Shown in pieces: positions 1-64,000 of a stretch of 64,000 nucleotides of DNA (within the stretch, counting starts at the first letter, position 1; each line of letters begins with the position of its first letter). Both the position numbers and the translations under genes were made by a program. The DNA comes from Rhodococcoides trifolii (GTDB lineage Bacteria > Actinomycetota > Actinomycetes > Mycobacteriales > Mycobacteriaceae). Below the pieces are notes generated by a model that worked only from the letters and a program-made list of their open reading frames with translations, had not been told where the DNA came from and did no database searches. The stretch lies in the NCBI RefSeq assembly GCF_014635345.1, contig NZ_BMCU01000006.1, positions 62,001-126,000 of the forward strand. The letters are read 5' to 3'.

Positions 1-759
1 GTCGATCACCGAATCGGTGCCGCGTCCGCCCGTCATGTCGCGAATCACGTCGCCGATCTCATCGGCATGCCGGCTCAGGTCGACCGTTTCGATCCCGCGT
101 GCCTCCGCGCGCGCCAGCCGCTCGGGAACGCGATCGACCGCGATGACGCGGTACCCGAGGTGGGCGGCGATGCGAGCCGCCATGTCGCCGATCGGCCCGA
201 GGCCCAACACGGTGACCGAGCCCCCATCGGGGACGTCGGCGTACTGAACGGACTGCCATGCGGTCGGGAGGACATCGGACAAGTAGACGTATCGCGAATC
301 ATCGTGCTCGTGCGGCACTTTGATGTGCGTGAACTGTGCCTGCGGAACACGCAGCAGCTCTGCCTGACCGCCGGGCACCGCGCCGTACAGTTCGGAAAAT
401 CCGAACAGGGCCGCCCCCATTCCCTGCTCGCGCACCTGCGTGGTCTCGCACTGCGTGAAGAGCGAGCGATCGCACATGTAGCAACTGCCACAGGACATCT
501 GGAACGGAACGACGATCCGGTCGCCGACGGACAGGTTCGTGACCTCGGACCCGAGTTCACGGACGATGCCCATCGGTTCGTGGCCGAGGATGTCTCCCGC
601 GGTCATGAACGAACCCAGGACCTCGTACAGGTGCAGGTCGGAACCGCAGATACCGGTCGAGGTGATTTCGATGATCGCGTCGGTGGGCTGTTGGATTTCG
701 GGGTCGGGCACCGTCTCCACCCGTACGTCTCGCTTGCCCTGCCAGGTCACTGCTTTCAT
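1..759 (-). CDS. Zinc-dependent alcohol dehydrogenase (C-terminus cut by window edge)
   Basis: A medium-chain dehydrogenase that should oxidise an alcohol or aldehyde with NAD(P). The 253 visible codons start at ATG 759. They contain the catalytic zinc cysteine in GICGSDLH (Cys38), GHE at 59-61, four structural zinc cysteines (Cys90, 93, 96, 104) and a Rossmann motif GLGPIG near residue 185. About 130 C-terminal residues are missing because the window begins inside the gene. It resembles the formaldehyde/threonine dehydrogenase-like branch common in actinobacteria; the substrate cannot be told. It is divergent from the methyltransferase gene, with about 210 bp between their starts. Confidence 0.9.
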   Translation of the reverse strand, partial: MKAVTWQGKRDVRVETVPDPEIQQPTDAIIEITSTGICGSDLHLYEVLGSFMTAGDILGHEPMGIVRELGSEVTNLSVGDRIVVPFQMSCGSCYMCDRSLFTQCETTQVREQGMGAALFGFSELYGAVPGGQAELLRVPQAQFTHIKVPHEHDDSRYVYLSDVLPTAWQSVQYADVPDGGSVTVLGLGPIGDMAARIAAHLGYRVIAVDRVPERLARAEARGIETVDLSRHADEIGDVIRDMTGGRGTDSVID

Positions 760-967
760 GATGGTCAACTTTCGAATCGGACGAGAACGGTTTCCTTCGA
801 CCGCCTGTCGTCGGCGACCACCTGTCCTCCGTGGCCTCGGGGTACCCGGTGGTGTCGATGCCACACATAAGAGATGGTTCAAATCGGTTGTGGCAAAAAG
901 TTTTCACGGCCGGGGTTGCAGGTTCGGTGCGGGTTTCCTCACCGTGGGGCGGGGGTACACGCTGGAC

Positions 968-1687
968 GTGAACCTCCACAAAGTGCGCAGCCCTGTGGTC
1001 TCGAGCGAACCGTCGTCCGCGGCGGCAGTTGCAGAACTCGATCCGTCGATCATCGGCCCCGATGTGTATGCACCGCAGGACGATTCCTGGCTCCTGTGCC
1101 AGGCCGTCGCCGACGCGGGTGTTGCGGTGGACGCGAGAGTTCTCGACATGTGCACCGGAAGTGGTGCGGTGGGGCTGGAAGCGGCTCGCCTCGGCGCGCG
1201 TTCGGTGACCGCCTACGACATCTCTCCCGCCGCCGTCGAGTGCGCGGCACGGCAGGCGCGGTCGGAGAACCTCGATGTGGACGTGCGGCTCGGATCCTTC
1301 GACGACGCGGCGGAGCTGTCCGCGTTCGATGTGGTGCTGTGCAATCCTCCGTATGTGCCGGCCGAGGCCGTGCCCGTGGAGATCGGTCTGGAGCGGGCGT
1401 GGAACGCCGGTCCGGACGGTCGCATCGTGTTGGATCGGCTGTGCGAGTCGGCTGCCGATCTGGTGCAGAAAGGTGGTGTGCTGATGTTGGTGCAGTCCGA
1501 GTTCGCCGATCCGGACAAAAGCCTGCAGATGCTGTCGGACAACGGCTTTCGGGTACGTGAGGTGGTTCGGTCGACCATCGCATTCGGTCCGGTCATGGAC
1601 GCACAGGCGCGGTGGCTGGAACGAACCGGCAGGCTCGAGATCGGCCGCCGTACAGAGGAATTGGTGGTCATTCGTGCCGACAGATGA
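968..1687 (+). CDS. HemK/PrmC-like SAM-dependent methyltransferase
   Basis: A class I methyltransferase of 239 residues. Motif I, LDMCTGSG, is at residues 59-66 and the NPPY motif at 126-129, which is typical of enzymes that methylate glutamine or adenine amide/amino nitrogens. It lacks the N-terminal helical domain of true PrmC, so it is a paralogue, perhaps acting on a small molecule or another protein. GTG 968 was chosen because the protein homology begins there; the upstream part of the open frame lies antisense to the neighbouring dehydrogenase. The CDGSH gene begins inside its last codons, so the two are probably translated together. Confidence 0.85.
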   Translation: MNLHKVRSPVVSSEPSSAAAVAELDPSIIGPDVYAPQDDSWLLCQAVADAGVAVDARVLDMCTGSGAVGLEAARLGARSVTAYDISPAAVECAARQARSENLDVDVRLGSFDDAAELSAFDVVLCNPPYVPAEAVPVEIGLERAWNAGPDGRIVLDRLCESAADLVQKGGVLMLVQSEFADPDKSLQMLSDNGFRVREVVRSTIAFGPVMDAQARWLERTGRLEIGRRTEELVVIRADR

Positions 1688-1877
1688 CGGACCCGACAAG
1701 GCCCGCACGGTGCGAATCGTTCCAGGAGGGCCGATTCTGATCGACGGGCCGGTCGACATCGTGACCGACGACGGTTCGCACGTGCAATCCGATCGATTCG
1801 TGGTTGCCGTCTGCACGTGTCGGCGCAGCAAGACCTACCCGCTGTGCGACACGAGCCACCGCACGCGCAGCCGTTAG
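1674..1877 (+). CDS. CDGSH-type iron-sulfur protein
   Basis: A 67-residue protein with the three-Cys one-His [2Fe-2S] ligand set C-x-C-x8-C-x3-H: Cys47, Cys49, Cys58 and His62. The core reads CDTSH rather than CDGSH. Family members are small redox or Fe-S transfer proteins. GTG 1674 overlaps the end of the methyltransferase by 14 nt, which indicates translational coupling. The 3' end overlaps the convergent iron-redox gene by 4 nt. The role is unknown; coupling to a HemK-like methyltransferase recurs in actinobacteria as far as I recall (not checked). Confidence 0.85.
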   Translation: MPTDDGPDKARTVRIVPGGPILIDGPVDIVTDDGSHVQSDRFVVAVCTCRRSKTYPLCDTSHRTRSR

Positions 1878-2857
1878 ATCAAGCTCGACCGACCGGCGTT
1901 CCACGCCGCCATCAGGTCCGCAGCGAGGACCTCCTCGACGAAGTCCAACGCCCTCATCCCGAACACGATGTCCTGCTCGAGGTGCGGTTCCTGCTTCAGC
2001 AGCTCGCCGACGACGTCGTGCCGAAGAATCTGCTCGTGCACCGCGTCCGCCTCGACGTGCTCGGCGTAGAAGCCGATGCACTCCTGCGGCGCACCGAGCC
2101 GCTCCAGCCCCTTGACCAGCCGCTTCGAGCCTGGAGACGACGTGATCTCGGTGGCGGCGAAATGACCGACGGTGGCGCCGCGGAGCGAACGATGCAGTCC
2201 GAACAGGGACATGAGATTGACCCACGCCAGCGTGGACGCCGGCACGCGATCGACATAGCCGACGTAGCTGGTGTCCAGATCCGCAGCTTTCATGAGGTCG
2301 GCCCACAGCTGCTGGTGGAGCCGTGCACCGCGGCCGGCGCCGTACTCGTCGAACTCCACGGCGACGTAGGAGGCTTTGGCCTGGCCGCGCAAACGCGGGA
2401 TCGCCCAGGCGTGCGGGTCGGCCTCCTTGAGGTGATACACAGACCGATGCGCGAAGTACTCCCGCATCTGATCCCACGAGCCCGACTCCTTCAGGAACCA
2501 CGACGGCCCGGTCCCCGACACGGCTTCGGTCGACAGCATGTCCATCTCCGCGGTGGCGTCGTCACCGGGCTCGACGTTGTCGCGAACGTACGCAAGGAAG
2601 ATCGACTCCAGCTCGGCGCGCAGACGGAGCAACTCGGGATCCCACTCCCAGCCGTCGTCGACCCCGGTAAATCCCCGATAGTGCAGCTCGTAGGACACGG
2701 CCAGCGCCACGTGCAGGTCACGCGAGAGCGGAGCCACGTCGACACCCGTCGGGAGGCTGCCGGACCCGACACCGGTGAGTCGGTCGACCACGGCCTGCGA
2801 GATGGGTCCGCACGGCCTGGGGATCGTCGGTGCACTGACAGGAAGGAACGTGGTCAT
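1874..2857 (-). CDS. Iron-containing redox enzyme family protein (haem-oxygenase fold)
   Basis: A 327-residue, mostly helical protein of the Haem_oxygenas_2 / iron-containing redox enzyme type, whose members use a mono- or di-iron centre held by Glu and His residues. Candidate ligands are in FDEYGAGRGARLH, GHFAATE and the paired histidines of FYAEHVEADAVHEQILRHD. The substrate is unknown. ATG 2857 is preceded 9 nt upstream by GGGTAC, with GTTG a further 14 nt away, so a near-leaderless SigF-like promoter is possible but weak. It is divergent from the YihY gene. Confidence 0.8.
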   Translation of the reverse strand: MTTFLPVSAPTIPRPCGPISQAVVDRLTGVGSGSLPTGVDVAPLSRDLHVALAVSYELHYRGFTGVDDGWEWDPELLRLRAELESIFLAYVRDNVEPGDDATAEMDMLSTEAVSGTGPSWFLKESGSWDQMREYFAHRSVYHLKEADPHAWAIPRLRGQAKASYVAVEFDEYGAGRGARLHQQLWADLMKAADLDTSYVGYVDRVPASTLAWVNLMSLFGLHRSLRGATVGHFAATEITSSPGSKRLVKGLERLGAPQECIGFYAEHVEADAVHEQILRHDVVGELLKQEPHLEQDIVFGMRALDFVEEVLAADLMAAWNAGRSSLI

Positions 2858-2940
2858 GCCCGGAGGGTACCCACGAGGACGACGCCCAACCGATCCTGAG
2901 AACAGGCTTAGAGCCCCGGGTCGGCCGGGTACGGCTGATT

Positions 2941-4014
2941 GTGACCGATAACAAGGCTGCGCCCCCCGTGGACGCCGATCCAGACGACTCCAGGAAGCCC
3001 GAGTCTCCGACCGAACTGACCAAGCCATCGTGGAAGTACGTCCTCCGCAAGACGGCGCGCGAATTCAGTCGCGATCAATGCACCGATATCGCGGCGTCAC
3101 TCACGTATTACGCTGTGCTGTCGATCTTTCCGGCTCTGTTGGCCATCGTGTCACTGCTGGGCGTGTTCGGTCAGGGGCAGTCCACCGTCGACGGAGTTCT
3201 GCAGATCGTCGACGACATCGGACCGTCATCGGCCGCGGACTCCCTACGCGGACCGATCGAGAGCCTGGTCCAGGCACCGGCGGCCGGACTCGCCCTCGTG
3301 ACCGGTCTCGCCGGCGCGCTGTGGTCCGCATCCGGCTACGTCGGGGCGTTCGGCCGAGCCATGAACCGGATGTACGAGGTCGAGGAGGGAAGACCGGTCT
3401 GGAAGTTGCGGCCTGTCATGCTGCTGGTGACCGTCGTGGCGCTGGCACTGCTCGGACTCGCCGCCGTCATGCTGGTGGTCAGCGGCCCCGTCGCCACTGC
3501 GATCGGCGACTCCGTCGGACTCGGGGACACCGCTCTGCTGGTGTGGAACATCGTCAAGTGGCCCCTCGTTCTGCTCTTCGTCGTTCTCGCCGTGGCGATT
3601 CTGTACTGGGCCACCCCGAACGTTCAGCAGCCGAAGTTCCGGTGGATCAGTGCCGGCGCGGGGGTCGGGGTCGTCGTCTGGATCCTGGCATCGGTGTTGT
3701 TCGGCTTCTACGTCGCCAACTTCGGCAGCTACAACAAGACTTACGGTTCACTGGCCGGCGCAATCGTCTTCCTGCTGTGGCTGTGGATCACCAACCTGGC
3801 CCTGCTGTTCGGTGCCGAACTGGACTCCGAACTGGAGCGGGGTCGTCAGTTGCAGGCCGGCATGGTCGCCGAGGAGACGTTGCAGTTGCCGCCGCGGGAC
3901 AGCCGGGTCTCGGACAAGAACGCGCAGAAGGATGCAGACGCTGTCGAACAGGGTCGACGCCTTCGGGAGGCGCACAATGAATCGGACGAAAATCATTCCA
4001 GCCCAACAACATAG
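2941..4014 (+). CDS. YihY/BrkB family inner-membrane protein
   Basis: An integral membrane protein of 357 residues in the YihY/virulence factor BrkB family. The family core starts near residue 37 (REFSRDQCTDIAASLTYYAVLSIFPALLA). There are about six hydrophobic segments, the signature FGSYNKTYGSLAG near residue 260, and a charged cytoplasmic tail. The biochemical function of the family is not established. GTG 2941 is the first start after the divergent promoter region. The gene ends before a perfect 14-bp hairpin that separates it from the convergent membrane-protein gene. Confidence 0.9.
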   Translation: MTDNKAAPPVDADPDDSRKPESPTELTKPSWKYVLRKTAREFSRDQCTDIAASLTYYAVLSIFPALLAIVSLLGVFGQGQSTVDGVLQIVDDIGPSSAADSLRGPIESLVQAPAAGLALVTGLAGALWSASGYVGAFGRAMNRMYEVEEGRPVWKLRPVMLLVTVVALALLGLAAVMLVVSGPVATAIGDSVGLGDTALLVWNIVKWPLVLLFVVLAVAILYWATPNVQQPKFRWISAGAGVGVVVWILASVLFGFYVANFGSYNKTYGSLAGAIVFLLWLWITNLALLFGAELDSELERGRQLQAGMVAEETLQLPPRDSRVSDKNAQKDADAVEQGRRLREAHNESDENHSSPTT

Positions 4015-4026
4015 TCCGACGCAACA

Positions 4027-4057
4027 GGCGCCTCCCTCGTGGAACGAGGGAGGCGCC
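4027..4057. terminator. Bidirectional hairpin terminator
   Basis: A perfect 14-bp stem (GGCGCCTCCCTCGT, then its complement) closes a 3-nt loop. It lies between the convergent genes ending at 4014 and 4075. There is no long T tract, but position and symmetry fit termination from both sides. Confidence 0.8.
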
Positions 4058-4074
4058 CGAGTGTCGCTGTGTGA

Positions 4075-4635
4075 CTACGGGGTACGACGGGTGAGCGTGG
4101 TTGCGAGTCCCGAGAGGATCTGCGACGGACGCTGCTGCTCGCCCTGCTGAGCGCCGAGAACGACGATCACACCGGTCAGCACCGGCAGAACTGCCTGCAA
4201 GTACTTGAGCTGTTTCTGCGCTGCCGCTACGTCTTTGGGGGTCGAGGCGGAGGGTTCGGTGGCACCCTCGACGTGCTCGCCGTCGCCCTGCGCGGTCTTG
4301 GCGCCGAGCACTCCGCTGTACGCGGTGGCAGCGAGAGCGGCGCCGGTCACGACGAGCTTGGTGACCGTGTTGGCACGCACGCCGGCCTGGTGGGCCGCAC
4401 GATCGCGGTTCGCGGCGAGGATGCCCGCACCACCGATGACGTGCGCTCCGATGGCGACGGCGTTGGCCGGTGCCCACTTCGCCCATCCGGTGGCTGCGAC
4501 ACGTGCGCGATCCTTGGGGTCGCGTACCGAATCGGCTGCACCGTTCAGGCCGATTGCGCCCATGAGGGTGCCTCCGAACCACGCGGCTGCGCCGAGATCG
4601 TGAAGTGAGCGAATGACTGTGTTGCGTGATGACAT
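4075..4635 (-). CDS. Predicted small membrane protein
   Basis: A 186-residue protein of unknown function. It has hydrophobic stretches near residues 15-30, 50-70, 90-108 and 155-172, with a short charged or polar insert (GDGEHVEGATEPSAST) near 120-135. The middle resembles DoxX/DUF-type actinobacterial membrane proteins, but no specific family can be assigned. ATG 4635 has a good ribosome binding site, GGAAGGA, 7 nt upstream. It is convergent with YihY and divergent from the DUF2945 gene, whose start lies 268 bp away. Confidence 0.75.
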   Translation of the reverse strand: MSSRNTVIRSLHDLGAAAWFGGTLMGAIGLNGAADSVRDPKDRARVAATGWAKWAPANAVAIGAHVIGGAGILAANRDRAAHQAGVRANTVTKLVVTGAALAATAYSGVLGAKTAQGDGEHVEGATEPSASTPKDVAAAQKQLKYLQAVLPVLTGVIVVLGAQQGEQQRPSQILSGLATTLTRRTP

Positions 4636-4903
4636 CGAAGAGTCCTTCCAGGACATGGGTATACGCCGCGATTCGGCCCAGTGCTGTGACAACGAGTTCG
4701 GTAAAACGTTGCTGCACAATGATTGTGATGCAGTTCGACGAGCAACTGTCTGCGCCCGTCGTGCCGGAGACGTCCCCGGCTCGCACGTGTCGTCTACCCG
4801 CGCAGTCGCGCTGCCAACCCACTTTCGTCGAGTCCGTGAGTTCTCGTCGCAGGCGGGGTGTGGCAACGAATCATTCGGCAGCCAACACGACAGAGGAGAA
4901 ACC

Positions 4904-5119
4904 ATGGCGACGGACGAATTCGACAAGGGCGACAAGGTCGAATGGAACACCCACGGCAACAAGACCGAAGGCACGGTGGAGGAGAAGATCACGTCCGAGA
5001 CCGAGGCGGCCGGTCGAACGGTCAAGGCGTCCGAAGACGACCCGCAGTACCGGGTGGTCAGCGACAAGTCCGGCAAGGACGCAGTGCACAAGCCGGACGC
5101 GCTGAAGCCGAAGTCGTAG
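4904..5119 (+). CDS. DUF2945-type small hydrophilic protein
   Basis: A 71-residue acidic/basic protein with the pattern F-x-KGDKVEWNTHGN-x-x-EGTVEEKI at residues 6-28 and QYRVVSDKSGKDAVHKPDAL at 48-67. This matches the DUF2945 (hypervirulence-associated, Tudor-like) family of small beta-barrel proteins. Molecular function is unknown; relatives are often found near stress genes. A strong Shine-Dalgarno sequence, GAGGAG, precedes ATG 4904. It is convergent with the FAD-Rieske gene 20 bp downstream. Confidence 0.85.
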   Translation: MATDEFDKGDKVEWNTHGNKTEGTVEEKITSETEAAGRTVKASEDDPQYRVVSDKSGKDAVHKPDALKPKS

Positions 5120-5139
5120 ATCGAGCGCGGGCTCGGGGG

Positions 5140-6627
5140 TCAGGCGTCGCGCGAGGACAAACCGTGCGTCGCCGGCCCCTCGAGCACCGTTCCGTCGGCG
5201 GCGAAGCGTGAGCCGTGGAGCGGGCAGTCCCACGACTTCTCCGCGTCGTTGAAGCGCAGGATGCCGCCGAGGTGCGGGCAGACTGCGGACACGTCGTGGG
5301 TCACCCCGTCGACGGTGCAGGTGGCGCGGGGGAGGATCCCACCCCCCACCCGACCGGTGCCTTCCGCCGGGCGGCGCGTCGATCCCAGCTTGCTCAGAGC
5401 GCTCACCCAGCCCGTGGCCATGTTCTTCACGACGGCCCCGTTCATACGGATCGCCGATGTGGCACCGCGCAATACGCGCGGGTTCCACAGGGCGAAGCAA
5501 TTCGACCACGGCATTTTCTCCCCGCGCGATGCCGCGTCCAGGTGCAGGGCGGCGGCCACCGCAGCCGTCATGCCCCACTTGTCGTAGCCCGTTGCCACGG
5601 TGATGAAACCGTCACCGGGGACGAGGGGACCGGCGTAGGGCAGGACGTCGATGGACTCGTAGTCCTGAGCCGACCACGAATGCGTGACCCGCGCACCCGG
5701 GAAATGGGTACCGGTCCAGTCGACGAGGTCATCCACCTGAGCCTGCTCCGAACTCTCGCGGCCCACGGTGTGGCCGTTACCACCGATCAACAAGCGCTCG
5801 CCGTCCGATGTAGGCGCGTAGCGGATCGAGCGTGACAGCGAGTCCGCCGAGAGATACATCCCGCGCGGGATCGGGCCGTCGATCTCGAAGGCCACCGCGT
5901 ACGACCGGAGCGGCTCGAGACGAGAGAAGAACAGTCCGCGGTCGAGAATCGGTGTGCCCGTAGCCAATACGATTCGGGTACCGACAATCGAACCGCCCGG
6001 AACGGTCAACCTGATTCCATCACGAGTGTGCCGGGCCGACATCACACGCGCATGCTCGCTGATGTGACCTCCCGAGGTCCGAATGTCGTCGGCCAAGGCG
6101 AGCAACGCGTCGAGCGGATCGAACTGGGCCTGTTCGGCCAGCCCGACGGCTCCCATGACGTCGAAGGGAAGCTCGGACTCGGTCGTGTGGAAGACGGGGA
6201 GGCCCGCGGTGTCCGCGACGGCGAGTTCTCGGCGTACCGAAGTCAACCCGGTATCGGTCGTCGCGTAGGTGTACGCCGTCTCGGTCTGTACGGCGACGCC
6301 CTTGGAGCGGCAGTAATCGACGAGCCACGACTGCCCGGCGCGGTTGGCGTCCACATACGACCGCACGGCGCTCCGAGGATGCTTCGAGGCAATGGAGGAC
6401 AGCTTCGTGCCCTGCAGCAAACTGATTTTCGCAGTGGTGTTTCCCGTCGTGACGGCGCCGATCTCGCGCGCCTCGATCACTGCGACGGATTTCCCCGACT
6501 GCGCGGCGAGGTGAGCGGTGACCAATCCGGTCAAGCCCGCACCGACCACGACGACGTCGTACACGTTCCCGAAGGCCACGTCGTCGTACGCGGATCGGAC
6601 CGGGCGGTCGAGCCACAGAGATGTCAT
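5140..6627 (-). CDS. FAD-dependent oxidoreductase with C-terminal Rieske domain
   Basis: A 495-residue flavoprotein. The N-terminal DAO-type FAD fold starts with VVVGAGLTGLVTAHLAAQSG (about residues 25-44), and a substrate half runs to about 400. A C-terminal Rieske [2Fe-2S] domain carries CPHLGG and CPLHGS (about residues 446-468), the Cys-x-His plus Cys-x2-His ligand set. Such GlpO-like proteins probably pass electrons from FAD to the Rieske centre; the natural substrate is unknown. ATG 6627 was chosen because the upstream frame is low in homology. The gene is divergent from the SDR gene. Confidence 0.9.
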   Translation of the reverse strand: MTSLWLDRPVRSAYDDVAFGNVYDVVVVGAGLTGLVTAHLAAQSGKSVAVIEAREIGAVTTGNTTAKISLLQGTKLSSIASKHPRSAVRSYVDANRAGQSWLVDYCRSKGVAVQTETAYTYATTDTGLTSVRRELAVADTAGLPVFHTTESELPFDVMGAVGLAEQAQFDPLDALLALADDIRTSGGHISEHARVMSARHTRDGIRLTVPGGSIVGTRIVLATGTPILDRGLFFSRLEPLRSYAVAFEIDGPIPRGMYLSADSLSRSIRYAPTSDGERLLIGGNGHTVGRESSEQAQVDDLVDWTGTHFPGARVTHSWSAQDYESIDVLPYAGPLVPGDGFITVATGYDKWGMTAAVAAALHLDAASRGEKMPWSNCFALWNPRVLRGATSAIRMNGAVVKNMATGWVSALSKLGSTRRPAEGTGRVGGGILPRATCTVDGVTHDVSAVCPHLGGILRFNDAEKSWDCPLHGSRFAADGTVLEGPATHGLSSRDA

Positions 6628-6671
6628 ACCGGGCGGGTGCCCGTTGGCCGTGCCGCCCAATCCGCATTCGT

Positions 6672-6696
6672 GTTTCCATTCCGGCTCGCGGGGTAT
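6672..6696 (+). promoter_or_regulatory. SigF/SigB-like promoter for the SDR gene
   Basis: GTTT at 6672-6675 and GGGTAT at 6691-6696 are separated by exactly 15 nt. This matches the consensus of the stress sigma factor SigF/SigB group in actinobacteria (GTTT-N15-17-GGGTAT). It points to the SDR starting at 6805, about 108 nt downstream. Assignment to a sigma factor is inference from the motif only. Confidence 0.6.
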
Positions 6697-6804
6697 TGCT
6701 CCCTGCAGGGCCCGATTCGAGAAATGTGACCGGCACCCTCGAAATCCACTGTGGCGGCGGGTCTGTCGCCAATATCGTCCAATTCGCACGCGAGGTCCGA
6801 ATAC

Positions 6805-7734
6805 ATGGCCATCTCACACATGTCGCGCAACAACGAATCCGTTTTCCGACGCGGACAGAAATCGAAACCCGTCGTGTTGATCACCGGGGCATCGAGCGGT
6901 ATCGGGCGGGCAACGGCACATCTCTACGCCAGAAAGGGATTCAATCTCGTTCTGTGCGCGCGAGGAATCGACAAATTGATCGTTGTGGCCACGGAATGCA
7001 CGGATCTGGGAGCCGCGAACGTCGCGGTGATGCCCGTCGACGTCGCGAACGCCGGCGACGTGTCGAAGGTCGTCGACGATGTCGTGGAGCGTTTCGGGGG
7101 GTTGGACATCTGCGTGCACTCCGCTGCAGTCATGTCGTACGGGACCTTCCTCGACACGCCGGTCGAGGTGTTCGACCAGACCGTCACCGTCGACTTGCTC
7201 GGCGCCGCGAACGTCGCTCGCTCGGCGTTGCTCGTGTTCCGGGCCCAGGAATCGGGCAACCTCGTCATCATCGGATCGCTGCTCGGACGTATCGCGGCAC
7301 CGTGGATGAGCACGTATGTCACCTCGAAGTGGGGACTGCGTGGGCTGACGCGAGTGCTGCAGCAGGAAGTGCGGCAGTACCCCGGCGTGAACGTCAGCTC
7401 GGTTGCACCGGGGTCGGTCAAAACCGCTATCTACGACGACGCCGCCACGGTGATCGGTCGCGCCGGGTCTCCGCCACCGCCGACCGCGCCGCCGGAGGTC
7501 ATCGCGAACGCTGTCGACAAGGTGGTGCGCAATCCGCAGCGAGAGCGTGACGCCGATGCGGTGTTCGGGTTGCTGAACAAGGTCACCTCGGCCGGTTTCG
7601 CACTGGTCCCCGAAATTTTCGACCTGCTCATCGGGCCGTTGCTGTGGCGATTCGGCACTTCGCGGGAGAACAAAGACGATACGGAGGGCAATATATTCCG
7701 CCCTACACCGTTGACCAATGAAGTCGCGCAGTAG
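6805..7734 (+). CDS. Short-chain dehydrogenase/reductase
   Basis: An SDR with the cofactor motif TGASSGIG near residues 26-33, the NAG-equivalent HSAAV, and the active-site region GSLLGRIAAPWMSTYVTSKWG in which Y-x3-K is YVTSK. About 60 residues at the C-terminus continue beyond the core and end with a polar tail. The substrate is unknown. Three in-frame ATGs (6751, 6805, 6820) are possible; 6805 is preferred because GAGG lies 9 nt upstream. A SigF-like promoter upstream suggests stress control. The gene ends 3 nt before the convergent CrtI-like gene. Confidence 0.85.
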   Translation: MAISHMSRNNESVFRRGQKSKPVVLITGASSGIGRATAHLYARKGFNLVLCARGIDKLIVVATECTDLGAANVAVMPVDVANAGDVSKVVDDVVERFGGLDICVHSAAVMSYGTFLDTPVEVFDQTVTVDLLGAANVARSALLVFRAQESGNLVIIGSLLGRIAAPWMSTYVTSKWGLRGLTRVLQQEVRQYPGVNVSSVAPGSVKTAIYDDAATVIGRAGSPPPPTAPPEVIANAVDKVVRNPQRERDADAVFGLLNKVTSAGFALVPEIFDLLIGPLLWRFGTSRENKDDTEGNIFRPTPLTNEVAQ

Positions 7735-7737
7735 TTC

Positions 7738-9348
7738 TCAGATGCCTGGCCCCCGTGCCGGGCGGTAGAGAATCCGGTGGGCGGAACCGACGCCTGCTCT
7801 GTAGATCCGGCCGAACGTGCCGTTGCGGCTCAGCGCCGCGCGGGCGGCGTTCGCGCCGGGTGCACCATGGAGCGCTCCGCCCGGATGGGCGGACGCGCCG
7901 GCCAGATACAGACGGTCGACGGGCATGTCGGCGCGACCGAGGCCGGGTACGGGTCTGAAGAACAGTTCCTGGTGGATGCTCGTCACGCCTTGGCTGATTG
8001 CTCCACCGACCAGACTGGGATCGAGACCTTCGAGATCGCTCGGGCCCTGGATCGTGCGGGCTCGGATGTTTCCGGTGAAGCCGGGCGCGTGACGCTCGAT
8101 CGCCGACTGGACCACATCACCGAAGCGTTCGAGTTCGTCTCTGCCCCAGTTCTTTCCATTCGGAACGTGCGTGTACGCCCAGAGTGCCTCGGTGCCGGCC
8201 GGCGAGCGCGTGGGGTCGGATGTGGTCATCTGACCCATCAGCAGGAACGGGTCGGTCGGGACCGATCCGTTGCGCATCTGCGTGGTGCTCACGGCGAGGC
8301 CGTCCGTGTCCGCACCGAGGTGCACGGTGCCGGCCCCAGCGGCGTCGGGGTTCGTCCAGGGGAGTGGCGCGTCCAGGGCCCAGTCGACCTTGATCGTTCC
8401 GTCGTCCCATTCGAAGTTGCGAAGATCGGCCACGAGCCGTGACGGCAGGTGCTCTTCACCGACCAACCGGGACAACAGGATCGGGGCCGGTACGTCGGCC
8501 AGTACTGCTTTCCTCGCCAGTACGGTCTCTCCCGTGCGATCGCGAACGCCGACCGCCATGCCGGATTCGACGATCACGTCGGTGACCTCGCGCCCGCACG
8601 CCACTCGCCCACCTCGAGCCTCGAGGCGACGGATCATCGCGGTCACGATTCCGTCGGCGCCACCCTCGGAGACCGGATAACCGACCGTCTGCCCAAGCAT
8701 GGTCAGCAGCCAGCCGAACACAGCACTCGCGGCATCGTCGGGACCGAGTCCACTGTGAATTGCGTTGCCGGTGATCAACGTTCGAGCGCCTTCGCCCGCA
8801 AACACCTCGTTCCCGAACCGGCGGGCGGGCTGAACGAATCTGCGTACCAACCGGATCGCGTCGGCGCCGCCGAGCGATCGCAGCAGGTGGGCAGCGCCGC
8901 GGATCGGTGGGAACGGCCGGAGCAGTGCGGCCAGCAGGTCGTCCCCGACCCGGTCCCACAGTGCTATCTGGTCGTGCCACGCGTCGACGTCGGACGAAGC
9001 GAAAGTGCCGAGCGACGCGGCGGTCCTGTCCGCATCCCGCGACAGCAGCGCAACTCTGTCGTCGGCGAACACATGTGCCAGTACGTCGGGTGCATGAATC
9101 ATGTTGAGACCGTGGTCCTCTAGACGCAAACCGGCCATGACCGGCGACGCCGCGAAGAGCGGATAGAACGCGCTGCAGACATCCGCACGAAAACCGGGGG
9201 CTGCGATCTCGGCGGTCCGGACCGCGCCGCCCGGCGTCGCAGCCGCCTCCAGAACCAGAACGTCCCAGCCTTCGTCCGCCAACAGGTTGGCTGCGACGAG
9301 CCCGTTCGGACCCGCCCCGATGACCACGGCATCGACGGTGGTCACCAT
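7738..9348 (-). CDS. CrtI/phytoene-desaturase-like FAD oxidoreductase
   Basis: A 536-residue NAD(P)/FAD-dependent oxidoreductase of the phytoene desaturase/amine oxidase superfamily. The FAD motif VVIGAGPNGLVAANLLADEG is at about residues 7-26, followed by EAAATPGGAVRT. The C-terminal FAD-binding end, LYLAGASAHPGGALHGAPGANAA, is characteristic of the CrtI family. No phytoene synthase or other carotenoid gene is nearby, so carotenoid chemistry should not be assumed. ATG 9348 has an excellent ribosome binding site, AAGGAGAT. A SigF-like promoter lies just upstream at 9391-9415. Confidence 0.9.
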   Translation of the reverse strand: MVTTVDAVVIGAGPNGLVAANLLADEGWDVLVLEAAATPGGAVRTAEIAAPGFRADVCSAFYPLFAASPVMAGLRLEDHGLNMIHAPDVLAHVFADDRVALLSRDADRTAASLGTFASSDVDAWHDQIALWDRVGDDLLAALLRPFPPIRGAAHLLRSLGGADAIRLVRRFVQPARRFGNEVFAGEGARTLITGNAIHSGLGPDDAASAVFGWLLTMLGQTVGYPVSEGGADGIVTAMIRRLEARGGRVACGREVTDVIVESGMAVGVRDRTGETVLARKAVLADVPAPILLSRLVGEEHLPSRLVADLRNFEWDDGTIKVDWALDAPLPWTNPDAAGAGTVHLGADTDGLAVSTTQMRNGSVPTDPFLLMGQMTTSDPTRSPAGTEALWAYTHVPNGKNWGRDELERFGDVVQSAIERHAPGFTGNIRARTIQGPSDLEGLDPSLVGGAISQGVTSIHQELFFRPVPGLGRADMPVDRLYLAGASAHPGGALHGAPGANAARAALSRNGTFGRIYRAGVGSAHRILYRPARGPGI

Positions 9349-9390
9349 GTAGATCTCCTTGTCGGCGTTTGCTTCGAGTCGATTGGGGCA

Positions 9391-9415
9391 ATACCCGCTC
9401 CGAGCATGTCCGAAC
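9391..9415 (-). promoter_or_regulatory. SigF/SigB-like promoter for the CrtI-like gene
   Basis: On the minus strand, GTTC and GGGTAT are separated by 15 nt (plus-strand GAAC at 9412-9415 and ATACCC at 9391-9396). This matches the actinobacterial stress sigma consensus except for the last base of the -35 element. It lies 43 nt before ATG 9348 and overlaps the region upstream of the divergent SRPBCC gene. Confidence 0.55.
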
Positions 9416-9447
9416 CCACGCGACCGGCTCGACGAAGGAAGACCCCC

Positions 9448-9885
9448 ATGGATACCGCAACGACCCGAACGACAACGGCCGACGCCGACGCAGTCTGGAA
9501 CGTCCTCGCCGACGGATGGAACTATGCGATGTGGGTCGTCGGTGCCTCCCGCATCCGAGCCGTCGACGCGACGTGGCCTGATGTCGGAAGCGCGATCCAC
9601 CATTCTGTGGGTGTCTGGCCGGCAGTGGTGAACGACGAAACCCGTGTGCTGGCGGTGCACCCGGGCCGCGAGTTGCGTTTACAGGCAAAAGCCCTGCCGT
9701 TCGGTACCGCGGAGATCATCATGCGGCTCACCCCCATGGCCCGTGGATGCCGCATCGACATGATCGAGCACGCGATGAGCTTTCCGTTCACGCTGGTCCC
9801 CGACCGGCTGCAGCATGTGGCCGTGTTTCCACGCAACGCCGAGGCACTGCAGCGGCTCACGTTCCTCGCCGAGGGGCGCGACTAG
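9448..9885 (+). CDS. SRPBCC (START-like) family protein
   Basis: A 145-residue polyketide cyclase/START-like protein. The pattern ADADAVWNVLADGWNYAMWVVGASRIRAVDATWPDVGSAIHHSVGVWP and a C-terminal helix of about 35 residues fit the SRPBCC helix-grip fold, a hydrophobic-ligand pocket. No catalytic residues can be assigned. ATG 9448 follows the ribosome binding site GAAGGAAG. It is divergent from the CrtI-like flavoprotein, and the two may share stress control and act on related lipophilic substrates (inference). It is convergent with dodecin. Confidence 0.85.
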   Translation: MDTATTRTTTADADAVWNVLADGWNYAMWVVGASRIRAVDATWPDVGSAIHHSVGVWPAVVNDETRVLAVHPGRELRLQAKALPFGTAEIIMRLTPMARGCRIDMIEHAMSFPFTLVPDRLQHVAVFPRNAEALQRLTFLAEGRD

Positions 9886-9886
9886 C

Positions 9887-10096
9887 TCATTCGTCGAGTT
9901 TGAACCCGACCTTCAGCGTCACCTGGAAGTGCGCGACAGCACCGTTCTCGATGTGGCCTCGGGTTTCCAAAACCTCGAACCAGTCCAGTTCGCGCAGCGT
10001 GGAACTGGCGCGTGCGATGGCTTTCCTGATGGCGTCGTCGATGCCCTCGGTGGAGGTGCCGACGATTTCTGTCACGCGGTACACATTGTCACTCAT
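9887..10096 (-). CDS. Dodecin family flavin-binding protein
   Basis: A 69-residue dodecin. The sequence opens [19 protein letters not shown], has the flavin-binding aromatic in [11 protein letters not shown], and ends [21 protein letters not shown], the family pattern. Dodecins form dodecameric spheres that store or quench flavins (FMN or riboflavin) or bind CoA. ATG 10096 was chosen over the in-frame ATG 12 nt upstream because dodecins begin one to three residues before VYRV. The nearby flavoproteins fit a flavin-buffering role. Confidence 0.95.
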
Positions 10097-10258
10097 GGAA
10101 CACATCATCGCGTGTCGTGACGGCCTCGGCGAGGGTTTCGCTCAACGTGTGCTGAACTGCCGTGACCATCCCGGTGAGTGGCATACGGCCTCGACGTAGC
10201 GCGCGTTCTACTCAAGACAGCCTATCCTTATTCGCACGAACGGCGAAACGGAGATGCG

Positions 10259-11251
10259 ATGAGAACACGACACCGAACGATCGTGGCTGTTGCCGCACTG
10301 ACGCTTCTGACTGCGGGGTGTTCGTCCGCCACCGACGACGCCTCGCCGTCGAGCACAGCCGACGCGTCCTCGGCGTTCCCAGTCACGGTCACCGGCGCGT
10401 TGGGCAGTGCCGAGGTGACCGACCGCCCCGAGCGGGTCGTGGCCTTGTCGCCGACCGATGCGGACTTCGTCTTCGCGCTCGGCGTCACGCCGGTTGCGAT
10501 CGACGAGGGCACCAGCGAGTCCGGGTATCAGCCCTGGGTCGAGGAGCACTTCGGGCCCGACTTGCCTCCGTTGGTACGCGGAGTCGACGGTCAGATTTCG
10601 GTCGAGGAGATCGCCGCGCTGGAGCCGGATCTGATAGTCGCCACCAAGGTTTTCGGCCTGGACCGCGTGTACGACCAGCTGTCAGCGATCGCACCGGTGG
10701 TGCACTACGCGGACAATCCGTCTACCGAGTCGTGGCAGGATGCGACCGCCACTGTTGCCGACGCGTTGGGAGTGCCGGACGTGGGTGCCGAGGTGGTGCG
10801 TACTACCGAAACCGATATCACCGAGGCGGCGCAGGACTATTCGGCGCTCGGCCGCAAGACGTTCACGTTCTTCGTGGGGCCCGTGCAGGACTCGGTGTAC
10901 GTGGTGAATTCCGACGCAGATGCAGGGGCTCGTTTTCTGCAGCAATTGGGCATGGCGCCGACGCCGTTCGCTACGTCTCAGCCGCAGAGCACCATCGCCG
11001 GGCGGGCGTTGATCAGCTACGAATTGTTGTCGCAAACCGATGCGGACGTTCTGATCGCAACCGGACGTCCGGGAACGATCGACGCATTTCTTGCAGATCC
11101 GGGGCTGAGGGGTCTGTCCGCAGTCGAACGTGGTGCGGTCGTTCCGCTCGAACCTGTTCCAGCGCAATCGATTGCGTTTCCCTCGTCGCTCAGCCTCGGC
11201 TGGGCGCTGACGAACATCGTGCCGCAGCTCGCCGCGGCGGCGCAGCGCTGA
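10259..11251 (+). CDS. Siderophore-type ABC transporter substrate-binding lipoprotein
   Basis: A 330-residue class III periplasmic binding protein (FecB/FepB-like). A lipobox signal LTLLTAGC ends at Cys21, followed by a Ser/Thr/Asp linker. The TroA/BtuF-type core includes ERVVALSPTDADFVFALGVTPVAID (about residues 60-84) and EIAALEPDLIVATK (about residues 117-130). It would capture ferric siderophores outside the membrane. No permease or ATPase gene is next to it, so it must use a transporter encoded elsewhere. ATG 10259 is preceded by ACGGAGATGCG. The gene runs alone between dodecin and the PhlG-like gene. Confidence 0.9.
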   Translation: MRTRHRTIVAVAALTLLTAGCSSATDDASPSSTADASSAFPVTVTGALGSAEVTDRPERVVALSPTDADFVFALGVTPVAIDEGTSESGYQPWVEEHFGPDLPPLVRGVDGQISVEEIAALEPDLIVATKVFGLDRVYDQLSAIAPVVHYADNPSTESWQDATATVADALGVPDVGAEVVRTTETDITEAAQDYSALGRKTFTFFVGPVQDSVYVVNSDADAGARFLQQLGMAPTPFATSQPQSTIAGRALISYELLSQTDADVLIATGRPGTIDAFLADPGLRGLSAVERGAVVPLEPVPAQSIAFPSSLSLGWALTNIVPQLAAAAQR

Positions 11252-11280
11252 CAGCGATGCGTTCGGGGTTGTTCTCCGGG

Positions 11281-12210
11281 TTACACCGAGAACTCGGCGT
11301 GCAGTTCGGGAAGGAAGCCGGCGAGGTGGTTCATCTCCTGGCCGCAGTGCATCAGCAGGTTCTGGGCCACATCGAGACCCAGAACCAGATCCGTCGGGTC
11401 CACCGACGCCCCCCGTTGCACGGCGCAGTAGGCCTGCTCGACGTTGGGTAGGTGCAGCCCGCGCAGGTTCAAGTAGAAGCGGCTGCGCATCTCCGCGCCA
11501 CCGGGAACCGGTCGTACCTGATGTGCGAGCCACCCCAGATCGACCGGCGCGATGGAACTCCCGACTCGTCCGAACACGATCGTCTGATCGGCCGGGACGG
11601 TGAAGCCGTGTGCGATCGGATCCCGGAACTCGATGCCGAGCTGCTGGAGCTTCGGGCCGATGTTCTCGTCCACGTAGGAAATGTTGCCGACGTATTTTGC
11701 TTTGTCCGGACCGGAAGCGTTCGTCGTATCGGTTCTCAGGGATGCGTACAGGTGCGCATCGGGATGCCACAGCTTGTATCGCGCCGATTCGGACGAGTGC
11801 CAACCGAACCACCAGTCCCACATTGCGGCGGTGACTCGCGGCATGTCCGTCTTGACGGCGACGAACAGGACTCCGTCGTCTGTGCGCCCGTAGCCGGTTT
11901 CGACGGCGGAGTACCCCTCGGGGCCGAGATCGGTTGTCAGACCATCGAAGACGGGGATCGCGGCAGCTGCCAGCGGCGGGGCGGTGAAGGCCTCCTGAAC
12001 CACCTGCGGTGCCGGTCGTGTCGTCGCCGCCATGTAGTGCGCATAGGGCTGTGCCCGATCTTCGTCTCGGTAGCCCTGGTAGCGCGGTGAGCACACGGGG
12101 AGGAGGGGTGCGGCCTGGCTTCGAGGCGCCAGGGCGACTGTGGCGACGACCGCGGCCGCAGCACCGGCGCCCAGAAGGCGACGTCGGCTCGGATTCCATG
12201 CGCTCAACAT
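11281..12210 (-). CDS. Tat-exported DAPG hydrolase (PhlG)-like protein
   Basis: A 309-residue secreted protein. Its signal has a twin-arginine motif, SRRRLL at residues 8-13, a hydrophobic run and a probable cut after SQA. The mature part resembles the PhlG/DAPG hydrolase family, zinc enzymes that cleave a C-C bond in acylphloroglucinols. Supporting segments are WWFGWHSSESARYKLWHPDAH, YVDENIG and the late H-x3-E of LLMHCGQEMNHL, which fits the His270/Glu274 zinc pair of PhlG. The substrate is unknown. Export is unusual for this family. It is divergent from the D-cysteine desulfhydrase gene. Confidence 0.7.
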   Translation of the reverse strand: MLSAWNPSRRRLLGAGAAAAVVATVALAPRSQAAPLLPVCSPRYQGYRDEDRAQPYAHYMAATTRPAPQVVQEAFTAPPLAAAAIPVFDGLTTDLGPEGYSAVETGYGRTDDGVLFVAVKTDMPRVTAAMWDWWFGWHSSESARYKLWHPDAHLYASLRTDTTNASGPDKAKYVGNISYVDENIGPKLQQLGIEFRDPIAHGFTVPADQTIVFGRVGSSIAPVDLGWLAHQVRPVPGGAEMRSRFYLNLRGLHLPNVEQAYCAVQRGASVDPTDLVLGLDVAQNLLMHCGQEMNHLAGFLPELHAEFSV

Positions 12211-12349
12211 CTGCTGAGATTATGAGGACGGTAGGACGGTGTCAACGGTGTAGCGCGCATCTTGTGGTCGTCGACAAGGATGGGTCAGCAGCGTCGGATC
12301 ATCGGCACCGACGTAGGTTGGTGCAACGGATTTCGAGAGGATGCCAACG

Positions 12350-13318
12350 ATGGTCGATCTACCACCGGCACCGATTGCACTGGCGTCCTGGCCGACACCG
12401 TTGGAGAGTGCTCCGCGCCTGGCCGAGGCGATCGGTTTGGGCGCCGACGACCTGTGGCTCAAACGCGACGACCTCACCGGACTGGCCGGAGGCGGCAACA
12501 AGACTCGCAAACTGGAATGGACGCTTGCCGCTGCTCTCGCCGCCGGCGCCGACACGGTCGTCACAACCGTTGCGCCGCAATCCAATCACGCTCGACTGAC
12601 TGCTGCGGCAGCTGCTCGGGTGGGTATCGACGCCGTGCTCGTCTTCCCCGGCCGCGAACCCGATGGTGCGCCGGCAGGCAACCTCCTGCTCGACGCGATG
12701 CTGGGGGCACAGATCGTATGGGCAGCAGACACCGAATCCGATGGTGACATAGCGGACGTGGCCGATGCGGTGGTTCGGCGGTTGCGCTCGGAAGGTCGAC
12801 GCCCTTCCCTCGTTCCGTTCGGTGGGTCCAATGCCTTTGGTGCGCAAGGGTATCGCGCCGCGGCTGTCGAGTTGCTCGAGCAGCTGCCGTCCCTGGACGT
12901 CGTGGTGTGCGCCGTGGGGTCGGGCGGCACGATGGCCGGCCTGGTGGCCGGTCTAGGGGTGGATCGGGTGCTCGGTGTTCACACCGGCGCAGTCGCCGAC
13001 CCACGAAACACGGTCGCCCATCTCCTGCAGGAGATGGGCGAAGACGTGCAGCCCGAGGCGCTTCGTCTCCGCATGGATCAGGTGGGCGACGGATACGAAA
13101 CGCTCACCGGGGGATCACGTTCGGCGCTGATCACCGCGGCACGAGTCGGCGGCATCGTTCTCGATCCCGTTTACATGGCACGGGCATTTGCCGGACTCTC
13201 GGCCGAGGTCGCAGAAGGCGGCATCACACGGGGCACGTCCGTGGTGTTTCTCGCCAGTGGGGGTCTGCCGGGTCTGTTCGGGCACCCGAGCATGCCGTCC
13301 ACATCCTGGGAACTATGA
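12350..13318 (+). CDS. PLP-dependent D-cysteine desulfhydrase / ACC deaminase-like enzyme
   Basis: A 322-residue fold-type II PLP enzyme. The PLP lysine is in LAGGGNKTRKLEW (about residues 45-57) and APQSNHAR follows at about residues 78-85. The phosphate-binding glycine-rich loop is CAVGSGGTMAGLVAGL (about residues 184-199). Members release sulfide, pyruvate and ammonia from D-cysteine or deaminate 1-aminocyclopropane-1-carboxylate; the two activities are hard to separate by sequence. ATG 12350 was preferred over 12341 because AGAGG at 12336-12340 gives 9-nt spacing. Confidence 0.85.
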   Translation: MVDLPPAPIALASWPTPLESAPRLAEAIGLGADDLWLKRDDLTGLAGGGNKTRKLEWTLAAALAAGADTVVTTVAPQSNHARLTAAAAARVGIDAVLVFPGREPDGAPAGNLLLDAMLGAQIVWAADTESDGDIADVADAVVRRLRSEGRRPSLVPFGGSNAFGAQGYRAAAVELLEQLPSLDVVVCAVGSGGTMAGLVAGLGVDRVLGVHTGAVADPRNTVAHLLQEMGEDVQPEALRLRMDQVGDGYETLTGGSRSALITAARVGGIVLDPVYMARAFAGLSAEVAEGGITRGTSVVFLASGGLPGLFGHPSMPSTSWEL

Positions 13319-13352
13319 GCGGAGCATTCTTTTGGGCCGGTGCGGTCGGGTC

Positions 13353-14195
13353 TCAGGGAGCCAGAAACCGTACGGCAACCGGCGTGAACTGCTCGTGGTA
13401 CTGAAAGATGCCGCCGTGTCCGGAGTCCGGGTAGATCACGAGTTCACTGCCTGCGATGCGGCTGTGCAAGTCGTCGGACAGCACGCTCGGAACCATGCGA
13501 TCGTTGTCGCCGTTGGCGATCAACGTCGGCTGGGTGATCGTCGACAGGTCTGACGGACGGGACCGGCCGTACTTCTTGATTGCGGACAATTGGGTGCGGA
13601 AGGCGGGGACACTGATGTCCTTGTCGCGGTCTGCGGTGCGTTCCTTCAGTCGGTCGACGAACGCCTTGCCCGCCTTCTTGCCGACAGAATCGCGATCGAA
13701 GAACAAGAATTCCTTGGGGTCCGACCGGGTCAGGGTGGCCCGTAGTATGTCGTAATACGTTGTCTTGGCGACCTTGTCGATGTCTTTGCCGCCCCTCGGT
13801 CCCGTGCCGGTGAGAACGAGCTTGCGAACCAGTTCGGGGTGTTTGATTACCAGATCTTGCGCGATCATGCCGCCGAGCGAGAACGAGAAGATGTCGATGG
13901 TGTCGAAGCCCAGCGCGCGGATGAAGGTGTATGCGTCGTCGGCTGCCTCTTCGATGGTTCCGGGAACTTTGCCGGTGGAGGCTCCGACTCCTTTGTTGTC
14001 GAACGCGATCGCATGTCGACCGGCCGCGATCGGATCGACGATGCGAGGGTCCCAGTTGTCGAGTGTGGCGGCGAGGTGGACGAAGAAGACAACCGGGACG
14101 CCGCCTTTCGGACCGAGCTCGCGGTACGCGTACGTCGTGCCGCCCGCAGTGAGGGTCAGGGTCGGTGCCGCGGCGTAGGAGGTGTTGTGGCTCAT
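13353..14195 (-). CDS. Alpha/beta hydrolase
   Basis: A 280-residue alpha/beta-hydrolase fold enzyme. The nucleophile serine is in FSLGG (near residue 115), the acid Asp in NGDNDRMV (near 235) and the His in DSGHGG (near 262). It belongs to the haloperoxidase/epoxide-hydrolase-like branch without a specific substrate. The start overlaps the stop of the upstream oxidoreductase gene by an ATGA, so it is the last gene of a three-gene minus-strand operon (SDR, oxidoreductase, hydrolase) divergent from a TetR regulator. Confidence 0.9.
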   Translation of the reverse strand: MSHNTSYAAAPTLTLTAGGTTYAYRELGPKGGVPVVFFVHLAATLDNWDPRIVDPIAAGRHAIAFDNKGVGASTGKVPGTIEEAADDAYTFIRALGFDTIDIFSFSLGGMIAQDLVIKHPELVRKLVLTGTGPRGGKDIDKVAKTTYYDILRATLTRSDPKEFLFFDRDSVGKKAGKAFVDRLKERTADRDKDISVPAFRTQLSAIKKYGRSRPSDLSTITQPTLIANGDNDRMVPSVLSDDLHSRIAGSELVIYPDSGHGGIFQYHEQFTPVAVRFLAP

Positions 14196-15208
14196 GCTGT
14201 TCGGCTTTCGTCGGTGGGGAAGGTGATGACTGTCTTGCCGCGAACGCCACCCTGGCCGAGTGCGTTCACTGCGTGCGGTGTCTCGTCGAAGGGATACGTG
14301 ACGCCGACGACGGGTCGGATGGTGCCGTCGTCGACGAGCGCCGCGATGCGGCGCAGCTGGTCGCCGTCGGCGTGCATGAACAAGAACTGGTAGGTGACAC
14401 CCAACTTGATCGCCTGCTTGCGAATCTTGCGGCTGAGCACCCCGATCGCCAGTCGCAGAACAGGATTGAGACCAGCTTCTCGTGCGAAGGTCGGGTCCGG
14501 AGGGCCTGCGATACCGATCGCCTTGCCGCCGGGCTTCAACACGCGCAGGGACTTCTCGAGGTTCTCACCTCCGAGGCTGTCCAGGACGAGATCGTATCCG
14601 GACAGCGCCGTTTCGAAATCGTCCGCGCGGTAGTCGATCACGAGGTCCGCGCCAAGGTCGTACAGGAAATCGGCGCTGGACGCGCTGGCTGTGGTCGCCA
14701 CCGTGGCCCCGAGGTGCTTTGCCAGCTGAATCGCGACAGTACCGACGCCCCCGGCGCCTGCGTGGATCAGAACCTTCTGTCCCGGTTGCACATTCGCCTG
14801 CTCGACAAGTACCTGCCACGCCGTCAGAGCTATGAGTGGGAGAGAGCCGGCTTCGACGGTGGTGATGGTGGTGGGTCGCGGCGCAAGGTCGGTGTCCGCG
14901 ACGGCGACGCGCTCGGCAAAAGTACCGATCCGATCTGTGCCCACCCGGGCGTAGACCTCGTCGCCGACGGCGAAGCTCTGCACCTTGTTTCCGATGTCGA
15001 CGACGGTTCCGGCGACGTCGTGTCCGAGGGTGATGGGTAGTGAGTAGGGGAGGATCTGCTTGAATTCGCCGGTCCGGATCTTGTCGTCGAGTTGATTTAC
15101 CCCTGCTGCGTCGACGCGGACCAGGACGTCGTGTTCACCGATGGTCGGTTCCGGAACATCACGGAGTTCGAGTGGTCGTTTGTACCCGGTGAGTACGAAG
15201 GCTTTCAT
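14192..15208 (-). CDS. NADP-dependent quinone-oxidoreductase-like MDR enzyme
   Basis: A 338-residue medium-chain dehydrogenase without the structural zinc cysteines. It has the N-terminal GroES-like part, the cofactor motif IHAGAGGVGTVAIQLAKHLGA (about residues 147-167) and DYRADDF. It likely reduces quinones or alpha,beta-unsaturated carbonyls with NADPH. It is the middle gene of the operon, with an ATGA overlap to the hydrolase and a 12-nt gap from the SDR gene upstream. Regulation is probably by the divergent TetR. Confidence 0.9.
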   Translation of the reverse strand: MKAFVLTGYKRPLELRDVPEPTIGEHDVLVRVDAAGVNQLDDKIRTGEFKQILPYSLPITLGHDVAGTVVDIGNKVQSFAVGDEVYARVGTDRIGTFAERVAVADTDLAPRPTTITTVEAGSLPLIALTAWQVLVEQANVQPGQKVLIHAGAGGVGTVAIQLAKHLGATVATTASASSADFLYDLGADLVIDYRADDFETALSGYDLVLDSLGGENLEKSLRVLKPGGKAIGIAGPPDPTFAREAGLNPVLRLAIGVLSRKIRKQAIKLGVTYQFLFMHADGDQLRRIAALVDDGTIRPVVGVTYPFDETPHAVNALGQGGVRGKTVITFPTDESRTA

Positions 15209-15220
15209 GACTCTTCCTGT

Positions 15221-15934
15221 TCAGTTCGTGCGCGAACGCAATTGTGGGTACAGGACCTCGACGGGCTGACCGAGGGCTGCTTTGACGCCGACGGTGAGAT
15301 CGTCGGCGAGCACTTCGTAGGCGTCCGATTCGACGGCGTCGAAGACTGCGCCGACCAGCGCCGCGGTGCTCAGCTTGGGTCCGTCGGCGTCGGCGGCCAT
15401 CGGTGTGTCGACGTATCCCATATGGACGCCCGTCACGTGCACACCTTTCGGGGCGAGTTCGATTCGCAGGGAATTCGTTGCGGACCACAGTGCTGCTTTC
15501 GAGGCGCTGTAGGCGCCGCCGAAGGCGTACCAGCTGGCCACGGAATGGACGTCGACGAGAGCCGAGCGATCGTGATCGGACAGGGTCGGGGCAAAGGCGC
15601 GCGCCACGAGCAGGGGGCCGAAGAAGTTGATTTCCATGTTCGCGCGGAGGTCGGCCTCGTCGATGTCGAGAAGGCTCCCGTTCGGTGGGGTCGCACCGGC
15701 GTTGTTGATCAGGACGGTGACGTCAGGTGCTTTGTCGACGGCGGCGGCGATGGATGCAGGATCGGTGACGTCCAGAACGAGCGGCACGATTCTCTCGTCT
15801 CCCCAGGTACGCGGTGAACGGGCGGTGGCGTACACCTTGGCGGCACCGCGCGCGAGGGCATCGTGGACGAACTGCGTTCCGATGCCTCCGTTCGCTCCGG
15901 TGACCAGGACGACGGAATCTGACAGTGTGGGCAT
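15221..15934 (-). CDS. Short-chain dehydrogenase/reductase (TetR-linked)
   Basis: An SDR of about 237 residues: TGANGGIG near residues 12-19, NNAGATPP, and active-site SVASWYAFGGAYSASKAAL with the Y-x3-K of YSASK. ATG 15934 is preferred because the family core starts just after it. An in-frame ATG at 15976 would put the start against the operator at 15978. It is the first gene of the operon that continues with the MDR oxidoreductase and hydrolase, and it is divergent from a TetR regulator 79 bp away. Confidence 0.85.
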   Translation of the reverse strand: MPTLSDSVVLVTGANGGIGTQFVHDALARGAAKVYATARSPRTWGDERIVPLVLDVTDPASIAAAVDKAPDVTVLINNAGATPPNGSLLDIDEADLRANMEINFFGPLLVARAFAPTLSDHDRSALVDVHSVASWYAFGGAYSASKAALWSATNSLRIELAPKGVHVTGVHMGYVDTPMAADADGPKLSTAALVGAVFDAVESDAYEVLADDLTVGVKAALGQPVEVLYPQLRSRTN

Positions 15935-15977
15935 GGTAGGTGCTCTCTCGATCGGTGTGTAAGCGACTATACTCATA

Positions 15978-15993
15978 ACTGAGTGCAGTCAGT
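15978..15993. promoter_or_regulatory. Probable TetR operator
   Basis: ACTGAGTGCAGTCAGT: ACTGA and TCAGT are inverted repeats flanking a TGCA centre. It lies midway between the divergent SDR (start 15934) and TetR (start 16014) genes, where an autoregulating TetR would bind. Confidence 0.6.
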
Positions 15994-16013
15994 AAAATTC
16001 CCGAAGGATCAAC

Positions 16014-16613
16014 GTGTCATCACAGCAGCAACCTCACGGTCGCCGTGAGCGGAACAAGCAGGAGAAGCTCGAGCGCATCACGGCCGCCGCCCATGAGCTG
16101 TTTCTCGAGCGCGGGGTCGACGAGGTCACCACCCAGCAGATCGCGGACAAGGCCGATATCGGAACCGGCACCTTGTTCCTGTACGCGAAGACCAAGAGCG
16201 AGCTTCTGCTGCTGGTGCAGAACTCGAGTTACCAGGACGCGCTGTCCGTGGGGAAAGCGCGCGCCGCACAGACCGTGGACGCGCTCGGCGCGATCATGGC
16301 AATCGTGCGCCCCGTCGTGGAGTGCAATCGCAAGCAGGTCGACAACGGCCGAACGTACCTGCGCGAGATCGTGTTCGGCGATCCGGAGGAGCCGTACCAT
16401 CTTGCCGCTCTCACCCTGACCGTGCAGACGGAAAACGAATTCGCCGCCGTGCTGGGGCGGGGCGGCGCGACCGACCCGGCCCGCGCTGCGGCACTCGCCC
16501 ACATCGTGTCGGCCGTCATGTTCCTGGCCATGGCGGCAACGATCAACATCGGGAAATCGGTCGACGAGATCGTGCTCGAAATCGAAGATCAGGTGCGCGT
16601 ACTGGTCGGGTGA
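16014..16613 (+). CDS. TetR-family transcriptional regulator
   Basis: A 199-residue TetR repressor. Its helix-turn-helix is in ITAAAHELFLERGVDEVTTQQIADKADIGTGTLFLYAKTKSELL (about residues 22-65). The helical ligand-binding domain has no recognisable effector signature. GTG 16014 follows the ribosome binding site GAAGGA. It is divergent from the SDR-oxidoreductase-hydrolase operon and probably represses that operon and itself through the 15978-15993 palindrome. It is convergent with the CheB-like gene, 6 nt away. Confidence 0.9.
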   Translation: MSSQQQPHGRRERNKQEKLERITAAAHELFLERGVDEVTTQQIADKADIGTGTLFLYAKTKSELLLLVQNSSYQDALSVGKARAAQTVDALGAIMAIVRPVVECNRKQVDNGRTYLREIVFGDPEEPYHLAALTLTVQTENEFAAVLGRGGATDPARAAALAHIVSAVMFLAMAATINIGKSVDEIVLEIEDQVRVLVG

Positions 16614-16619
16614 AACCGA

Positions 16620-17591
16620 TCAGCGCAATGCGGAGCGGAGCACGTCCGCTGCACGTCGAGCCTCGCGGGCGGTCCTGCGGTACCGATTCTGCAGGTGTTC
16701 GGGCTTGCCCGTCAGCGCCATCGCAGCCGCGAGGTGGGCGCGATCGTGCAGACTGCGCAGAGCGACGGACAGTGCCCGGTCCACGTCGGCGTCGTATGCG
16801 TCCAGCAGCGCTGCACCGGTCCACGCGTGGCCGATGCGACAACGGTAGCGGTGGTCGTCACCCACTTGCAGCAGTGCGCCCCCACAGTCCGGGCAGACGT
16901 ATCCGGACGGTCGGCCGATCCGATCCCCTTCGATGTCGGCGTCGATGCGTCCGGTCGCGATGTGGTTCTCTCGGACCAGCCTGTCGTCGGCGGGAGCGAC
17001 GACCGCGTCCGGCCGATCTCGGTCGCCCATTGCGGCCAGCACCGGACCCATCTCTGCAACGGTCAGAACGAGATCGACCCCGACAGTCTCGACCGCGTGG
17101 TTGGGCAGCGACGGATAGAGGGCATCGCGTGCCTGCTGAGCGATGGTCACACCCCCGCGGGCCTGCACCGCGGTCAGACCGTCGACCCCGTCGTCTCCGA
17201 CACCCGAGAGCAGCACGGCAACGCCTCGCGGGCCGGAGTGCAGTGCAACAGAACGAAAGAGGGCGTTGATGGACGGGCGATGACTGCTCTCGGTGGGGCC
17301 TGTGCCCACGACCACGATCCCGTCACCCTCCAGAAGGTGATGTCCCGGTTCCGCGGTGCACACGGTGCCTGCGCGAAGCGGCGCTCCATCGACTGCGCTG
17401 TACGCGGGGAGGGGGCCCGATCGGTGGAGGATGTGGGACAGAGCGCTCGTGCCGTTGTCCGGCATGTGCAGGACGACGAGAACTGCATAGGGGAAATCGG
17501 CAGGCAGGTGCGCCACGAACTCGGTCAGGGCCTGAACACCGCCGGCGGAGGCGCCGACCGCCACTACCCCGGGACTACGGAAGTCGGCCAC
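16620..17591 (-). CDS. CheB-type methylesterase with C-terminal zinc ribbon
   Basis: A 323-residue CheB catalytic domain without a receiver domain. The triad is Ser15 in GASAGG, His42 in VLHMPD and the Asp of SGVGDDGVDG (about residue 135). The C-terminal part has a zinc ribbon, CPDCGG and CRIGH (about residues 233-255), and a helical tail. CheB enzymes remove methyl groups from glutamate side chains or deamidate. No chemoreceptor or flagellar gene is present. It is divergent from the CheR-PAS gene, and the two probably control a non-chemotactic signalling protein. Confidence 0.9.
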   Translation of the reverse strand: MADFRSPGVVAVGASAGGVQALTEFVAHLPADFPYAVLVVLHMPDNGTSALSHILHRSGPLPAYSAVDGAPLRAGTVCTAEPGHHLLEGDGIVVVGTGPTESSHRPSINALFRSVALHSGPRGVAVLLSGVGDDGVDGLTAVQARGGVTIAQQARDALYPSLPNHAVETVGVDLVLTVAEMGPVLAAMGDRDRPDAVVAPADDRLVRENHIATGRIDADIEGDRIGRPSGYVCPDCGGALLQVGDDHRYRCRIGHAWTGAALLDAYDADVDRALSVALRSLHDRAHLAAAMALTGKPEHLQNRYRRTAREARRAADVLRSALR

Positions 17592-17703
17592 CCCGGCGGG
17601 TTACCCCCGCCGGAGCAGTTCAACCGACGGCCGCCTGGATGCGCCCGGAACAGTAGAGTGCGGTACACAGCCGGTCGCGGCGTGGAGTGCAAGAGGAGCA
17701 GGT

Positions 17704-19554
17704 GTGAACGAGGACGTCGACGGTGATTTCGAGACGTTGTTGTTGTACCTGCGAGACTCTCGCGGTTTCGATTTCACCGGATACAAGCGCACGTCGCTCA
17801 TGCGCCGGGTGCGCCACCGTATGGAGCGCGTCGGTATCGGGGAGTACTCCGACTACCTCGACCACCTGCAGGCGTCGGCCGGTGAGTTCGCCGAGTTGTT
17901 CGACACCATCCTGATCAACGTCACGGGGTTCTTTCGTGACCCCGACGCCTGGGAAATGCTGCGCACCAACGTGATTCCGCAGCTGCTGGCTCAGCGGGGA
18001 CCCGATGATCCGATACGAATCTGGAGCGCGGGATGTGCGACGGGTCAGGAGGCATATTCGCTTGCGATGCTCTTCGCCGACGCCGTCGGGCTGGAGAGCT
18101 TCCGGCAGCGGGTGAAGATCTACGCCACCGATGTCGACGAGGACGCACTGGCGACGGCGAGACAGGCGTCGTACGACGCCAAGTCGGTGGAGAACATTCC
18201 GCCGGAACAACTCTCGCGCTTCTTCGGCCGCGACGGTGCTCGGTTCGTCTTCGACAAGGATATCCGTCGGGCGGTCATCTTCGGTCGAAACGACCTGGTG
18301 CAGGACGCACCGATCTCGCGGGTCGACTTGCTGGTCTGCAGGAACGCGTTGATCTACTTGAACGCCGAAACGCAGCGCAGAGTGCTCGAAAGGTTCTCTT
18401 TCGCGTTGGCGCCGCACGGGATGATGTTCCTCGGTCACGCCGAGATGCCGCTCAGCCACGGCGACCGATTCGCGCCGTTCGATCTGAAGAACAGACTGTT
18501 TCGAAAAACCCTGGACAAGCGCAGCACCGTTCCCGCATCGCCCCTCGAATCGTTGGGGAGTTCGCCGATCGACTCGCCGGGTGTGTCCGGCCTTCGTGAG
18601 CAGGCTTTTCGGTACGCACCGGTGGCGCAGGTGGTACTGACGAGTGACGAGACCATTGCTCTGATCAATCAGCAGGCCGAATTCATGTTCGGGTTGTCCG
18701 CGCGCGATATCGGTCGGTTGCTACGGGACCTCGAATTGTCCTACCGCCCAGCGGAGTTGAGGGCATTCGTCGAGAAGGCGAAGGTGGAACGCCGGTCGTC
18801 GCGCATCCGTGAGGTCGAGTGGATTCAGCATGGGAATCAGACGGCCTGGCTCGAAATTCACGTCAACCCACTCGTCGACGCAAGCAATGGTCTTCTGGGC
18901 GTGTCCATCGCCTTCTTCGACGTGAGTACGACCCGAGCGCTGCTCGACAGGGTAGAGGAGACAAACGCCCGGTTGGAGAACGCCTACGAGGAACTGCAGT
19001 CGAGCAGCGAAGAGCTCGAGACCACCAACGAAGAGCTTCAGTCGACCGTCGAAGAACTCGAGACGACGAACGAAGAGCTGCAGTCGACGAACGAAGAACT
19101 CGAGACCATGAACGAGGAGCTTCAGTCGACCAACGACGAACTGCACGAGATCAACAGAGCACTCGGCGACAAGACCGTCGAACTGACCCGCGCGCAGACC
19201 TTCTTCGATTCGATTCTCGACTCCGCCGACGTGGGCATCGTCATCGTCGACCGCGACATGCGCGTGACGGTGTGGAACCGCGAATCGATCGACATGTGGG
19301 GAATCACGGACCGCGAAGCGCGAGGACAGAGCTTTCTCGACCTCGATATCGGGCTTCCCACGATCGAGCTCGAACCGTTGGTCGCGCGCGCCCTGTCGGA
19401 CACGCAGTACTCGGGCCTCATCGCTGTCGATGCCGTGAATCGCCGAGGCCGCTCGGTGCGGGTCACCGTGCGGTGCAGTCCGTACACATTCGACGACGGC
19501 GACATTCGTGGTGCAATGTTGTTGATGCACAACGATTCCGAACAGAACCGGTAA
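17704..19554 (+). CDS. CheR methyltransferase fused to PAS and coiled-coil domains
   Basis: A 616-residue signalling protein. The N-terminal CheR unit includes GYKRTSLMRRVRHRM (25-39), NVTGFFRDPD (75-84), the SAM-binding WSAGCATGQEAYSLAM (104-119) and LLVCRNALIYL (about residues 208-218). A PAS-like domain follows at about 295-410. A coiled coil of 14-residue EELQSTNEELETTN repeats is at 429-482 and a second PAS domain at about 500-600. GTG 17704 follows AGAGGAG. It is divergent from CheB. Such CheB/CheR-PAS sets act outside classical chemotaxis; the methylated partner is unknown. Confidence 0.92.
   Translation: MNEDVDGDFETLLLYLRDSRGFDFTGYKRTSLMRRVRHRMERVGIGEYSDYLDHLQASAGEFAELFDTILINVTGFFRDPDAWEMLRTNVIPQLLAQRGPDDPIRIWSAGCATGQEAYSLAMLFADAVGLESFRQRVKIYATDVDEDALATARQASYDAKSVENIPPEQLSRFFGRDGARFVFDKDIRRAVIFGRNDLVQDAPISRVDLLVCRNALIYLNAETQRRVLERFSFALAPHGMMFLGHAEMPLSHGDRFAPFDLKNRLFRKTLDKRSTVPASPLESLGSSPIDSPGVSGLREQAFRYAPVAQVVLTSDETIALINQQAEFMFGLSARDIGRLLRDLELSYRPAELRAFVEKAKVERRSSRIREVEWIQHGNQTAWLEIHVNPLVDASNGLLGVSIAFFDVSTTRALLDRVEETNARLENAYEELQSSSEELETTNEELQSTVEELETTNEELQSTNEELETMNEELQSTNDELHEINRALGDKTVELTRAQTFFDSILDSADVGIVIVDRDMRVTVWNRESIDMWGITDREARGQSFLDLDIGLPTIELEPLVARALSDTQYSGLIAVDAVNRRGRSVRVTVRCSPYTFDDGDIRGAMLLMHNDSEQNR
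18988..19149 (+). repeat. 42-nt coding repeats (coiled coil of CheR-PAS)
   Basis: Nearly four in-phase copies of a 42-nt unit encode EELQS-x-x-EELETTN. Codon choices differ between copies, so protein-level selection for the heptad pattern maintains the repeat. It is not a CRISPR array. Confidence 0.9.
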
Positions 19555-19571
19555 TCGAGGAGCCGGCGATG

Positions 19572-20414
19572 TCACGCTCCGTCGTCGAGCGCTCCGCAGT
19601 TCTCTGGACCGATGACTGCCCACACGGTCTTGCCCACATCGCTGCAGACGTTCCCCCAGGACCTGGTCAGAGCGGACACCACCGCCAGTCCCGACACTCG
19701 AGGCGCCGCGGGACCGACCGCCTCGTGGATGGTCGCCGGAGCCGGGTTGCCGTCGTGGACGGCGACGGTGACCACGTCGTTGTGGGCCTCCACGCGCAGG
19801 TCGAGATCACTGTCGGTGTGCCTGAGAACGTTGTGCACCAGGACGGTGGCAACGCACGCCGCACACGTCACGTAGTCCTCGCGGCCCCATTCGTTCAGCG
19901 TGTGCATCACCTCACGTCGCGCGACGGCGACGATCGGTGTCGCTCGCGGCGCGGCGAATCGGGCTCGGAGTCTGGTCGAGGTCCGCTCCCGTTCGTCGAC
20001 GACCGACGCGAGAGCACATCCGAGTGTCGGATGAACCGTGACGTATCGAGTGACACCGTTGCGTACGAGTTCGGCTCGTCGATCCGCCGACGACGACACG
20101 ATCAGCAGCGGTATTCCCGGCCACTGCCGGATCAGCCAACTCGAGCTCGTCAGCACCGCCCACGCCGAACCCGACGGCGCTGCCACGCCGTCGATGTCGA
20201 CCACGACGGCGGTCACGCTGTCGGTGGACGCTTTGACGACGAGGCTTCGCACCTGCAGGTAGGTGCTCGCGTCGAGGACACCGCGAACGGTGAGCACGGG
20301 TACGCCGTTCACTCGTCGTGTGGTCGACGTGATTCCTGCATCTGGCACTGATCTCGCCCAACTGTTGCGAGGTCGGAGACGTCGGGCGGACGCTTCCGAA
20401 CGGGACTTCTGCAT
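19572..20414 (-). CDS. STAS-domain / RsbW-like ATPase fusion
   Basis: A 280-residue protein. The N-terminal STAS domain (about 32-130, VNGVPVLTVRGVLDASTY through VVVDIDGVAAPSGSAWAVL) resembles anti-sigma-factor antagonists. The C-terminal GHKL ATPase domain (about 165-275) has the N box VHNVLRHT, DG in VHDGNP, SGLAVV and GKTVW. This combines antagonist and anti-sigma kinase modules in one chain, so it may tune a SigB/SigF-type factor. ATG 20414 lies 4 nt after the stop of the NmrA gene, so they are co-transcribed. Convergent with CheR-PAS. Confidence 0.8.
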   Translation of the reverse strand: MQKSRSEASARRLRPRNSWARSVPDAGITSTTRRVNGVPVLTVRGVLDASTYLQVRSLVVKASTDSVTAVVVDIDGVAAPSGSAWAVLTSSSWLIRQWPGIPLLIVSSSADRRAELVRNGVTRYVTVHPTLGCALASVVDERERTSTRLRARFAAPRATPIVAVARREVMHTLNEWGREDYVTCAACVATVLVHNVLRHTDSDLDLRVEAHNDVVTVAVHDGNPAPATIHEAVGPAAPRVSGLAVVSALTRSWGNVCSDVGKTVWAVIGPENCGALDDGA

Positions 20415-20418
20415 CAGA

Positions 20419-21336
20419 TTAGTCCCCGGTGCGCAGTGCGTCGCCGATCGAGTAGGCCCCCGGCCCGGCCAGCCACAAGTCGAAACGGTGCAGGAACGGG
20501 AAGCGCGTCCGAAGCGCGGGCAGATCGGCGTGTCCGGCCAGTCGGCCGTTGTCCACCGCCTCGGCCAGGCGGCCCAGCACAGCGTTCCCTGCCAGCACTT
20601 CCGGACTCATTCGTTCGTACGAGATCGGCCGCCCCACCGCGTCGCTGAGAAGCTGGGCCGCCCGAGTGCCGGTCATCGCGTCACCGGCAATGTCGACCGC
20701 GCGGCCCAGGAATTCCGTCGGTGCGCCGAAGACCTCGGCGACGATCGACCCGATATCGGCCACGGCAATGAACTGCATTGCCTGCTCGGCACGCATCAGG
20801 AACGACAAGCGGCCGTGCGCGAGGCCCATCCCGGGCAGCATGAGGATCTCCATGAAACTGGCCGGGCGAACGATCGTGCTCGCAATGCCGATCTCAGCGA
20901 TGTGCGACTCGATTCGGCTCTTGGTGTCGAAGTGTCCGATCCCGGTGACGGTGTCGCCCGCGGCAATCGCAGAACTGTAGACGAGATGCGCAACACCGAC
21001 GCTGTGCGCGATGTCTGCCACGGACACCCCGTACGCCACTTCGTCGTCGTCGGTCACGGCAGATCCGGGTTGTCCGGAACTCGGCTGAACACTGAACACG
21101 CCGTACGCGCCGTCGAATGCGGCGCGCAGGGATACGCGGTCGGTGAAGTCGCCCACGACCGTCTGCGCTCCCGCTGCGGCGGCCTCGCGGGCTCGGACCG
21201 TGTGAAGATCTCGGACCACCGCCCGAACGTGCCATCCTGCGCGAAGCAGAGCCGTCACCACCGAATTCCCCTGTTGCCCAGTCGCACCCAGAACGGTGAT
21301 CACGTTCTCTCCCGGAAGTGTCGGTTCGGCTGCCAT
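20419..21336 (-). CDS. NmrA-like NAD(P)-binding protein
   Basis: A 305-residue atypical SDR of the NmrA/HSCARG type. The dinucleotide motif is VLGATGQQGNSVVTALLRAGW near residues 15-35, followed by VVRDLH. There is no clear Tyr-x3-Lys pair, which fits a redox sensor or an atypical reductase acting on NAD(P)H. It is divergent from an HxlR regulator across a perfect palindrome and precedes the STAS-ATPase gene by 4 nt. The HxlR/NmrA pairing is common, usually responding to quinones or electrophiles. Confidence 0.85.
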   Translation of the reverse strand: MAAEPTLPGENVITVLGATGQQGNSVVTALLRAGWHVRAVVRDLHTVRAREAAAAGAQTVVGDFTDRVSLRAAFDGAYGVFSVQPSSGQPGSAVTDDDEVAYGVSVADIAHSVGVAHLVYSSAIAAGDTVTGIGHFDTKSRIESHIAEIGIASTIVRPASFMEILMLPGMGLAHGRLSFLMRAEQAMQFIAVADIGSIVAEVFGAPTEFLGRAVDIAGDAMTGTRAAQLLSDAVGRPISYERMSPEVLAGNAVLGRLAEAVDNGRLAGHADLPALRTRFPFLHRFDLWLAGPGAYSIGDALRTGD

Positions 21337-21422
21337 GTCTGGATCCCTTCGTCGTGTGCCCGTGTCGGGCGACGTCCCCGGGCCGTTGCCAGGTCCGTGG
21401 TCGCACGCTAGCCTCGGGACCT

Positions 21423-21436
21423 CTACCGATCGGTAG
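21423..21436. promoter_or_regulatory. Probable HxlR operator
   Basis: CTACCGATCGGTAG is a perfect 14-bp palindrome. It lies 87 nt before the NmrA start and 29 nt before the HxlR start, in the divergent promoter region. Confidence 0.65.
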
Positions 21437-21464
21437 GGACGATCGTGCGCGAAGACGGAGAACC

Positions 21465-21785
21465 GTGAAAGATGTTGTGCCAGCGGCTTCGGACTGTTTC
21501 GTGCGGCTCGGGGTCGATCTGATCTCCCACCGCTGGGATGCCGTCGTGTTGACCGCGCTGAGAGCGGGCCCGTCTCGTCGCACGGACCTGCTGTCGACTG
21601 TCGGCGGTATCAGCGACAAGTCGCTGCACGAGTCCCTGGCCCGGTTGCACACCCGTCGACTGGTGGACAGGGACGAAACCGGCCGACGCTACCGGTTGAC
21701 GGAACTCGGTACGTCCCTGGCGACGGGGCCGTTGCTGATGCTGGCGCAGTGGGCCGAGACTCATCAGCAGTCGTTGAGCGAGTAG
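21465..21785 (+). CDS. HxlR-family winged-helix regulator
   Basis: A 106-residue HxlR regulator: CFVRLGVDLISHRWDAVVLTALRAGPSRRTDLLSTVGGISDKSLHESLARLHTRRLVDRD covers the winged helix (residues 10-70). The single Cys10 is at the position of the redox-sensing cysteine in HypR-type members (inference). GTG 21465 is supported by GGAG 4 nt upstream. It probably controls the divergent NmrA gene through the 21423-21436 palindrome. Convergent with the epoxide hydrolase gene. Confidence 0.85.
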   Translation: MKDVVPAASDCFVRLGVDLISHRWDAVVLTALRAGPSRRTDLLSTVGGISDKSLHESLARLHTRRLVDRDETGRRYRLTELGTSLATGPLLMLAQWAETHQQSLSE

Positions 21786-21796
21786 GGGAAGACGGC

Positions 21797-22918
21797 CTAA
21801 CGGACGAGGCGGAAGAAGCCGCGCACCTGCTCCACAAGGGATTCCGGTTGCTCCATCGCGGCGAAGTGGCCACCGCGCGGCAGTTCCTCGAACCATCTCA
21901 GGTCGGTGAAACGCTGCGCGGCCTCGCGCCGCGAGGGGCGGGCGATGTCGCGCGGGTACACCGACAAACCGGAGGGCGCCGTGACCTCGTCCCGAAAGCT
22001 CCCGAAACTTTCCCAGTACAACCGCGCCGATGACGTGGCCGATGCGGTGAACCAGTAGACCGAGATCGTGTCGAGGATTGCCTGCCGCGATACCGCGTCC
22101 TCGGGGTGGCCGTCGTTGTCCGTCCACGCCCAGAATTTCTCGGCGATCCAGGCAGCTTGTCCTGCAGGCGAATCGGTGAGCGCGTAACCCAGAGTCTGCG
22201 GACGCGTCGACTGCTGTGCCGAGTATCCACGACCGGTGCGGGCGAACTCCTTGACGGCCTTCAGGTTTTCTTGCTCCTGCCGCGTCGGCTCGTCGAACGT
22301 GCCCTGAGGAACGGCACCCATGTTGAGGTGCACGCCGGCTACCCGGTCGGGTGCAACGCCGCCCAGCGCTCCGGACACCGCCGAGCCCCAATCGCCGCCC
22401 TGCGCTCCGTACCGTGTGTAACCCAGCGATGTCATCAGCGTGTCCCAGGCTGCAGCGATGCGGTTGACGCCCCATCCGGTGGTGGACGGTTTGTCACTCC
22501 ACCCGTATCCGGGGAGCGACGGGGCGACGACGTGAAACGCGTCGGCCGGGTCTCCGCCGTGCGAGCGCGGGTCCGTCAGCGGGCCGATGATGTTCAGGAA
22601 CTCGAGCACCGAGCCCGGCCACCCGTGCGTCAGGACCAGAGGAAACGCGTCGGGCTCGGGTGAGCGGACGTGCAGGAAATGAATGCCCAGCCCGTCGACC
22701 GTGTCCCGAAACTGCGGAAAGGCGTTGACGCGCTCGGGAAACCCGAAGTCGTAATCTTCTGCCCAGCTCCGGCAGAGTTCGCGCGCGTATGCGATCGGCA
22801 CCCCCTGCGACCAGTCGTCGACCGGCTGCGGCTCGGGCCATCGGGTGCGCCGAAGCCGTTCACGGAGGTCCTCGACCTCGGCGTCGGTGATGGTGACGGT
22901 GAACGGTTCAGCGGCCAC
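21797..22918 (-). CDS. Epoxide hydrolase (microsomal-type)
   Basis: A 373-residue epoxide hydrolase with the N-terminal EHN segment (residues 5-110, TITDAEVEDLRERLRRTRWPEP). The oxyanion motif HGWPGS is at about residues 98-103 and the nucleophile Asp in QGGDWG at about residue 174. The base His is in GGHFAAMEQPE at about residue 350. It opens epoxides to diols through an ester intermediate. Conserved tyrosines of the lid cannot be assigned with certainty. Single gene; 87 bp without features separate it from the sugar isomerase. Confidence 0.92.
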   Translation of the reverse strand: MAAEPFTVTITDAEVEDLRERLRRTRWPEPQPVDDWSQGVPIAYARELCRSWAEDYDFGFPERVNAFPQFRDTVDGLGIHFLHVRSPEPDAFPLVLTHGWPGSVLEFLNIIGPLTDPRSHGGDPADAFHVVAPSLPGYGWSDKPSTTGWGVNRIAAAWDTLMTSLGYTRYGAQGGDWGSAVSGALGGVAPDRVAGVHLNMGAVPQGTFDEPTRQEQENLKAVKEFARTGRGYSAQQSTRPQTLGYALTDSPAGQAAWIAEKFWAWTDNDGHPEDAVSRQAILDTISVYWFTASATSSARLYWESFGSFRDEVTAPSGLSVYPRDIARPSRREAAQRFTDLRWFEELPRGGHFAAMEQPESLVEQVRGFFRLVR

Positions 22919-23005
22919 GTGAAACTCCCATTTCTCTGCTGATCGAAGGCTACCGCTGACGGTTGCTTCCGCTGCAGAGCGATCCCCGCACTTTCATCCC
23001 GCCCG

Positions 23006-23782
23006 TCAGGCGAACGCGGCCGTGAAGGCGTCGAGCGCGGCATCGGAATCGTCACGGGCCCAGCCCTCGAGGCCGATGACGCCGGTGTAGTCGAGTTCAC
23101 GCAATGCGCGCGCGACCCCGGGGTAGTTGATTTCTCCGGTTCCCGGTTCGCACCGTCCGGGAACGTCGGCCACCTGAATCTCCCCGATATGGGGGAGCGA
23201 CCTACGCAGTAGGTCGATGAGGTTCCCTTCGCCGATCTGGGCGTGGTAGAGGTCGAGGTTCATCTTCAGGTGCGGGCTTGCCACTGCCGAGACCAGCGCG
23301 AGCGTGTCCGACGCGCGAGCGAACGGCGTGCCGGGATGATCGACGGCGAGGTTGAGGTTCTCGAGTGTGAACACTCGTCCGGCCGCCGCACCGAGTTCGG
23401 CGATTCTGTGCAGGGTGTCGGCAGCGGTGAGCCACATCGAGGGCGTGACGACCTCGACCGGTCGGACGGGAAGTCCGTTGCCGTCGAGTCCGGTTCCGTG
23501 CAAGTTCAAGCGGGGGCAGTCGAGCTTCTCGGCGACTTCGAGAGATGTTGCGGCGGTGCGCAACAGCGCTTCGATGCCGTCGTCGTCGGTCAGGTTTCCT
23601 TCGAGGTACCCGGTCATCGAGGAGAACGTTGCCCCCGTGGCGACGAGTGCGTCGATGTCTTTCGTTGCCCAGTTCCAGATCTCGACCTGCAGACCGCGAG
23701 CGTGAAGTTTCTCGACACGTTCGACGAAAGGAAGTTCCAGGTACAGCATTTCGGCACTTGCTGCGAGCGTGAACGTGGTCAT
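23006..23782 (-). CDS. Sugar-phosphate isomerase/epimerase (hydroxypyruvate isomerase-like)
   Basis: A 258-residue TIM-barrel protein of the xylose isomerase-like/AP endonuclease 2 superfamily, close to hydroxypyruvate isomerase or IolE/IolI types. Likely metal ligands are the Glu of TLENLN, the Asp and His of NLDLYHAQ and the Glu of GLEGW near the C-terminus. It would isomerise a keto sugar or polyol. Its ATG overlaps the stop of the Gfo/Idh gene (ATGA), so they form an operon, probably repressed by the divergent LacI. Confidence 0.85.
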   Translation of the reverse strand: MTTFTLAASAEMLYLELPFVERVEKLHARGLQVEIWNWATKDIDALVATGATFSSMTGYLEGNLTDDDGIEALLRTAATSLEVAEKLDCPRLNLHGTGLDGNGLPVRPVEVVTPSMWLTAADTLHRIAELGAAAGRVFTLENLNLAVDHPGTPFARASDTLALVSAVASPHLKMNLDLYHAQIGEGNLIDLLRRSLPHIGEIQVADVPGRCEPGTGEINYPGVARALRELDYTGVIGLEGWARDDSDAALDAFTAAFA

Positions 23783-24807
23783 GCGGTGACCTCGTTCATG
23801 TCCACGGCGGCACCGGTCTCGACGCTGCGGATCGCGGCGAGGGCGATCGCCAGTGCGGTACGCGCGTCCTGGCCGGTGACCGGCGCAGGCTTCTGCGATC
23901 GGATCGCATCGACGAAGGCGGTGAATTCGCCGATGTACGACGAGCGCAGCAGGTCCGTGTCCCGGCGCGAGGTGTCGATCTCGATCCCGTTGCTGCCGTA
24001 GAACACCATGTCGGTGGTATCACCGCGGCCCGCGGTCACCATGCCCGCCGATCCGAAGACCTCACCGCGCACGTCGTAACCGTAGAGCGCGGAGAAGCTC
24101 GCTTCGGCGGTCGCGATGGCTCCGTTGTCGAAGACGACCGTGACGACGGCGGTGTCGAGATGCCCGGATGCTTTGGCGTCCGGGCGAATCAGCGCGTCCG
24201 CGACCGCTGTGACACGAAGCGGGCGTGCTCCGGGGTTGAGGAAGCACAGCGTGTCGAAATCGTGAATGAGGGTCTCGAGGAAGATGGTCCACTGCGGTAC
24301 TCGCGCAGGGTCGCCGCCCCAGGGACCGGGATCGCGGGTGAGCGATCGCAGGAGTTGCGGAGTTCCGATGCGGCCGGCGTCGATCGCTGCACGGGCAGCG
24401 GAGAATCCCGGTGCGAATCGACGGTTGAAGCCGACCTGCAGCACCACTCCCGCAGAGTCGGCTGCGGCGATGGCCCGGTCGGCGTCGGCGAGGGTGACGG
24501 CCATGGGCTTCTCGCAGAACACGTGTTTGCCTGCCTGCGCCGCGGCGACAACCAGTTCGGTGTGGCTGCGGGCCGGGGCGGCGATCAAAACGGCGTCGAC
24601 GTCGTCCGAGCCGAGCACATCTGCAACGTCGGTGGTGGAGGTCGACGCACCCAGGGCGGCGGCCAGCCGGGCGGCTGCGTCGCCGATCGGGTCGCTCACG
24701 GCCACGAGTGACGCGCCGACGACATGGCGTGCGACGAGTTCGGCGTGGTTGGCGCCGATGCGGCCGGCGCCGATCAAGGCAATGCGTACGGGGTCGGTCG
24801 AGGACAT
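23779..24807 (-). CDS. Gfo/Idh/MocA oxidoreductase (inositol 2-dehydrogenase-like)
   Basis: A 342-residue dehydrogenase. The NAD motif IALIGAGRIGANHAEL is at about residues 8-23, EKP in HVFCEKPMAV near residue 96 supplies the catalytic Lys, and the C-terminal half holds the HDFDTL segment with the substrate Asp/His. It most resembles myo-inositol 2-dehydrogenases, though other polyols are possible. ATG 24807 was chosen because the motif core follows directly; an in-frame ATG at 24882 would run through the operator. First gene of the operon divergent from LacI. Confidence 0.88.
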   Translation of the reverse strand: MSSTDPVRIALIGAGRIGANHAELVARHVVGASLVAVSDPIGDAAARLAAALGASTSTTDVADVLGSDDVDAVLIAAPARSHTELVVAAAQAGKHVFCEKPMAVTLADADRAIAAADSAGVVLQVGFNRRFAPGFSAARAAIDAGRIGTPQLLRSLTRDPGPWGGDPARVPQWTIFLETLIHDFDTLCFLNPGARPLRVTAVADALIRPDAKASGHLDTAVVTVVFDNGAIATAEASFSALYGYDVRGEVFGSAGMVTAGRGDTTDMVFYGSNGIEIDTSRRDTDLLRSSYIGEFTAFVDAIRSQKPAPVTGQDARTALAIALAAIRSVETGAAVDMNEVTA

Positions 24808-24837
24808 CGTTGTACTCCAGAGTTGCAGGTGAAGGGT

Positions 24838-24853
24838 ACTAGTACGTTCTAGT
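24838..24853. promoter_or_regulatory. Probable LacI operator
   Basis: ACTAGTACGTTCTAGT, a 16-bp palindrome with one mismatched base pair, lies between the divergent dehydrogenase (start 24807) and LacI genes. Its half-site ACTAGA/TCTAGT also occurs in the operators of the second LacI locus near 42.7 and 43.8 kb. Confidence 0.7.
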
Positions 24854-24916
24854 TCGATGAACGGTAGAGGGTGTGCGATCATCGGTCAAGACCGACCCCG
24901 ACGGGATGAGAGCGCC

Positions 24917-25924
24917 GTGCCGAAATCGAAACCGGGTGCCACGCCCAAGATGGCGGACGTCGCTCGCGCGGCAGGGGTGTCTCCTGCCCTCGTGTCGATC
25001 GTCATGCGTGGCGTGGGCGGCGCGAGCGACGAGACCCGTGCGCGGGTTCTGCGCATCGCAGACGAGCTCGGGTACGTTCCCGACCGCCGAGCCCAACAAC
25101 TCAGACAGACCGCCTCCCGGCTCATCGGAGTGACGTTCGAGGTGCAACAGACGTTCCACGGGGATCTCGTCGAACACCTCTACGCCGCGGCCGCGGAACG
25201 CGGGTACGACGTCGTCATCAGCGCGGTCGCCCCCACTCGAACCGAGCGCGAAGCGCTGCGAACCCTGCTCCGCGAACGGTGCGAAGCCATCGTGATGGTG
25301 GGATCGCGGCTGTCCGACAACGAATTACACGAGATCGGGTCGCAACTACCGGCAGTCGTCGTCGCTCGTGCCAGCGGAGCGCGCGACGTGTCGAGTGTCC
25401 GTTCGGACGACATCGCGGGTGTCGGCCTCGCGATCGAACACCTTGTCTCGCTGGGCCATCGAGACATCGTGCACATCGACGGTTCGGACGCGCCCGGTAG
25501 CGTGGATCGTCGACGCGGTGCGCTCGACGCGGGGCACCGGTTCGGTGTCGACGTCCGGATCGTCGCCGGTGGACCCACCGAAGCCAGCGGAGCTGCGGCC
25601 ACGCGCGGCCTACTGGCCGCCGGCTCGCTGCCGTCGGGTGTGGTGGCCTTCAACGACCGTTGTGCTGCCGGGGTTCTCGACACGCTGATCCGCGCCGGCG
25701 TCGACGTGCCGGGCACCGTTTCGGTTGTCGGGTACGACGATTCGCGCCTCGCCGAGCTGTCCTACCTCCAGCTGACCACCGTCTCGCAGAATGCGTCCGA
25801 GTTGTCCCGGTCGGCGATCGACACGGCGTTGGCACTGGTGTCCGGCCTCCATCCAGACCCGGTAGTACTCACCCCGCGGCTGGTGGTTCGGTCGACAACC
25901 GGTCCGGTCGGTGCGGCTGTCTGA
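24917..25924 (+). CDS. LacI-family transcriptional regulator
   Basis: A LacI repressor of about 335 residues. The helix-turn-helix MADVARAAGVSPALVSIVMRGVGGASDETRARVLRIADELGYVPDRRA is at about residues 12-60, followed by a periplasmic-binding-like sensor domain. GTG 24917 is preferred over ATG 24857, which sits directly on the operator without a ribosome binding site. It should repress the divergent dehydrogenase-isomerase operon until a sugar or polyol inducer binds. It is a paralogue of the regulator at 42754-43764 and ends before the convergent reductase gene. Confidence 0.88.
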   Translation: MPKSKPGATPKMADVARAAGVSPALVSIVMRGVGGASDETRARVLRIADELGYVPDRRAQQLRQTASRLIGVTFEVQQTFHGDLVEHLYAAAAERGYDVVISAVAPTRTEREALRTLLRERCEAIVMVGSRLSDNELHEIGSQLPAVVVARASGARDVSSVRSDDIAGVGLAIEHLVSLGHRDIVHIDGSDAPGSVDRRRGALDAGHRFGVDVRIVAGGPTEASGAAATRGLLAAGSLPSGVVAFNDRCAAGVLDTLIRAGVDVPGTVSVVGYDDSRLAELSYLQLTTVSQNASELSRSAIDTALALVSGLHPDPVVLTPRLVVRSTTGPVGAAV

Positions 25925-25940
25925 GTCGAATCGTGTCGGA

Positions 25941-26507
25941 TCAATCGTGTTTCGCTTCGTAGCGCAACAAGACGATGCCACCGGGGAACGTGCGGTTTTC
26001 CACCAGGCGCAGCGAGATCCAGGACGGCAGGCTCGGAAAGAACGGTGTACCGCCGCCCACCGCGGTGGGGGTGACCACCATCCGGTACTCGTCTACGAGC
26101 CCGGCCTGCACCACAGGAGCGGCCAGCGTTGCACCGGCAATCTCCAGCCTGCCGTCCGTTTCGGCCTTCAGCCTCGCCACGACCTCGACGGGGTCGCCGC
26201 GTTCGAGGCGGGAGTTCCAGCCCACCGACTCCAGGGTGTGCGAGAACACGACCTTCGGCATCTCCCGCCAGATCTGCGCGAAGTCGGCAATCAAGGGGGG
26301 AACATCCGCGGGCTCGTCGGCGGTCGGCCAGTACGCGGACATCAAGTCGTACAGGCGTCTGCCGTAGAACGCCAGAGCGGTCTCACGCTCGAAGTCGTTC
26401 CAGTACTGGTGTAGTTCTTCGCTCGGATCCGAGAAGTCGATGCTGCCCTCTGCATCGGCGATGTACCCGTCCACCGAGACGTTGAAGCCATAGATGAGTC
26501 TGCCCAT
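25941..26507 (-). CDS. Dihydrofolate reductase / RibD-C-domain-like protein
   Basis: A 188-residue member of the RibD C-terminal/DHFR-like superfamily. The N-terminal strand is LIYGFNVSVDGYIAD, with YGRRLYDLM and the NADPH-binding end GGGTPFFPSL. Family members are NADPH reductases of unclear substrate; it is not a housekeeping FolA. ATG 26507 was chosen because MGRLIYGFNVS is the usual beginning. Single gene, convergent with LacI. Confidence 0.85.
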   Translation of the reverse strand: MGRLIYGFNVSVDGYIADAEGSIDFSDPSEELHQYWNDFERETALAFYGRRLYDLMSAYWPTADEPADVPPLIADFAQIWREMPKVVFSHTLESVGWNSRLERGDPVEVVARLKAETDGRLEIAGATLAAPVVQAGLVDEYRMVVTPTAVGGGTPFFPSLPSWISLRLVENRTFPGGIVLLRYEAKHD

Positions 26508-26615
26508 GCAGTTCGGACTCTGCCGGGGCGCAGAAGTCATCGCGGCGGGGACCTGGAAGTGGTGGTCAGTGCATCTCCAGTACGGACCCCGGGGTGTAGG
26601 TGCCAGCGGCTCACC

Positions 26616-27134
26616 TCAGTTCACCGCGGTCTGTCGGGCAAGTGCCGTGAGGTGGGTGCAGATATGGTCGGCCCACGCGTCGATGTCGGACCAACACCGG
26701 TCGTCCTCGTTCGCCGCCTTGATCAGTGTGACAACCAGGCGTTCGCGCCGCGACAGTACCGCGCGGTCGATCTTCCCGCCGAACACTCTGTGTTCCAGCG
26801 CCCAGGATGCTTTGTCCCACTTTCCTTTCGGTGGTTCTTTGTTGCTGTCACCGAGCGGTCCGCTGGAGAACAGCCACACCGGACGGGTTTCCAGTTCGGA
26901 GAACTCACGCTCCGCCAGGATGCGCGCGCTTTTCAACCACCGTCCCATGTACACGGCGCTTCCGAGCACCACTGCGTCGTAGTCGGCCACTGCATCGACG
27001 TCGTCGCAGTCCTGAACCAGAACCTCGTCACCGATGCTGTGCCGGCGAAACCCCTCTCGTATCGCAACGGCGATACGGTCGCCGATTTCTCGCGTCGCAC
27101 CGTGGCGGCTGGCCGTTGCGATCAGAACTCTCAT
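26616..27134 (-). CDS. Flavodoxin-domain protein (HemG/protoporphyrinogen-oxidase-like)
   Basis: A 172-residue flavodoxin-fold protein. The FMN phosphate loop is ATASRHGATREIG (residues 6-18), followed by LGSAVYMGRWLK and FSSGPLGD, the pattern of the HemG-like flavodoxin_5 family. It may reduce quinones or act as a redox carrier. Its ATG overlaps the stop of the universal stress protein (ATGA), so both are co-transcribed. Flavodoxins next to universal stress proteins and DosR homologues occur in actinobacterial hypoxia regulons (family knowledge), which fits the location. Confidence 0.88.
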   Translation of the reverse strand: MRVLIATASRHGATREIGDRIAVAIREGFRRHSIGDEVLVQDCDDVDAVADYDAVVLGSAVYMGRWLKSARILAEREFSELETRPVWLFSSGPLGDSNKEPPKGKWDKASWALEHRVFGGKIDRAVLSRRERLVVTLIKAANEDDRCWSDIDAWADHICTHLTALARQTAVN

Positions 27135-28078
27135 GTTCGTGCTTCCTTCCGGGTGTCGACCAAGTGTTCTGCGGCGCCCTGCGGCGTGCGGTAGACCATG
27201 ACGGGACATGGTGCGGCGTGCAGAACAGTCCGGCTGACGGACCCGAGCAGCATCCCCCCGAAGCCCCCTCGACCATGGCTTCCGACCACGATGAGCTGAG
27301 CCGCCTGACCGTGATCGAGCAGAGCTGCGGCAGGCCGGTCGCGGACGACGACCCTGCGGACGCTCACCTGCGGATACGACGCGGTGGGTCCGAACAAGAC
27401 CTCGTCCAGGAATGCCTCGGCGCCCGCCTTTCCTCTCGACCACCCCGCGCTCCGGCTCGGCGGTCCCACCGACAGATCGCCATCCGCCCAGGCGTGAACA
27501 ACAGTGACTGCTGCGTCTCGGAGGGAGGCTTCTTCGAACGCTGCCAGCACGGCGTCGGCGGCCCCCGGTGACCCGTCCGTGCCGACGACCACGGACTTTG
27601 CCGGCGTGAAGCGAGACGACAGTTCGGTGTAGGTGCGGATCACGGCGACCGGGCAATGAGCATGCATGGCCACCGACGAACTCACCGACCCCAACATGCC
27701 CCGACCGAGGGCTCCGAGACCCCGGCACCCCAAGACAATGACCCGCGCGGATTTCGACCACTCGAGCAGAGACGGAATTGCTCCTACCTCCGCGGGTTCG
27801 GTCTGAATCGATATCGCAGAACGGACGCCGACCGTACGTTCGGCGACCGACCGCGCTTCGGCGAGGGCTCGGGCGGTGTCCGTGTACAAGTCGTCGTAGT
27901 ACGACTCCGGAACCCCCACATCGCGGACGTCGGTCGGGTTCTTCACCGACGACATGATCACCAGGTCCGAGTTGTGCAACTCCGCATCGATCGTCGCCCA
28001 CCGGACCGCATCGAGGGCCGATGCGGACCCGTCGATCCCGACGACGGTCACGTACGGGTCGACATCACGGGCGGCCAC
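27131..28078 (-). CDS. Tandem universal stress protein
   Basis: A 315-residue protein with two Usp domains (about 8-148 and 160-300). Both carry ATP-binding G-x2-G-x9-G-S/T motifs: GCRGLGALGRGMLGSVSSS and GSHGRGGFGGMLLGSVSRT. Such proteins are induced in hypoxia or stationary phase and bind ATP. First gene of an operon with the flavodoxin gene. It is divergent from the DosR homologue across 230 bp that hold an 18-bp perfect palindrome, so DosR control is likely. Confidence 0.93.
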   Translation of the reverse strand: MAARDVDPYVTVVGIDGSASALDAVRWATIDAELHNSDLVIMSSVKNPTDVRDVGVPESYYDDLYTDTARALAEARSVAERTVGVRSAISIQTEPAEVGAIPSLLEWSKSARVIVLGCRGLGALGRGMLGSVSSSVAMHAHCPVAVIRTYTELSSRFTPAKSVVVGTDGSPGAADAVLAAFEEASLRDAAVTVVHAWADGDLSVGPPSRSAGWSRGKAGAEAFLDEVLFGPTASYPQVSVRRVVVRDRPAAALLDHGQAAQLIVVGSHGRGGFGGMLLGSVSRTVLHAAPCPVMVYRTPQGAAEHLVDTRKEART

Positions 28079-28170
28079 GGGATCTCCTCGTCGGTTGAAT
28101 CGGTCAGTTCATCCAACGCGTCGGTCGGCGGCGGCGCCGCGGTCCTAAACCACCGCCCGAAGTGACGTTG

Positions 28171-28188
28171 GTCCTCGAGTTCGAGGAC
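28171..28188. promoter_or_regulatory. 18-bp palindrome between Usp and DosR genes
   Basis: GTCCTCGAGTTCGAGGAC has perfect 8-bp arms around a 2-nt centre. It lies 93 nt before the Usp start and 120 nt before the DosR start. The GTCC/GGAC ends recall, but do not fully match, the DosR box; a regulator site is the simplest reading. Confidence 0.6.
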
Positions 28189-28307
28189 TTTCCGTCTCCG
28201 CCGAATCGGCCAGGCCTGCGTAGGGTCAGGACTGCGGGAAGGCCGGAGGTCGGTCGCCGAAGAACTACGGGCGCAGGCAACGACCCACGTAGCCGAGGAG
28301 TCCACTC

Positions 28308-30657
<2,350 letters not shown>

Positions 30658-30735
30658 TGAACCACGTCCGCACGTGTCCCTTGATATCGGCGGTTTTGTA
30701 CGGGTGGTCGCCCGATGTCGGCCTTGTCTGCACGG

Positions 30736-30833
30736 GTCCCGTTTCGATCCCGTCCAGCGTGAACGTCAGGCCACGAGCGAGCAAGGGACGGACGGCACCC
30801 GGATCGGGACAGGGTCGAGGACCGAAACGGGAC
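30736..30833. repeat. Inverted repeat GTCCCGTTTCG / CGAAACGGGAC
   Basis: GTCCCGTTTCGATCC at 30736-30750 and its inverse at 30819-30833 match in 14 of 15 bases and are separated by 68 bp. The arms contain the GGGAC core found in DosR-type sites. The spacing is too wide for a simple operator but suits two regulator sites. Confidence 0.6.
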
Positions 30834-30849
30834 AGGTTGGTCGGTCGTT

Positions 30850-30993
30850 GTGAAGGGAACCGTGTCGGGAATGCGGCTGCCGGTGCCCGACTCGGTGGAT
30901 GATTCGCTCCACCGGAGGGACGGCGCGGCCGACCACATCGACGACTTGGTGCGCATGTCCATCAATTCGGTGGTCGGACGTCGATACGCGTGA
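30850..30993 (+). CDS. Possible small protein, 47 residues
   Basis: An open frame from GTG 30850 to TGA 30991-30993. Third codon positions are mostly G or C, like the surrounding genes. The product is hydrophilic, VKGTVSGMRLPVPDSVDDS and onwards, ending MSINSVVGRRYA, and matches no family I know. An internal ATG at 30871 with AAGGGA upstream could be the true start. It sits between the two kinase operons. It may be real or a chance frame in high-GC DNA. Confidence 0.3.
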   Translation: MKGTVSGMRLPVPDSVDDSLHRRDGAADHIDDLVRMSINSVVGRRYA

Positions 30994-31109
30994 CGTAATC
31001 CGTCCGCGACTCAGGGTCCGGCGAATGTGCAGATGGGGGATACGCTGGCGCAATCTCTACAGCCGAGCTGCCGCCACGTTCTCCATCCGCCTTTCCGAAG
31101 ATCGACCCG

Positions 31110-32525
31110 GTGACTTCCGCGCTGTCCGAAACACTGAGCGAATTCGTCCGGGGTGCAGCACATGTGACCGAATCGGAATTCTGCGCGATCGGTGTGACCG
31201 GGCCGCTCGGTGAGCTGTCCCACTTCGGTCGGACCATGACACGGACTACGGTCCCCGCGCGCACCCTTCTTTCGATCCCTCTGACGGGTCGCAGCGGCAA
31301 AGTCGGCACCTTGTTCGCGGTGCAGGGCACGCGAGGCGACGACTCGAGTTGGTCTTCGTTGGCTTCGATGGCGGGCTCGGCCCTGGAAACCGCGATTCTT
31401 CTGGACGTGATGCAGCGCAAGGAGCGAGCATCGAGCGCTGCACTCGAAATCGCAGCCCTGATTTCTTCCGAGGACGGGCGTGATCCACTTCCCCTGTTCT
31501 CGCAGCGGGTTTTGGAGATCCTCGATGCGGATGCGGTGAACGTGGCCGTGCCGACCGCGGACCCCGAGGTGTGGATCGTGACGGCAGCCTCCGGGTTGGG
31601 TTCCGACATCTTGGCCGCGTCCAGCTTCGACATCTCAACTGCTGCCGGCTTCGACAACGACGACTGTCGAGCAGCACTTCTGACAGATGCTCGAGACGAG
31701 AGCCCCCGCACCCTCCACATGGCGACCGCTGTGGAGCTGGGTCCGTCGATGGTGCTACCGATGATGGGCAGCGGGAGACCTCGGGGCGCTGTGATCGTGG
31801 GACGTGCACGGGGAAGACCCGGATTCACCGCCGTCGACCTGGCCACGGTCGGCGTCTTCGCCAATCGCGTTGCAGCAGCCCTGGATGCGGCCGACGCCCG
31901 GTCCGCGCGCGAGCGTGCGGCCACGGCCGAGGACCGTGAGCGGATAGCACGGGATCTGCACGATCACGTCATTCAACGGCTGTTCGGAGCTGGACTCAGC
32001 GTCGAGAGCATCGAGTTGGGAATGGACGACGGCGATCCGCACGCCGCTCGTTTGGACCGCGTGGTGATCGATGTCAACGACACCATCAGACAGATCAGAA
32101 GTGCCATATTCGACCTGCACGGGCCGGTCGGGCCGAGCACCGGCAACGCGCGGGCGCAGTTGTCGGCGGTGTCAGCCGAATCGTCGGAACAACTCGGACT
32201 TCGTCCGTCGCTCACCTTCTCCGGGCCGGTGGACGCACTGATATCGGACGCCGTGCTCGCTGATCTCGTCGCCGTGGTAAGGGAAAGTCTTGCCAATGTC
32301 TCACGTCACGCTTCGGCCGGCCGCGTCGAGATCGCCGTTCGCGCAACACCGTCGCACGTCGAACTGGAGCTGACCGACGACGGGATGGGAATGGATACGT
32401 CCGTTCGACGCAGTGGGTTGGCGAACCTCGATACCCGAGCGCAGGCGCGTAGGGGAACATTCTCCGCCGGCCCTCGAACCGACAAGGCCGGCACAGTGAT
32501 TCGATGGAGCATTCCACTCACATGA
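31110..32525 (+). CDS. Second GAF sensor histidine kinase (DosS-like, haem pocket absent)
   Basis: A 471-residue kinase related to DosS. A short GAF remnant (residues 1-95) lacks the HPPM haem segment, and a second GAF lies at about 105-255. The HisKA_3 motif [15 protein letters not shown] has phospho-His284, and the HATPase motif is TDDGMGM. It may sense something other than haem-bound gas, or signal through the second GAF. GTG 31110 is the first possible start in this frame and has only a weak ribosome binding site. Its stop overlaps the regulator ATG (ATGA). Confidence 0.88.
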   Translation: MTSALSETLSEFVRGAAHVTESEFCAIGVTGPLGELSHFGRTMTRTTVPARTLLSIPLTGRSGKVGTLFAVQGTRGDDSSWSSLASMAGSALETAILLDVMQRKERASSAALEIAALISSEDGRDPLPLFSQRVLEILDADAVNVAVPTADPEVWIVTAASGLGSDILAASSFDISTAAGFDNDDCRAALLTDARDESPRTLHMATAVELGPSMVLPMMGSGRPRGAVIVGRARGRPGFTAVDLATVGVFANRVAAALDAADARSARERAATAEDRERIARDLHDHVIQRLFGAGLSVESIELGMDDGDPHAARLDRVVIDVNDTIRQIRSAIFDLHGPVGPSTGNARAQLSAVSAESSEQLGLRPSLTFSGPVDALISDAVLADLVAVVRESLANVSRHASAGRVEIAVRATPSHVELELTDDGMGMDTSVRRSGLANLDTRAQARRGTFSAGPRTDKAGTVIRWSIPLT

Positions 32526-33169
32526 GCACACCGATTCGAGTGTTCCTTCTCGACGATCACGAGATCGTGCGCAGAGGAATCGCGGATTTGATGGACACCG
32601 AACCCGGATTCCTGGTCGTGGGTCAATCAGGCAAGGCTGTGGACGCGGTGCAAGCTATCGTCGACTCCGAAGCCGATGTGGCGGTTCTCGATACGCGATT
32701 GCCCGACGGCAGCGGAATCGATGTCTGCAGAGACGCGCGATCGCGGATGCCGGACTTGCATTGCCTCATTCTCACGTCGTACGACGACGACGACGCAGTG
32801 TTTGCCGCAGTCATGGCGGGCGCAGCGGGGTATCTGCTGAAGGAAGTGCGAGGATCCGCTCTGCTGCAGAGCATTCGAGACGTTGCGGCCGGCCTGTCGC
32901 TTCTCGATTCCACGGTCACCGCCGCTCTGATGAAACGTCTCCGCTCGGGCCCTCCGGAGGATCCGCGTATCGCGACGTTGACCGAGCGCGAGAAAGAAGT
33001 GCTGCACCTGATCACCGACGGGTTGACCAACAGGCAGATCGGCGAACGCCTCTTTCTCGCGGAGAAGACAGTCAAGAATTACGTGTCCGTACTGCTCGGA
33101 AAGCTCGGCGTGGAGAGACGCACGCAAGCCGCGGTGTACATCGCCAATCACCCGCCACCCGCGCCGTAA
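32522..33169 (+). CDS. Second DosR-like response regulator
   Basis: A 215-residue NarL/DosR-like regulator. Acidic residues Asp11 and Asp12 and phospho-Asp57 (VLDTRLPDG) form the receiver site. The recognition helix [12 protein letters not shown] is identical to that of the DosR homologue at 28308, so both should bind the same DNA sites. ATG 32522 overlaps the kinase stop. The order kinase-regulator is the reverse of the first pair, which suggests an old duplication with rearrangement. Confidence 0.9.
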   Translation: MSTPIRVFLLDDHEIVRRGIADLMDTEPGFLVVGQSGKAVDAVQAIVDSEADVAVLDTRLPDGSGIDVCRDARSRMPDLHCLILTSYDDDDAVFAAVMAGAAGYLLKEVRGSALLQSIRDVAAGLSLLDSTVTAALMKRLRSGPPEDPRIATLTEREKEVLHLITDGLTNRQIGERLFLAEKTVKNYVSVLLGKLGVERRTQAAVYIANHPPPAP

Positions 33170-33210
33170 TCCGAAAACTGCAGTGGGTGTGGTCGGAGCG
33201 CTGCACGCGA

Positions 33211-33570
33211 TCAATCGCCGGTGTCGTCGGAGTCCCGTCGCTCTATACCTACGGTGACGTGCTCGATCAGTGCGGCCACCGCGCCGACGGCGACGAGCAC
33301 GGGCATGAACGCAGCTGTAATTACTGTTGCGGCGAGACCTGTGGCCAAAGGAATCTCCAGGATCGTGGTGCCGTCTTCGTCCTTGATGTAGATGCGGCGG
33401 ACGTTGCCGTCGTCGACTGCGAGATTCCGGTCATCGTCGTACCGACTGACAGGACTGCTGCGCGCCCGAGACGGCGCTGAACGGGGACCTCGGTCCCCAC
33501 AGTGAGGACTTCCGTCACTGTCCGGCGACGCTGCCGTCGGTGATGCTGGATTTCGAGCCGGTACGAACAA
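33211..33570 (-). CDS. DUF4342-like protein, start uncertain
   Basis: The C-terminal 65 residues read NVRRIYIKDEDGTTILEIPLATGLAATVITAAFMPVLVAVGA, the DUF4342 pattern of a short strand pair followed by one hydrophobic helix; function is unknown. The frame has no ATG or GTG. The only conventional start upstream of the conserved core is TTG 33570, whose extra N-terminal stretch is low-complexity and covers the DosR-like box at 33483-33498. The true start is therefore uncertain, or the gene is damaged at its 5' end. Convergent with the second response regulator. Confidence 0.6.
   Translation of the reverse strand: MFVPARNPASPTAASPDSDGSPHCGDRGPRSAPSRARSSPVSRYDDDRNLAVDDGNVRRIYIKDEDGTTILEIPLATGLAATVITAAFMPVLVAVGAVAALIEHVTVGIERRDSDDTGD
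33483..33498. promoter_or_regulatory. DosR-box-like palindrome
   Basis: GGGGACCTCGGTCCCC has perfect 7-bp arms around a 2-nt centre. This is the geometry of the DosR box (GGGACT-WW-AGTCCC) with C/G in place of T/A beside the centre. Its centre lies about 103 nt before the ATG of the stress protein at 33594. Both DosR homologues in this window keep the DNA-contacting Lys/Asn residues. Confidence 0.7.
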
Positions 33571-33593
33571 CAGTCGACAGACAGGAAATAATC

Positions 33594-34472
33594 ATGGTTG
33601 CATCGTCCCGGATAGTCGTGGGAGTCGACGGATCGGTGTCGTCGCTCGACGCCGTGCGGTGGGGAACCCTCGAGGCGCTTCGTCGTCACGCACCTCTCGA
33701 GTTGGTCACCTCGAAGGTGTTCGTCCCTGGAACTTATGCCGACGCCGTCGACCTTCGAGTCGGGTCGTTCACAGACCAAGACGTCGAAGCGAAACGTGTT
33801 CTCACAGAGGCCGTGGACGTCGCGCACGACTCGGCCGACGGGCGCACCATCTCGCTGGACACCCGGATCGAGTTCGGACCTGCTGCGAAGGTGTTGCTCG
33901 ACTTGGAGAACACCCCTGCCATGATCGTCGTGGGTTCGAGGGGCCTGGGAGAATTCACCGGTGGCCTGATCGGGTCCGTGAGTACCGCGGTGGCGACTCA
34001 CGCGAGATGCCCCGTTGCAGTGATCAAGTCGGGACACATCGGCGACGGTCCGGTGGTCGTCGGTGTCGACAACACACCGAACAGCCAACCCGCCATCGGT
34101 GTCGCTTACGACGAAGCCTCGACTCGTGGAGTCGACTTGATCGCAGTTCACGCATGGAGCGATCTGGAACTCGGCACGGTGTTCACGCGTGAGGCCGACG
34201 GACAGTGGTGGGATTCCGAGTTCGCCGAGAACGTGTCGTTGGCCGAGAGCATGGCCGGTTGGTCGGAGGATTACCCCGACGTGGCGGTTCAGCGAGTGAT
34301 GGTGCAGGACAGACCCGTTCGTGAGCTCGTTCATTAGGCCGAGATCGCACAGCTGATCGTCGTGGGGAGTCGCGGCCGCGGTGGCTTCAAGTCGATGCTC
34401 CTCGGCTCGACGTCGCGTGCCGTGCTGCATTCGGTCGACATTCCCGTCGTCGTCGTTCCGACCAACCGATGA
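33594..34472 (+). pseudogene. Tandem universal stress protein, interrupted by amber codon
   Basis: A two-domain Usp of 292 codons whose frame is broken by TAG at 34335-34337 (codon 248). Reading continues in the same frame through [32 protein letters not shown] to TGA 34470. So the ATP-binding motif of domain 2 lies after the stop, and a translated product would lose the last 45 residues. ATG 33594 follows AGGAAA. The paralogue at 27131 is intact across the equivalent site. Its end overlaps the phosphoketolase ATG. The TAG could be a sequencing error. Confidence 0.85.
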
Positions 34473-36860
34473 GCGCACCCACCGTCGAAAGAGCCTACAG
34501 CTCGGCGGATGTCGATGCCGACTACAAGTATTGGTCTGCTGCGAACTATCTGACCGTCGCTCAGATCTATCTACAGGACAACGTTCTCCTGACCGAGCCG
34601 CTCGAAGCGCAGCACATCAAACCCAGGCTGCTCGGACATTGGGGTACGAGCCCGGGATTGTCGCTCGTCTACACACTGTTGAACCGTCACATTCGGGCCA
34701 CCGATTCCGATTGGCTGTACGTGACGGGGCCGGGACACGGCGGTCCGGCTCTGGTGGCGAACACCTATCTCGAAGGCACCTACAGCGAGATCTATCCGAA
34801 CATCTCGCTCGACCGTGCGGGTGTTCTCGCGCTGTGCCGCCAATTCTCCACTCCTGGAGGCATTCCCAGTCATGTGAGCGTGCAGACCCCCGGTAGCATC
34901 CACGAAGGTGGGGAACTCGGGTACGCCCTGACGCATGCCGCCGGCGCCGCCTTCGACAATCCTGACCTGGTTGTCGCGTGCGTGGTCGGGGACGGTGAAG
35001 CCGAAACCGGACCGCTCTCCGGGTCGTGGAAGATCCCGGCGTTCCTCAATCCGATCCGTGATGGTGCCGTGCTTCCCATCCTGCACCTCAACGACGCGAA
35101 GATCTCCGGACCCACAGTGCTCGGGCGCAGCACCGACCTGTCGATTTCCGACTATCTGAGCGGACAGGGTTGGGCTCCGATCTTCGTCGAGGGTGACGAC
35201 CCGCGGGTGGTGCTGGTGGCGTTCCAATATGCACTGACACGAGCACATGACGCCATCACGCGTATTCAACACGCGGCGCGCAACGGAAGGCCGGAACTCG
35301 GAGGGGAGTGGCCGGCGATCGTCCTCCGGACCCCCAAAGGGTGGACCGGCCCGCACCAGGTCGATGGCAAGCTCGTCGAGGGAACCCATTGGGCGCACCA
35401 AGTTCCGTTGTCCGGGGTCCGTGAGAACCCGAACCATCTTGCACAACTGGAGCAGTGGTTGCTGTCCTATGATCCCCGTTCCCTTTTCGACGACGCCGGC
35501 GCCCCGGTGCAATCGATTCGCGACCTCGCCCCGGTAGGTGACAAGCGGCTCGGTGCAACGCCGCACGCCAACGGCGGCAAGCTGTTGCAGCCGTTGGTCA
35601 TTCGCGATCTGCAGAATTACTCGCTGGACATCGAATCACCGGGGCATACGTCACACGAGACGACCAGGGTTCTCGGAGAGATGATGCGCGACATCTACCT
35701 CGACAACGGCGCGGCAGACGGCGGTGGAAACTTCCGGTTGTTCTGCCCGGACGAGACGGCCAGCAACCGTCTGCAGGCGGTGTTCGAGGCCACGGACCGA
35801 TGCTGGCAGCTTCCGAGGACGAAATTCGACGACAACCTCGCCCCTGACGGCAGGGTCATGGAAGTGCTCAGCGAGCACCTGTGCGAGGGGTGGCTCGAGG
35901 CATATTTGTTGTCCGGTCGGCATGGACTGTTCGCCAGCTACGAAGCGTTCGCAATGGTCAGTGTCTCCATGCTGATACAACACACCAAATGGCTGCAGCA
36001 CGCTGCCGCACTGGAAATGGCGCGCACCCGTCGCGTCCCTGAACGTGCTGCTCACCAGCACGTGCTGGCGCAACGACCACAACGGGTTCAGTCATCAAGG
36101 CCCCGGTCTGATCGACGCGGTGATTCCTCTGGCCCCTGACGTGGTGCGCGTGTGGCTGCCGCCGGATTCGAACACGCTACTGGCGGTGGCGGACCACTGC
36201 TTCCGCAGCCGCGGACACGTCAATCTCATGGTGGTGGACAAGCAAAGCCACCCGCAGTACCTGACGCTGCCCGAGGCGCGGGCACACGCGGCAGCAGGTG
36301 CCTCCGTCTGGACATGGGCTGGAACCGAGGCCGCCACGTCCGACACCGACCCGCACATCGTTCTCGCCTGCGCGGGCGATGTTCCGACCGAGGAAACCCT
36401 TGCTGCAGCAGCGCTTCTACGCGGGTGGGCTCCCGAACTCGGCGTCCGGGTGGTCAACGTGATCGACCTCATGGCTCTGCTCCCCGGTGATCACCACCCG
36501 CACGGGCTCTCCGCCGCCGCGTTCACCGCCCTCTTCACCGACTCCGTAGATGTGGTGTTCGCGTTTCACGGGTACCCGCGCGCGGTGCACGAACTCCTTC
36601 ACGGCAGGCCCGACGCGTCGCGGTTCCACGTCCGTGGATTCATCGAACAAGGCACCACGACAACACCGTTCGACATGGTCGTACTCAACAAGATGAGTCG
36701 CTACCACTTGGTCATCGAGGCGCTCGACCGGGTGATGGACGGCGCTGCCGAGACAACCGCTCTGTGGCGACACTGCGTCGATCAGCTGGTGCGTCACGAC
36801 CACTACATCAGGGAGAACTTCGAGGACCTTCCGGAGATTCGCGCGTGGAGGTGGTCGTGA
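34469..36860 (+). pseudogene. xfp: Phosphoketolase with +1 frameshift
   Basis: A D-xylulose 5-phosphate/D-fructose 6-phosphate phosphoketolase, a TPP enzyme making acetyl phosphate. N-terminal motifs include YWSAANYLTVAQIYL, GHWGTSPGLS, GPGHGGPAL and the TPP motif GDGEAETGP. The frame is lost near 36015-36017: CTGGAAATGGCG encodes LEMA where the family reads LEWRAPVASLNVLLTS. The coherent sequence resumes in the +1 frame to 36860 (WRNDHNGFSHQGPG). Total length is 3n+1, equal to 796 residues if one A is removed, the normal size. Start overlaps the Usp stop (ATGA). Real lesion or base-call error. Confidence 0.9.
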
Positions 36861-36900
36861 CCGCCGTTGCTCGAGGGGTGGACTGTATTGCGACATCCTC

Positions 36901-36934
36901 GCGGGGGTGTCCGAACGCAGGCGGACGTCCCCGC
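36901..36934 (+). terminator. Possible terminator after phosphoketolase
   Basis: GCGGGG and GTCCG pair with CGGAC and CCCCGC across a short loop, leaving a two-base internal mismatch. It lies 40 nt after the phosphoketolase stop. There is no T tract. Confidence 0.4.
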
Positions 36935-36991
36935 ATCAGGTGACCTTTGCCCATGGTGAGTGCGTGGTTTCTCGTCCACGATCGAACGAAG

Positions 36992-37693
36992 ATGAGTACT
37001 TATGGTGACCTCGGGCGCGAGATGGCAGCACTCGCGCGTTCTCTGACTTTCCTTCGATCGATCGACGGGCGGGCGTCGGCCGTGACAGCCTCGGCCGTGA
37101 GCATCATCGGGGGCGTGGCGTGCGCCGACGTCATGATGGTCGACCAGAATCGAATCGTGTCGGTCGCCGCGACCGACCCACTCACGATCGAACTCGACCG
37201 TGTACAGCAGGATTCCGGCCACGGGCCGTGTCTCGACGCGGTGAAGTCGGAGCGGGTGGTGCGAAGCGACGACCTGCGAACCGAGCCGCGGTGGCCCGCG
37301 TTCTCCAGCGCCGCGGTCGCGGTGGGTGTTCACAGCATGCTCTCGCTGCGGCTGTACGTCGGCACGGAATCCATCGGCGCCCTGAACCTGTTCGGGTTGT
37401 CCCCGAACGCTTTCGATTCCGATGACGAGGGCATCGGATTACTTCTCGCGACCCACGCTGCGATCGCGCTGAGCGACGTGCGCAAGGTCGAACAGTTTCA
37501 GCTCGCATTGCTGAGGCGCGACACCATAGGACAGGCCAAAGGTATTGTGATGGAGCGCTACAGCGTGGACGCAGAACGCGCTTTCCAGATGCTCGCAAAG
37601 ATTTCCCAGGACACGAACGTCACCGTGTTCACTGTCTCCACGCGCGTGATCGAAACGTCGAACGAAGGCGGCGGAGCGCCGTGGCGGAGGTGA
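36992..37693 (+). CDS. GAF-ANTAR domain protein
   Basis: A 233-residue protein with a GAF domain (about 20-165, QDSGHGPCLDAV core) and a C-terminal ANTAR domain (about 165-220, LLRRDTIGQAKGIVMERYSVDAERAFQML). ANTAR domains bind paired RNA hairpins and prevent transcription termination. ATG 36992 gives the usual MSTYGDLGREMAALARSL beginning; in-frame ATGs at 36947 and 36953 are alternatives. It is probably a signal-responsive antiterminator within the dormancy island. Convergent with the GGDEF gene. Confidence 0.88.
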   Translation: MSTYGDLGREMAALARSLTFLRSIDGRASAVTASAVSIIGGVACADVMMVDQNRIVSVAATDPLTIELDRVQQDSGHGPCLDAVKSERVVRSDDLRTEPRWPAFSSAAVAVGVHSMLSLRLYVGTESIGALNLFGLSPNAFDSDDEGIGLLLATHAAIALSDVRKVEQFQLALLRRDTIGQAKGIVMERYSVDAERAFQMLAKISQDTNVTVFTVSTRVIETSNEGGGAPWRR

Positions 37694-37703
37694 CTCGTAC
37701 AGG

Positions 37704-38537
37704 TCAGGCAGGTTTCATGGCGCGCCTGCGGCGGTAGAGATCGCTGTCGGCGCGTGCGATCGCATCGTGGAGTGTGTCGTCACGCACGACGGTGGTCAAA
37801 CCGTGGGTGATCGTGGCCCCACCACCCTCTCTCAGCGAGAGGTTGACCGTGTCGATCCGTTCGCGGACGTCCGACTCGGGCACGCCGACAACAGCGAACA
37901 CGAACTCGTCACCACCGAAACGAATGATCAGGTCGTACTGACGCAAGCGAGAACGTAGACCTCGAACGACGTTCTGCAGGGCCAAGTCCCCGGCTTCGTG
38001 ACCCTTTTCGTCGTTGACTCGTTTGAGTCCGTCGACGTCGACGAAGCCGATAATCATGTCGCGTCGGGTTCTCCGAGCGGTATCGAGATCGCGCGCGAGC
38101 TCGATCATTCCAGCGTCCCGGCGGTACGCGCCGGTGAGCTGGTCTATCGACGATGCGGCGCGGTCGTCCGCCGCCCGATGGCGGTCTGCTTTCGACTCAG
38201 TCCTATCGTCGGCGCTGTCCTGGCGGTCGCTGGCGGAGTCCTGACGGTCGGTCAGTGCAAATTCACGTTGCTTCGCCGCAGACGCGTCTATTCCGCCCTC
38301 ACTCAGTTCCGAATCGACTGCTCTGCCATCGCGGCCGTCCGCATACTCGTCGCGTCGATCTGCCTTGCGATCTCGCCGGGCGGCGGAGTCGTCACGATGT
38401 GCCGCCGCCTCGTCGTGCGGATCCCCGACATGCTGTTCCCAGTGCCAGTACGAGCCACTGTTCGCGAACCAAGTGAACTGGTGGTTGTCGACCAAGGCGT
38501 GCTTCCGATACATGAGGCAATCCCGTCGCTTCGACAT
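37704..38537 (-). CDS. GGDEF diguanylate cyclase-like protein with charged repeat region
   Basis: A 277-residue protein. Residues about 130-277 form a GGDEF domain with the signature RFGGDEFVFAV and DVDGLKRVNDEKGHEAGD, so cyclic-di-GMP synthesis is possible. Residues about 38-130 are a run of Asp/Arg-rich near-repeats such as DRQDSASDR and DRTESKADR, likely an extended helix. ATG 38537 is used; an ATG 8 codons later is an alternative. No membrane segment is visible. Convergent with GAF-ANTAR; 182 bp without a gene separates it from the 2-hydroxyacid dehydrogenase gene. Confidence 0.85.
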   Translation of the reverse strand: MSKRRDCLMYRKHALVDNHQFTWFANSGSYWHWEQHVGDPHDEAAAHRDDSAARRDRKADRRDEYADGRDGRAVDSELSEGGIDASAAKQREFALTDRQDSASDRQDSADDRTESKADRHRAADDRAASSIDQLTGAYRRDAGMIELARDLDTARRTRRDMIIGFVDVDGLKRVNDEKGHEAGDLALQNVVRGLRSRLRQYDLIIRFGGDEFVFAVVGVPESDVRERIDTVNLSLREGGGATITHGLTTVVRDDTLHDAIARADSDLYRRRRAMKPA

Positions 38538-38719
38538 ACAAGTCTGCGATCACCGTTCGCCGTAGAGCGGCTGGGTATCGATGGTACGTACAGGCGCGGG
38601 CACTTGGTGGCGAATTCGACCTCGTACCGGTGTCCAGCGAGATCGCATTCACTGCGTTCACCCCGCCGCCAAGGCCGACGGATAGCGGGCCCGGATGATC
38701 ACCTCGATCGTCATGATGT

Positions 38720-39676
38720 TCACTTGTCTTTGTTGTCCGGGTTGACTGTCCCGTCGGCGGGCTGTCCGGCCAGCGCGGCGATCACCGAGTTCGCCGCAGC
38801 AACACTGGCTTCGACGCGCGCTTCACGTGTTTGTCCGGCGAGGTGTGACGTGGCCACGACGGTGGGCATGGCCAGTAGCGGATTCGCCGGGTCCGGGGGT
38901 TCGCTGGTGAACACGTCGAGCGCAGCGCCGGCGATGACACCGTTTCGCAGTGCGTCCGCTAGTGCGTTCTCGTCGACGAGCGATCCGCGGGCGGTGTTGA
39001 CGAGGTACGCGGTGGGTTTCATCGCAGCGAGGGCCACGGCGTCGATGACGGGTGAGCCGGATGTGGTTGCGCGGGAATGCACGCTGACGAAGTCGGCGTC
39101 GCGCAAGAGGTCGCGGGTATCGACGTAGGTGACGGCGAGAGCGGGATCGGGATGACCGGTGGACACGAGGATCGTCATTCCGAAGGCGCGTGCGAGGTCG
39201 ATGACGGCGCGCGCGCTGGGTCCGAGTCCGATGATGCCGAGGGTTGCACCGCGTAGTTGCCGGGTGTCGTGCCGTGGCCAGTGCCCGTTGCGGGTTCCTT
39301 CGGTTGTTTCCCCGATTCGCCTGGCGCACATGAGAAGCAGCGCAATGGTCATTTCGGCGACGGCGTGCCGGTTCGCTCCCGGGGTGTTGCAGACGAGGAT
39401 CCCGCGGCGGGTGGCGGCGTCGACGTCGACGGAGTCGTATCCGACGCCGCTGCGGGCGATGACGCGCAGTGTGGGGGCCGCGTCCATCATCTCTGCGGTG
39501 ACGGGTTCGCTGGCGATGATCGCGGCGTCGCTGGAGGCGAGGAGGGTTGCCATCTCGCCGTCGGGTCGCGTCCCCGAGGCGGGGGAATGGACGGTCGTGT
39601 GCCCCCGTTCTCGCAGCATCACGTCGACGTCGTCGCCGGGATGGAGGTAGTCGGTGGTGATCAGGATGGTGGCCAC
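38720..39676 (-). CDS. D-isomer-specific 2-hydroxyacid dehydrogenase
   Basis: A 318-residue NAD-dependent dehydrogenase of the phosphoglycerate/glyoxylate reductase type. The substrate Gly-rich ARSGVGYDSVDVDAA is at about residues 75-89, the NAD motif GIIGLGPSARAV at about 148-159, Arg in NTARGSLVDE at about 232, and the late catalytic His in TSHLAGQT at about 283. It may reduce hydroxypyruvate or tartronate products of tartrate breakdown. GTG 39676 has AGGAAGA upstream. It is divergent from the GntR gene across a 20-bp palindrome. Confidence 0.85.
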   Translation of the reverse strand: MATILITTDYLHPGDDVDVMLRERGHTTVHSPASGTRPDGEMATLLASSDAAIIASEPVTAEMMDAAPTLRVIARSGVGYDSVDVDAATRRGILVCNTPGANRHAVAEMTIALLLMCARRIGETTEGTRNGHWPRHDTRQLRGATLGIIGLGPSARAVIDLARAFGMTILVSTGHPDPALAVTYVDTRDLLRDADFVSVHSRATTSGSPVIDAVALAAMKPTAYLVNTARGSLVDENALADALRNGVIAGAALDVFTSEPPDPANPLLAMPTVVATSHLAGQTREARVEASVAAANSVIAALAGQPADGTVNPDNKDK

Positions 39677-39721
39677 GGTGTCGTCTTCCTGCAGTGTGGG
39701 GGCGAGGTAGTTCGAACTGCG

Positions 39722-39741
39722 GTGTATCTTATAAGATACAC
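39722..39741. promoter_or_regulatory. GntR operator, perfect 20-bp palindrome
   Basis: GTGTATCTTATAAGATACAC is a perfect palindrome between the divergent starts of the hydroxyacid dehydrogenase (39676) and the GntR regulator (39797). It is AT-rich in a GC-rich setting and has the form of a GntR/FadR-type operator. Confidence 0.85.
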
Positions 39742-39796
39742 AGAGACGTTGGCGATGTTGCGGAGAACGCAACCCCGGGACGAAAGGCGATTCACC

Positions 39797-40492
39797 GTGG
39801 CCGTCGCGCAGAATGTCTTCTCCAGCAAGGGAGACGTCGCCTATGCCCAGCTGCGGAGTTGGATCCTGCTCGGGACGTTGCCGGCTGGGTCGCGCCTGGC
39901 GCAGTACGAGTTGGCCGAACGTCTGGACATGAGCATCACGCCGCTCCGAGAGGCCGTTCGCCGCTTGAGCAGCGAGGGTTTGATGGAACTCGACAGCCAC
40001 AAGAACGTGCGCATCGCGCCGATGTCGGCGACCGAGGCGCGTCAGTTGTTCGAGGTGAGACTCTCACTCGACCCCAGCGCGGTGGAATTGGCCGCTCAGC
40101 GCCGCACCGACCGCGACATCTCCGCAATGCGTGACGCTGCACAGCGTTTGGTTCCAGTGACTCGGAGTTGGGGTGAGGAGGGACTGACCGCGCACCGCGA
40201 GTTCCACCGCACCCTGTACCTCGCGTCGCACAACGACGTCCTGATCCACTTACTCGAGGATCTGTGGGACAAATCCGACCGCTATCGACGGGTGGGTCTG
40301 GAACTGCCCCCGGGCGCCGAACCGCGCACCATCGACTTCGACCAACATTTCGACATCCTCGAATGTGTCGTCGCCGGAGACGGCTCCGCGGCCGCGGACC
40401 TGATGCGCCGACACATCAGGGGCAGTCTCACTGCTGCGGCCATCGACGCCCTCGCGGGTGACGAACTCACCGTTCGTCAGAACTCTGCCTGA
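39797..40492 (+). CDS. GntR-family (FadR subfamily) regulator
   Basis: A 231-residue GntR regulator. The winged helix VAYAQLRSWILLGTLPAGSRLAQYELAERLDMSITPLREAVRRLSSEGLMEL is at about residues 12-63, followed by an FCD-type helical domain with the metal-binding pattern (HREFHRTLY, DQHFDILECV, RRHIRGSL). GTG 39797 is chosen over ATG 39755; AAAGG lies about 9 nt upstream. It should regulate both the divergent dehydrogenase and the downstream tartrate dehydrogenase gene, whose start is 46 nt after its stop. Confidence 0.87.
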   Translation: MAVAQNVFSSKGDVAYAQLRSWILLGTLPAGSRLAQYELAERLDMSITPLREAVRRLSSEGLMELDSHKNVRIAPMSATEARQLFEVRLSLDPSAVELAAQRRTDRDISAMRDAAQRLVPVTRSWGEEGLTAHREFHRTLYLASHNDVLIHLLEDLWDKSDRYRRVGLELPPGAEPRTIDFDQHFDILECVVAGDGSAAADLMRRHIRGSLTAAAIDALAGDELTVRQNSA

Positions 40493-40537
40493 CCCTCGCC
40501 CGACCATCTGCCCCTTCACCGAAAAGGACATCGCACC

Positions 40538-41620
40538 ATGGGACACACGCATCGCATCGCAGTCATTCCCGGCGACGGGATCGGCAAGGAAGTCGTCCCG
40601 GAGGGTGTGAAGGTTCTCGAGGCGGCAGCGTCGACATTCGATTTCACCCTCGACTTCGAGCGATTCGACTACGCGAACGCCGAGTACTATGCCCAGCACG
40701 GAAAAATGTTGCCCGAGAACTGGTTCGATCAACTGGTGGGCTTCGACTCGATCTTCTTCGGTGCCGTCGGGTGGCCGGACACTGTCCCCGACCACGTTTC
40801 GCTGTGGGGGAGCCTGCTTCAGTTCAGGCGGCATTTCGACCAGTACGTCAGCCTCCGCCCCGTCAAACTTCTCCCCGGCGTCACCAGCCCACTCGTCGGA
40901 CGAGAACCGGGCGACATCGACTTCTACGTCGTGCGCGAGAACACCGAAGGCGAGTACTCGAGCGTCGGCGGGAAGATCTTCGAAGGGACCGAGCGTGAGA
41001 CGGTGATGCAGGAGACCGTGATGACGCGGACCGGTGTGGATCGAATCTTGAAGTACGCCTTCGACCTTGCGCAGACTCGCCCCAAGAAGCACCTCACCTC
41101 CGCCACCAAGAGCAACGGCATCTCGATCTCCATGCCCTACTGGGACACTCGGGTCGAGGCGATGGCCGCCAGGTACGAGGACGTTCGGGTCGACAAGTTC
41201 CACATCGACATCCTGGCCGCGAACTTCGTGCTGCACCCGGATTGGTTCGACGTCGTGGTCGGCAGCAACCTGTTCGGCGACATCCTGTCCGACCTCGGCC
41301 CGGCCTGCACCGGCACCATCGGCATTGCACCCAGCGGCAACATCAACCCGGAGCGCCGGTTCCCGAGCCTGTTCGAACCGGTCCACGGATCCGCTCCCGA
41401 CATAGCCGGTCGCGGCATTGCCAACCCGATCGGGCAGATCTGGAGCGCGTCGATGATGCTCGAGCATCTAGGCGAGACCGAGGCTGCTGCAGGCATTCTC
41501 GATGCCGTCGGGGCGGTCCTCGCTCGAGGCGGCGCCAGCCTTACCCCTGATATGGGTGGGCAGGCGACAACCGCGGGCTTGGGGGACGAGATCGTCACCC
41601 AGCTCACAGGTGAAAGCTGA
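40538..41620 (+). CDS. Tartrate dehydrogenase/decarboxylase or D-malate dehydrogenase
   Basis: A 360-residue member of the isocitrate/isopropylmalate dehydrogenase family. It shows IPGDGIGKEVVPEG (9-22), the tartrate-type FFGAVGWPDTVPDH, the loop SLRPVKLLPGV, VRENTEGEYSS and the catalytic/metal region (SNLFGDILSDLGP) with HGSAPDIAGRGIANP for NAD. Members oxidise tartrate, D-malate or 3-isopropylmalate. The GAVGWP segment and the GntR context favour tartrate/D-malate (ttuC/dmlA) over leucine biosynthesis. Co-directional with GntR. Confidence 0.9.
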   Translation: MGHTHRIAVIPGDGIGKEVVPEGVKVLEAAASTFDFTLDFERFDYANAEYYAQHGKMLPENWFDQLVGFDSIFFGAVGWPDTVPDHVSLWGSLLQFRRHFDQYVSLRPVKLLPGVTSPLVGREPGDIDFYVVRENTEGEYSSVGGKIFEGTERETVMQETVMTRTGVDRILKYAFDLAQTRPKKHLTSATKSNGISISMPYWDTRVEAMAARYEDVRVDKFHIDILAANFVLHPDWFDVVVGSNLFGDILSDLGPACTGTIGIAPSGNINPERRFPSLFEPVHGSAPDIAGRGIANPIGQIWSASMMLEHLGETEAAAGILDAVGAVLARGGASLTPDMGGQATTAGLGDEIVTQLTGES

Positions 41621-41670
41621 CTGCCTACCGAGGCATTGACCGATCGCGGACTCGCCTTGCGAGGCCGGGC

Positions 41671-42660
41671 TCAGCGAGTGCCGCCCTTGGCCAGGTCGGC
41701 AATCGCGTCGATGTTGGACGAGTCGATGAAGGACGGTCCGGTGAGCACAGCTTGGCCACCACCGATCGTGTTCTTGTTGTTGAGGTACAGCCACAGCGAG
41801 TCCACTGCCAGGTAACCCTGCAGGTACGGCTGCTGGTCGATGGCCCACTGCACGTCACCGGCCTTGATGGAATCGACCAGGGCGCCGTTCGTGTCGAACG
41901 TCGCGATCTTGGCGTCGCTGCCCGCGGACTTGGTCGACTCGACTGCCGCGAGGGCGATCGGTGCACCGAGGGTCAGGACGGAGTCGATGCTCGGATCCTG
42001 TTGCAGCTTGGCCTGAATGGTGGCCTGCACGGAGGGTAGATCTTGACCGTTGACGTTCAGGTTCTCGATCTTGCCGCCGAATCCTTCGGCAACACCGGCG
42101 CACCGGGCCTCGAGCGAGACCGCGCCCTGCTCCTGGATCACGCAGATCGCGTTGGTGGCTCCATCGGTTTTCAGGCGCTCTCCCGCCGCGATTCCCAACG
42201 TCCGCTCGTCCTGGCCGAAGTAGGCCGAGACGCCCATGTCTTTCCAGTTGTCGTAGCCGGAGTTGAAGGCGACTACGGGAACCTGTGCTGCTACAGCCTT
42301 TTCCACGTTCGGTGCCATGGCGTCGGGCTTGGCGAGGGTGACCGCGATGGCGTCGACGTCGGAGTCGAGCGCGTTCTGAACGAGGTTCGCCTGGTTGGGT
42401 GCGTCGACGTCGCCGTTGTACTGAAGATCGATGTTGTCCTTCGCGGCCGCAGCTTCCGCGCCGCGGCGGATGAGATCCCAGAACGTGTCACCGGGAGGGG
42501 CATGGGTGATCATCGCAATGGTTGCACGCGGGGTATCCGCCGTCCCCGCGTTACCGCCGCCGCCGGAGGACTCCGGCGCGCCACCGGTGCTGCTGCATGC
42601 CGCCAGAGTTGTTGCAGCGGCGAGGGCTACAACGATCGATACGCGTCGTCTCGTGGTCAC
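41671..42660 (-). CDS. Sugar ABC transporter substrate-binding lipoprotein
   Basis: A 329-residue ribose-type periplasmic binding protein. The signal peptide ends in the lipobox TTLAAC (Cys22). The binding-protein core runs from TIAMITHAPPGDTFWDLIRRGAEAAAA to SLWLYLNNKNTIGGGQAVLTGP. Ligands for this class include ribose, inositol and other sugars. GTG 42660 is the first start after the promoter. No ATPase or permease gene is adjacent. A copy of the LacI operator lies 29 nt upstream, so it is co-regulated with the Gfo/Idh-isomerase operon. Confidence 0.88.
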   Translation of the reverse strand: MTTRRRVSIVVALAAATTLAACSSTGGAPESSGGGGNAGTADTPRATIAMITHAPPGDTFWDLIRRGAEAAAAKDNIDLQYNGDVDAPNQANLVQNALDSDVDAIAVTLAKPDAMAPNVEKAVAAQVPVVAFNSGYDNWKDMGVSAYFGQDERTLGIAAGERLKTDGATNAICVIQEQGAVSLEARCAGVAEGFGGKIENLNVNGQDLPSVQATIQAKLQQDPSIDSVLTLGAPIALAAVESTKSAGSDAKIATFDTNGALVDSIKAGDVQWAIDQQPYLQGYLAVDSLWLYLNNKNTIGGGQAVLTGPSFIDSSNIDAIADLAKGGTR

Positions 42661-42688
42661 AGTGTCTACTTTCTCGATGAGTAGACGC

Positions 42689-42710
42689 GTCTATTTGACC
42701 GGTCTAGTTC
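42689..42710. promoter_or_regulatory. LacI operator before the binding-protein gene
   Basis: Read on the minus strand it starts GAACTAGACCGGT, has two variable bases and continues AATAGAC. The same pattern occurs on the plus strand at 43826-43850 before the dehydrogenase gene. A 12-bp palindrome, TAGACGCGTCTA, overlaps its edge (42682-42693). Confidence 0.75.
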
Positions 42711-42753
42711 AGCGACTATGACCTATGCCACATTGTCCTGTCAAGCGGTCCGA

Positions 42754-43764
42754 TCAGGCGGGTGCAGGACCGGAAGTGGATCGCGCGATGAGGCGTGGTC
42801 TCAGGACGACGGACAGGGCCTCGGTGCGCCCCTTGTCCAGACGTTCGACGGCCGCGTCGACCGCCCTCGTCGCCTGGTCGCGGGGTTCCTGGCTGACGGA
42901 AGTGAGGTCGACGTGCGCGAGGTGGGCGAGAACGCTGTCGTCGTAGCCAGTGACAGACATGTCACCGGGCACCGAGATGCCGGCCCGTTGCAGGGAATCG
43001 AGAAGGCCGACGGCACTGCGGTCGTTCGACGCGACGACGGCGGTCGGCCGGGTGCGCATCCCCACGATCTCCTCGGCCGCGCGGACTCCGGACTTCTCGG
43101 TGAAGTCGCCGTCGATCACCTGGACGTAGGCGTCGAGACCGTGGCGGTGCATCGCCCTGATGTACCCGGTGCGTCGGTCCGCCGCAATGGGATTGGACCC
43201 ACCGGTCAGATGCAGGATGCGTTCGTGCCCGAGCTCGACCAGGTGATCGACCACGGCGCCCATTCCTCGCAGGTCGCCCGCGCGGACCACGTCGAGCTCG
43301 GATCCCGGCATTCGACGACCCACCACTACCAGCGGCACTCGCTTGTTCCATTCTTTCATGGTGTCGGCGTCGATCTCCGGTCCGAGCAGAATGATTGCTT
43401 CGCAACGGAAGTCGAGCAGTGTGCGCATCACGCTCTCCTCGTCCCGCGTGGGGGTGACGGGACCGAGGACCACCTCGTACCCGTGCCGGTCGGCCTGCTC
43501 GACGATGTGTTCGACCATCTCGGTGTGGAAGGTGTTGCGAATGCTGGTCATCACGCCGATGAGGTGGGTGCGGCGCAGGGAGAGCAGTGCTGCGCTGCGA
43601 TTGGGTCGGTAGTCCAGCGCGTCGGCAACTTCCATGACGCGATCGCGGGTCGCCGCGCTGGGCCCCTGTACGCCGCGAAAGATCATGCTGACCAGCGCTT
43701 TGGACACGCCGGCGCGATCTGCGACGTCTTGCATCGTCGTTGCGCGAGCGCCGTCCGACTTCAT
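42754..43764 (-). CDS. LacI-family transcriptional regulator (second locus)
   Basis: A 336-residue LacI repressor: helix-turn-helix MQDVADRAGVSKALVSMIFRGVQGPSAATRDRVMEVADALDYRPNRSA at about residues 11-58, then a periplasmic-binding-like sensor domain. ATG 43764 has GAGGAG upstream. It is paralogous to the regulator at 24917 (shared VS-x-ALVS, RGV-x-G, GYDDS). It lies between the binding-protein gene and the divergent Gfo/Idh-isomerase operon, each of which has the same operator sequence. Confidence 0.9.
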   Translation of the reverse strand: MKSDGARATTMQDVADRAGVSKALVSMIFRGVQGPSAATRDRVMEVADALDYRPNRSAALLSLRRTHLIGVMTSIRNTFHTEMVEHIVEQADRHGYEVVLGPVTPTRDEESVMRTLLDFRCEAIILLGPEIDADTMKEWNKRVPLVVVGRRMPGSELDVVRAGDLRGMGAVVDHLVELGHERILHLTGGSNPIAADRRTGYIRAMHRHGLDAYVQVIDGDFTEKSGVRAAEEIVGMRTRPTAVVASNDRSAVGLLDSLQRAGISVPGDMSVTGYDDSVLAHLAHVDLTSVSQEPRDQATRAVDAAVERLDKGRTEALSVVLRPRLIARSTSGPAPA

Positions 43765-43825
43765 CGATCATCTCCTCGTTCGAGTTCATGCTTGACACCG
43801 TCGTGACCCGTGTCTCATAGTAGTC

Positions 43826-43850
43826 GAACTAGACCGGTTCAATAGACCGG
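43826..43850. promoter_or_regulatory. LacI operator before the Gfo/Idh gene
   Basis: It starts GAACTAGACCGGT and repeats TAGACCGG 11 bases later, one helical turn apart. It shares most bases with the inverted copy at 42689-42710. It lies between LacI (start 43764) and the dehydrogenase (start 43893). Confidence 0.8.
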
Positions 43851-43892
43851 AACAGACCACCTCGACTCCATCTCCAATCTGAGAGAGCACCC

Positions 43893-45101
43893 ATGACACT
43901 CGACTCGATCGGCGTAGCCGTCATCGGCGGCGGAATGGCCGGACGTGCGCACGCGGCCGGCTACCGTATGGCCTCGACCCTGTTCGACACCGACCGCCCC
44001 GCCGTCCGACTGGTGGCCGTGGCCGATACCAACGTCGCAGTGGCCGACGACACCGCCAAGCGGTACGGCTACGAACGCGCCGAATACAGCTGGCAGGCCA
44101 TCGCCGATGCGGACGACATCGATGCGGTCAGCGTCGTCGTGGCCAACCACCTGCACCGCGACATCGTCGAGGGATTGCTCGCCGCCGGCAAGAACGTGCT
44201 GTGCGAGAAGCCACTTGCCGGCTCCATCGAGGACGCGGAATCGATGGTCGCCGCAGCTGCCGAATCGACCGGAATCGCCACCGTCGGTTACACATACCGT
44301 CGTTCGCCTGCGGTGCAGGCCATCGCCGACGAGTTGGCGAAAGGCAGGATAGGCGACATCGTGCACTTCGACGGTCGCTACCGCGCGGACTATTCGCTCG
44401 ATCCCACGGGGCCGATGACCTGGCGTTACCGCGGCGGCCCCGGAACGGGCGCCCTGGCCGACGTCGGCAGTCACCTCATCGACCTCGCCGAGTTCGTCTG
44501 CGGTCCGGTCGTCGAGGTACGCGGCGCCGCGTTCTCGACCGTGATCACCGATCGCCCCGTCCCGGTCGGTGTCACCTACGGCCACACCAAGGCCGAGACG
44601 ACCGGTGACATGGCGCCGGTGGAGAACGAGGACGTTGCCACATTCACCGCACGATTCGCCGGCGGGTTCCTCGGGACCTTCTCCGCTTCTCGGGTGTCCC
44701 ACTCCAATCCTGACGGGTTGTCGTTCGATCTGTTCGGAACCGGCGGCTCCGCGTCCTGGTCGCTCGATCGTGCCTCCGAATTCCACATCTCGACCACCGA
44801 CATCGACGACACCGTCAACGGACCTCGGCGGGTCATCATCGGACCGCAGCACCCGTACATCCGCGGCGGAATCCCCATGGACGCAGCCGGTGTCGGCCAC
44901 GGCAAGGCCGAGTTCTTCGCGTTCCAGGCTCGTGCGTTCCTCGATCAGGTCGCCGGGCAGGCCGGAGGCCGGTCGACATCGGGCGGTGTGGACGGCGGAC
45001 TACCGCAGTTGCCCGACTTCGCCCACGGTCTGCGCGGTATGCAGATCGTCACCGCCATCGCCGAATCGGCGGCCGGTGGCGGCATCGCCGTCAAGATCTG
45101 A
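43893..45101 (+). CDS. Gfo/Idh/MocA oxidoreductase
   Basis: A 402-residue NAD(P)-dependent sugar dehydrogenase. The cofactor motif VAVIGGGMAGRAHAAGY is at residues 8-24, the catalytic Lys in NVLCEKPLAGS (about residue 105), and the C-terminal substrate motif in GALADVGSHLIDLAEF (about residues 187-202). The length exceeds typical inositol dehydrogenases by about 60 residues and suits glucoside or galactose oxidoreductases of this family. It is the first gene of an operon with the isomerase 30 nt downstream. Confidence 0.88.
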   Translation: MTLDSIGVAVIGGGMAGRAHAAGYRMASTLFDTDRPAVRLVAVADTNVAVADDTAKRYGYERAEYSWQAIADADDIDAVSVVVANHLHRDIVEGLLAAGKNVLCEKPLAGSIEDAESMVAAAAESTGIATVGYTYRRSPAVQAIADELAKGRIGDIVHFDGRYRADYSLDPTGPMTWRYRGGPGTGALADVGSHLIDLAEFVCGPVVEVRGAAFSTVITDRPVPVGVTYGHTKAETTGDMAPVENEDVATFTARFAGGFLGTFSASRVSHSNPDGLSFDLFGTGGSASWSLDRASEFHISTTDIDDTVNGPRRVIIGPQHPYIRGGIPMDAAGVGHGKAEFFAFQARAFLDQVAGQAGGRSTSGGVDGGLPQLPDFAHGLRGMQIVTAIAESAAGGGIAVKI

Positions 45102-45131
45102 TTCACTTCCGTCTCACCTAAGGACACTTCG

Positions 45132-46130
45132 ATGAAACTCGGCGTCTACAACGCGATCCTGCACGACAAACCTCTGCCCGAGGCTCTGAAAACCGTTGCC
45201 TCACTGGGGTTGGAGGGGATCGAGATCAACTCCGGCGGATTCCTTCCCCCGGTGCACATCCCGGTCGCGGACCTGCTCTCGGGTGCCGTCTCGCCGGCGG
45301 ACTACCTCGCGACGTTCGAGGACACCGGTGTCTCGATCGCCGGCCTGAACTGCAACGGCAATCCGCTGCACCCGGATCCGGAGGTCGGCCCGGAGGACGC
45401 GGACGATCTGCGCAACTCGATCAAGGTCGCCGGCCTTCTCGGCATCGACCGGGTGGTCACCATGTCGGGTCTCCCCGCCGCACATGCCGGTGGGACGTGG
45501 CCGGCGTGGCACGTCAATACCTGGGACAGTGGGTATCTCGATTCGCAGGACTACCAGTGGGACGAGGTCGCGGTGCCGTTCTGGAAGGAAATCGATGCTC
45601 TGGCCCGAGAGAACGGGGTCAAGGTCGCCATCGAGATGCACCCGCAGAACCTGGTGTTCAACCCCCCGACGATGAAGCGTTTGGTCGACAAGGTCGGCGC
45701 GACGAACGTCGGCGCGGAGATGGATCCGTCGCACCTGTTCTGGCAGGGCATCGACCCGATCAAGGCCATCGAGTGGTTGGGGCCGTTGGTCTTTCACGCC
45801 GCAGCGAAGGACACCCGGATCAACCCGAATTGCGCGATCTACGGCGTCCTCGACGACCGCTTCACCCGCATCCCCGCCGATCAGAACCCCGTCAGCCTCG
45901 GCGGCAAGCACGTGGTGAACAAATGGCCGGAGGATTCGGCGTGGGACTTCGTCGCCGTCGGCAACGGCCACGACACCGACTTCTGGGCTCGGTTCCTCTC
46001 CGCGCTGAACAAGATCGATCCGAACATGGCGGTGAACATCGAGCACGAAGACACCGCGTACAGCGCATTGGAGGGTTTGCAGATCGCAGCGGACACACTC
46101 CTCGCGGCGAAGAAGTCCGCCGGGATCTGA
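45132..46130 (+). CDS. TIM-barrel sugar isomerase/epimerase
   Basis: A 332-residue xylose isomerase-like (AP endonuclease 2) TIM barrel: MKLGVYNAILHDKPLPEAL, then GIEINSGG, AIEMHPQNLV (metal Glu), GAEMDPSHLFWQ (metal Asp/His) and VNIEHEDTAYS (last metal Glu). It probably isomerises the product of the upstream dehydrogenase. Co-transcribed with it under LacI control. Convergent with the P450 gene, 65 bp away. Confidence 0.88.
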   Translation: MKLGVYNAILHDKPLPEALKTVASLGLEGIEINSGGFLPPVHIPVADLLSGAVSPADYLATFEDTGVSIAGLNCNGNPLHPDPEVGPEDADDLRNSIKVAGLLGIDRVVTMSGLPAAHAGGTWPAWHVNTWDSGYLDSQDYQWDEVAVPFWKEIDALARENGVKVAIEMHPQNLVFNPPTMKRLVDKVGATNVGAEMDPSHLFWQGIDPIKAIEWLGPLVFHAAAKDTRINPNCAIYGVLDDRFTRIPADQNPVSLGGKHVVNKWPEDSAWDFVAVGNGHDTDFWARFLSALNKIDPNMAVNIEHEDTAYSALEGLQIAADTLLAAKKSAGI

Positions 46131-46195
46131 GCGTCGGACCGAATCGGGTTGCTTACCCGCCCGGGCACGTCACGAGTCGTGTTGCAGAATGGAAC

Positions 46196-47413
46196 TCACA
46201 GCTGACGCAGCGTCACCCGTACAGGTATCGATTGCCAGGAGCGAAGTGTGTTGTTCAGGTGCCTTGTCGCCGGTGCGGTGGGCTCGATCGATTCGATTCG
46301 ATGTGCGAGTGCGGTGAGGAGTGCTTCGGCTTCGAGCCTGGCGACGTGCTGACCGACGCACTGGTGGATCCCCATGCCGTACCCGACGTGACCTGACGGG
46401 TTGCGGGTCAGGTCGAAGACGTCCGGGTCGGTCCACCGTCGGGGATCACGGTTGGCGGAGCCGAGGAACATCAGGATCTTCTGCCCGTCGGGGATGATCG
46501 TTCCGCCGACTTCGATGTCGGCGGTGGCCGTCCGGAAGAAGGTCTGTACCGGGGATTCCCACCGCACAGCTTCGTCGAACGCGGTCTTCGCCAATGCCGA
46601 GGGGTTGCTGCGAAGCTCCGCCCACTGAAGCGGGTTGTTCGCCAACGCATAGAGCAGGGCGGCCAACCCGTTGACGGTGGTGTCGACACCGGCAGACAGC
46701 AGTGAGCGCACGATCAACGGTGCTTGGTCGTGGGTGATGTCGCCGCGGTCTGCGGCCGCCCAGATCTCGGCGCCGAAACCGCCGTTCGAGAGCATGTCAC
46801 GCGCGCACTGGGCTTTCACCCACGAGGACAGCTCTCCGACGCGCGGTAACCCTTTGTCCACCAGCGAATTGACGGGCCCGAAGGCATTGAACAGGTGGTC
46901 TCCGTAGGGAAGCAGATTTTCGCGTCCCGCCTCGGGTATGCCTACGGCGTCGGGGAACACCCGGAGGGGGAACGCAGCTGCGAGCTCGGTCACGGCGTCG
47001 AATTCGCTGTGAGTGCTCAGAACCTGGTCGACGAGGGTCTCGGCGTCGGCGAACCACGCCGCTCGGAGCTTGGTCAGGGCCCGCGGTCCGAGAACCTTGG
47101 AGGCCACAGCACGCGGTGCGTCGTGGTGCGGTGCGTCGGTCTCGAGCAGCACACTCGGTGGCCGCCAGGGGGTTTCGTACCGAAAGTTGCTCAGTCCCAC
47201 GCCGGCTGCGGATTGGAACCCTTGCCAGTCGGTGAGGGCGGCGTGGACCTGCTCGTAGCGGCCCATCGCGTAGACGTCGTACCGGTCGAGGTACACCACC
47301 GGGCCGGCGTCGCGCAGATCGGCTTGGAACGGAAGCGGATTCTCCAGAACGTCGAGACCGAACGGGTCGGCGTGGCTGATCGGAACGTCGGTTGAAAGCG
47401 CGGAAGTTGTCAT
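46196..47413 (-). CDS. CYP199A-like cytochrome P450 (aromatic acid monooxygenase)
   Basis: A 405-residue P450 resembling CYP199A2/A4, which O-demethylate 4-methoxybenzoate. Seen here: the haem ligand Cys352 in GYGMGIHQCVGQ, the acid-alcohol pair in SLLSAGVDTTVNG, the ERR Glu/Arg pair and PWRPPSVLLE (Arg84, Ser87), the segment that holds the substrate carboxylate in CYP199A4. A small para-substituted benzoate is the likely substrate. ATG 47413 lies 20 nt after the reductase stop. Both genes form an operon under an IclR regulator. Confidence 0.88.
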   Translation of the reverse strand: MTTSALSTDVPISHADPFGLDVLENPLPFQADLRDAGPVVYLDRYDVYAMGRYEQVHAALTDWQGFQSAAGVGLSNFRYETPWRPPSVLLETDAPHHDAPRAVASKVLGPRALTKLRAAWFADAETLVDQVLSTHSEFDAVTELAAAFPLRVFPDAVGIPEAGRENLLPYGDHLFNAFGPVNSLVDKGLPRVGELSSWVKAQCARDMLSNGGFGAEIWAAADRGDITHDQAPLIVRSLLSAGVDTTVNGLAALLYALANNPLQWAELRSNPSALAKTAFDEAVRWESPVQTFFRTATADIEVGGTIIPDGQKILMFLGSANRDPRRWTDPDVFDLTRNPSGHVGYGMGIHQCVGQHVARLEAEALLTALAHRIESIEPTAPATRHLNNTLRSWQSIPVRVTLRQL

Positions 47414-47433
47414 GTCACACAGTCCTTGTCGAG

Positions 47434-48429
47434 TCAGAGGTCGAGAACGAGGCGGTCGGAGCAGGATCGGGAGACGCAGATGAACATGCACCCGGCGCCG
47501 TCGCGTTCGGAATCGTCGAGGATCGAATCGCGGTGGTCCGGCTCGCCGTCCAGAACCGTTGTCTCACACGTGCCGCAGGTGCCCTCTCGGCACGACGACA
47601 AGACGTTGACGCCCGCATTCTGGACGGCGTCGAGAACGCTGCCGTTCGGAGACACGGTGACAGTTACTGCGCTGCGTGCGAGTTCGACCTCGAACGGCGC
47701 AGTACGCGCCGGTGCGGACTGCTGTTTCGGAACGAATCGTTCCATCCTCAGCTTGCCGACAGGCCAATCTACACAGCACTTTTCGACTGCACCGAGAAGC
47801 GGCTCGGGTCCACACACATACACCTTGGCGTCGTCGGATGCAGCTGCCGTCAGCCAGGTCGGCAGGTCGAGCAGGCCCACCTCGTCCTGCGGAGCAATCA
47901 CGACTCGGTTGCCGTACGCGGCAAGTTCGTCCACAAAGCCCATCGAAGTCCGTGTACGTCCCCCATAGAGGAGCGTCCACTCGATACCCATCAGGTCTGC
48001 CTGCGCCATCATCGGGATCAACGGAGTGATACCGATGCCCCCCGCGATGAACAAGTACCGCGGTGCGGGAACCAGAGGAAAGTTGTTGCGCGGACCACCC
48101 ACACCGACCACGTCGCCGACGGAGAGGACATCGTGCACGAATGCCGAACCGCCGCGTCCGGCCGGTTCTCGGAGCACGCCCACCCTGAACGTATACGGGT
48201 CCCAGCGATTTCCGCAGAGCGAATACTGCCGGGTCACACCCGACGGCAGGATCAGGTCGACGTGCGCACCCGGCGCCCAGTCCGGCAGACGCTTACCGTC
48301 TGGACGAGCGAGCGTCAGCGACACGACTCCCTCCGACACAACGTCTTTCGCCGTCACTCGCAGAGTCGAATCCGTGTGGTTGTCGAAGTCGTTCGTCATC
48401 ACGGTCGCGCAGTCGTCGTTGTCGATCAT
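47434..48429 (-). CDS. Phthalate-dioxygenase-reductase-type flavo-iron-sulfur protein
   Basis: A 331-residue reductase with FMN/NAD domains and a C-terminal plant-type [2Fe-2S] domain. RQYSLCG (about residues 67-73) binds flavin, YLFIAGGIGITPLIPM binds NAD, and CREGTCGTCE plus a later Cys (CMFICVS) hold the cluster. This type normally feeds Rieske oxygenases such as vanillate demethylase; here it lies directly before a P450 gene. It should deliver electrons from NADH to the P450. ATG 48429 with GAGGGAG upstream; promoter region carries an IclR-like palindrome. Confidence 0.9.
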   Translation of the reverse strand: MIDNDDCATVMTNDFDNHTDSTLRVTAKDVVSEGVVSLTLARPDGKRLPDWAPGAHVDLILPSGVTRQYSLCGNRWDPYTFRVGVLREPAGRGGSAFVHDVLSVGDVVGVGGPRNNFPLVPAPRYLFIAGGIGITPLIPMMAQADLMGIEWTLLYGGRTRTSMGFVDELAAYGNRVVIAPQDEVGLLDLPTWLTAAASDDAKVYVCGPEPLLGAVEKCCVDWPVGKLRMERFVPKQQSAPARTAPFEVELARSAVTVTVSPNGSVLDAVQNAGVNVLSSCREGTCGTCETTVLDGEPDHRDSILDDSERDGAGCMFICVSRSCSDRLVLDL

Positions 48430-48495
48430 CGGGTTCTCCCTCGTCTTACGTACAGATCGAGGATCTCCCGGAAGCAGTGGGAGCCGCTACGGCGT

Positions 48496-48510
48496 TCTCA
48501 ATAATTGAGA
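48496..48510. promoter_or_regulatory. Probable IclR operator
   Basis: TCTCAATAATTGAGA has perfect 7-bp arms around one central A. It lies between the IclR stop and the reductase start, about 67 nt before ATG 48429. IclR regulators of aromatic acid pathways use such sites. Confidence 0.65.
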
Positions 48511-48528
48511 GAAATTGTGTGTGTCTCG

Positions 48529-49290
48529 TCACGGCACAGGATTCCCCGCGGTCGCCATGACACGCGTGATGCCGCGACCGGCGGCTTGAAGGGCCGGGAT
48601 CAGCGCACGAGCGGCATCATCGTTCGGCACGATCACCGACAAGGCTGCAACGACCGAACTACCGGCATCGCGCAACGGCACCGCGATGCCGGTAGTTTCC
48701 TCGAAGATGTGGCCCGCACAGAACGCGTAGTCGAGCCGCCTCACCTCGGCCAATGCCGCCCTCAGTTCTCGACCCGTGCGCAGTGTCCGATCGGTGAACA
48801 CCGTCAGAGGTTCGGCGATGACGCGCTCCTGCTTCTCGGGCGTCGAGTGCGCAAGGAGAACCAGACCGGACGACGAAGCGTGCAGCGGTAATCGGCCGGC
48901 AACGCGCGAATAGTTGACCGCGGCGCCTCGTGCCGTGAGTCGCTCCACGAACAAGACCTCGCCTCCGTCCATTACACCCAACTGCGTGTGCTGTCCGATC
49001 ACCGCGTGCAAGTCCTCCATGAACGGCATTGCGGCCTCACGTAAACCCACCGTGGGCGAGGCCCGAGACGCGACCTCCCACAACCGGACTCCCACCCGGA
49101 CCAGTCGTCCGTCCCGCTCCAACCACCCCAGACTCACCAACTCCTCGATGAGCCGGGAGGCGGTCGCAACATGCAAGCCGGACCGCCGCGCGATGTCGGT
49201 GACAGTCAAGGCTCGGTCGTCGAGACCGAAAGACTCGACAATGCGCACCCCTCGAGCCAACACCGACTCGCCGGTGGGGACACGAGACAT
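48529..49290 (-). CDS. IclR-family transcriptional regulator
   Basis: A 253-residue IclR regulator with the N-terminal winged helix (GVRIVESFGLDDRALTVTDIARRSGLHVATASRLIEELVSLGWLERD) and a C-terminal effector domain (residues about 80-250, with HTQLGVMDGGEVLFVERL and FEETTGIAVPLRD). It likely senses an aromatic acid and controls the reductase-P450 operon downstream on the same strand through the 48496-48510 palindrome. Confidence 0.9.
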   Translation of the reverse strand: MSRVPTGESVLARGVRIVESFGLDDRALTVTDIARRSGLHVATASRLIEELVSLGWLERDGRLVRVGVRLWEVASRASPTVGLREAAMPFMEDLHAVIGQHTQLGVMDGGEVLFVERLTARGAAVNYSRVAGRLPLHASSSGLVLLAHSTPEKQERVIAEPLTVFTDRTLRTGRELRAALAEVRRLDYAFCAGHIFEETTGIAVPLRDAGSSVVAALSVIVPNDDAARALIPALQAAGRGITRVMATAGNPVP

Positions 49291-49775
49291 GGCACCTCCG
49301 CTCGATCAGAACGTACGTCACGCACCATGGTCCGCGCGGTTCATTACCGCCGTTCCGATCGCTCAGAACCCGGGAAACCGATCAGGGGGTCGTGGAGTTC
49401 GAGTCTTCTCCCCGCTGCGGTGCACGCCCGACGGGTACCGCCTCCAACCGACCTACTCGATCGTCGCCGGGTCATCAGTTCAGCGCGACCAGTTCGTGAA
49501 GGGGTATCGGTTTCGTCCATGCCCGCGGTGGTCTGCCGACACCTACTCCCGAAGAAGTGCATGCGATGTTCGCTCTGATGACCACATTGCCACCGGGCTA
49601 GTTTCGTCAGAGGCCGGTGACGCTTTGGTGTACGCGAGAGTCGCCGAGTCGTGCCCGCGCGATTCCCCAGAGCACGAGGGCGGCAGAGAGCACCGTCAAC
49701 GCACCGACATGAGCGTGTGGACGGCGCGGCACCGATGGACGAATCGCTGATGCGCACAACAGGACTGCGGCGCGC
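49291..49775. other. 485-bp stretch with no convincing gene
   Basis: Open frames here have no recognisable motifs and low coding character. A short minus-strand run near 49610-49740 encodes a hydrophobic segment (ALTVLSAALVLWGIARARLG) that could be the tail of a lost membrane protein. Otherwise nothing is seen. Confidence 0.5.
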
Positions 49776-50396
49776 TCAGACCATGCGGAACGCTTCGTCG
49801 AGCAACTCCCGTGCGAGCGTCACATCGGCGTCGGTGCCGTTCAGAAGGTTGTCGAGGCCGTTCTGAAAGATCCCGTCGAAGGTGGTGTACACCAGGTGTT
49901 TCGACAACCGAGCGGGCTCGCCGCGGAGCTCGCAGTAGCGGTTGACGACGTTCCAGATCATGTCCGCACGGCGCAGCTCGATCTCGCCGACTTCGTAACG
50001 CAGTGAGGACTCGAAGCGCGTCTGGTTACGCAGGTCGTACCAGAGACGGTGCAGGGCTGAGTCGTCCACCAAGGTCCCGATGAACATCGTGGTGAACCCG
50101 GCGCGTAACTCGGCAGCCGTGGACGCGCTCGCGACCGCCTCGTCGTACCGGGTGACGCACGTGTCCTCGTAAATCCGGACAGCCTCGGCGATCAGGTCGA
50201 GCTTGTCGCGAAAGTAGTAGTGCAGGACTCCGTGGGAGAACGCCGAGTTCTGCGCGATCTCACGCAGGCTCGTCCGTGCGTACCCCAGTTCGGCGAGTGT
50301 CACCAATGTTGCCGTTGCGAGCTCGCTGCGACGTGCCGCGAACTTGTCGGGCCCGCGCAGAACTGCGCGTGCCTCTCTTCGCGTGCCGGTAGCCAT
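49776..50396 (-). CDS. TetR-family transcriptional regulator
   Basis: A 206-residue TetR repressor: helix-turn-helix FAARRSELATATLVTLAELGYARTSLREIAQNSAFSHGVLHYYFRDKLDLI at about residues 19-69. The C-terminal ligand domain is the TetR_C_6-like type found with fatty acid and steroid regulators. It is divergent from the SDR operon and probably controls it via the 50479-50496 inverted repeat. Confidence 0.88.
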   Translation of the reverse strand: MATGTRREARAVLRGPDKFAARRSELATATLVTLAELGYARTSLREIAQNSAFSHGVLHYYFRDKLDLIAEAVRIYEDTCVTRYDEAVASASTAAELRAGFTTMFIGTLVDDSALHRLWYDLRNQTRFESSLRYEVGEIELRRADMIWNVVNRYCELRGEPARLSKHLVYTTFDGIFQNGLDNLLNGTDADVTLARELLDEAFRMV

Positions 50397-50478
50397 CGGA
50401 CCAGTGTAAGACGGCGGGGGCCGTCGACGTGTGGTTCGTCGTGTCTGCGCCAGGTTTTCTGACGACTGCCCAAAGTTC

Positions 50479-50496
50479 TCTTGACGTCTGTCAAGA
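50479..50496. promoter_or_regulatory. TetR operator overlapping a -35 element
   Basis: TCTTGAC-GTCT-GTCAAGA has perfect 7-bp arms. The left arm contains TTGACG, which with TAGTGT 18 nt later forms a likely promoter for the SDR gene at 50583, so binding would block transcription. Confidence 0.75.
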
Positions 50497-50582
50497 TCTT
50501 TTCGTAGTGTGACCCAGATCGCATTTTCTGCTGACTGTGCCCGGTATCCAAGCCGGCAAGTCCTTCTCGAAAGGGCAGTTCT

Positions 50583-51386
50583 ATGACGAGTTACGACCTC
50601 TCAGGCCGAAAGGCGCTGGTCACCGGCGCAGCACAGGGACTGGGCGCAGGTATGGCCTCTGCACTGGCGGCCGCGGGCGCGGCTGTCGCCGTTGCCGACA
50701 TCAACGACGAGCTCGGCCACGAAACGGTCGAAAAGCTCCGCTCAGGCGGCGCGACAGCGGAATTCGTCCATCTCGACGTACGGGACGATGCGGGATGGGA
50801 GTCGGCAACGGCCTCGGTCGTCGCCGCGTTCGGCGGGCTCGACATCGTCGTCAACAACGCCGGGATCGAGGTCACCGACCTCCTGATCGATTTCGATGCC
50901 GAGGCCGCGTCGACTCTCCTTTCGGTCAACGTGCTCGGGACGGCCCTGGGAATCAAGCACTCGTTCCGAACGATGCGCCCCGGGGGATCGGCGGGCGCCG
51001 GTGGATCGGTGGTCAACATCGCATCGGTTGCCGCAACGATCGCGTTCCCCGGCATCGCGCTGTACTCCGCGTCCAAATCCGGCATCGACCGGCTCACCCG
51101 CGTAGCGGCCGCCGAATCCGGGAAGCTCGGGTACGGAGTTCGGGTCAACTGCATCTACCCGGGCCTCACTCCTACGGCGATGGGCAACAAGCTCGCCGTC
51201 GAGACCGCTGCGCTCGGCCTCTTCGAGTCGCCGGAAGCGGCAGCCGGCGCGGTCGCCGAGCTGACTCCTCTCGGTCGTCTCGGCCAGGTCGACGACATGG
51301 CCGACGCGGTGGTTTTCCTGTCCTCCGACGCCGCCAAGTTCATCACCGGCGCCGGACTGCCTGTCGACGGCGGAATGGGCATGTGA
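50583..51386 (+). CDS. Short-chain dehydrogenase/reductase (fabG-like)
   Basis: A classical SDR of 267 residues: TGAAQGLGAGMA near residues 14-25, NNAGIEV near 94, and active-site SVAATIAFPGIALYSASKSGID with the Y-x3-K of YSASK. It likely oxidises or reduces a beta-hydroxy or sterol-type acyl-CoA. First gene of a TetR-controlled operon with the acyl-CoA ligase (35 nt downstream) and LLM oxidoreductase. Confidence 0.9.
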   Translation: MTSYDLSGRKALVTGAAQGLGAGMASALAAAGAAVAVADINDELGHETVEKLRSGGATAEFVHLDVRDDAGWESATASVVAAFGGLDIVVNNAGIEVTDLLIDFDAEAASTLLSVNVLGTALGIKHSFRTMRPGGSAGAGGSVVNIASVAATIAFPGIALYSASKSGIDRLTRVAAAESGKLGYGVRVNCIYPGLTPTAMGNKLAVETAALGLFESPEAAAGAVAELTPLGRLGQVDDMADAVVFLSSDAAKFITGAGLPVDGGMGM

Positions 51387-51420
51387 GGCCGCCGTACCTG
51401 TCGACGATACGGATTCGGTT

Positions 51421-52953
51421 GTGACACTTGCGTTCTACCTCGACAAGGGCGCGTCCCTCGGACCGGACGCGCCGTGCATGACTCTGCACGGCGAGTCGAT
51501 GACGTACGGCGAGGTCGTCGCGCTCTCGCATTCGGTCGCGAAGGCGCTCCGGCGCTCCGGCGTCGAACCCGGTCAGAAGGTCGGCATCCTGTCGGCCAAC
51601 CACCCGACCTCGTTCGCGTGCGTCTTCGGCATCGCCCGCGCGGGCGCCGTGTGGTGCCCGATCAATCCTCGTAACACGGCGCGGGAGAACGCCGACCTCC
51701 TCGACCTGTTCGACTGCACGACGCTGATCTACCAACCGGTTTTCGATGCTCTCGTGGGCCAGATAGCACCGCAGTTGTCCAAGCTGGTCGCCCTCGTCCG
51801 GATCGGTGAGGGAGACGATGTCGCAACAGGTTTCGCCGACTGGCTTGCAGCAGCGGACGCCGACGTCTCGGTCGACGTCATCCCCGTCGACGACGTCGTC
51901 GCGCTCGTCGGGACGGGCGGAACAACCGGTCGCCCGAAGGGAGTCATGCTCACCGATCGGAATCTGCAGACGATGACCGCGGTGGTCTTGATGCGGTATC
52001 CGTTCGACGGGCGGCCGCGCTACCTGGCTCTGGCGCCGCTCACCCATGCCGCAGGTGTTCTGTGCTTCCCGATCATGTCGCTGGGGGGCGAAATCGTGGT
52101 GATGGATCACCCGGATGTCGGCGAGTTCCTCGAACTGGTCGAAACGCATCGGATCACGCACACGTTTCTGCCGCCCACCCTGATCTACATGGCGCTCGCA
52201 CACCAGTCGCTGAACAACACCGATCTTGAGTCGCTGCAATGCTTTTGGTACGGCGCGGCACCGATGTCCACCACCCGACTGGCGGAGGCTCTGGACCGAA
52301 TCGGCCCGATGGCCCAACTGTTCGGCCAATCCGAAGCCCCCATGATGATCTCGACACTGTCGCCGGCGCAGCATCGCCGCCCGGATGGCAGCATCGATCA
52401 CGCGAGGCTGTCGAGCGCCGGAACACCGTCTCCGCTTGTGACAGTGGCGATCCTCGACGACAACGGGGCCGCGGTCCCCGCGGGTGCACGCGGCGAGGTC
52501 TGCGTGCGCGGCCCGTTGGTGATGGCCGGCTACTACAAGAATCCGGAGGCCACCGCAGAGGCGTCGGCCCATGGGTGGCACCACACCGGCGACATCGGCT
52601 TCCTCGACGACGACGGCTTTCTCTACATCGTCGACCGCGCCAAGGACATGATCATCACCGGCGGATTCAACGTGTACTCCGCGGAGGTGGAGCAGGCGCT
52701 GATGGCCCACGACGCTGTCCGCGACTGCGCCGTCATCGGACTCCCCGACGAGAAGTGGGGCGAGCGGGTCACTGCTGTCGTCCTGCTGCACGACGGTGCC
52801 TCGGTCGACACCGACGAAGTGGTCCGTTTCGTCAAGGATCGCGTCGGAAGTGTCAAGGCGCCCAAGCAAATCGAGGTGTGGAGCGACCTTCCTCGATCGA
52901 CCGTCGGGAAGATCCTCAAGACCGACATCCGAGCGACCCTGACCGGCACCTGA
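51421..52953 (+). CDS. Acyl-CoA synthetase (AMP-forming)
   Basis: A 510-residue ANL-superfamily ligase. The P-loop-like motif is LVGTGGTTGRPKGVML (about residues 161-176), followed by FGQSEAP (A5), the ATP motif HTGDIGFLDDDGFLYIVDRAKDMIITGGFNVYSAEVE (A7/A8) and the catalytic Lys in RSTVGKILKTD (A10). It activates a carboxylic acid to acyl-CoA. The chain length and substrate are not evident. GTG 51421 follows the SDR stop by 34 nt. Middle gene of the operon. Confidence 0.92.
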   Translation: MTLAFYLDKGASLGPDAPCMTLHGESMTYGEVVALSHSVAKALRRSGVEPGQKVGILSANHPTSFACVFGIARAGAVWCPINPRNTARENADLLDLFDCTTLIYQPVFDALVGQIAPQLSKLVALVRIGEGDDVATGFADWLAAADADVSVDVIPVDDVVALVGTGGTTGRPKGVMLTDRNLQTMTAVVLMRYPFDGRPRYLALAPLTHAAGVLCFPIMSLGGEIVVMDHPDVGEFLELVETHRITHTFLPPTLIYMALAHQSLNNTDLESLQCFWYGAAPMSTTRLAEALDRIGPMAQLFGQSEAPMMISTLSPAQHRRPDGSIDHARLSSAGTPSPLVTVAILDDNGAAVPAGARGEVCVRGPLVMAGYYKNPEATAEASAHGWHHTGDIGFLDDDGFLYIVDRAKDMIITGGFNVYSAEVEQALMAHDAVRDCAVIGLPDEKWGERVTAVVLLHDGASVDTDEVVRFVKDRVGSVKAPKQIEVWSDLPRSTVGKILKTDIRATLTGT

Positions 52954-52994
52954 CCCCCCGAACCTACCGGACAATCCGAACACAGGAGAAGACC

Positions 52995-53990
52995 ATGCTC
53001 GAACTAGCCCTGTACCTTCCCAACTTTCGCGAAAAGGTCACCGTCGCCGAACTCGAGGACCTCACGCGCCTGGCGGAGGAGCTCGACTTCGAATCCGTGT
53101 GGACACTCGACCGCATCATCGTCCCCGAGGCGTCCGATCGCGCGGAGATGGAATACGCCTTCGGAATGATGCACGAGTTGCCCAAACAGCTCCCGGTCTC
53201 GTCCAGAGGCCAGTTCCTGCAGGGATTCCCACTCATTCCATGGCTCGCCGCGAAGACCACGAAGGTCAGGATCGGGATGAGCATCATCGATACGCCCTAC
53301 CGTGCGCCCGGGGTGCTCGCCGCCGAACTCGCCACCATCGACCACCTCAGCAGCGGGCGCCTCAACGTCGCCGTCGGAGCGGGGTGGATGCCCGAGGAGT
53401 TCGCCGCGGCGAGTGCGAGTCACATCTTCCCCCGCCGTCACCAACACCTGCGCGAGACCATCGAGATCCTGCAGGGTATCTGGGCGAACGAGGTGTTCGA
53501 ATACCACGGCGAGTTCGCCGATTTCGGTCCCAGCGGGTTTGGAATGAAGCCGCTGCAGCAGCCCCGACCTCCCATGTATTTCAGCGGGTTGAAGGACGCC
53601 AAGCGGGCGGCGAAACGCGTTGCGAAGTACGGATTGGACGGGTGGATCGGCATTCAGGACTCGCCCGAAGAGATCGCGACCTGGCGTGCGGGCATCGCCA
53701 CCGAGCTCGATGCGCTGGACACGACTCGCACAGTGGACGACCTCGACATCGCAAGCATGATCTGGACCGTCATCACCGATGTCGACATGGACCAGACCCT
53801 GGCAGGGAAAGCGACGAATCTGCTCGTCGGTTCCGAACGGCAGGTGACCGACATGCTCAAGCGCTACCGCGAGGCAGGCCTGACCAAGCTGTTGATCTGG
53901 CCGCCGTTCGCGGACGTGCCGACCCCGAAGACGATGGACGACATGAAGCGCCTCAAGAACGACATCATGCCGAAGGTCGACGCCATGTGA
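52995..53990 (+). CDS. LLM-class F420-dependent oxidoreductase
   Basis: A 331-residue luciferase-like protein. The N-terminal LELALYLPNF and ESVWTLDRIIVPE, with AELATIDHLSSGRLNVAVGAGWMPEEFAAASA (about residues 110-140), are the LLM pattern; these use F420 or FMN. Together with the SDR and acyl-CoA ligase it may oxidise steps of a fatty acid or cyclic ketone pathway. ATG 52995 has AGGAGAAG upstream. Last gene of the operon; convergent with a hypothetical gene. Confidence 0.9.
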   Translation: MLELALYLPNFREKVTVAELEDLTRLAEELDFESVWTLDRIIVPEASDRAEMEYAFGMMHELPKQLPVSSRGQFLQGFPLIPWLAAKTTKVRIGMSIIDTPYRAPGVLAAELATIDHLSSGRLNVAVGAGWMPEEFAAASASHIFPRRHQHLRETIEILQGIWANEVFEYHGEFADFGPSGFGMKPLQQPRPPMYFSGLKDAKRAAKRVAKYGLDGWIGIQDSPEEIATWRAGIATELDALDTTRTVDDLDIASMIWTVITDVDMDQTLAGKATNLLVGSERQVTDMLKRYREAGLTKLLIWPPFADVPTPKTMDDMKRLKNDIMPKVDAM

Positions 53991-54017
53991 CAAGCCCTGC
54001 ACCACTGCGGTATTCGG

Positions 54018-54518
54018 TCAGCACGAGCAGACCTCGGACTCGCCGCCCTGGCGGCACAGGTTGCCGATTTCGATGCCATGTTCTCCGTAGTGGTCTTGCC
54101 AGACGCCGAGTCCGGCGACGGTCGTGAGAACGAGAGTGCGTCCACCGTGCGCGGGCCAATCGACGTGGTCGATTCGCGACAGATGGGACTGGACGGTGCT
54201 CGCGATCCACGCGACCGCTGTGGCGTAGCTTGCGTCCACGGCGAGTCGACCTCGGTGCGCCCACCCCAGCGCCGTGTCGATGTCGAGCAATCCCACGGTG
54301 ACGAGGTAATCCGTGTCGAAGGTCAGCTGCCAGCGCAGTCGGTCGTTCACTACCGGGCCGCCGTATTTTCTGCATCGAAGGTCTCGCGACACAGCAGCGA
54401 GAGCTTCTATCCAGACCTCGGGTGGACGCGCGGCAACGTCGGTATGGGGAACGTCCACGGCCCCGGACGTCGGCAGTTGCCACACGAGAGTGCGTGCGAA
54501 GGGGCTGCGCTTGTCCAC
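54018..54518 (-). CDS. Hypothetical protein
   Basis: A 166-residue protein with no recognised family. It has a coding-like composition and a mixed alpha/beta look (LRWQLTFDTDYLVTVGLLDIDTALGWAHRGRLAVDASYATAVAWIASTVQSHL), with two C-terminal cysteines (LCRQGGESEVCSC). The GTG start at 54518 lacks a clear ribosome binding site. Direct repeats lie upstream (54531-54574). Function and reality are moderately supported. Confidence 0.6.
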   Translation of the reverse strand: MDKRSPFARTLVWQLPTSGAVDVPHTDVAARPPEVWIEALAAVSRDLRCRKYGGPVVNDRLRWQLTFDTDYLVTVGLLDIDTALGWAHRGRLAVDASYATAVAWIASTVQSHLSRIDHVDWPAHGGRTLVLTTVAGLGVWQDHYGEHGIEIGNLCRQGGESEVCSC

Positions 54519-54530
54519 ATGTCGAATTAT

Positions 54531-54574
54531 GGCGCATTCTCGGGGCGATGTCCGAGCGTTGTCGGCGCATTCTC
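54531..54574. repeat. Direct repeats upstream of the hypothetical gene
   Basis: GGCGCATTCTC occurs at 54531-54541 and 54564-54574, 33 bp apart, about three helical turns. CATGTCGAAT also occurs twice, at 54518-54527 and 54599-54608. On the minus strand the first repeat reads GAGAATGCGCC. They may be binding sites or a local duplication. Confidence 0.5.
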
Positions 54575-54704
54575 CGGTGTCGGTGCCGCCTTGTTGCGCA
54601 TGTCGAATCCCGAGTCCTGTTAGATGCGTTTCGTCGTACTTGCAGTCTTGTTTCGAATGGTTTCTATCGACCGTTCGTCAATCTCCGCAGACGCGATCCG
54701 TGGT

Positions 54705-55982
54705 TCAACGATCGCGTTCGTCTCGGCGCAGTCGGGTTCCCGAGATCCGGCAGTCGCCCGATTTGGCCTCGTACAGCGCTATGTCGGCTCGAGTCAACAG
54801 GTCCTCGAGAGTGCTGGACGGAGTGCCGGTAGCGATCCCGATGCTGATCGTCACCGAAATGTCCACGTCGGTGATCTTCAGCGGCCGTGCGACGGCGCTT
54901 CTCATGGCCTCGGCGATTGTCGTCGGCGAATGTGTACTGCCGAACACGGCGGCGACGAATTCGTCGCCACCGATGCGGCCCAGGACGACGTTCGGTCCGC
55001 ACGCCGACGCGAGCCTTTCGGCCGTTGTCCGAAGAACGTGATCACCGATCGGGTGGCCATACGTGTCGTTGATGGCTTTGAAATCGTCGAGGTCGATGAA
55101 CAACAGAGCCGACAGGGGAGATGTGGCTGATGTGGTTCGATCGATCCGCTCGAACAGCGCGGAGCGGTTGAGAACCCCAGTGAGGTCATCCAACCGCGAC
55201 TTGTCCAACAAATCCCGATACGCCGCCAGCAAACGCGACGAGGCGATCCTGGTTTCGCTGACGTCGCGGAAACTGATGGCAACGACACCGTCCACGTAGT
55301 TCGCGGTTACTTCTATTGTTCTGCCCGGAATGACCAGTGCCTGTACTTCGACTGTGACTTCCGACCGGGTGGCTACCGCAGTACGATGCAGATCGTCGAA
55401 GTACGACCCCTTGAACACGGGTAGTGCTTCATGGAGATTGCGTCCGACGAGATCGGATCGGGCCATACCGAGGTGACGTTCGGTCTGAGCGTTGACGAAC
55501 AGGACCGTCATGTCGATGTCGACGATGGCGAATCCGAGCGAGACGTTGTCGAGGATGGCCGTGAGCCGATCGCCGGTGACTGCTCGGTTCTGCGCCGGTA
55601 GGAGCGAGACAACGCCGGTCAAGATTTCGGGGGTGCCGTCGCGCGACTGTTCGACTGCGACACTGCGCGTGAGTACGAACCGAATCGTGTTGTCGGGAAG
55701 TTGGATTCGATAGATACACTCGGCGCCGATCGACGCCCGGGCGTCGCTGTAGAGGTCGCTGAGCAAGTGGGTGTCGTCTGGATGCACTCGGCTTCGCCAG
55801 ATGTCGAGGGCCGGTCTGTCATCGCCGGCGGCGGCGAATATCGAAGCAGCGCGGATGTCCCATTCCAAGTACGAGGTCTTGATGTGGAACCGGGTGATGC
55901 CGATGGAAGCCGTGTGCGGGCAGATCGAGGACACATGCGGCGGCGGCGCGCCGAAGGGGAATGTGTCGTCGATCATCACCAT
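54705..55982 (-). CDS. PAS-GGDEF protein (diguanylate cyclase)
   Basis: A 425-residue signalling protein. Two PAS-like domains (about 20-130 and 140-250, IVDIDMTVLFVNAQTERHLG in the second) precede a GGDEF domain (about 260-425) with the active-site signature GRIGGDEFVAA and DLDDFKAINDTYGHPIGDHVL. There is no EAL domain, so it should make cyclic-di-GMP. The sensed signal is unknown. Single gene, divergent from the OYE gene. Confidence 0.9.
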   Translation of the reverse strand: MVMIDDTFPFGAPPPHVSSICPHTASIGITRFHIKTSYLEWDIRAASIFAAAGDDRPALDIWRSRVHPDDTHLLSDLYSDARASIGAECIYRIQLPDNTIRFVLTRSVAVEQSRDGTPEILTGVVSLLPAQNRAVTGDRLTAILDNVSLGFAIVDIDMTVLFVNAQTERHLGMARSDLVGRNLHEALPVFKGSYFDDLHRTAVATRSEVTVEVQALVIPGRTIEVTANYVDGVVAISFRDVSETRIASSRLLAAYRDLLDKSRLDDLTGVLNRSALFERIDRTTSATSPLSALLFIDLDDFKAINDTYGHPIGDHVLRTTAERLASACGPNVVLGRIGGDEFVAAVFGSTHSPTTIAEAMRSAVARPLKITDVDISVTISIGIATGTPSSTLEDLLTRADIALYEAKSGDCRISGTRLRRDERDR

Positions 55983-56161
55983 TCCTATCCGTCTCGTGGC
56001 AGGCAGTTCCGCGGCTACTGCTCGACCGTGCTACCGACAGACCCTACTTCTTCGCGGTGATGCGTATTTGTCGAAAAGCCGAAAACCCGACACCACGTGA
56101 GGAGGCGATGGGGTCTGTCCTCTCCTTTCACGTCGGTGATTCATGAAGGCAGCTAACATGA

Positions 56162-56173
56162 ACTGAAGTCAGT
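56162..56173. promoter_or_regulatory. Shared operator, copy 1 (before the OYE gene)
   Basis: ACTGAAGTCAGT: ACTGA and TCAGT arms around AG. On the minus strand it reads with TGACTTCAGTT, which also occurs at 60092-60102. It lies 34 nt before ATG 56208. Confidence 0.65.
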
Positions 56174-56207
56174 ACATGCAGACGCACTGCCACGAAGGGC
56201 AACCCCT

Positions 56208-58142
56208 ATGAGTCCCGAGTTTCAGCATCTGTTCTCACCGCTACAGCTCGGTGGAATGACGTTGAAGAACCGGCTCGTTGCACTCCCGGCCGGAACCAGC
56301 ATGGCCGAGCGCGGGGTTCCCACCCACGGCGACACCGAACACTTCGAGCGGCTCGCCGCAGGCGGCGTCGGGATGATCATCGGCGGGGCCACCGTGGTGC
56401 ACCGCACGACTACGCTCCGCTCACGCAAGCTCATCGAGGGCTATCTCGACGAGTTCGTTCCCGCGACGGCGGCCAAGGTGGATGTCATTCATCGCCACGG
56501 CGCCCGGTTCGTTGGCCAGTTGTGTCACCTCGGACGGGAGTTCATCGGGGGAGAATCGGACGCGCCGCCCTCCGCCCCGTCTCCGATCAAGACGGTGCGT
56601 GATGCGTACCCGCCCCACGAACTCACCGTCCCCGAGATCGAGGACATCGTGGAGGGGTGGCGGATCTCGACTCGAAATCTTGTTCGAGCGGGTGTGGACG
56701 GAGTCGAAGTTCATGCGGCTCACGGCTATCTGCCGGCACAGTTCATGTCGCCGCTGTCGAATCAGCGAGGTGACAGCTTCGGGGGTTCGTTCGAGAACCG
56801 AATGCGTTTCCCGCGCATGGTCATCGACGCGATGAAGTCGGTCATCCCGGACGGTTTCGTGCTCGGCGTTCGGCTCAGTGGCGAAGAGGAAATTCCCGGA
56901 GGGATGGGCATCGACGACTGCGTTCGTATTGCCGAGAACCTGGCGGGGCTCGGGATCGACTACTTCAGTATCACGCACGGTACCCGCGGCAAGTACGTGA
57001 AGGATTCGACGAACGAAGACGGGGTCGCCATTCCGTCCGCATCCAGAGTTCGCGCCGCAACGGGCGTGCCCACCCTTGTCGGGCAACGGATTCGCGACGC
57101 CGGTACAGCCGACCATGCCATCAAGTCGGGTCATGCCGACATGGTCGGTATGGCTCGAGCACTCATCGCCGACCCCGATCTCCCGATCAAGTCGCAAACC
57201 GGCCGCCTGGAAGAGGTTCGCGGATGTCTCGGCATCAACCAGGATTGCCGAGCGTTCGACCCCCACCTGCACTGTGCCGTCAATGCCGAGGTAGGGCGCG
57301 GGCGTCATCCCTCCGTCGGGGTGGCCGTTCGAAAGCCCAAGGACGTCTTCGTCATCGGAGGAGGACCCGCAGGACTCGAGGCGGCGAGAGTGGCCGCCGG
57401 TCGCGGTCATCGGGTCACGGTATTCGAGAGGAACGAGACTCTCGGAGGGGCGGTCCGTATGGCTGCGGCGGCACCCTACCGAGCAACGTTGATGGACATC
57501 ATCGACTATTTGCACCGCGAGACCCGGCGACTGAAGGTCGACGTGAACCTCTCTGCTGGAATCGAAGTCGACGACATACCCGACATCCTGGACTCGTCCG
57601 ATCATGTCATCGTGGCGACCGGGTCACGACCCGCAGATCTACCGGCCCGTCTGCGCGGGCGTCTCGCGGCGACAGTCGACGACGTGCTGCTGGGGCGACT
57701 GCCCGACGTTCGGATCGGCCAGGCAGTCGTGTTCGACGAGGGCGACGGCTTCTGGCCCGCGTACAGCGCCGCGGAGACGCTTGCGCAGTCGGGGTGGCAG
57801 GTCACCATCGCCACGCCCCTCACGTCGTTGGCGTCCCGCGTTCCTGCCGAGAGCGCCGGCCCGCTACTCGGCCGACTCGCATCGGCGGGAGTGCAATTCG
57901 CGGTGGCGCAATCCTTGGTAGTACCGGACGACAGTTCGGCGCCACTGCACTTGCGACCCGTGTTCGGCATCGGCGATACCGCGCTGGGTGACGTTCTGAC
58001 GGTGTGGCACACGCCGCGAGTACCGGTGTCGTCTCTGGGCATCGAGCCGGGTGCGACCGTGAGCGTGATCGGTGACTCGCTGGCACCGCGGCGCATCGGC
58101 CACGCGATCGCCGAGGGCTATCGTGCAGGAGCGGAGGTGTAG
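56208..58142 (+). CDS. Old yellow enzyme-type reductase, FadH-like two-domain
   Basis: A 644-residue enzyme with an N-terminal OYE barrel (residues 5-340) and a C-terminal FAD/NAD half (VFVIGGGPAGLEAARVAAGRGH near residue 380). FadH/trimethylamine dehydrogenase relatives carry a 4Fe-4S cluster between the halves. Here the linker reads GCLGINQDCRAFDPHLHC: only three cysteines, with Ile where the second ligand Cys normally is. It probably reduces an activated C=C bond. ATG 56208 follows the shared operator. First gene of the 56-64 kb oxidoreductase group. Confidence 0.88.
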   Translation: MSPEFQHLFSPLQLGGMTLKNRLVALPAGTSMAERGVPTHGDTEHFERLAAGGVGMIIGGATVVHRTTTLRSRKLIEGYLDEFVPATAAKVDVIHRHGARFVGQLCHLGREFIGGESDAPPSAPSPIKTVRDAYPPHELTVPEIEDIVEGWRISTRNLVRAGVDGVEVHAAHGYLPAQFMSPLSNQRGDSFGGSFENRMRFPRMVIDAMKSVIPDGFVLGVRLSGEEEIPGGMGIDDCVRIAENLAGLGIDYFSITHGTRGKYVKDSTNEDGVAIPSASRVRAATGVPTLVGQRIRDAGTADHAIKSGHADMVGMARALIADPDLPIKSQTGRLEEVRGCLGINQDCRAFDPHLHCAVNAEVGRGRHPSVGVAVRKPKDVFVIGGGPAGLEAARVAAGRGHRVTVFERNETLGGAVRMAAAAPYRATLMDIIDYLHRETRRLKVDVNLSAGIEVDDIPDILDSSDHVIVATGSRPADLPARLRGRLAATVDDVLLGRLPDVRIGQAVVFDEGDGFWPAYSAAETLAQSGWQVTIATPLTSLASRVPAESAGPLLGRLASAGVQFAVAQSLVVPDDSSAPLHLRPVFGIGDTALGDVLTVWHTPRVPVSSLGIEPGATVSVIGDSLAPRRIGHAIAEGYRAGAEV

Positions 58143-58146
58143 TCCC

Positions 58147-58851
58147 CTACAGTGAGTTGAGCAGTGCTGCAACTTGATCGGGAATAGTGACCATAGCCAT
58201 GTGGCCGGAGTCCATGAAGACGACATCACCGGGCACCGACTGTGTGCACACGATCGCGGCAGAATTCTCCTGCAGCTGAGGCGGGTAGCAGACATCGTTC
58301 GTCAACCGCACGTAGGTCCGCGGCACCTTCGTCTGCAGTCCGGAGAGGTCCACCGTCTCGGTCAGCAGAGCACCGGAGTCGTCGATGACCTGATCGATGG
58401 TCCAGGACGACTGCTCGGCATCCATGTCGTTGCACAGCATGGCTCTCGCGCCCTCGGCGCTCTGACCGTATAGACCGTCGACGATCGATGCTTCAACCAG
58501 GTCGCGCACACCGGGGTCGATCTGGTCGATGACTTTTGTTCCGTCCGGTGGGACCACAGCGGACAGGAATACCACGTGCTTGACCCGATCCTGCAGTATG
58601 GCCATCACTCTCGGCACTGACACACCGCCGAACGAATGTGCGACGAGCACGATGTCGGTGAGGTCTGCGGCCTCCACGTCGGCGACGATGGCCGCGGCGC
58701 AGTCGTCGAGCGTGACGGTGCGAAGATCGGTGTCGGCGCGCGTGCCCCGGCCGGGCAGGTCCACGGCGACCGCCGGTGCGTTGAGCAGGGGTACCAGGCG
58801 GTCCCAGCACGACGCACCCATTCCGGCGCCGTGGACGAGAACGAACGACAT
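58147..58851 (-). CDS. Alpha/beta hydrolase
   Basis: A 234-residue hydrolase. The oxyanion motif is HGAGMGASCW (7-16), the nucleophile serine is in AHSFGG (about residues 72-77), and the His is in DSGHMAM near the C-terminus. It resembles salicylate/methyl ester and DUF-type esterases. The gene follows the alkenal-type reductase gene with a 28-nt gap on the same strand, so they are probably co-transcribed. It may hydrolyse an ester or lactone after ring reduction (inference). Confidence 0.87.
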   Translation of the reverse strand: MSFVLVHGAGMGASCWDRLVPLLNAPAVAVDLPGRGTRADTDLRTVTLDDCAAAIVADVEAADLTDIVLVAHSFGGVSVPRVMAILQDRVKHVVFLSAVVPPDGTKVIDQIDPGVRDLVEASIVDGLYGQSAEGARAMLCNDMDAEQSSWTIDQVIDDSGALLTETVDLSGLQTKVPRTYVRLTNDVCYPPQLQENSAAIVCTQSVPGDVVFMDSGHMAMVTIPDQVAALLNSL

Positions 58852-58879
58852 GAGATCTTCCTTTCGATATACCCGCGAC

Positions 58880-59914
58880 TCAGGCGAGTCGGCAGAGTGT
58901 CTTTCCGGTTGTCCGGCCGTTCAGCAGATCCACGAGAGCGGTCGGTGCTTGTTCCAGTTCCTCGTACACGGACTCTCGATGGACCATCGAGCCGTCGGAA
59001 AGGTGTGTTCCCACCTCGAAGCGCATCGCGTCGTAGAGGTGGGCGAAGGACCCGGCTCGGAACCCTCTGATAGACAGGCTCTTCGCCGTGATCTGGAAGG
59101 TGTTGGACGGGCCGGGGCCGGGGGCGGCCACGTCGTAACCGGAGATTGCGCCGCACATGGCAATTCGTCCGCCCGTTCGCAGATTGGCGAGAGCCGCGTC
59201 GAAGTGATCGCCCCCGACGTTGTCGAAATACGCATCGATACCGTCGGGTGCGGCGTCGGCAACCAGGGTAGTCACATCGCCGGAGTGGTAGTCGAACGCG
59301 CTGTGCACACCAAGACCGTCACGCAAATAGTCGACCTTGTCCTGGTTGCCGGCGGACGCGATGACAGTGCTGCCGCGCAACACGGCCAGCTGGGCGGCGA
59401 TGCTTCCTACCGCACCGGCCGCGGCTGACACCCACAGGACGTCGGCCGGCTGCAGGCCGATGATCTCGACCAGTCCGACGTACGCCGTCAGTCCCGAGCT
59501 GCCGAGTGGTCCGAGGAACCACTGTGGCGCAAAGCCATCGGTCTCGATCTTGGTCAGTGAGCCGGCTCCGCCCAGTCCACCGCCACCCGCGGGTACCACC
59601 GCGCAGTCGCGGTACCCGTACATGTGAGTGACGGTGTCGCCCGGCGAGAACCGACTGCTGCGTGATTCGACGACCACTCCGAGCGCCAACCCGACGAGCG
59701 GTTCGCCGACCTCGAACGGCGGCAGATACCCGTTGGGTGTGACGGCATGGAGGCGAAGTCGAACGGACGGGTCGATCGACAGCCATGTGTTGCGGACCAG
59801 GACATCGTCGGGGCCAAGGGGTCCGATTTTTTCCTCGAGGATCGTGAAGTGTTCGGGGCTGAGCGATTTGTCGGGGCGGGTTGCGAGGCAGAGGATGCGG
59901 TTCATCGTGGTCAC
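58880..59914 (-). CDS. NADPH-dependent alkenal/one reductase-like protein (PTGR family)
   Basis: A 344-residue medium-chain reductase of the leukotriene B4 dehydrogenase/curcumin reductase type. It has NTWLSIDPSVRLRL (about residues 40-53), the cofactor motif SAAAGAVGSIAAQLAVLRG, FDNVGGDHFDAAL and MCGAISGYD. It reduces double bonds conjugated to carbonyls using NADPH. GTG 59914 has AGGAAG 8 nt upstream; ATG 59905 is an alternative. It is divergent from the binding-protein gene across the shared operator. Confidence 0.88.
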   Translation of the reverse strand: MTTMNRILCLATRPDKSLSPEHFTILEEKIGPLGPDDVLVRNTWLSIDPSVRLRLHAVTPNGYLPPFEVGEPLVGLALGVVVESRSSRFSPGDTVTHMYGYRDCAVVPAGGGGLGGAGSLTKIETDGFAPQWFLGPLGSSGLTAYVGLVEIIGLQPADVLWVSAAAGAVGSIAAQLAVLRGSTVIASAGNQDKVDYLRDGLGVHSAFDYHSGDVTTLVADAAPDGIDAYFDNVGGDHFDAALANLRTGGRIAMCGAISGYDVAAPGPGPSNTFQITAKSLSIRGFRAGSFAHLYDAMRFEVGTHLSDGSMVHRESVYEELEQAPTALVDLLNGRTTGKTLCRLA

Positions 59915-60086
59915 GAGGGATTCTTCCTGCCTTGGGTGGTGAGCCAACTCCGCTGGCCCCCGGCTGGTTTGGGACCGTCATCGGACCCACGTGGTTCGCA
60001 GCACGGTCTACGACCCACCGAAAATCACCGCCGAAGTTCTGTTCCTCGGTGTGATTGACATTACGTTCACTAGGGCCCACGCTATA

Positions 60087-60101
60087 TGAATTGACTTCAG
60101 T
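60087..60101. promoter_or_regulatory. Shared operator, copy 2 (divergent promoter)
   Basis: TGAATTGACTTCAGT lies 15 nt before ATG 60117 and next to a likely -10 element TATATG (60083-60088), where a bound repressor would block transcription. It shares TGACTTCAGTT with copy 1. Confidence 0.65.
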
Positions 60102-60116
60102 TTGCCAAGGAGGGCC

Positions 60117-61157
60117 ATGAGAGTGCGTCTGTCGAGAAGAGTTGGGCTAGCGGTCGTACTGTCGACGACGATGGTGCTCTCGGCCTGTAGCGGTGGAATG
60201 TCGTCATCCGGTCCGGTCGAGGGGACGTGGGACCAGATCGTCGCTGCGGCCGAGCGGGAGGGTTCGGTCTTCCTGTATTCCACTCAGCATCCGGAAAACC
60301 TGCAGGCGTTGAAGACTGCATTCTCGCAGGCTTACCCCGAGATCGAGATGGAGTTCGTCCGCGGTACCGATGTCGAACTCAACCCGCGGGTCGAGACCGA
60401 AAATCGAACCGGCAAGGGCACCGGAGACGTTCACATGGCGTCCGACCCAGCCTGGATCACCAATGCGGCCGCCTCCGGTGTGTATTCGACCGATATCGTC
60501 GGACCAGCCTTCGACAATGCCGACTACGGACGCGAACGCAGCGTGCTGGAAGACAAAATTTTCCTGACCAGCGCCGCTGTTTTCGCGATGGCGTGGAACA
60601 CGAGCGCGTTGCCGCAGGGCCTTGCATCCACCGACGATCTGCTCGACCCCGCACTCGACGAAAAGATCGGTGTCGTCAACCCGGCCGGCTTCGCCGCCGT
60701 CGTGGACGAGTACCAATTCTTCGATAGGGAGTGGAGCGGTGGCTTCAACGAACAACTGGCTCAACTCAACCCGCGGATCTACCCTGGTTCTCTCGGCATC
60801 GCTCAGGCACTCAGCTCAGGTGAAGTCGTCGCGACGCCCATGGTGCAGCCACTGGTCCGAGAAATGGCAGCCGGCGCTCCAGTCGACTGGGCGCTGCCGA
60901 ATCCCGCCTGGGGAACGCCCTGGTATTCGCACGTCCTATCAGCAGCCCCGCATCCCAATGCCGCTCAGGTACTCGCGAACTTCATGGTGACACCGGAAGG
61001 TCAGACGGCGTTGTCCTATGGTTACGGCAGCGCATTGCCGAACATCGAGGGGGCCGTGGCCCGCGCGCAGGACATTCCGCTCCCGGACACTGAAACTCTT
61101 ACACCCGAGTTCGTTTCGCAGTTCCAGCAGGAGTGGGAGAAGGACTTCGTCCGATAA
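60117..61157 (+). CDS. Extracellular solute-binding lipoprotein (Fe3+/family 1 type)
   Basis: A 346-residue binding protein. The lipobox VLSAC places the lipid Cys near residue 24, and the mature protein opens DQIVAAAEREGSVFLYSTQHPENLQALKTAFSQAYPEIEMEFVRGTD. This is the spermidine/putrescine or iron-type (FbpA-like) family. It lacks neighbouring permease or ATPase genes; instead an MFS protein gene follows after 10 nt. An excellent ribosome binding site, AAGGAGG, precedes ATG 60117. Confidence 0.85.
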   Translation: MRVRLSRRVGLAVVLSTTMVLSACSGGMSSSGPVEGTWDQIVAAAEREGSVFLYSTQHPENLQALKTAFSQAYPEIEMEFVRGTDVELNPRVETENRTGKGTGDVHMASDPAWITNAAASGVYSTDIVGPAFDNADYGRERSVLEDKIFLTSAAVFAMAWNTSALPQGLASTDDLLDPALDEKIGVVNPAGFAAVVDEYQFFDREWSGGFNEQLAQLNPRIYPGSLGIAQALSSGEVVATPMVQPLVREMAAGAPVDWALPNPAWGTPWYSHVLSAAPHPNAAQVLANFMVTPEGQTALSYGYGSALPNIEGAVARAQDIPLPDTETLTPEFVSQFQQEWEKDFVR

Positions 61158-61167
61158 CGGGGTCGTG

Positions 61168-62763
61168 ATGACGCGCCCCAAGACTGTCGGCCTGTTCACG
61201 CCACTGCGCGTGCCGCGGTTTCGCATGATGCTGGGCTTCGAACTGAGCGCCAGTGTGGGCGTGTGGGTTCTTGTACTCGCCGCACAGTGGATTCTCACCG
61301 AATCGGGGGAGTCCGCCACCACGGTGGCGGCGGTACAGTTCGCCGCGAGTGTGCCGTTCTTCCTCTTCGCGCTGCCTCTCGGTGCGGTTGCCGAGTACGT
61401 CGGGCACCGCTTCCTGTTGGTCGGCACGTCCGCGGTGCTGCTGGTGGCGGCGGTATTGCTCAGCCTGCTGCAACACCTCGGCCTCGCCACCACGCCCGTA
61501 CTGATGCTCGCCGTGTTCGGAGCGGGAAGCGGGCTCGCATCGGTCGCGATCGTGTGGCAGGCGTTGCTTCCGCACTTGGTGACACGCGAGATGATGACGG
61601 TGGTACCGGCGATCGACGGCGCGGTGTTCAACGGCGCACGTGCGATCGGTCCCGTCGTCGGTGGTGCCGTCCTCGCAGTCTGGGGCCCTACCTGGACCTT
61701 CGTCCTGGTGGCCGGTTTGTTCGCCGCGTGTGTTGCGATCGCGGCGCGCCAGGTGCCCGCAGCGTCGGGCCGTAATCCGAAACAGGGATCGGTTGTCGAC
61801 GCAGTGGGAGGAAGTCTGCGATTCATCAGGCATTCGCGATGGACACGTCGACTTCTGTTGCGGGTGATCATGTTCGGGATACCCGCCAGCAGCCTCTGGG
61901 CTCTGCTGCCCGTCGTCGCGAACGAGCGATTGCACGCCACGACGCTGGAGTTCGGTCTGCTCTCCGGGGCGATCGGCATCGGAGCCGTGGCGGGCACCAT
62001 CGTCCTGATGCCGGTCCGGGCGCGGATCAGCTGGAACGGTTTCGTCGCGCTGGGATCCGCGGCGTACGCGGTGGTTCTCGCCGGTCTCGCATCGATCCCG
62101 CACCAGGGCGTTGCTTTCGCGCTGTTGGTCGTTGTCGGGGCGGCCTGGGTCGGTGTGCAGAGCACCTGGATGATCGCGACGCACGCCGTCATGCCGCCGT
62201 GGGTGAAGGCGCGCGTCATCGCATTCGTCATGTTGACGTTTCAGGGAAGCCAGGCCGTCGGTGCACTGTTGTGGGGTCTGCTCACGGATCACATCGGACT
62301 GATCCCGGCAATGCTGTTGTCCGCGTGCTTGATGCTGATGTCGGCGGGGGAGATTCTGCGCCGAGGGATTCTGCCGAGCGAGACCATCGCACCCGACCCG
62401 TCCGGCGCGTCCGCGCCGTCGGCCCCGCCCGGGAACTACCGCGGTCAGCGGGTGATCGTCGAGACCGTCTACACCGTCCGGCCCGGCCGCACCGACCGAT
62501 TCATCGACGACGTCGCAGAATTGAAAAGATCACGGCTGCGCCTCGGTGCAGTGCGGTGGACCCTTGCGGCGTCTGCCTCGTCGGACGAGTCCTACGTGGA
62601 ATTCTGTACGTACAAGAACTGGAGCGACTACCTGGCGCAGGAGACGACCCGGCTGACGATTCCCGAGAGTCGGGTGCGGCAGAGGGTGATCGAGAATGTG
62701 GTGCGCTCACCCGAGGTCTCCATGTTCGTGGTGTTCGGACGCGGTGAAGACGTCACACGGTGA
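61168..62763 (+). CDS. MFS transporter with C-terminal ABM-like domain
   Basis: A 531-residue protein of the MFS_3 (enterobactin exporter-like / transmembrane secretion effector) group. Twelve hydrophobic segments (about 1-400) are followed by a soluble tail (about 430-531, VIVETVYTVRPGRTDRFIDDVAELKRSRLRLGAVRWTL and onwards) that resembles antibiotic-biosynthesis-monooxygenase folds. It should export or import a small molecule. The gene follows the binding-protein gene after 10 nt. Its 3' end overlaps the convergent SDR gene by 11 nt. Confidence 0.85.
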   Translation: MTRPKTVGLFTPLRVPRFRMMLGFELSASVGVWVLVLAAQWILTESGESATTVAAVQFAASVPFFLFALPLGAVAEYVGHRFLLVGTSAVLLVAAVLLSLLQHLGLATTPVLMLAVFGAGSGLASVAIVWQALLPHLVTREMMTVVPAIDGAVFNGARAIGPVVGGAVLAVWGPTWTFVLVAGLFAACVAIAARQVPAASGRNPKQGSVVDAVGGSLRFIRHSRWTRRLLLRVIMFGIPASSLWALLPVVANERLHATTLEFGLLSGAIGIGAVAGTIVLMPVRARISWNGFVALGSAAYAVVLAGLASIPHQGVAFALLVVVGAAWVGVQSTWMIATHAVMPPWVKARVIAFVMLTFQGSQAVGALLWGLLTDHIGLIPAMLLSACLMLMSAGEILRRGILPSETIAPDPSGASAPSAPPGNYRGQRVIVETVYTVRPGRTDRFIDDVAELKRSRLRLGAVRWTLAASASSDESYVEFCTYKNWSDYLAQETTRLTIPESRVRQRVIENVVRSPEVSMFVVFGRGEDVTR

Positions 62764-63541
62764 ACCGCCCACCGTTACTGAGCAGAACAGCACCGACCAC
62801 GTTGGCTGCTGCCGGCGAGGCGAGATAGAGAATGTTGTCCGCCAGTTCCTCGGCGCTGGCATAGCCACGAAACCCGTTCTGTGTCATGGCAGCTCGGAGT
62901 CGCTCCGGTGTTCGACGCGCCATCGCGGTGTCCACCGGTCCCGGTGCGACCGTGTTGACTCTGATTCCGAATGCGGCGGCTTCCTTCGCGACCGACTGGC
63001 TCAAGGCGTGCACTCCCGCCTTGGACGCCGCGTAGTGCGGGTAGCCGAGAAGGGTGTCGAACGCCGAGGACGATCCGACGGTCACTATGGAGCCTCGACC
63101 CGCTGCCTTCATGACGCGAACCGCTTCGCGAAGGACGTGGAACGTGCCGTCGAGGTTGACGGACATGATGCGGCGCCAGTCCGAGTCGTCGATATGCGTC
63201 AGGACGTCCACGGGCTCTGCTCGGGTCATCGCGTCGTGGATGCGTTGTTTGCTGGCCGGGTCGTCGATTCCGGCGGCGTGGACCACGACGTCGATTCGTC
63301 CGTGCGTGTTCGCTATGCCGGCGAAGACGGCGGTCACACTCTCCGAATCGCTCACGTCTAGTGCGACAGGGTGGCCGACTTCGATGGTGGACGAGTGCGT
63401 CGTCACCGCTGCGGAATCGACGTCGCAGAGATATACCGCCGCTGCCCCACGATCGGCCAGCGAACGTGCTGTGGCCGCGCCGATCCCCGATCCGGCTCCG
63501 GTCACCACCGTAACCACCCCATCGAAGTCTCGCTCCGCCAT
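62753..63541 (-). CDS. Short-chain dehydrogenase/reductase
   Basis: An SDR of 262 residues: TGAGSGIGAATA near residues 14-25, HAAGID near 90, and active-site SSSAFDTLLGYPHYAASKAGVHAL with the Y-x3-K of YAASK. ATG 63541 has AGGAAGG upstream. It belongs to the shared-operator group, since its promoter region holds the third copy. It is divergent from the FAD dehydrogenase gene and probably acts with it on an alcohol/ketone pair. Confidence 0.88.
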   Translation of the reverse strand: MAERDFDGVVTVVTGAGSGIGAATARSLADRGAAAVYLCDVDSAAVTTHSSTIEVGHPVALDVSDSESVTAVFAGIANTHGRIDVVVHAAGIDDPASKQRIHDAMTRAEPVDVLTHIDDSDWRRIMSVNLDGTFHVLREAVRVMKAAGRGSIVTVGSSSAFDTLLGYPHYAASKAGVHALSQSVAKEAAAFGIRVNTVAPGPVDTAMARRTPERLRAAMTQNGFRGYASAEELADNILYLASPAAANVVGAVLLSNGGRFTV

Positions 63542-63610
63542 GAAACACGCCTTCCTGCAACGGTTGTGACGCCACGACATCGGTGCCGACAGTGTCGTCT
63601 CGCATTCACC

Positions 63611-63624
63611 AAGTGAATTCACTT
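63611..63624. promoter_or_regulatory. Shared operator, copy 3 (perfect palindrome)
   Basis: AAGTGAATTCACTT is a perfect 14-bp palindrome between the divergent SDR (63541) and FAD dehydrogenase (63714) starts. Extended, TGAATTCACTTCACT aligns with TGAATTGACTTCAGT at copy 2, with two differences in 15 bases. Confidence 0.65.
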
Positions 63625-63713
63625 CACTGTAAGGTGATCGGCAACACAACGCAACGAAGGCGGTTCTCGTAACAATGGTCGCCGCGCGAGCAGCTCGAGG
63701 AAACGGAGTTCCG

Positions 63714-64000
63714 ATGGACGAAGACGACTACGACTTGCTCGTGATCGGTGCGGGCATGGCAGGGCTGACGGCGGCCGCGAAGGCCGCTTCCACGGGTAGC
63801 CGTGTCTGTGTGCTCGACGTCGGATCGGACGTCGGTGGTTCCGCCCGGTTCGCCGGCTACGTCTGGACGGCACCCGATCACGCGACAATGGACGAGCACA
63901 ATCCGAACGGAGACTCTGCGCTGAAGCGGGCGTTGATCGACCGTTTCGACGACGGGGTGCAGTGGATTCGATCCGTCGGTGTGGACGTCGGCGAGGCGCA
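63714..64000 (+). CDS. FAD-dependent dehydrogenase (partial, C-terminus beyond window)
   Basis: The first 95 codons of a flavoprotein of the fumarate reductase/KstD-like type. YDLLVIGAGMAGLTAAAKAASTGSRVCVLD is the FAD motif (residues 6-35), followed by GGSARFAGYVWTAPDHATMDEHNPNGD. Family members include succinate/urocanate dehydrogenases and 3-ketosteroid delta-1 dehydrogenase. The window cuts the gene, so no more can be said. ATG 63714 has ACGGAG upstream. Divergent from SDR and likely co-regulated. Confidence 0.85.
   Translation, partial: MDEDDYDLLVIGAGMAGLTAAAKAASTGSRVCVLDVGSDVGGSARFAGYVWTAPDHATMDEHNPNGDSALKRALIDRFDDGVQWIRSVGVDVGEA

Follow-up and report, generated by a model that had tools for sequence, protein, structure and literature searches.

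Three promoter sites of an actinobacterial catabolic cluster are probable operators of a TetR-family repressor encoded in the same cluster

Three sites in the window, the whole stretch of 64,000 nucleotides analysed here, are very probably (roughly 85%) operators of a TetR-family repressor encoded beyond the window and lie inside a catabolic cluster spanning 28 kb (C6:118.2-146.8 kb). Positions with the prefix C6 are in contig numbering, in which the window corresponds to C6:62,001-126,000, and plain positions are in window numbering (Table 1). One repressor probably controls the whole gene group, which would serve the breakdown of an organic acid. From the evidence below we infer that the TetR protein binds the sites and represses transcription, with an acyl-CoA as inducer.

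Table 1. Operators, candidate regulator and window genes of the cluster
Feature	Position	Strand	Remarks
Putative regulator TetR	C6:134157-134780	minus	inside the 28-kb cluster, 8.2 kb from the window end
Operator A (ACATGAACTGAAGTCAGTA)	56156..56174		33 bp before the ATG of the OYE-type reductase
Operator B (ATATGAATTGACTTCAGTT)	60084..60102		14 bp before the ATG of the binding protein
Operator C (AAGTGAATTCACTTCACTG)	63611..63629		intergenic, SDRa on one side and the FAD dehydrogenase on the other
OYE/FadH-type flavin oxidoreductase, 644 aa (probable member of the regulon)	56208..58142	+	Pfam Oxidored_FMN + Pyr_redox_2
Alpha/beta hydrolase	58147..58851	-	Pfam Abhydrolase_6
Zinc-type alkenal/curcumin reductase-like oxidoreductase	58880..59914	-	Pfam ADH_N_2, ADH_zinc_N
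ABC-type extracellular solute-binding lipoprotein (SBP1)	60117..61157	+	Pfam SBP_bac_11/SBP_bac_8
MFS_3-type transporter	61168..62763	+	Pfam MFS_3
Short-chain dehydrogenase/reductase (SDRa)	62753..63541	-	Pfam adh_short_C2
FAD-binding dehydrogenase (TcuA/flavocytochrome c/KstD-like)	63714..64000, to C6:127066	+	NCBIfam under cut-off

Sites of relatives show the operator to be an inverted repeat of 19 bp, AACTGAA-N5-TTCAGTT; this repeat superseded a first 12-bp alignment of the sites, and the core described earlier is a single half-site and spacer of this repeat. Scored with a matrix from other genomes' sites, operators A, B and C reached 21.4, 26.2 and 21.2 bits, respectively, with B and C carrying 2 and 3 mismatches to the consensus pattern. 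Operator A has 4 mismatches to AACTGAANTNANTTCAGTT and is therefore missing from the consensus list compiled at up to 3 mismatches. The start codons of EthD, SBP1 and NTF2a have operators 10, 14 and 1 bp upstream, respectively, and the start of SDRa lies 69 bp from operator C. In front of ECH, at the promoter of the main operon, the operator overlaps the -10 position, and a conserved -35-like box, TTGAC, is found 25-27 bp before it in 18/18 cases, so that its position is as expected for a repressor site. Many operators are doubled, and only at an offset of +/-5 bp. The first-pass annotation had assigned the second site to genes on both sides; as the site is about 175 bp from the start of the alkenal-reductase/hydrolase pair and 14 bp from the SBP1 ATG, its role in controlling that pair is less certain.

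Among the window genes, the OYE/FadH-type oxidoreductase is nearest to the NCBIfam models mycofact_OYE_2 and BaiCD, and the alkenal/curcumin reductase-like protein, whose gene starts at GTG 59914 or ATG 59905, to those for curcumin reductase and LTB4 12-HDH, all under cut-off. Relatives hold operator-led homologs of the hydrolase. The ATG of SBP1 is preceded by GGAGGG, and the protein is 61% identical to SBP2 farther along the cluster. The gene for the FAD-binding dehydrogenase continues for 1066 bp beyond the window.

The three sequences from which the regulon was first proposed are present where the first-pass annotation had placed them, and their shared core is real and above chance. Inside the window alone, evidence for that core is weak. 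With up to one mismatch, TGACTTCAGT gave 3 matches vs 2.25 expected, a count reached in 37 of 100 shuffles, and these matches omit the third site; at the same tolerance WTTSACTTCAST gave 4 matches vs 0.71 expected, a count reached in none of 100 shuffles, and three of the four are the original sites. Exact matches to WYTSACTTCAST number four in the whole genome (5.29 Mb), and every one falls in the 27 kb of C6:118162-144760; three are the window sites, and the other lies 18.7 kb beyond the window. Only this strict core is specific, because with up to one mismatch WYTSACTTCAST gave 56 matches genome-wide vs 58 for the reversed control. The loose palindromes ABTSANNTCAST (30 vs 24 in the control) and WNTGRANNNNNTTCANT (188 vs 148) were dropped as genome-wide tests since they exceeded their controls only modestly. 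The 19-bp consensus, at up to 3 mismatches, was found at nine places in the genome, eight of them in the cluster, and its control at none. Genome-wide counts were made by pattern; the matrix scan covered 113 kb, using sites from 17 other genomes that trace back to seeds from this genome's own sites, and yielded 11 sites scoring 21 bits or more, all in the 28-kb cluster. These represent nine places, two of them doubled, and include all three window sites, and the next-best score, 15.5, overlaps one of the 11. Rather than occurring at random frequency genome-wide, both the strict core and the 19-bp form are found almost exclusively in the cluster.

The cluster TetR matches PF00440 and PF17932 above cut-off, and its structural model (pLDDT 90.3) is essentially all helical, with the TetR helix-turn-helix at the N-terminus followed by an all-helical ligand domain; the nearest solved structure by fold is KstR2. 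Operators were present in 43/48 genomes bearing this TetR vs 35/253 lacking it (Fisher p 6e-25, the genomes being related and hence not independent). In five of the 48, allowing up to 2 mismatches still gives no site, and at least two sites occur in 5 of the 253. Gene neighbourhoods were taken from 20 of the 47 TetR-positive relatives, three of which (G119, G289 and G174) carry the TetR ortholog with no core cluster nearby and are omitted from the matrix training set. In 18 clusters, each about 40 kb long, matches of at least 15 bits totalled 203 vs 0, 0 and 2 in shuffles. The 80 named TetR loci (the best 80 of 248 relatives, reaching about 10 kb to either side) gave 422 matches vs 4, and 78 of them, up to Streptomyces, hold at least one operator; since the two sets partly coincide (G036 and L104, for instance), these counts are not independent. 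Among the named loci, the one from Rhodococcus jostii NBRC 16295 (L137) carries the cluster. Taken genome-wide and across genomes, the counts strongly support both a regulon at the three promoters and the TetR-like regulator that had been expected just outside the window.

The repressor dimer would most likely sit on the inverted repeat, covering the -10 region or the start of the transcript, and so block transcription, and operators doubled at the 5-bp offset would suit two dimers. An acyl-CoA of the pathway would release the repressor from DNA, a ligand suggested by its fold and family (KstR2, AibR, FadR).

Further operators occur at promoters across C6:127-146 kb. In relatives, an operator lies directly upstream of EthD in 16/17, ACAD3 in 16/16 and SBP2 in 13/16, and at none of nine inner operon genes (16-17 genomes each). 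Directly upstream of the window-gene orthologs its occurrence is patchy: OYE 1/8, SDRa 0/7, SBP1 6/17, FAD 4/10, ADHalk 5/13, HYD 2/4 and MFS 5/7. The window genes are the accessory edge of the regulon, whose core operon encodes a CoA ligase and beta-oxidation enzymes together with an ACAD11-type dehydrogenase and a kinase. A PDB search with NTF2a gave no match.

Within the core, ACAD1 matched ACAD11 (PDB 8v3u) with an E-value of 1.3e-123 over 395 aa vs 5e-40 for the best ordinary ACAD. APH matched the ACAD11 kinase region at 3e-13, ranked after the APH-like chain 3dxp (4e-16) in the PDB search, and carries the catalytic motifs HGDYRLGN and IDWE. As judged from sequence, this pair suggests 4-hydroxyacyl-CoA catabolism. 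An imported acid would be ligated to CoA, giving a 4-hydroxy (or reduced 4-oxo) acyl-CoA; the APH kinase would phosphorylate the 4-hydroxyacyl-CoA and the ACAD11-type dehydrogenase would process the product to an enoyl-CoA, on which hydratase, SDR and thiolase would then act. That the regulated pathway follows this whole course, from import to thiolase, is put at just under even odds. The reductases, hydrolase and transporters of the window would feed this CoA-dependent core. The first-pass annotation had drawn a pathway of ring reduction, hydrolysis, hydroxyl oxidation and transport from these genes; the gene set was incomplete, the conserved core being CoA-dependent beta-oxidation with an ACAD11-type step, and ring reduction and hydrolysis by the window enzymes are possible as an accessory layer. 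For abscisic-acid catabolism as the substrate, no tie to the cluster was found among the Rhodococcus papers listed.

A chance similarity of A+T-rich promoter segments in a G+C-rich genome would explain why a 10-mer is at chance level in the window alone and why the loose forms come near their controls, but not why the strict core and 19-bp form keep almost entirely to one cluster or why a matrix built from the sites of other genomes recovers the same places; together with the TetR co-occurrence, these counts leave it practically no probability. That the operators serve another regulator, such as an unlinked protein or the TetR encoded in the window at 49776-50396, is improbable. Operator A and the window TetR are about 6 kb apart, the assignment of the cluster TetR draws on co-occurrence, and in G269 and G165 a window-TetR homolog shares a contig with the cluster TetR at distances of about 51 and 39 kb. 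However, it is the cluster TetR with which the operator co-occurs, whereas window-TetR homologs (at least 50% identity) were found in 0/20 of the relatives' 40-kb stretches and 0/80 of the named loci (best 80 of 248), and four genomes with close window-TetR orthologs and no cluster TetR hold 0 (G044), 0 (G062), 0 (G104) and 1 (G107) operators at up to 2 mismatches. The window TetR was rejected as the regulator on these grounds. The closeness of several operators to ribosome-binding sites, as at EthD, SBP1 and NTF2a, could point to post-transcriptional action or to a TetR acting mainly as an activator; given the ECH site over the -10 position and the inverted-repeat DNA sites typical for TetR repressors, either is very improbable.

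The substrate class is contested more seriously. A steroid or bile-acid ring/side-chain pathway under a KstR2-like cluster, instead of 4-hydroxy-acid catabolism, would fit the KstR2-like regulator fold, the KstD-like FAD enzyme and the BaiCD-like OYE, as well as a lipid-transfer-type thiolase and a ChsH2-like OB protein also held by the cluster. Against it, C6:116-147 kb contains no full KstR2 site (AnCAAGnnCTTGnT) and no full site of the KstR operator motif, TnnAACnnGTTnnA, with shorter inner cores of the two numbering 1 and 5, and in the named loci (best 80 of 248) OYE-type and FAD-type genes occur in 9/80 and 15/80 vs APH in 66 and ACAD1 in 62. A steroid or bile-acid role is therefore unlikely, and 4-hydroxy-acid catabolism is the preferred reading.

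A literature search, judged by titles and abstract openings of the papers listed, found no description of the regulon. Its genera range from Rhodococcus, Nocardia and Dietzia to Nocardioides, Streptomyces and Pseudonocardia. We tentatively propose, at somewhat less than even odds, an undescribed regulon across several actinobacterial families in which an acyl-CoA-sensing, KstR2-related TetR, binding as two dimers at the doubled operators, controls a dedicated 4-hydroxyacyl-CoA catabolic funnel. If so, lva and ACAD10/11 would have their actinobacterial counterpart in this funnel, to which each species adds importers and reductases of its own. A common soil-actinobacterial catabolic cluster gains a defined operator, a candidate regulator gene and a mechanistic marker (the ACAD11-type dehydrogenase with its kinase); its function can be approached with a single repressor and a panel of candidate acids, and the operator matrix can be used to seek more regulon members in other sequenced actinobacteria.

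Among known regulators, the cluster TetR has a near full-length PDB sequence match to KstR2, behind two unnamed regulators, and falls far short of the KstR equivalog (NCBIfam KstR 29.2 bits vs a cut-off of 280). As described in PMC3068626, the KstR2 regulon of Mycobacterium and Rhodococcus serves cholesterol catabolism with the operator AnCAAGnnCTTGnT. It resembles the present system in that the gene of the TetR repressor belongs to a cluster for CoA-dependent catabolism, intergenic regions close by carry palindromic operators, and the system is conserved in actinobacteria. The two differ in gene set, and the regulators share about 25% identity. The TetR-family repressors AibR and FadR are similar in fold at 17-20% identity, and AibR structures with isovaleryl-CoA are among the fold matches. 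DarR (8svd) is also alike in fold, and the dimer-of-dimers DNA binding named in its title offers a plausible two-dimer mode for the doubled sites, which in the cluster is suggested by the 5-bp doubling. With lva of Pseudomonas putida and mammalian ACAD10/11, as portrayed in PMC12440821 and PMC6692424, the cluster shares a CoA ligase, SDR, APH kinase and ACAD11-type dehydrogenase, the last two being compared through their PDB matches to ACAD11. Unlike lva, which has LvaR, the cluster has a TetR, and beyond the components given there for lva and ACAD10/11 it has a hydratase, a thiolase/OB pair, additional ACADs, EthD and MBL, as well as an ABC importer.

The three sequences that the first-pass annotation had put forward as a common operator are present where it placed them. 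Within the window alone, evidence for a shared motif was weak: with at most one mismatch, TGACTTCAGT gave three matches against 2.25 expected in the 64 kb and WTTSACTTCAST gave four against 0.71, three of the four being the proposed sites. In the 5.29 Mb genome there were exactly four perfect matches to WYTSACTTCAST, the three window sites and one 18.7 kb past the window, so the motif does not occur at random frequency genome-wide, the outcome named beforehand as speaking against a regulon. With one mismatch allowed, WYTSACTTCAST and its reversed control were equal genome-wide (56 and 58 matches). As WYTSACTTCAST had been derived from the three window sites, the fourth match is its sole independent success, and the main weight is borne by the cross-genome tests.

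Comparison of promoters across relatives defined the operator as a 19-bp inverted repeat, AACTGAA-N5-TTCAGTT. Neighbourhoods of 40 kb were taken for 20 of the 47 other genomes of the family with an ortholog of the cluster TetR, a candidate regulator encoded beyond the window, and 17 of the 20 contained the core cluster. These 17 clusters and our own held 203 sites of at least 15 bits, compared with 0, 0 and 2 in first-order shuffles, an excess that is partly circular, since the matrix started from sites of our own genome and was then refined on the very sequences scanned. A second matrix drew on the 17 other genomes only (139 sites, albeit chosen with the first matrix) and was run on 113 kb of our own contig. 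It returned 11 sites at 21.2–27.9 bits, all in the cluster and forming nine places, two of them doubled, and the three window operators were among them; the next score, 15.5 bits, overlapped one of the 11. Across the whole genome, AACTGAANTNANTTCAGTT with up to three mismatches matched nine places, eight in the cluster and one elsewhere, compared with none for the reversed control. Operator A carries four mismatches to AACTGAANTNANTTCAGTT and hence lies outside that list.

Positions of operators, regulator genes and gene groups (window numbering unless a contig is named)
Feature	Position	Strand	Remark
Operator A	56156-56174		21.4 bits
Operator B	60084-60102		26.2 bits
Operator C	63611-63629		21.2 bits; between SDRa and FAD
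Fourth perfect WYTSACTTCAST match	C6:144749		
AACTGAANTNANTTCAGTT match outside cluster	C1:547068		
Site before cluster TetR	C6:134830		13.5 bits; inside AMP-ligase gene
Cluster TetR gene	C6:134157-134780	minus	
Window TetR gene	49776-50396		
Adjoining group	46196-53990		
Aromatic-type cluster	C6:155478-165000		about 29-39 kb past window end
Region used for gene calling	C6:117-175 kb		
Window	C6:62001-126000		

The cluster opens in the window with OYE, a hydrolase, an alkenal-type reductase, a binding protein (SBP1), an MFS protein, SDRa and the start of FAD. Beyond the window the plus strand continues with the FAD dehydrogenase, a second binding protein (SBP2, 61% identical to SBP1), an SDR, an ABC ATPase and permease, and another SDR. 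The minus strand then carries an MBL-fold hydrolase, an EthD protein, the cluster TetR, an AMP ligase, a zinc alcohol dehydrogenase, two SDRs, ACAD1, an APH kinase, ACAD2, a lipid-transfer-type thiolase, an OB-fold (ChsH2_C) protein, an enoyl-CoA hydratase (ECH) and ACAD3. Two small plus-strand genes follow ACAD3: NTF2a, which matches SnoaL_2, and NTF2b, for which no Pfam family was matched.

Orthologs of the cluster TetR (E ≤ 1e-30) were found in 48 of the 301 genomes of the family, our own included. The operator (at most two mismatches) was present in 43 of these 48 genomes (178 places) compared with 35 of the 253 without the regulator (43 places), and at least two places occurred in 38 and 5 genomes respectively; since the genomes are related, the Fisher p of 6e-25 exaggerates how certain this is. 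Among named genomes, the best 80 of 248 relatives were taken (TetR identity 52–85%), of which 78 had at least one site of at least 13 bits, with none in loci L123 and L155. In all, these 80 loci held 422 sites compared with 4 in shuffles, overlapping doubled sites being counted singly. By record title, and excluding L110, 33 of the best 80 lie outside the training family (Nocardioides, Aeromicrobium, Pimelobacter, Streptomyces, Pseudonocardia, Prauserella, Saccharothrix, Nonomuraea and Sphaerisporangium), and the operator was found in 33/33, with a single site of 14.3 bits in L146 and a few loci sharing a contig. L110 (NZ_JNYV01000002.1) is titled Kitasatospora arboriphila, a label that is probably wrong; its TetR has the same contig position as that on contig C2 of G106, a genome of the window's family in genus g10, which holds Williamsia contigs. 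Within about 10 kb of the regulator, the best 80 of 248 encode APH, the AMP ligase and ACAD2 (66 each), thiolase and ECH (65 each) and ACAD1 (62).

A second TetR, encoded within the window, could instead be the regulator, and in G269 and G165 its homolog does share a contig with the cluster TetR, 51 and 39 kb away. However, no homolog was found in the 40-kb stretches of the 20 relatives or in the best-80 named loci, and in G044, G062, G104 and G107, which have a close ortholog of the window TetR and lack the cluster TetR, operators number 0, 0, 0 and 1. The cluster TetR is thus the preferred regulator. Its orthologs in G119, G289 and G174, two of which are also loci L141 and L135, share 69–74% identity, have no core cluster nearby and are accompanied by 0, 0 and 1 operators genome-wide (at most two mismatches); they are read as orphan regulators or remnants. 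In many of loci L104–L183 an operator-like site lies about 70 bp before TetR, suggesting autoregulation from an internal promoter; the corresponding site in our own genome is weak.

The window TetR belongs to an adjoining, apparently separate group, which also has a P450-like protein with its reductase partner, an IclR-like regulator, an SDR, an AMP ligase and an LLM-type F420 enzyme; the P450, reductase, IclR and LLM assignments come from sequence only. For the TetR, IclR, SDR and ligase of this group, no homolog with 50% identity or more was found close to the regulon in the 20 relatives or best-80 named loci. Further past the window, an aromatic-type cluster with putative ring-hydroxylating dioxygenase subunits, intradiol dioxygenase and muconate cycloisomerase, all identified from sequence only, contains no operators of the AACTGAA-N5-TTCAGTT kind.

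Operators directly upstream (scoring 15 bits or more, no farther than 350 bp from the ortholog) were regular at core genes: EthD 16/17, ACAD3 16/16, NTF2a 16/17 and SBP2 13/16. At orthologs of the window genes they were patchy (OYE 1/8, SDRa 0/7, SBP1 6/17, FAD 4/10, MFS 5/7, alkenal reductase 5/13, hydrolase 2/4). The core regulon is therefore firm, whereas the case for each window gene as a member comes mostly from the site in our own genome. Operator B is about 175 bp from the alkenal reductase, and its control of that gene is uncertain.

In 18/18 clusters (17 relatives and our own) the ECH operator is preceded by a TTGAC box 25–27 bp upstream, and it would thus overlie the -10 position and the likely transcription start; three extra rows of this comparison, sites elsewhere in G022, G109 and G266, are without the box. 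In our own genome operators stand upstream of ECH by 16 bp, EthD by 10 bp, SBP1 by 14 bp and OYE by 33 bp. Of 129 distinct sites, 35% had a second copy at -5 bp and 48% at +5 bp, with none at any other offset from 1 to 12 bp. An offset of 5 bp, half a helical turn, would place two dimers on opposite faces of the DNA.

ACAD1 matched ACAD11 structures at E 1e-123, compared with 5e-40 for ordinary acyl-CoA dehydrogenases, with a single match ranked higher (4hr3, labelled putative acyl-CoA dehydrogenase). The adjoining APH protein matched the ACAD11 kinase region at 3e-13, its best match being 3dxp (4e-16, also labelled putative acyl-CoA dehydrogenase), and keeps the HGDxxxxN and DWE motifs. The thiolase carries a GCATG stretch, which we take to be the nucleophile motif. 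ACAD10/11 and bacterial LvaA/LvaC channel 4-hydroxyacyl-CoAs into beta-oxidation by way of a phosphorylated intermediate (PMC12440821 and PMC6692424). With the ligase, SDRs, ECH and thiolase, one turn of beta-oxidation would be complete. Accessory genes differ between genomes. In Streptomyces-type clusters a different binding protein lies behind the operator; from its N-terminus, rather than a database match, it looks like a branched-chain type. In L158, L160 and similar loci an operator-led protein of this apparent type replaces the phosphonate/iron-type one of our own genome, so that the importer seems to be exchanged around a constant regulator and core.

The regulon was not found among the matches listed for open-licence full-text literature, some of these lists being capped; this is weak evidence of absence, since most subscription papers fall outside that scope. 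The predicted structure of the cluster TetR (pLDDT 90.3) has KstR2 as its nearest fold (TM 0.78/0.82), with AibR, FadR and DarR also among the matches; from this likeness an acyl-CoA is proposed as the inducer. The regulon joins the TetR-controlled catabolic regulons of actinobacteria, an already known type.
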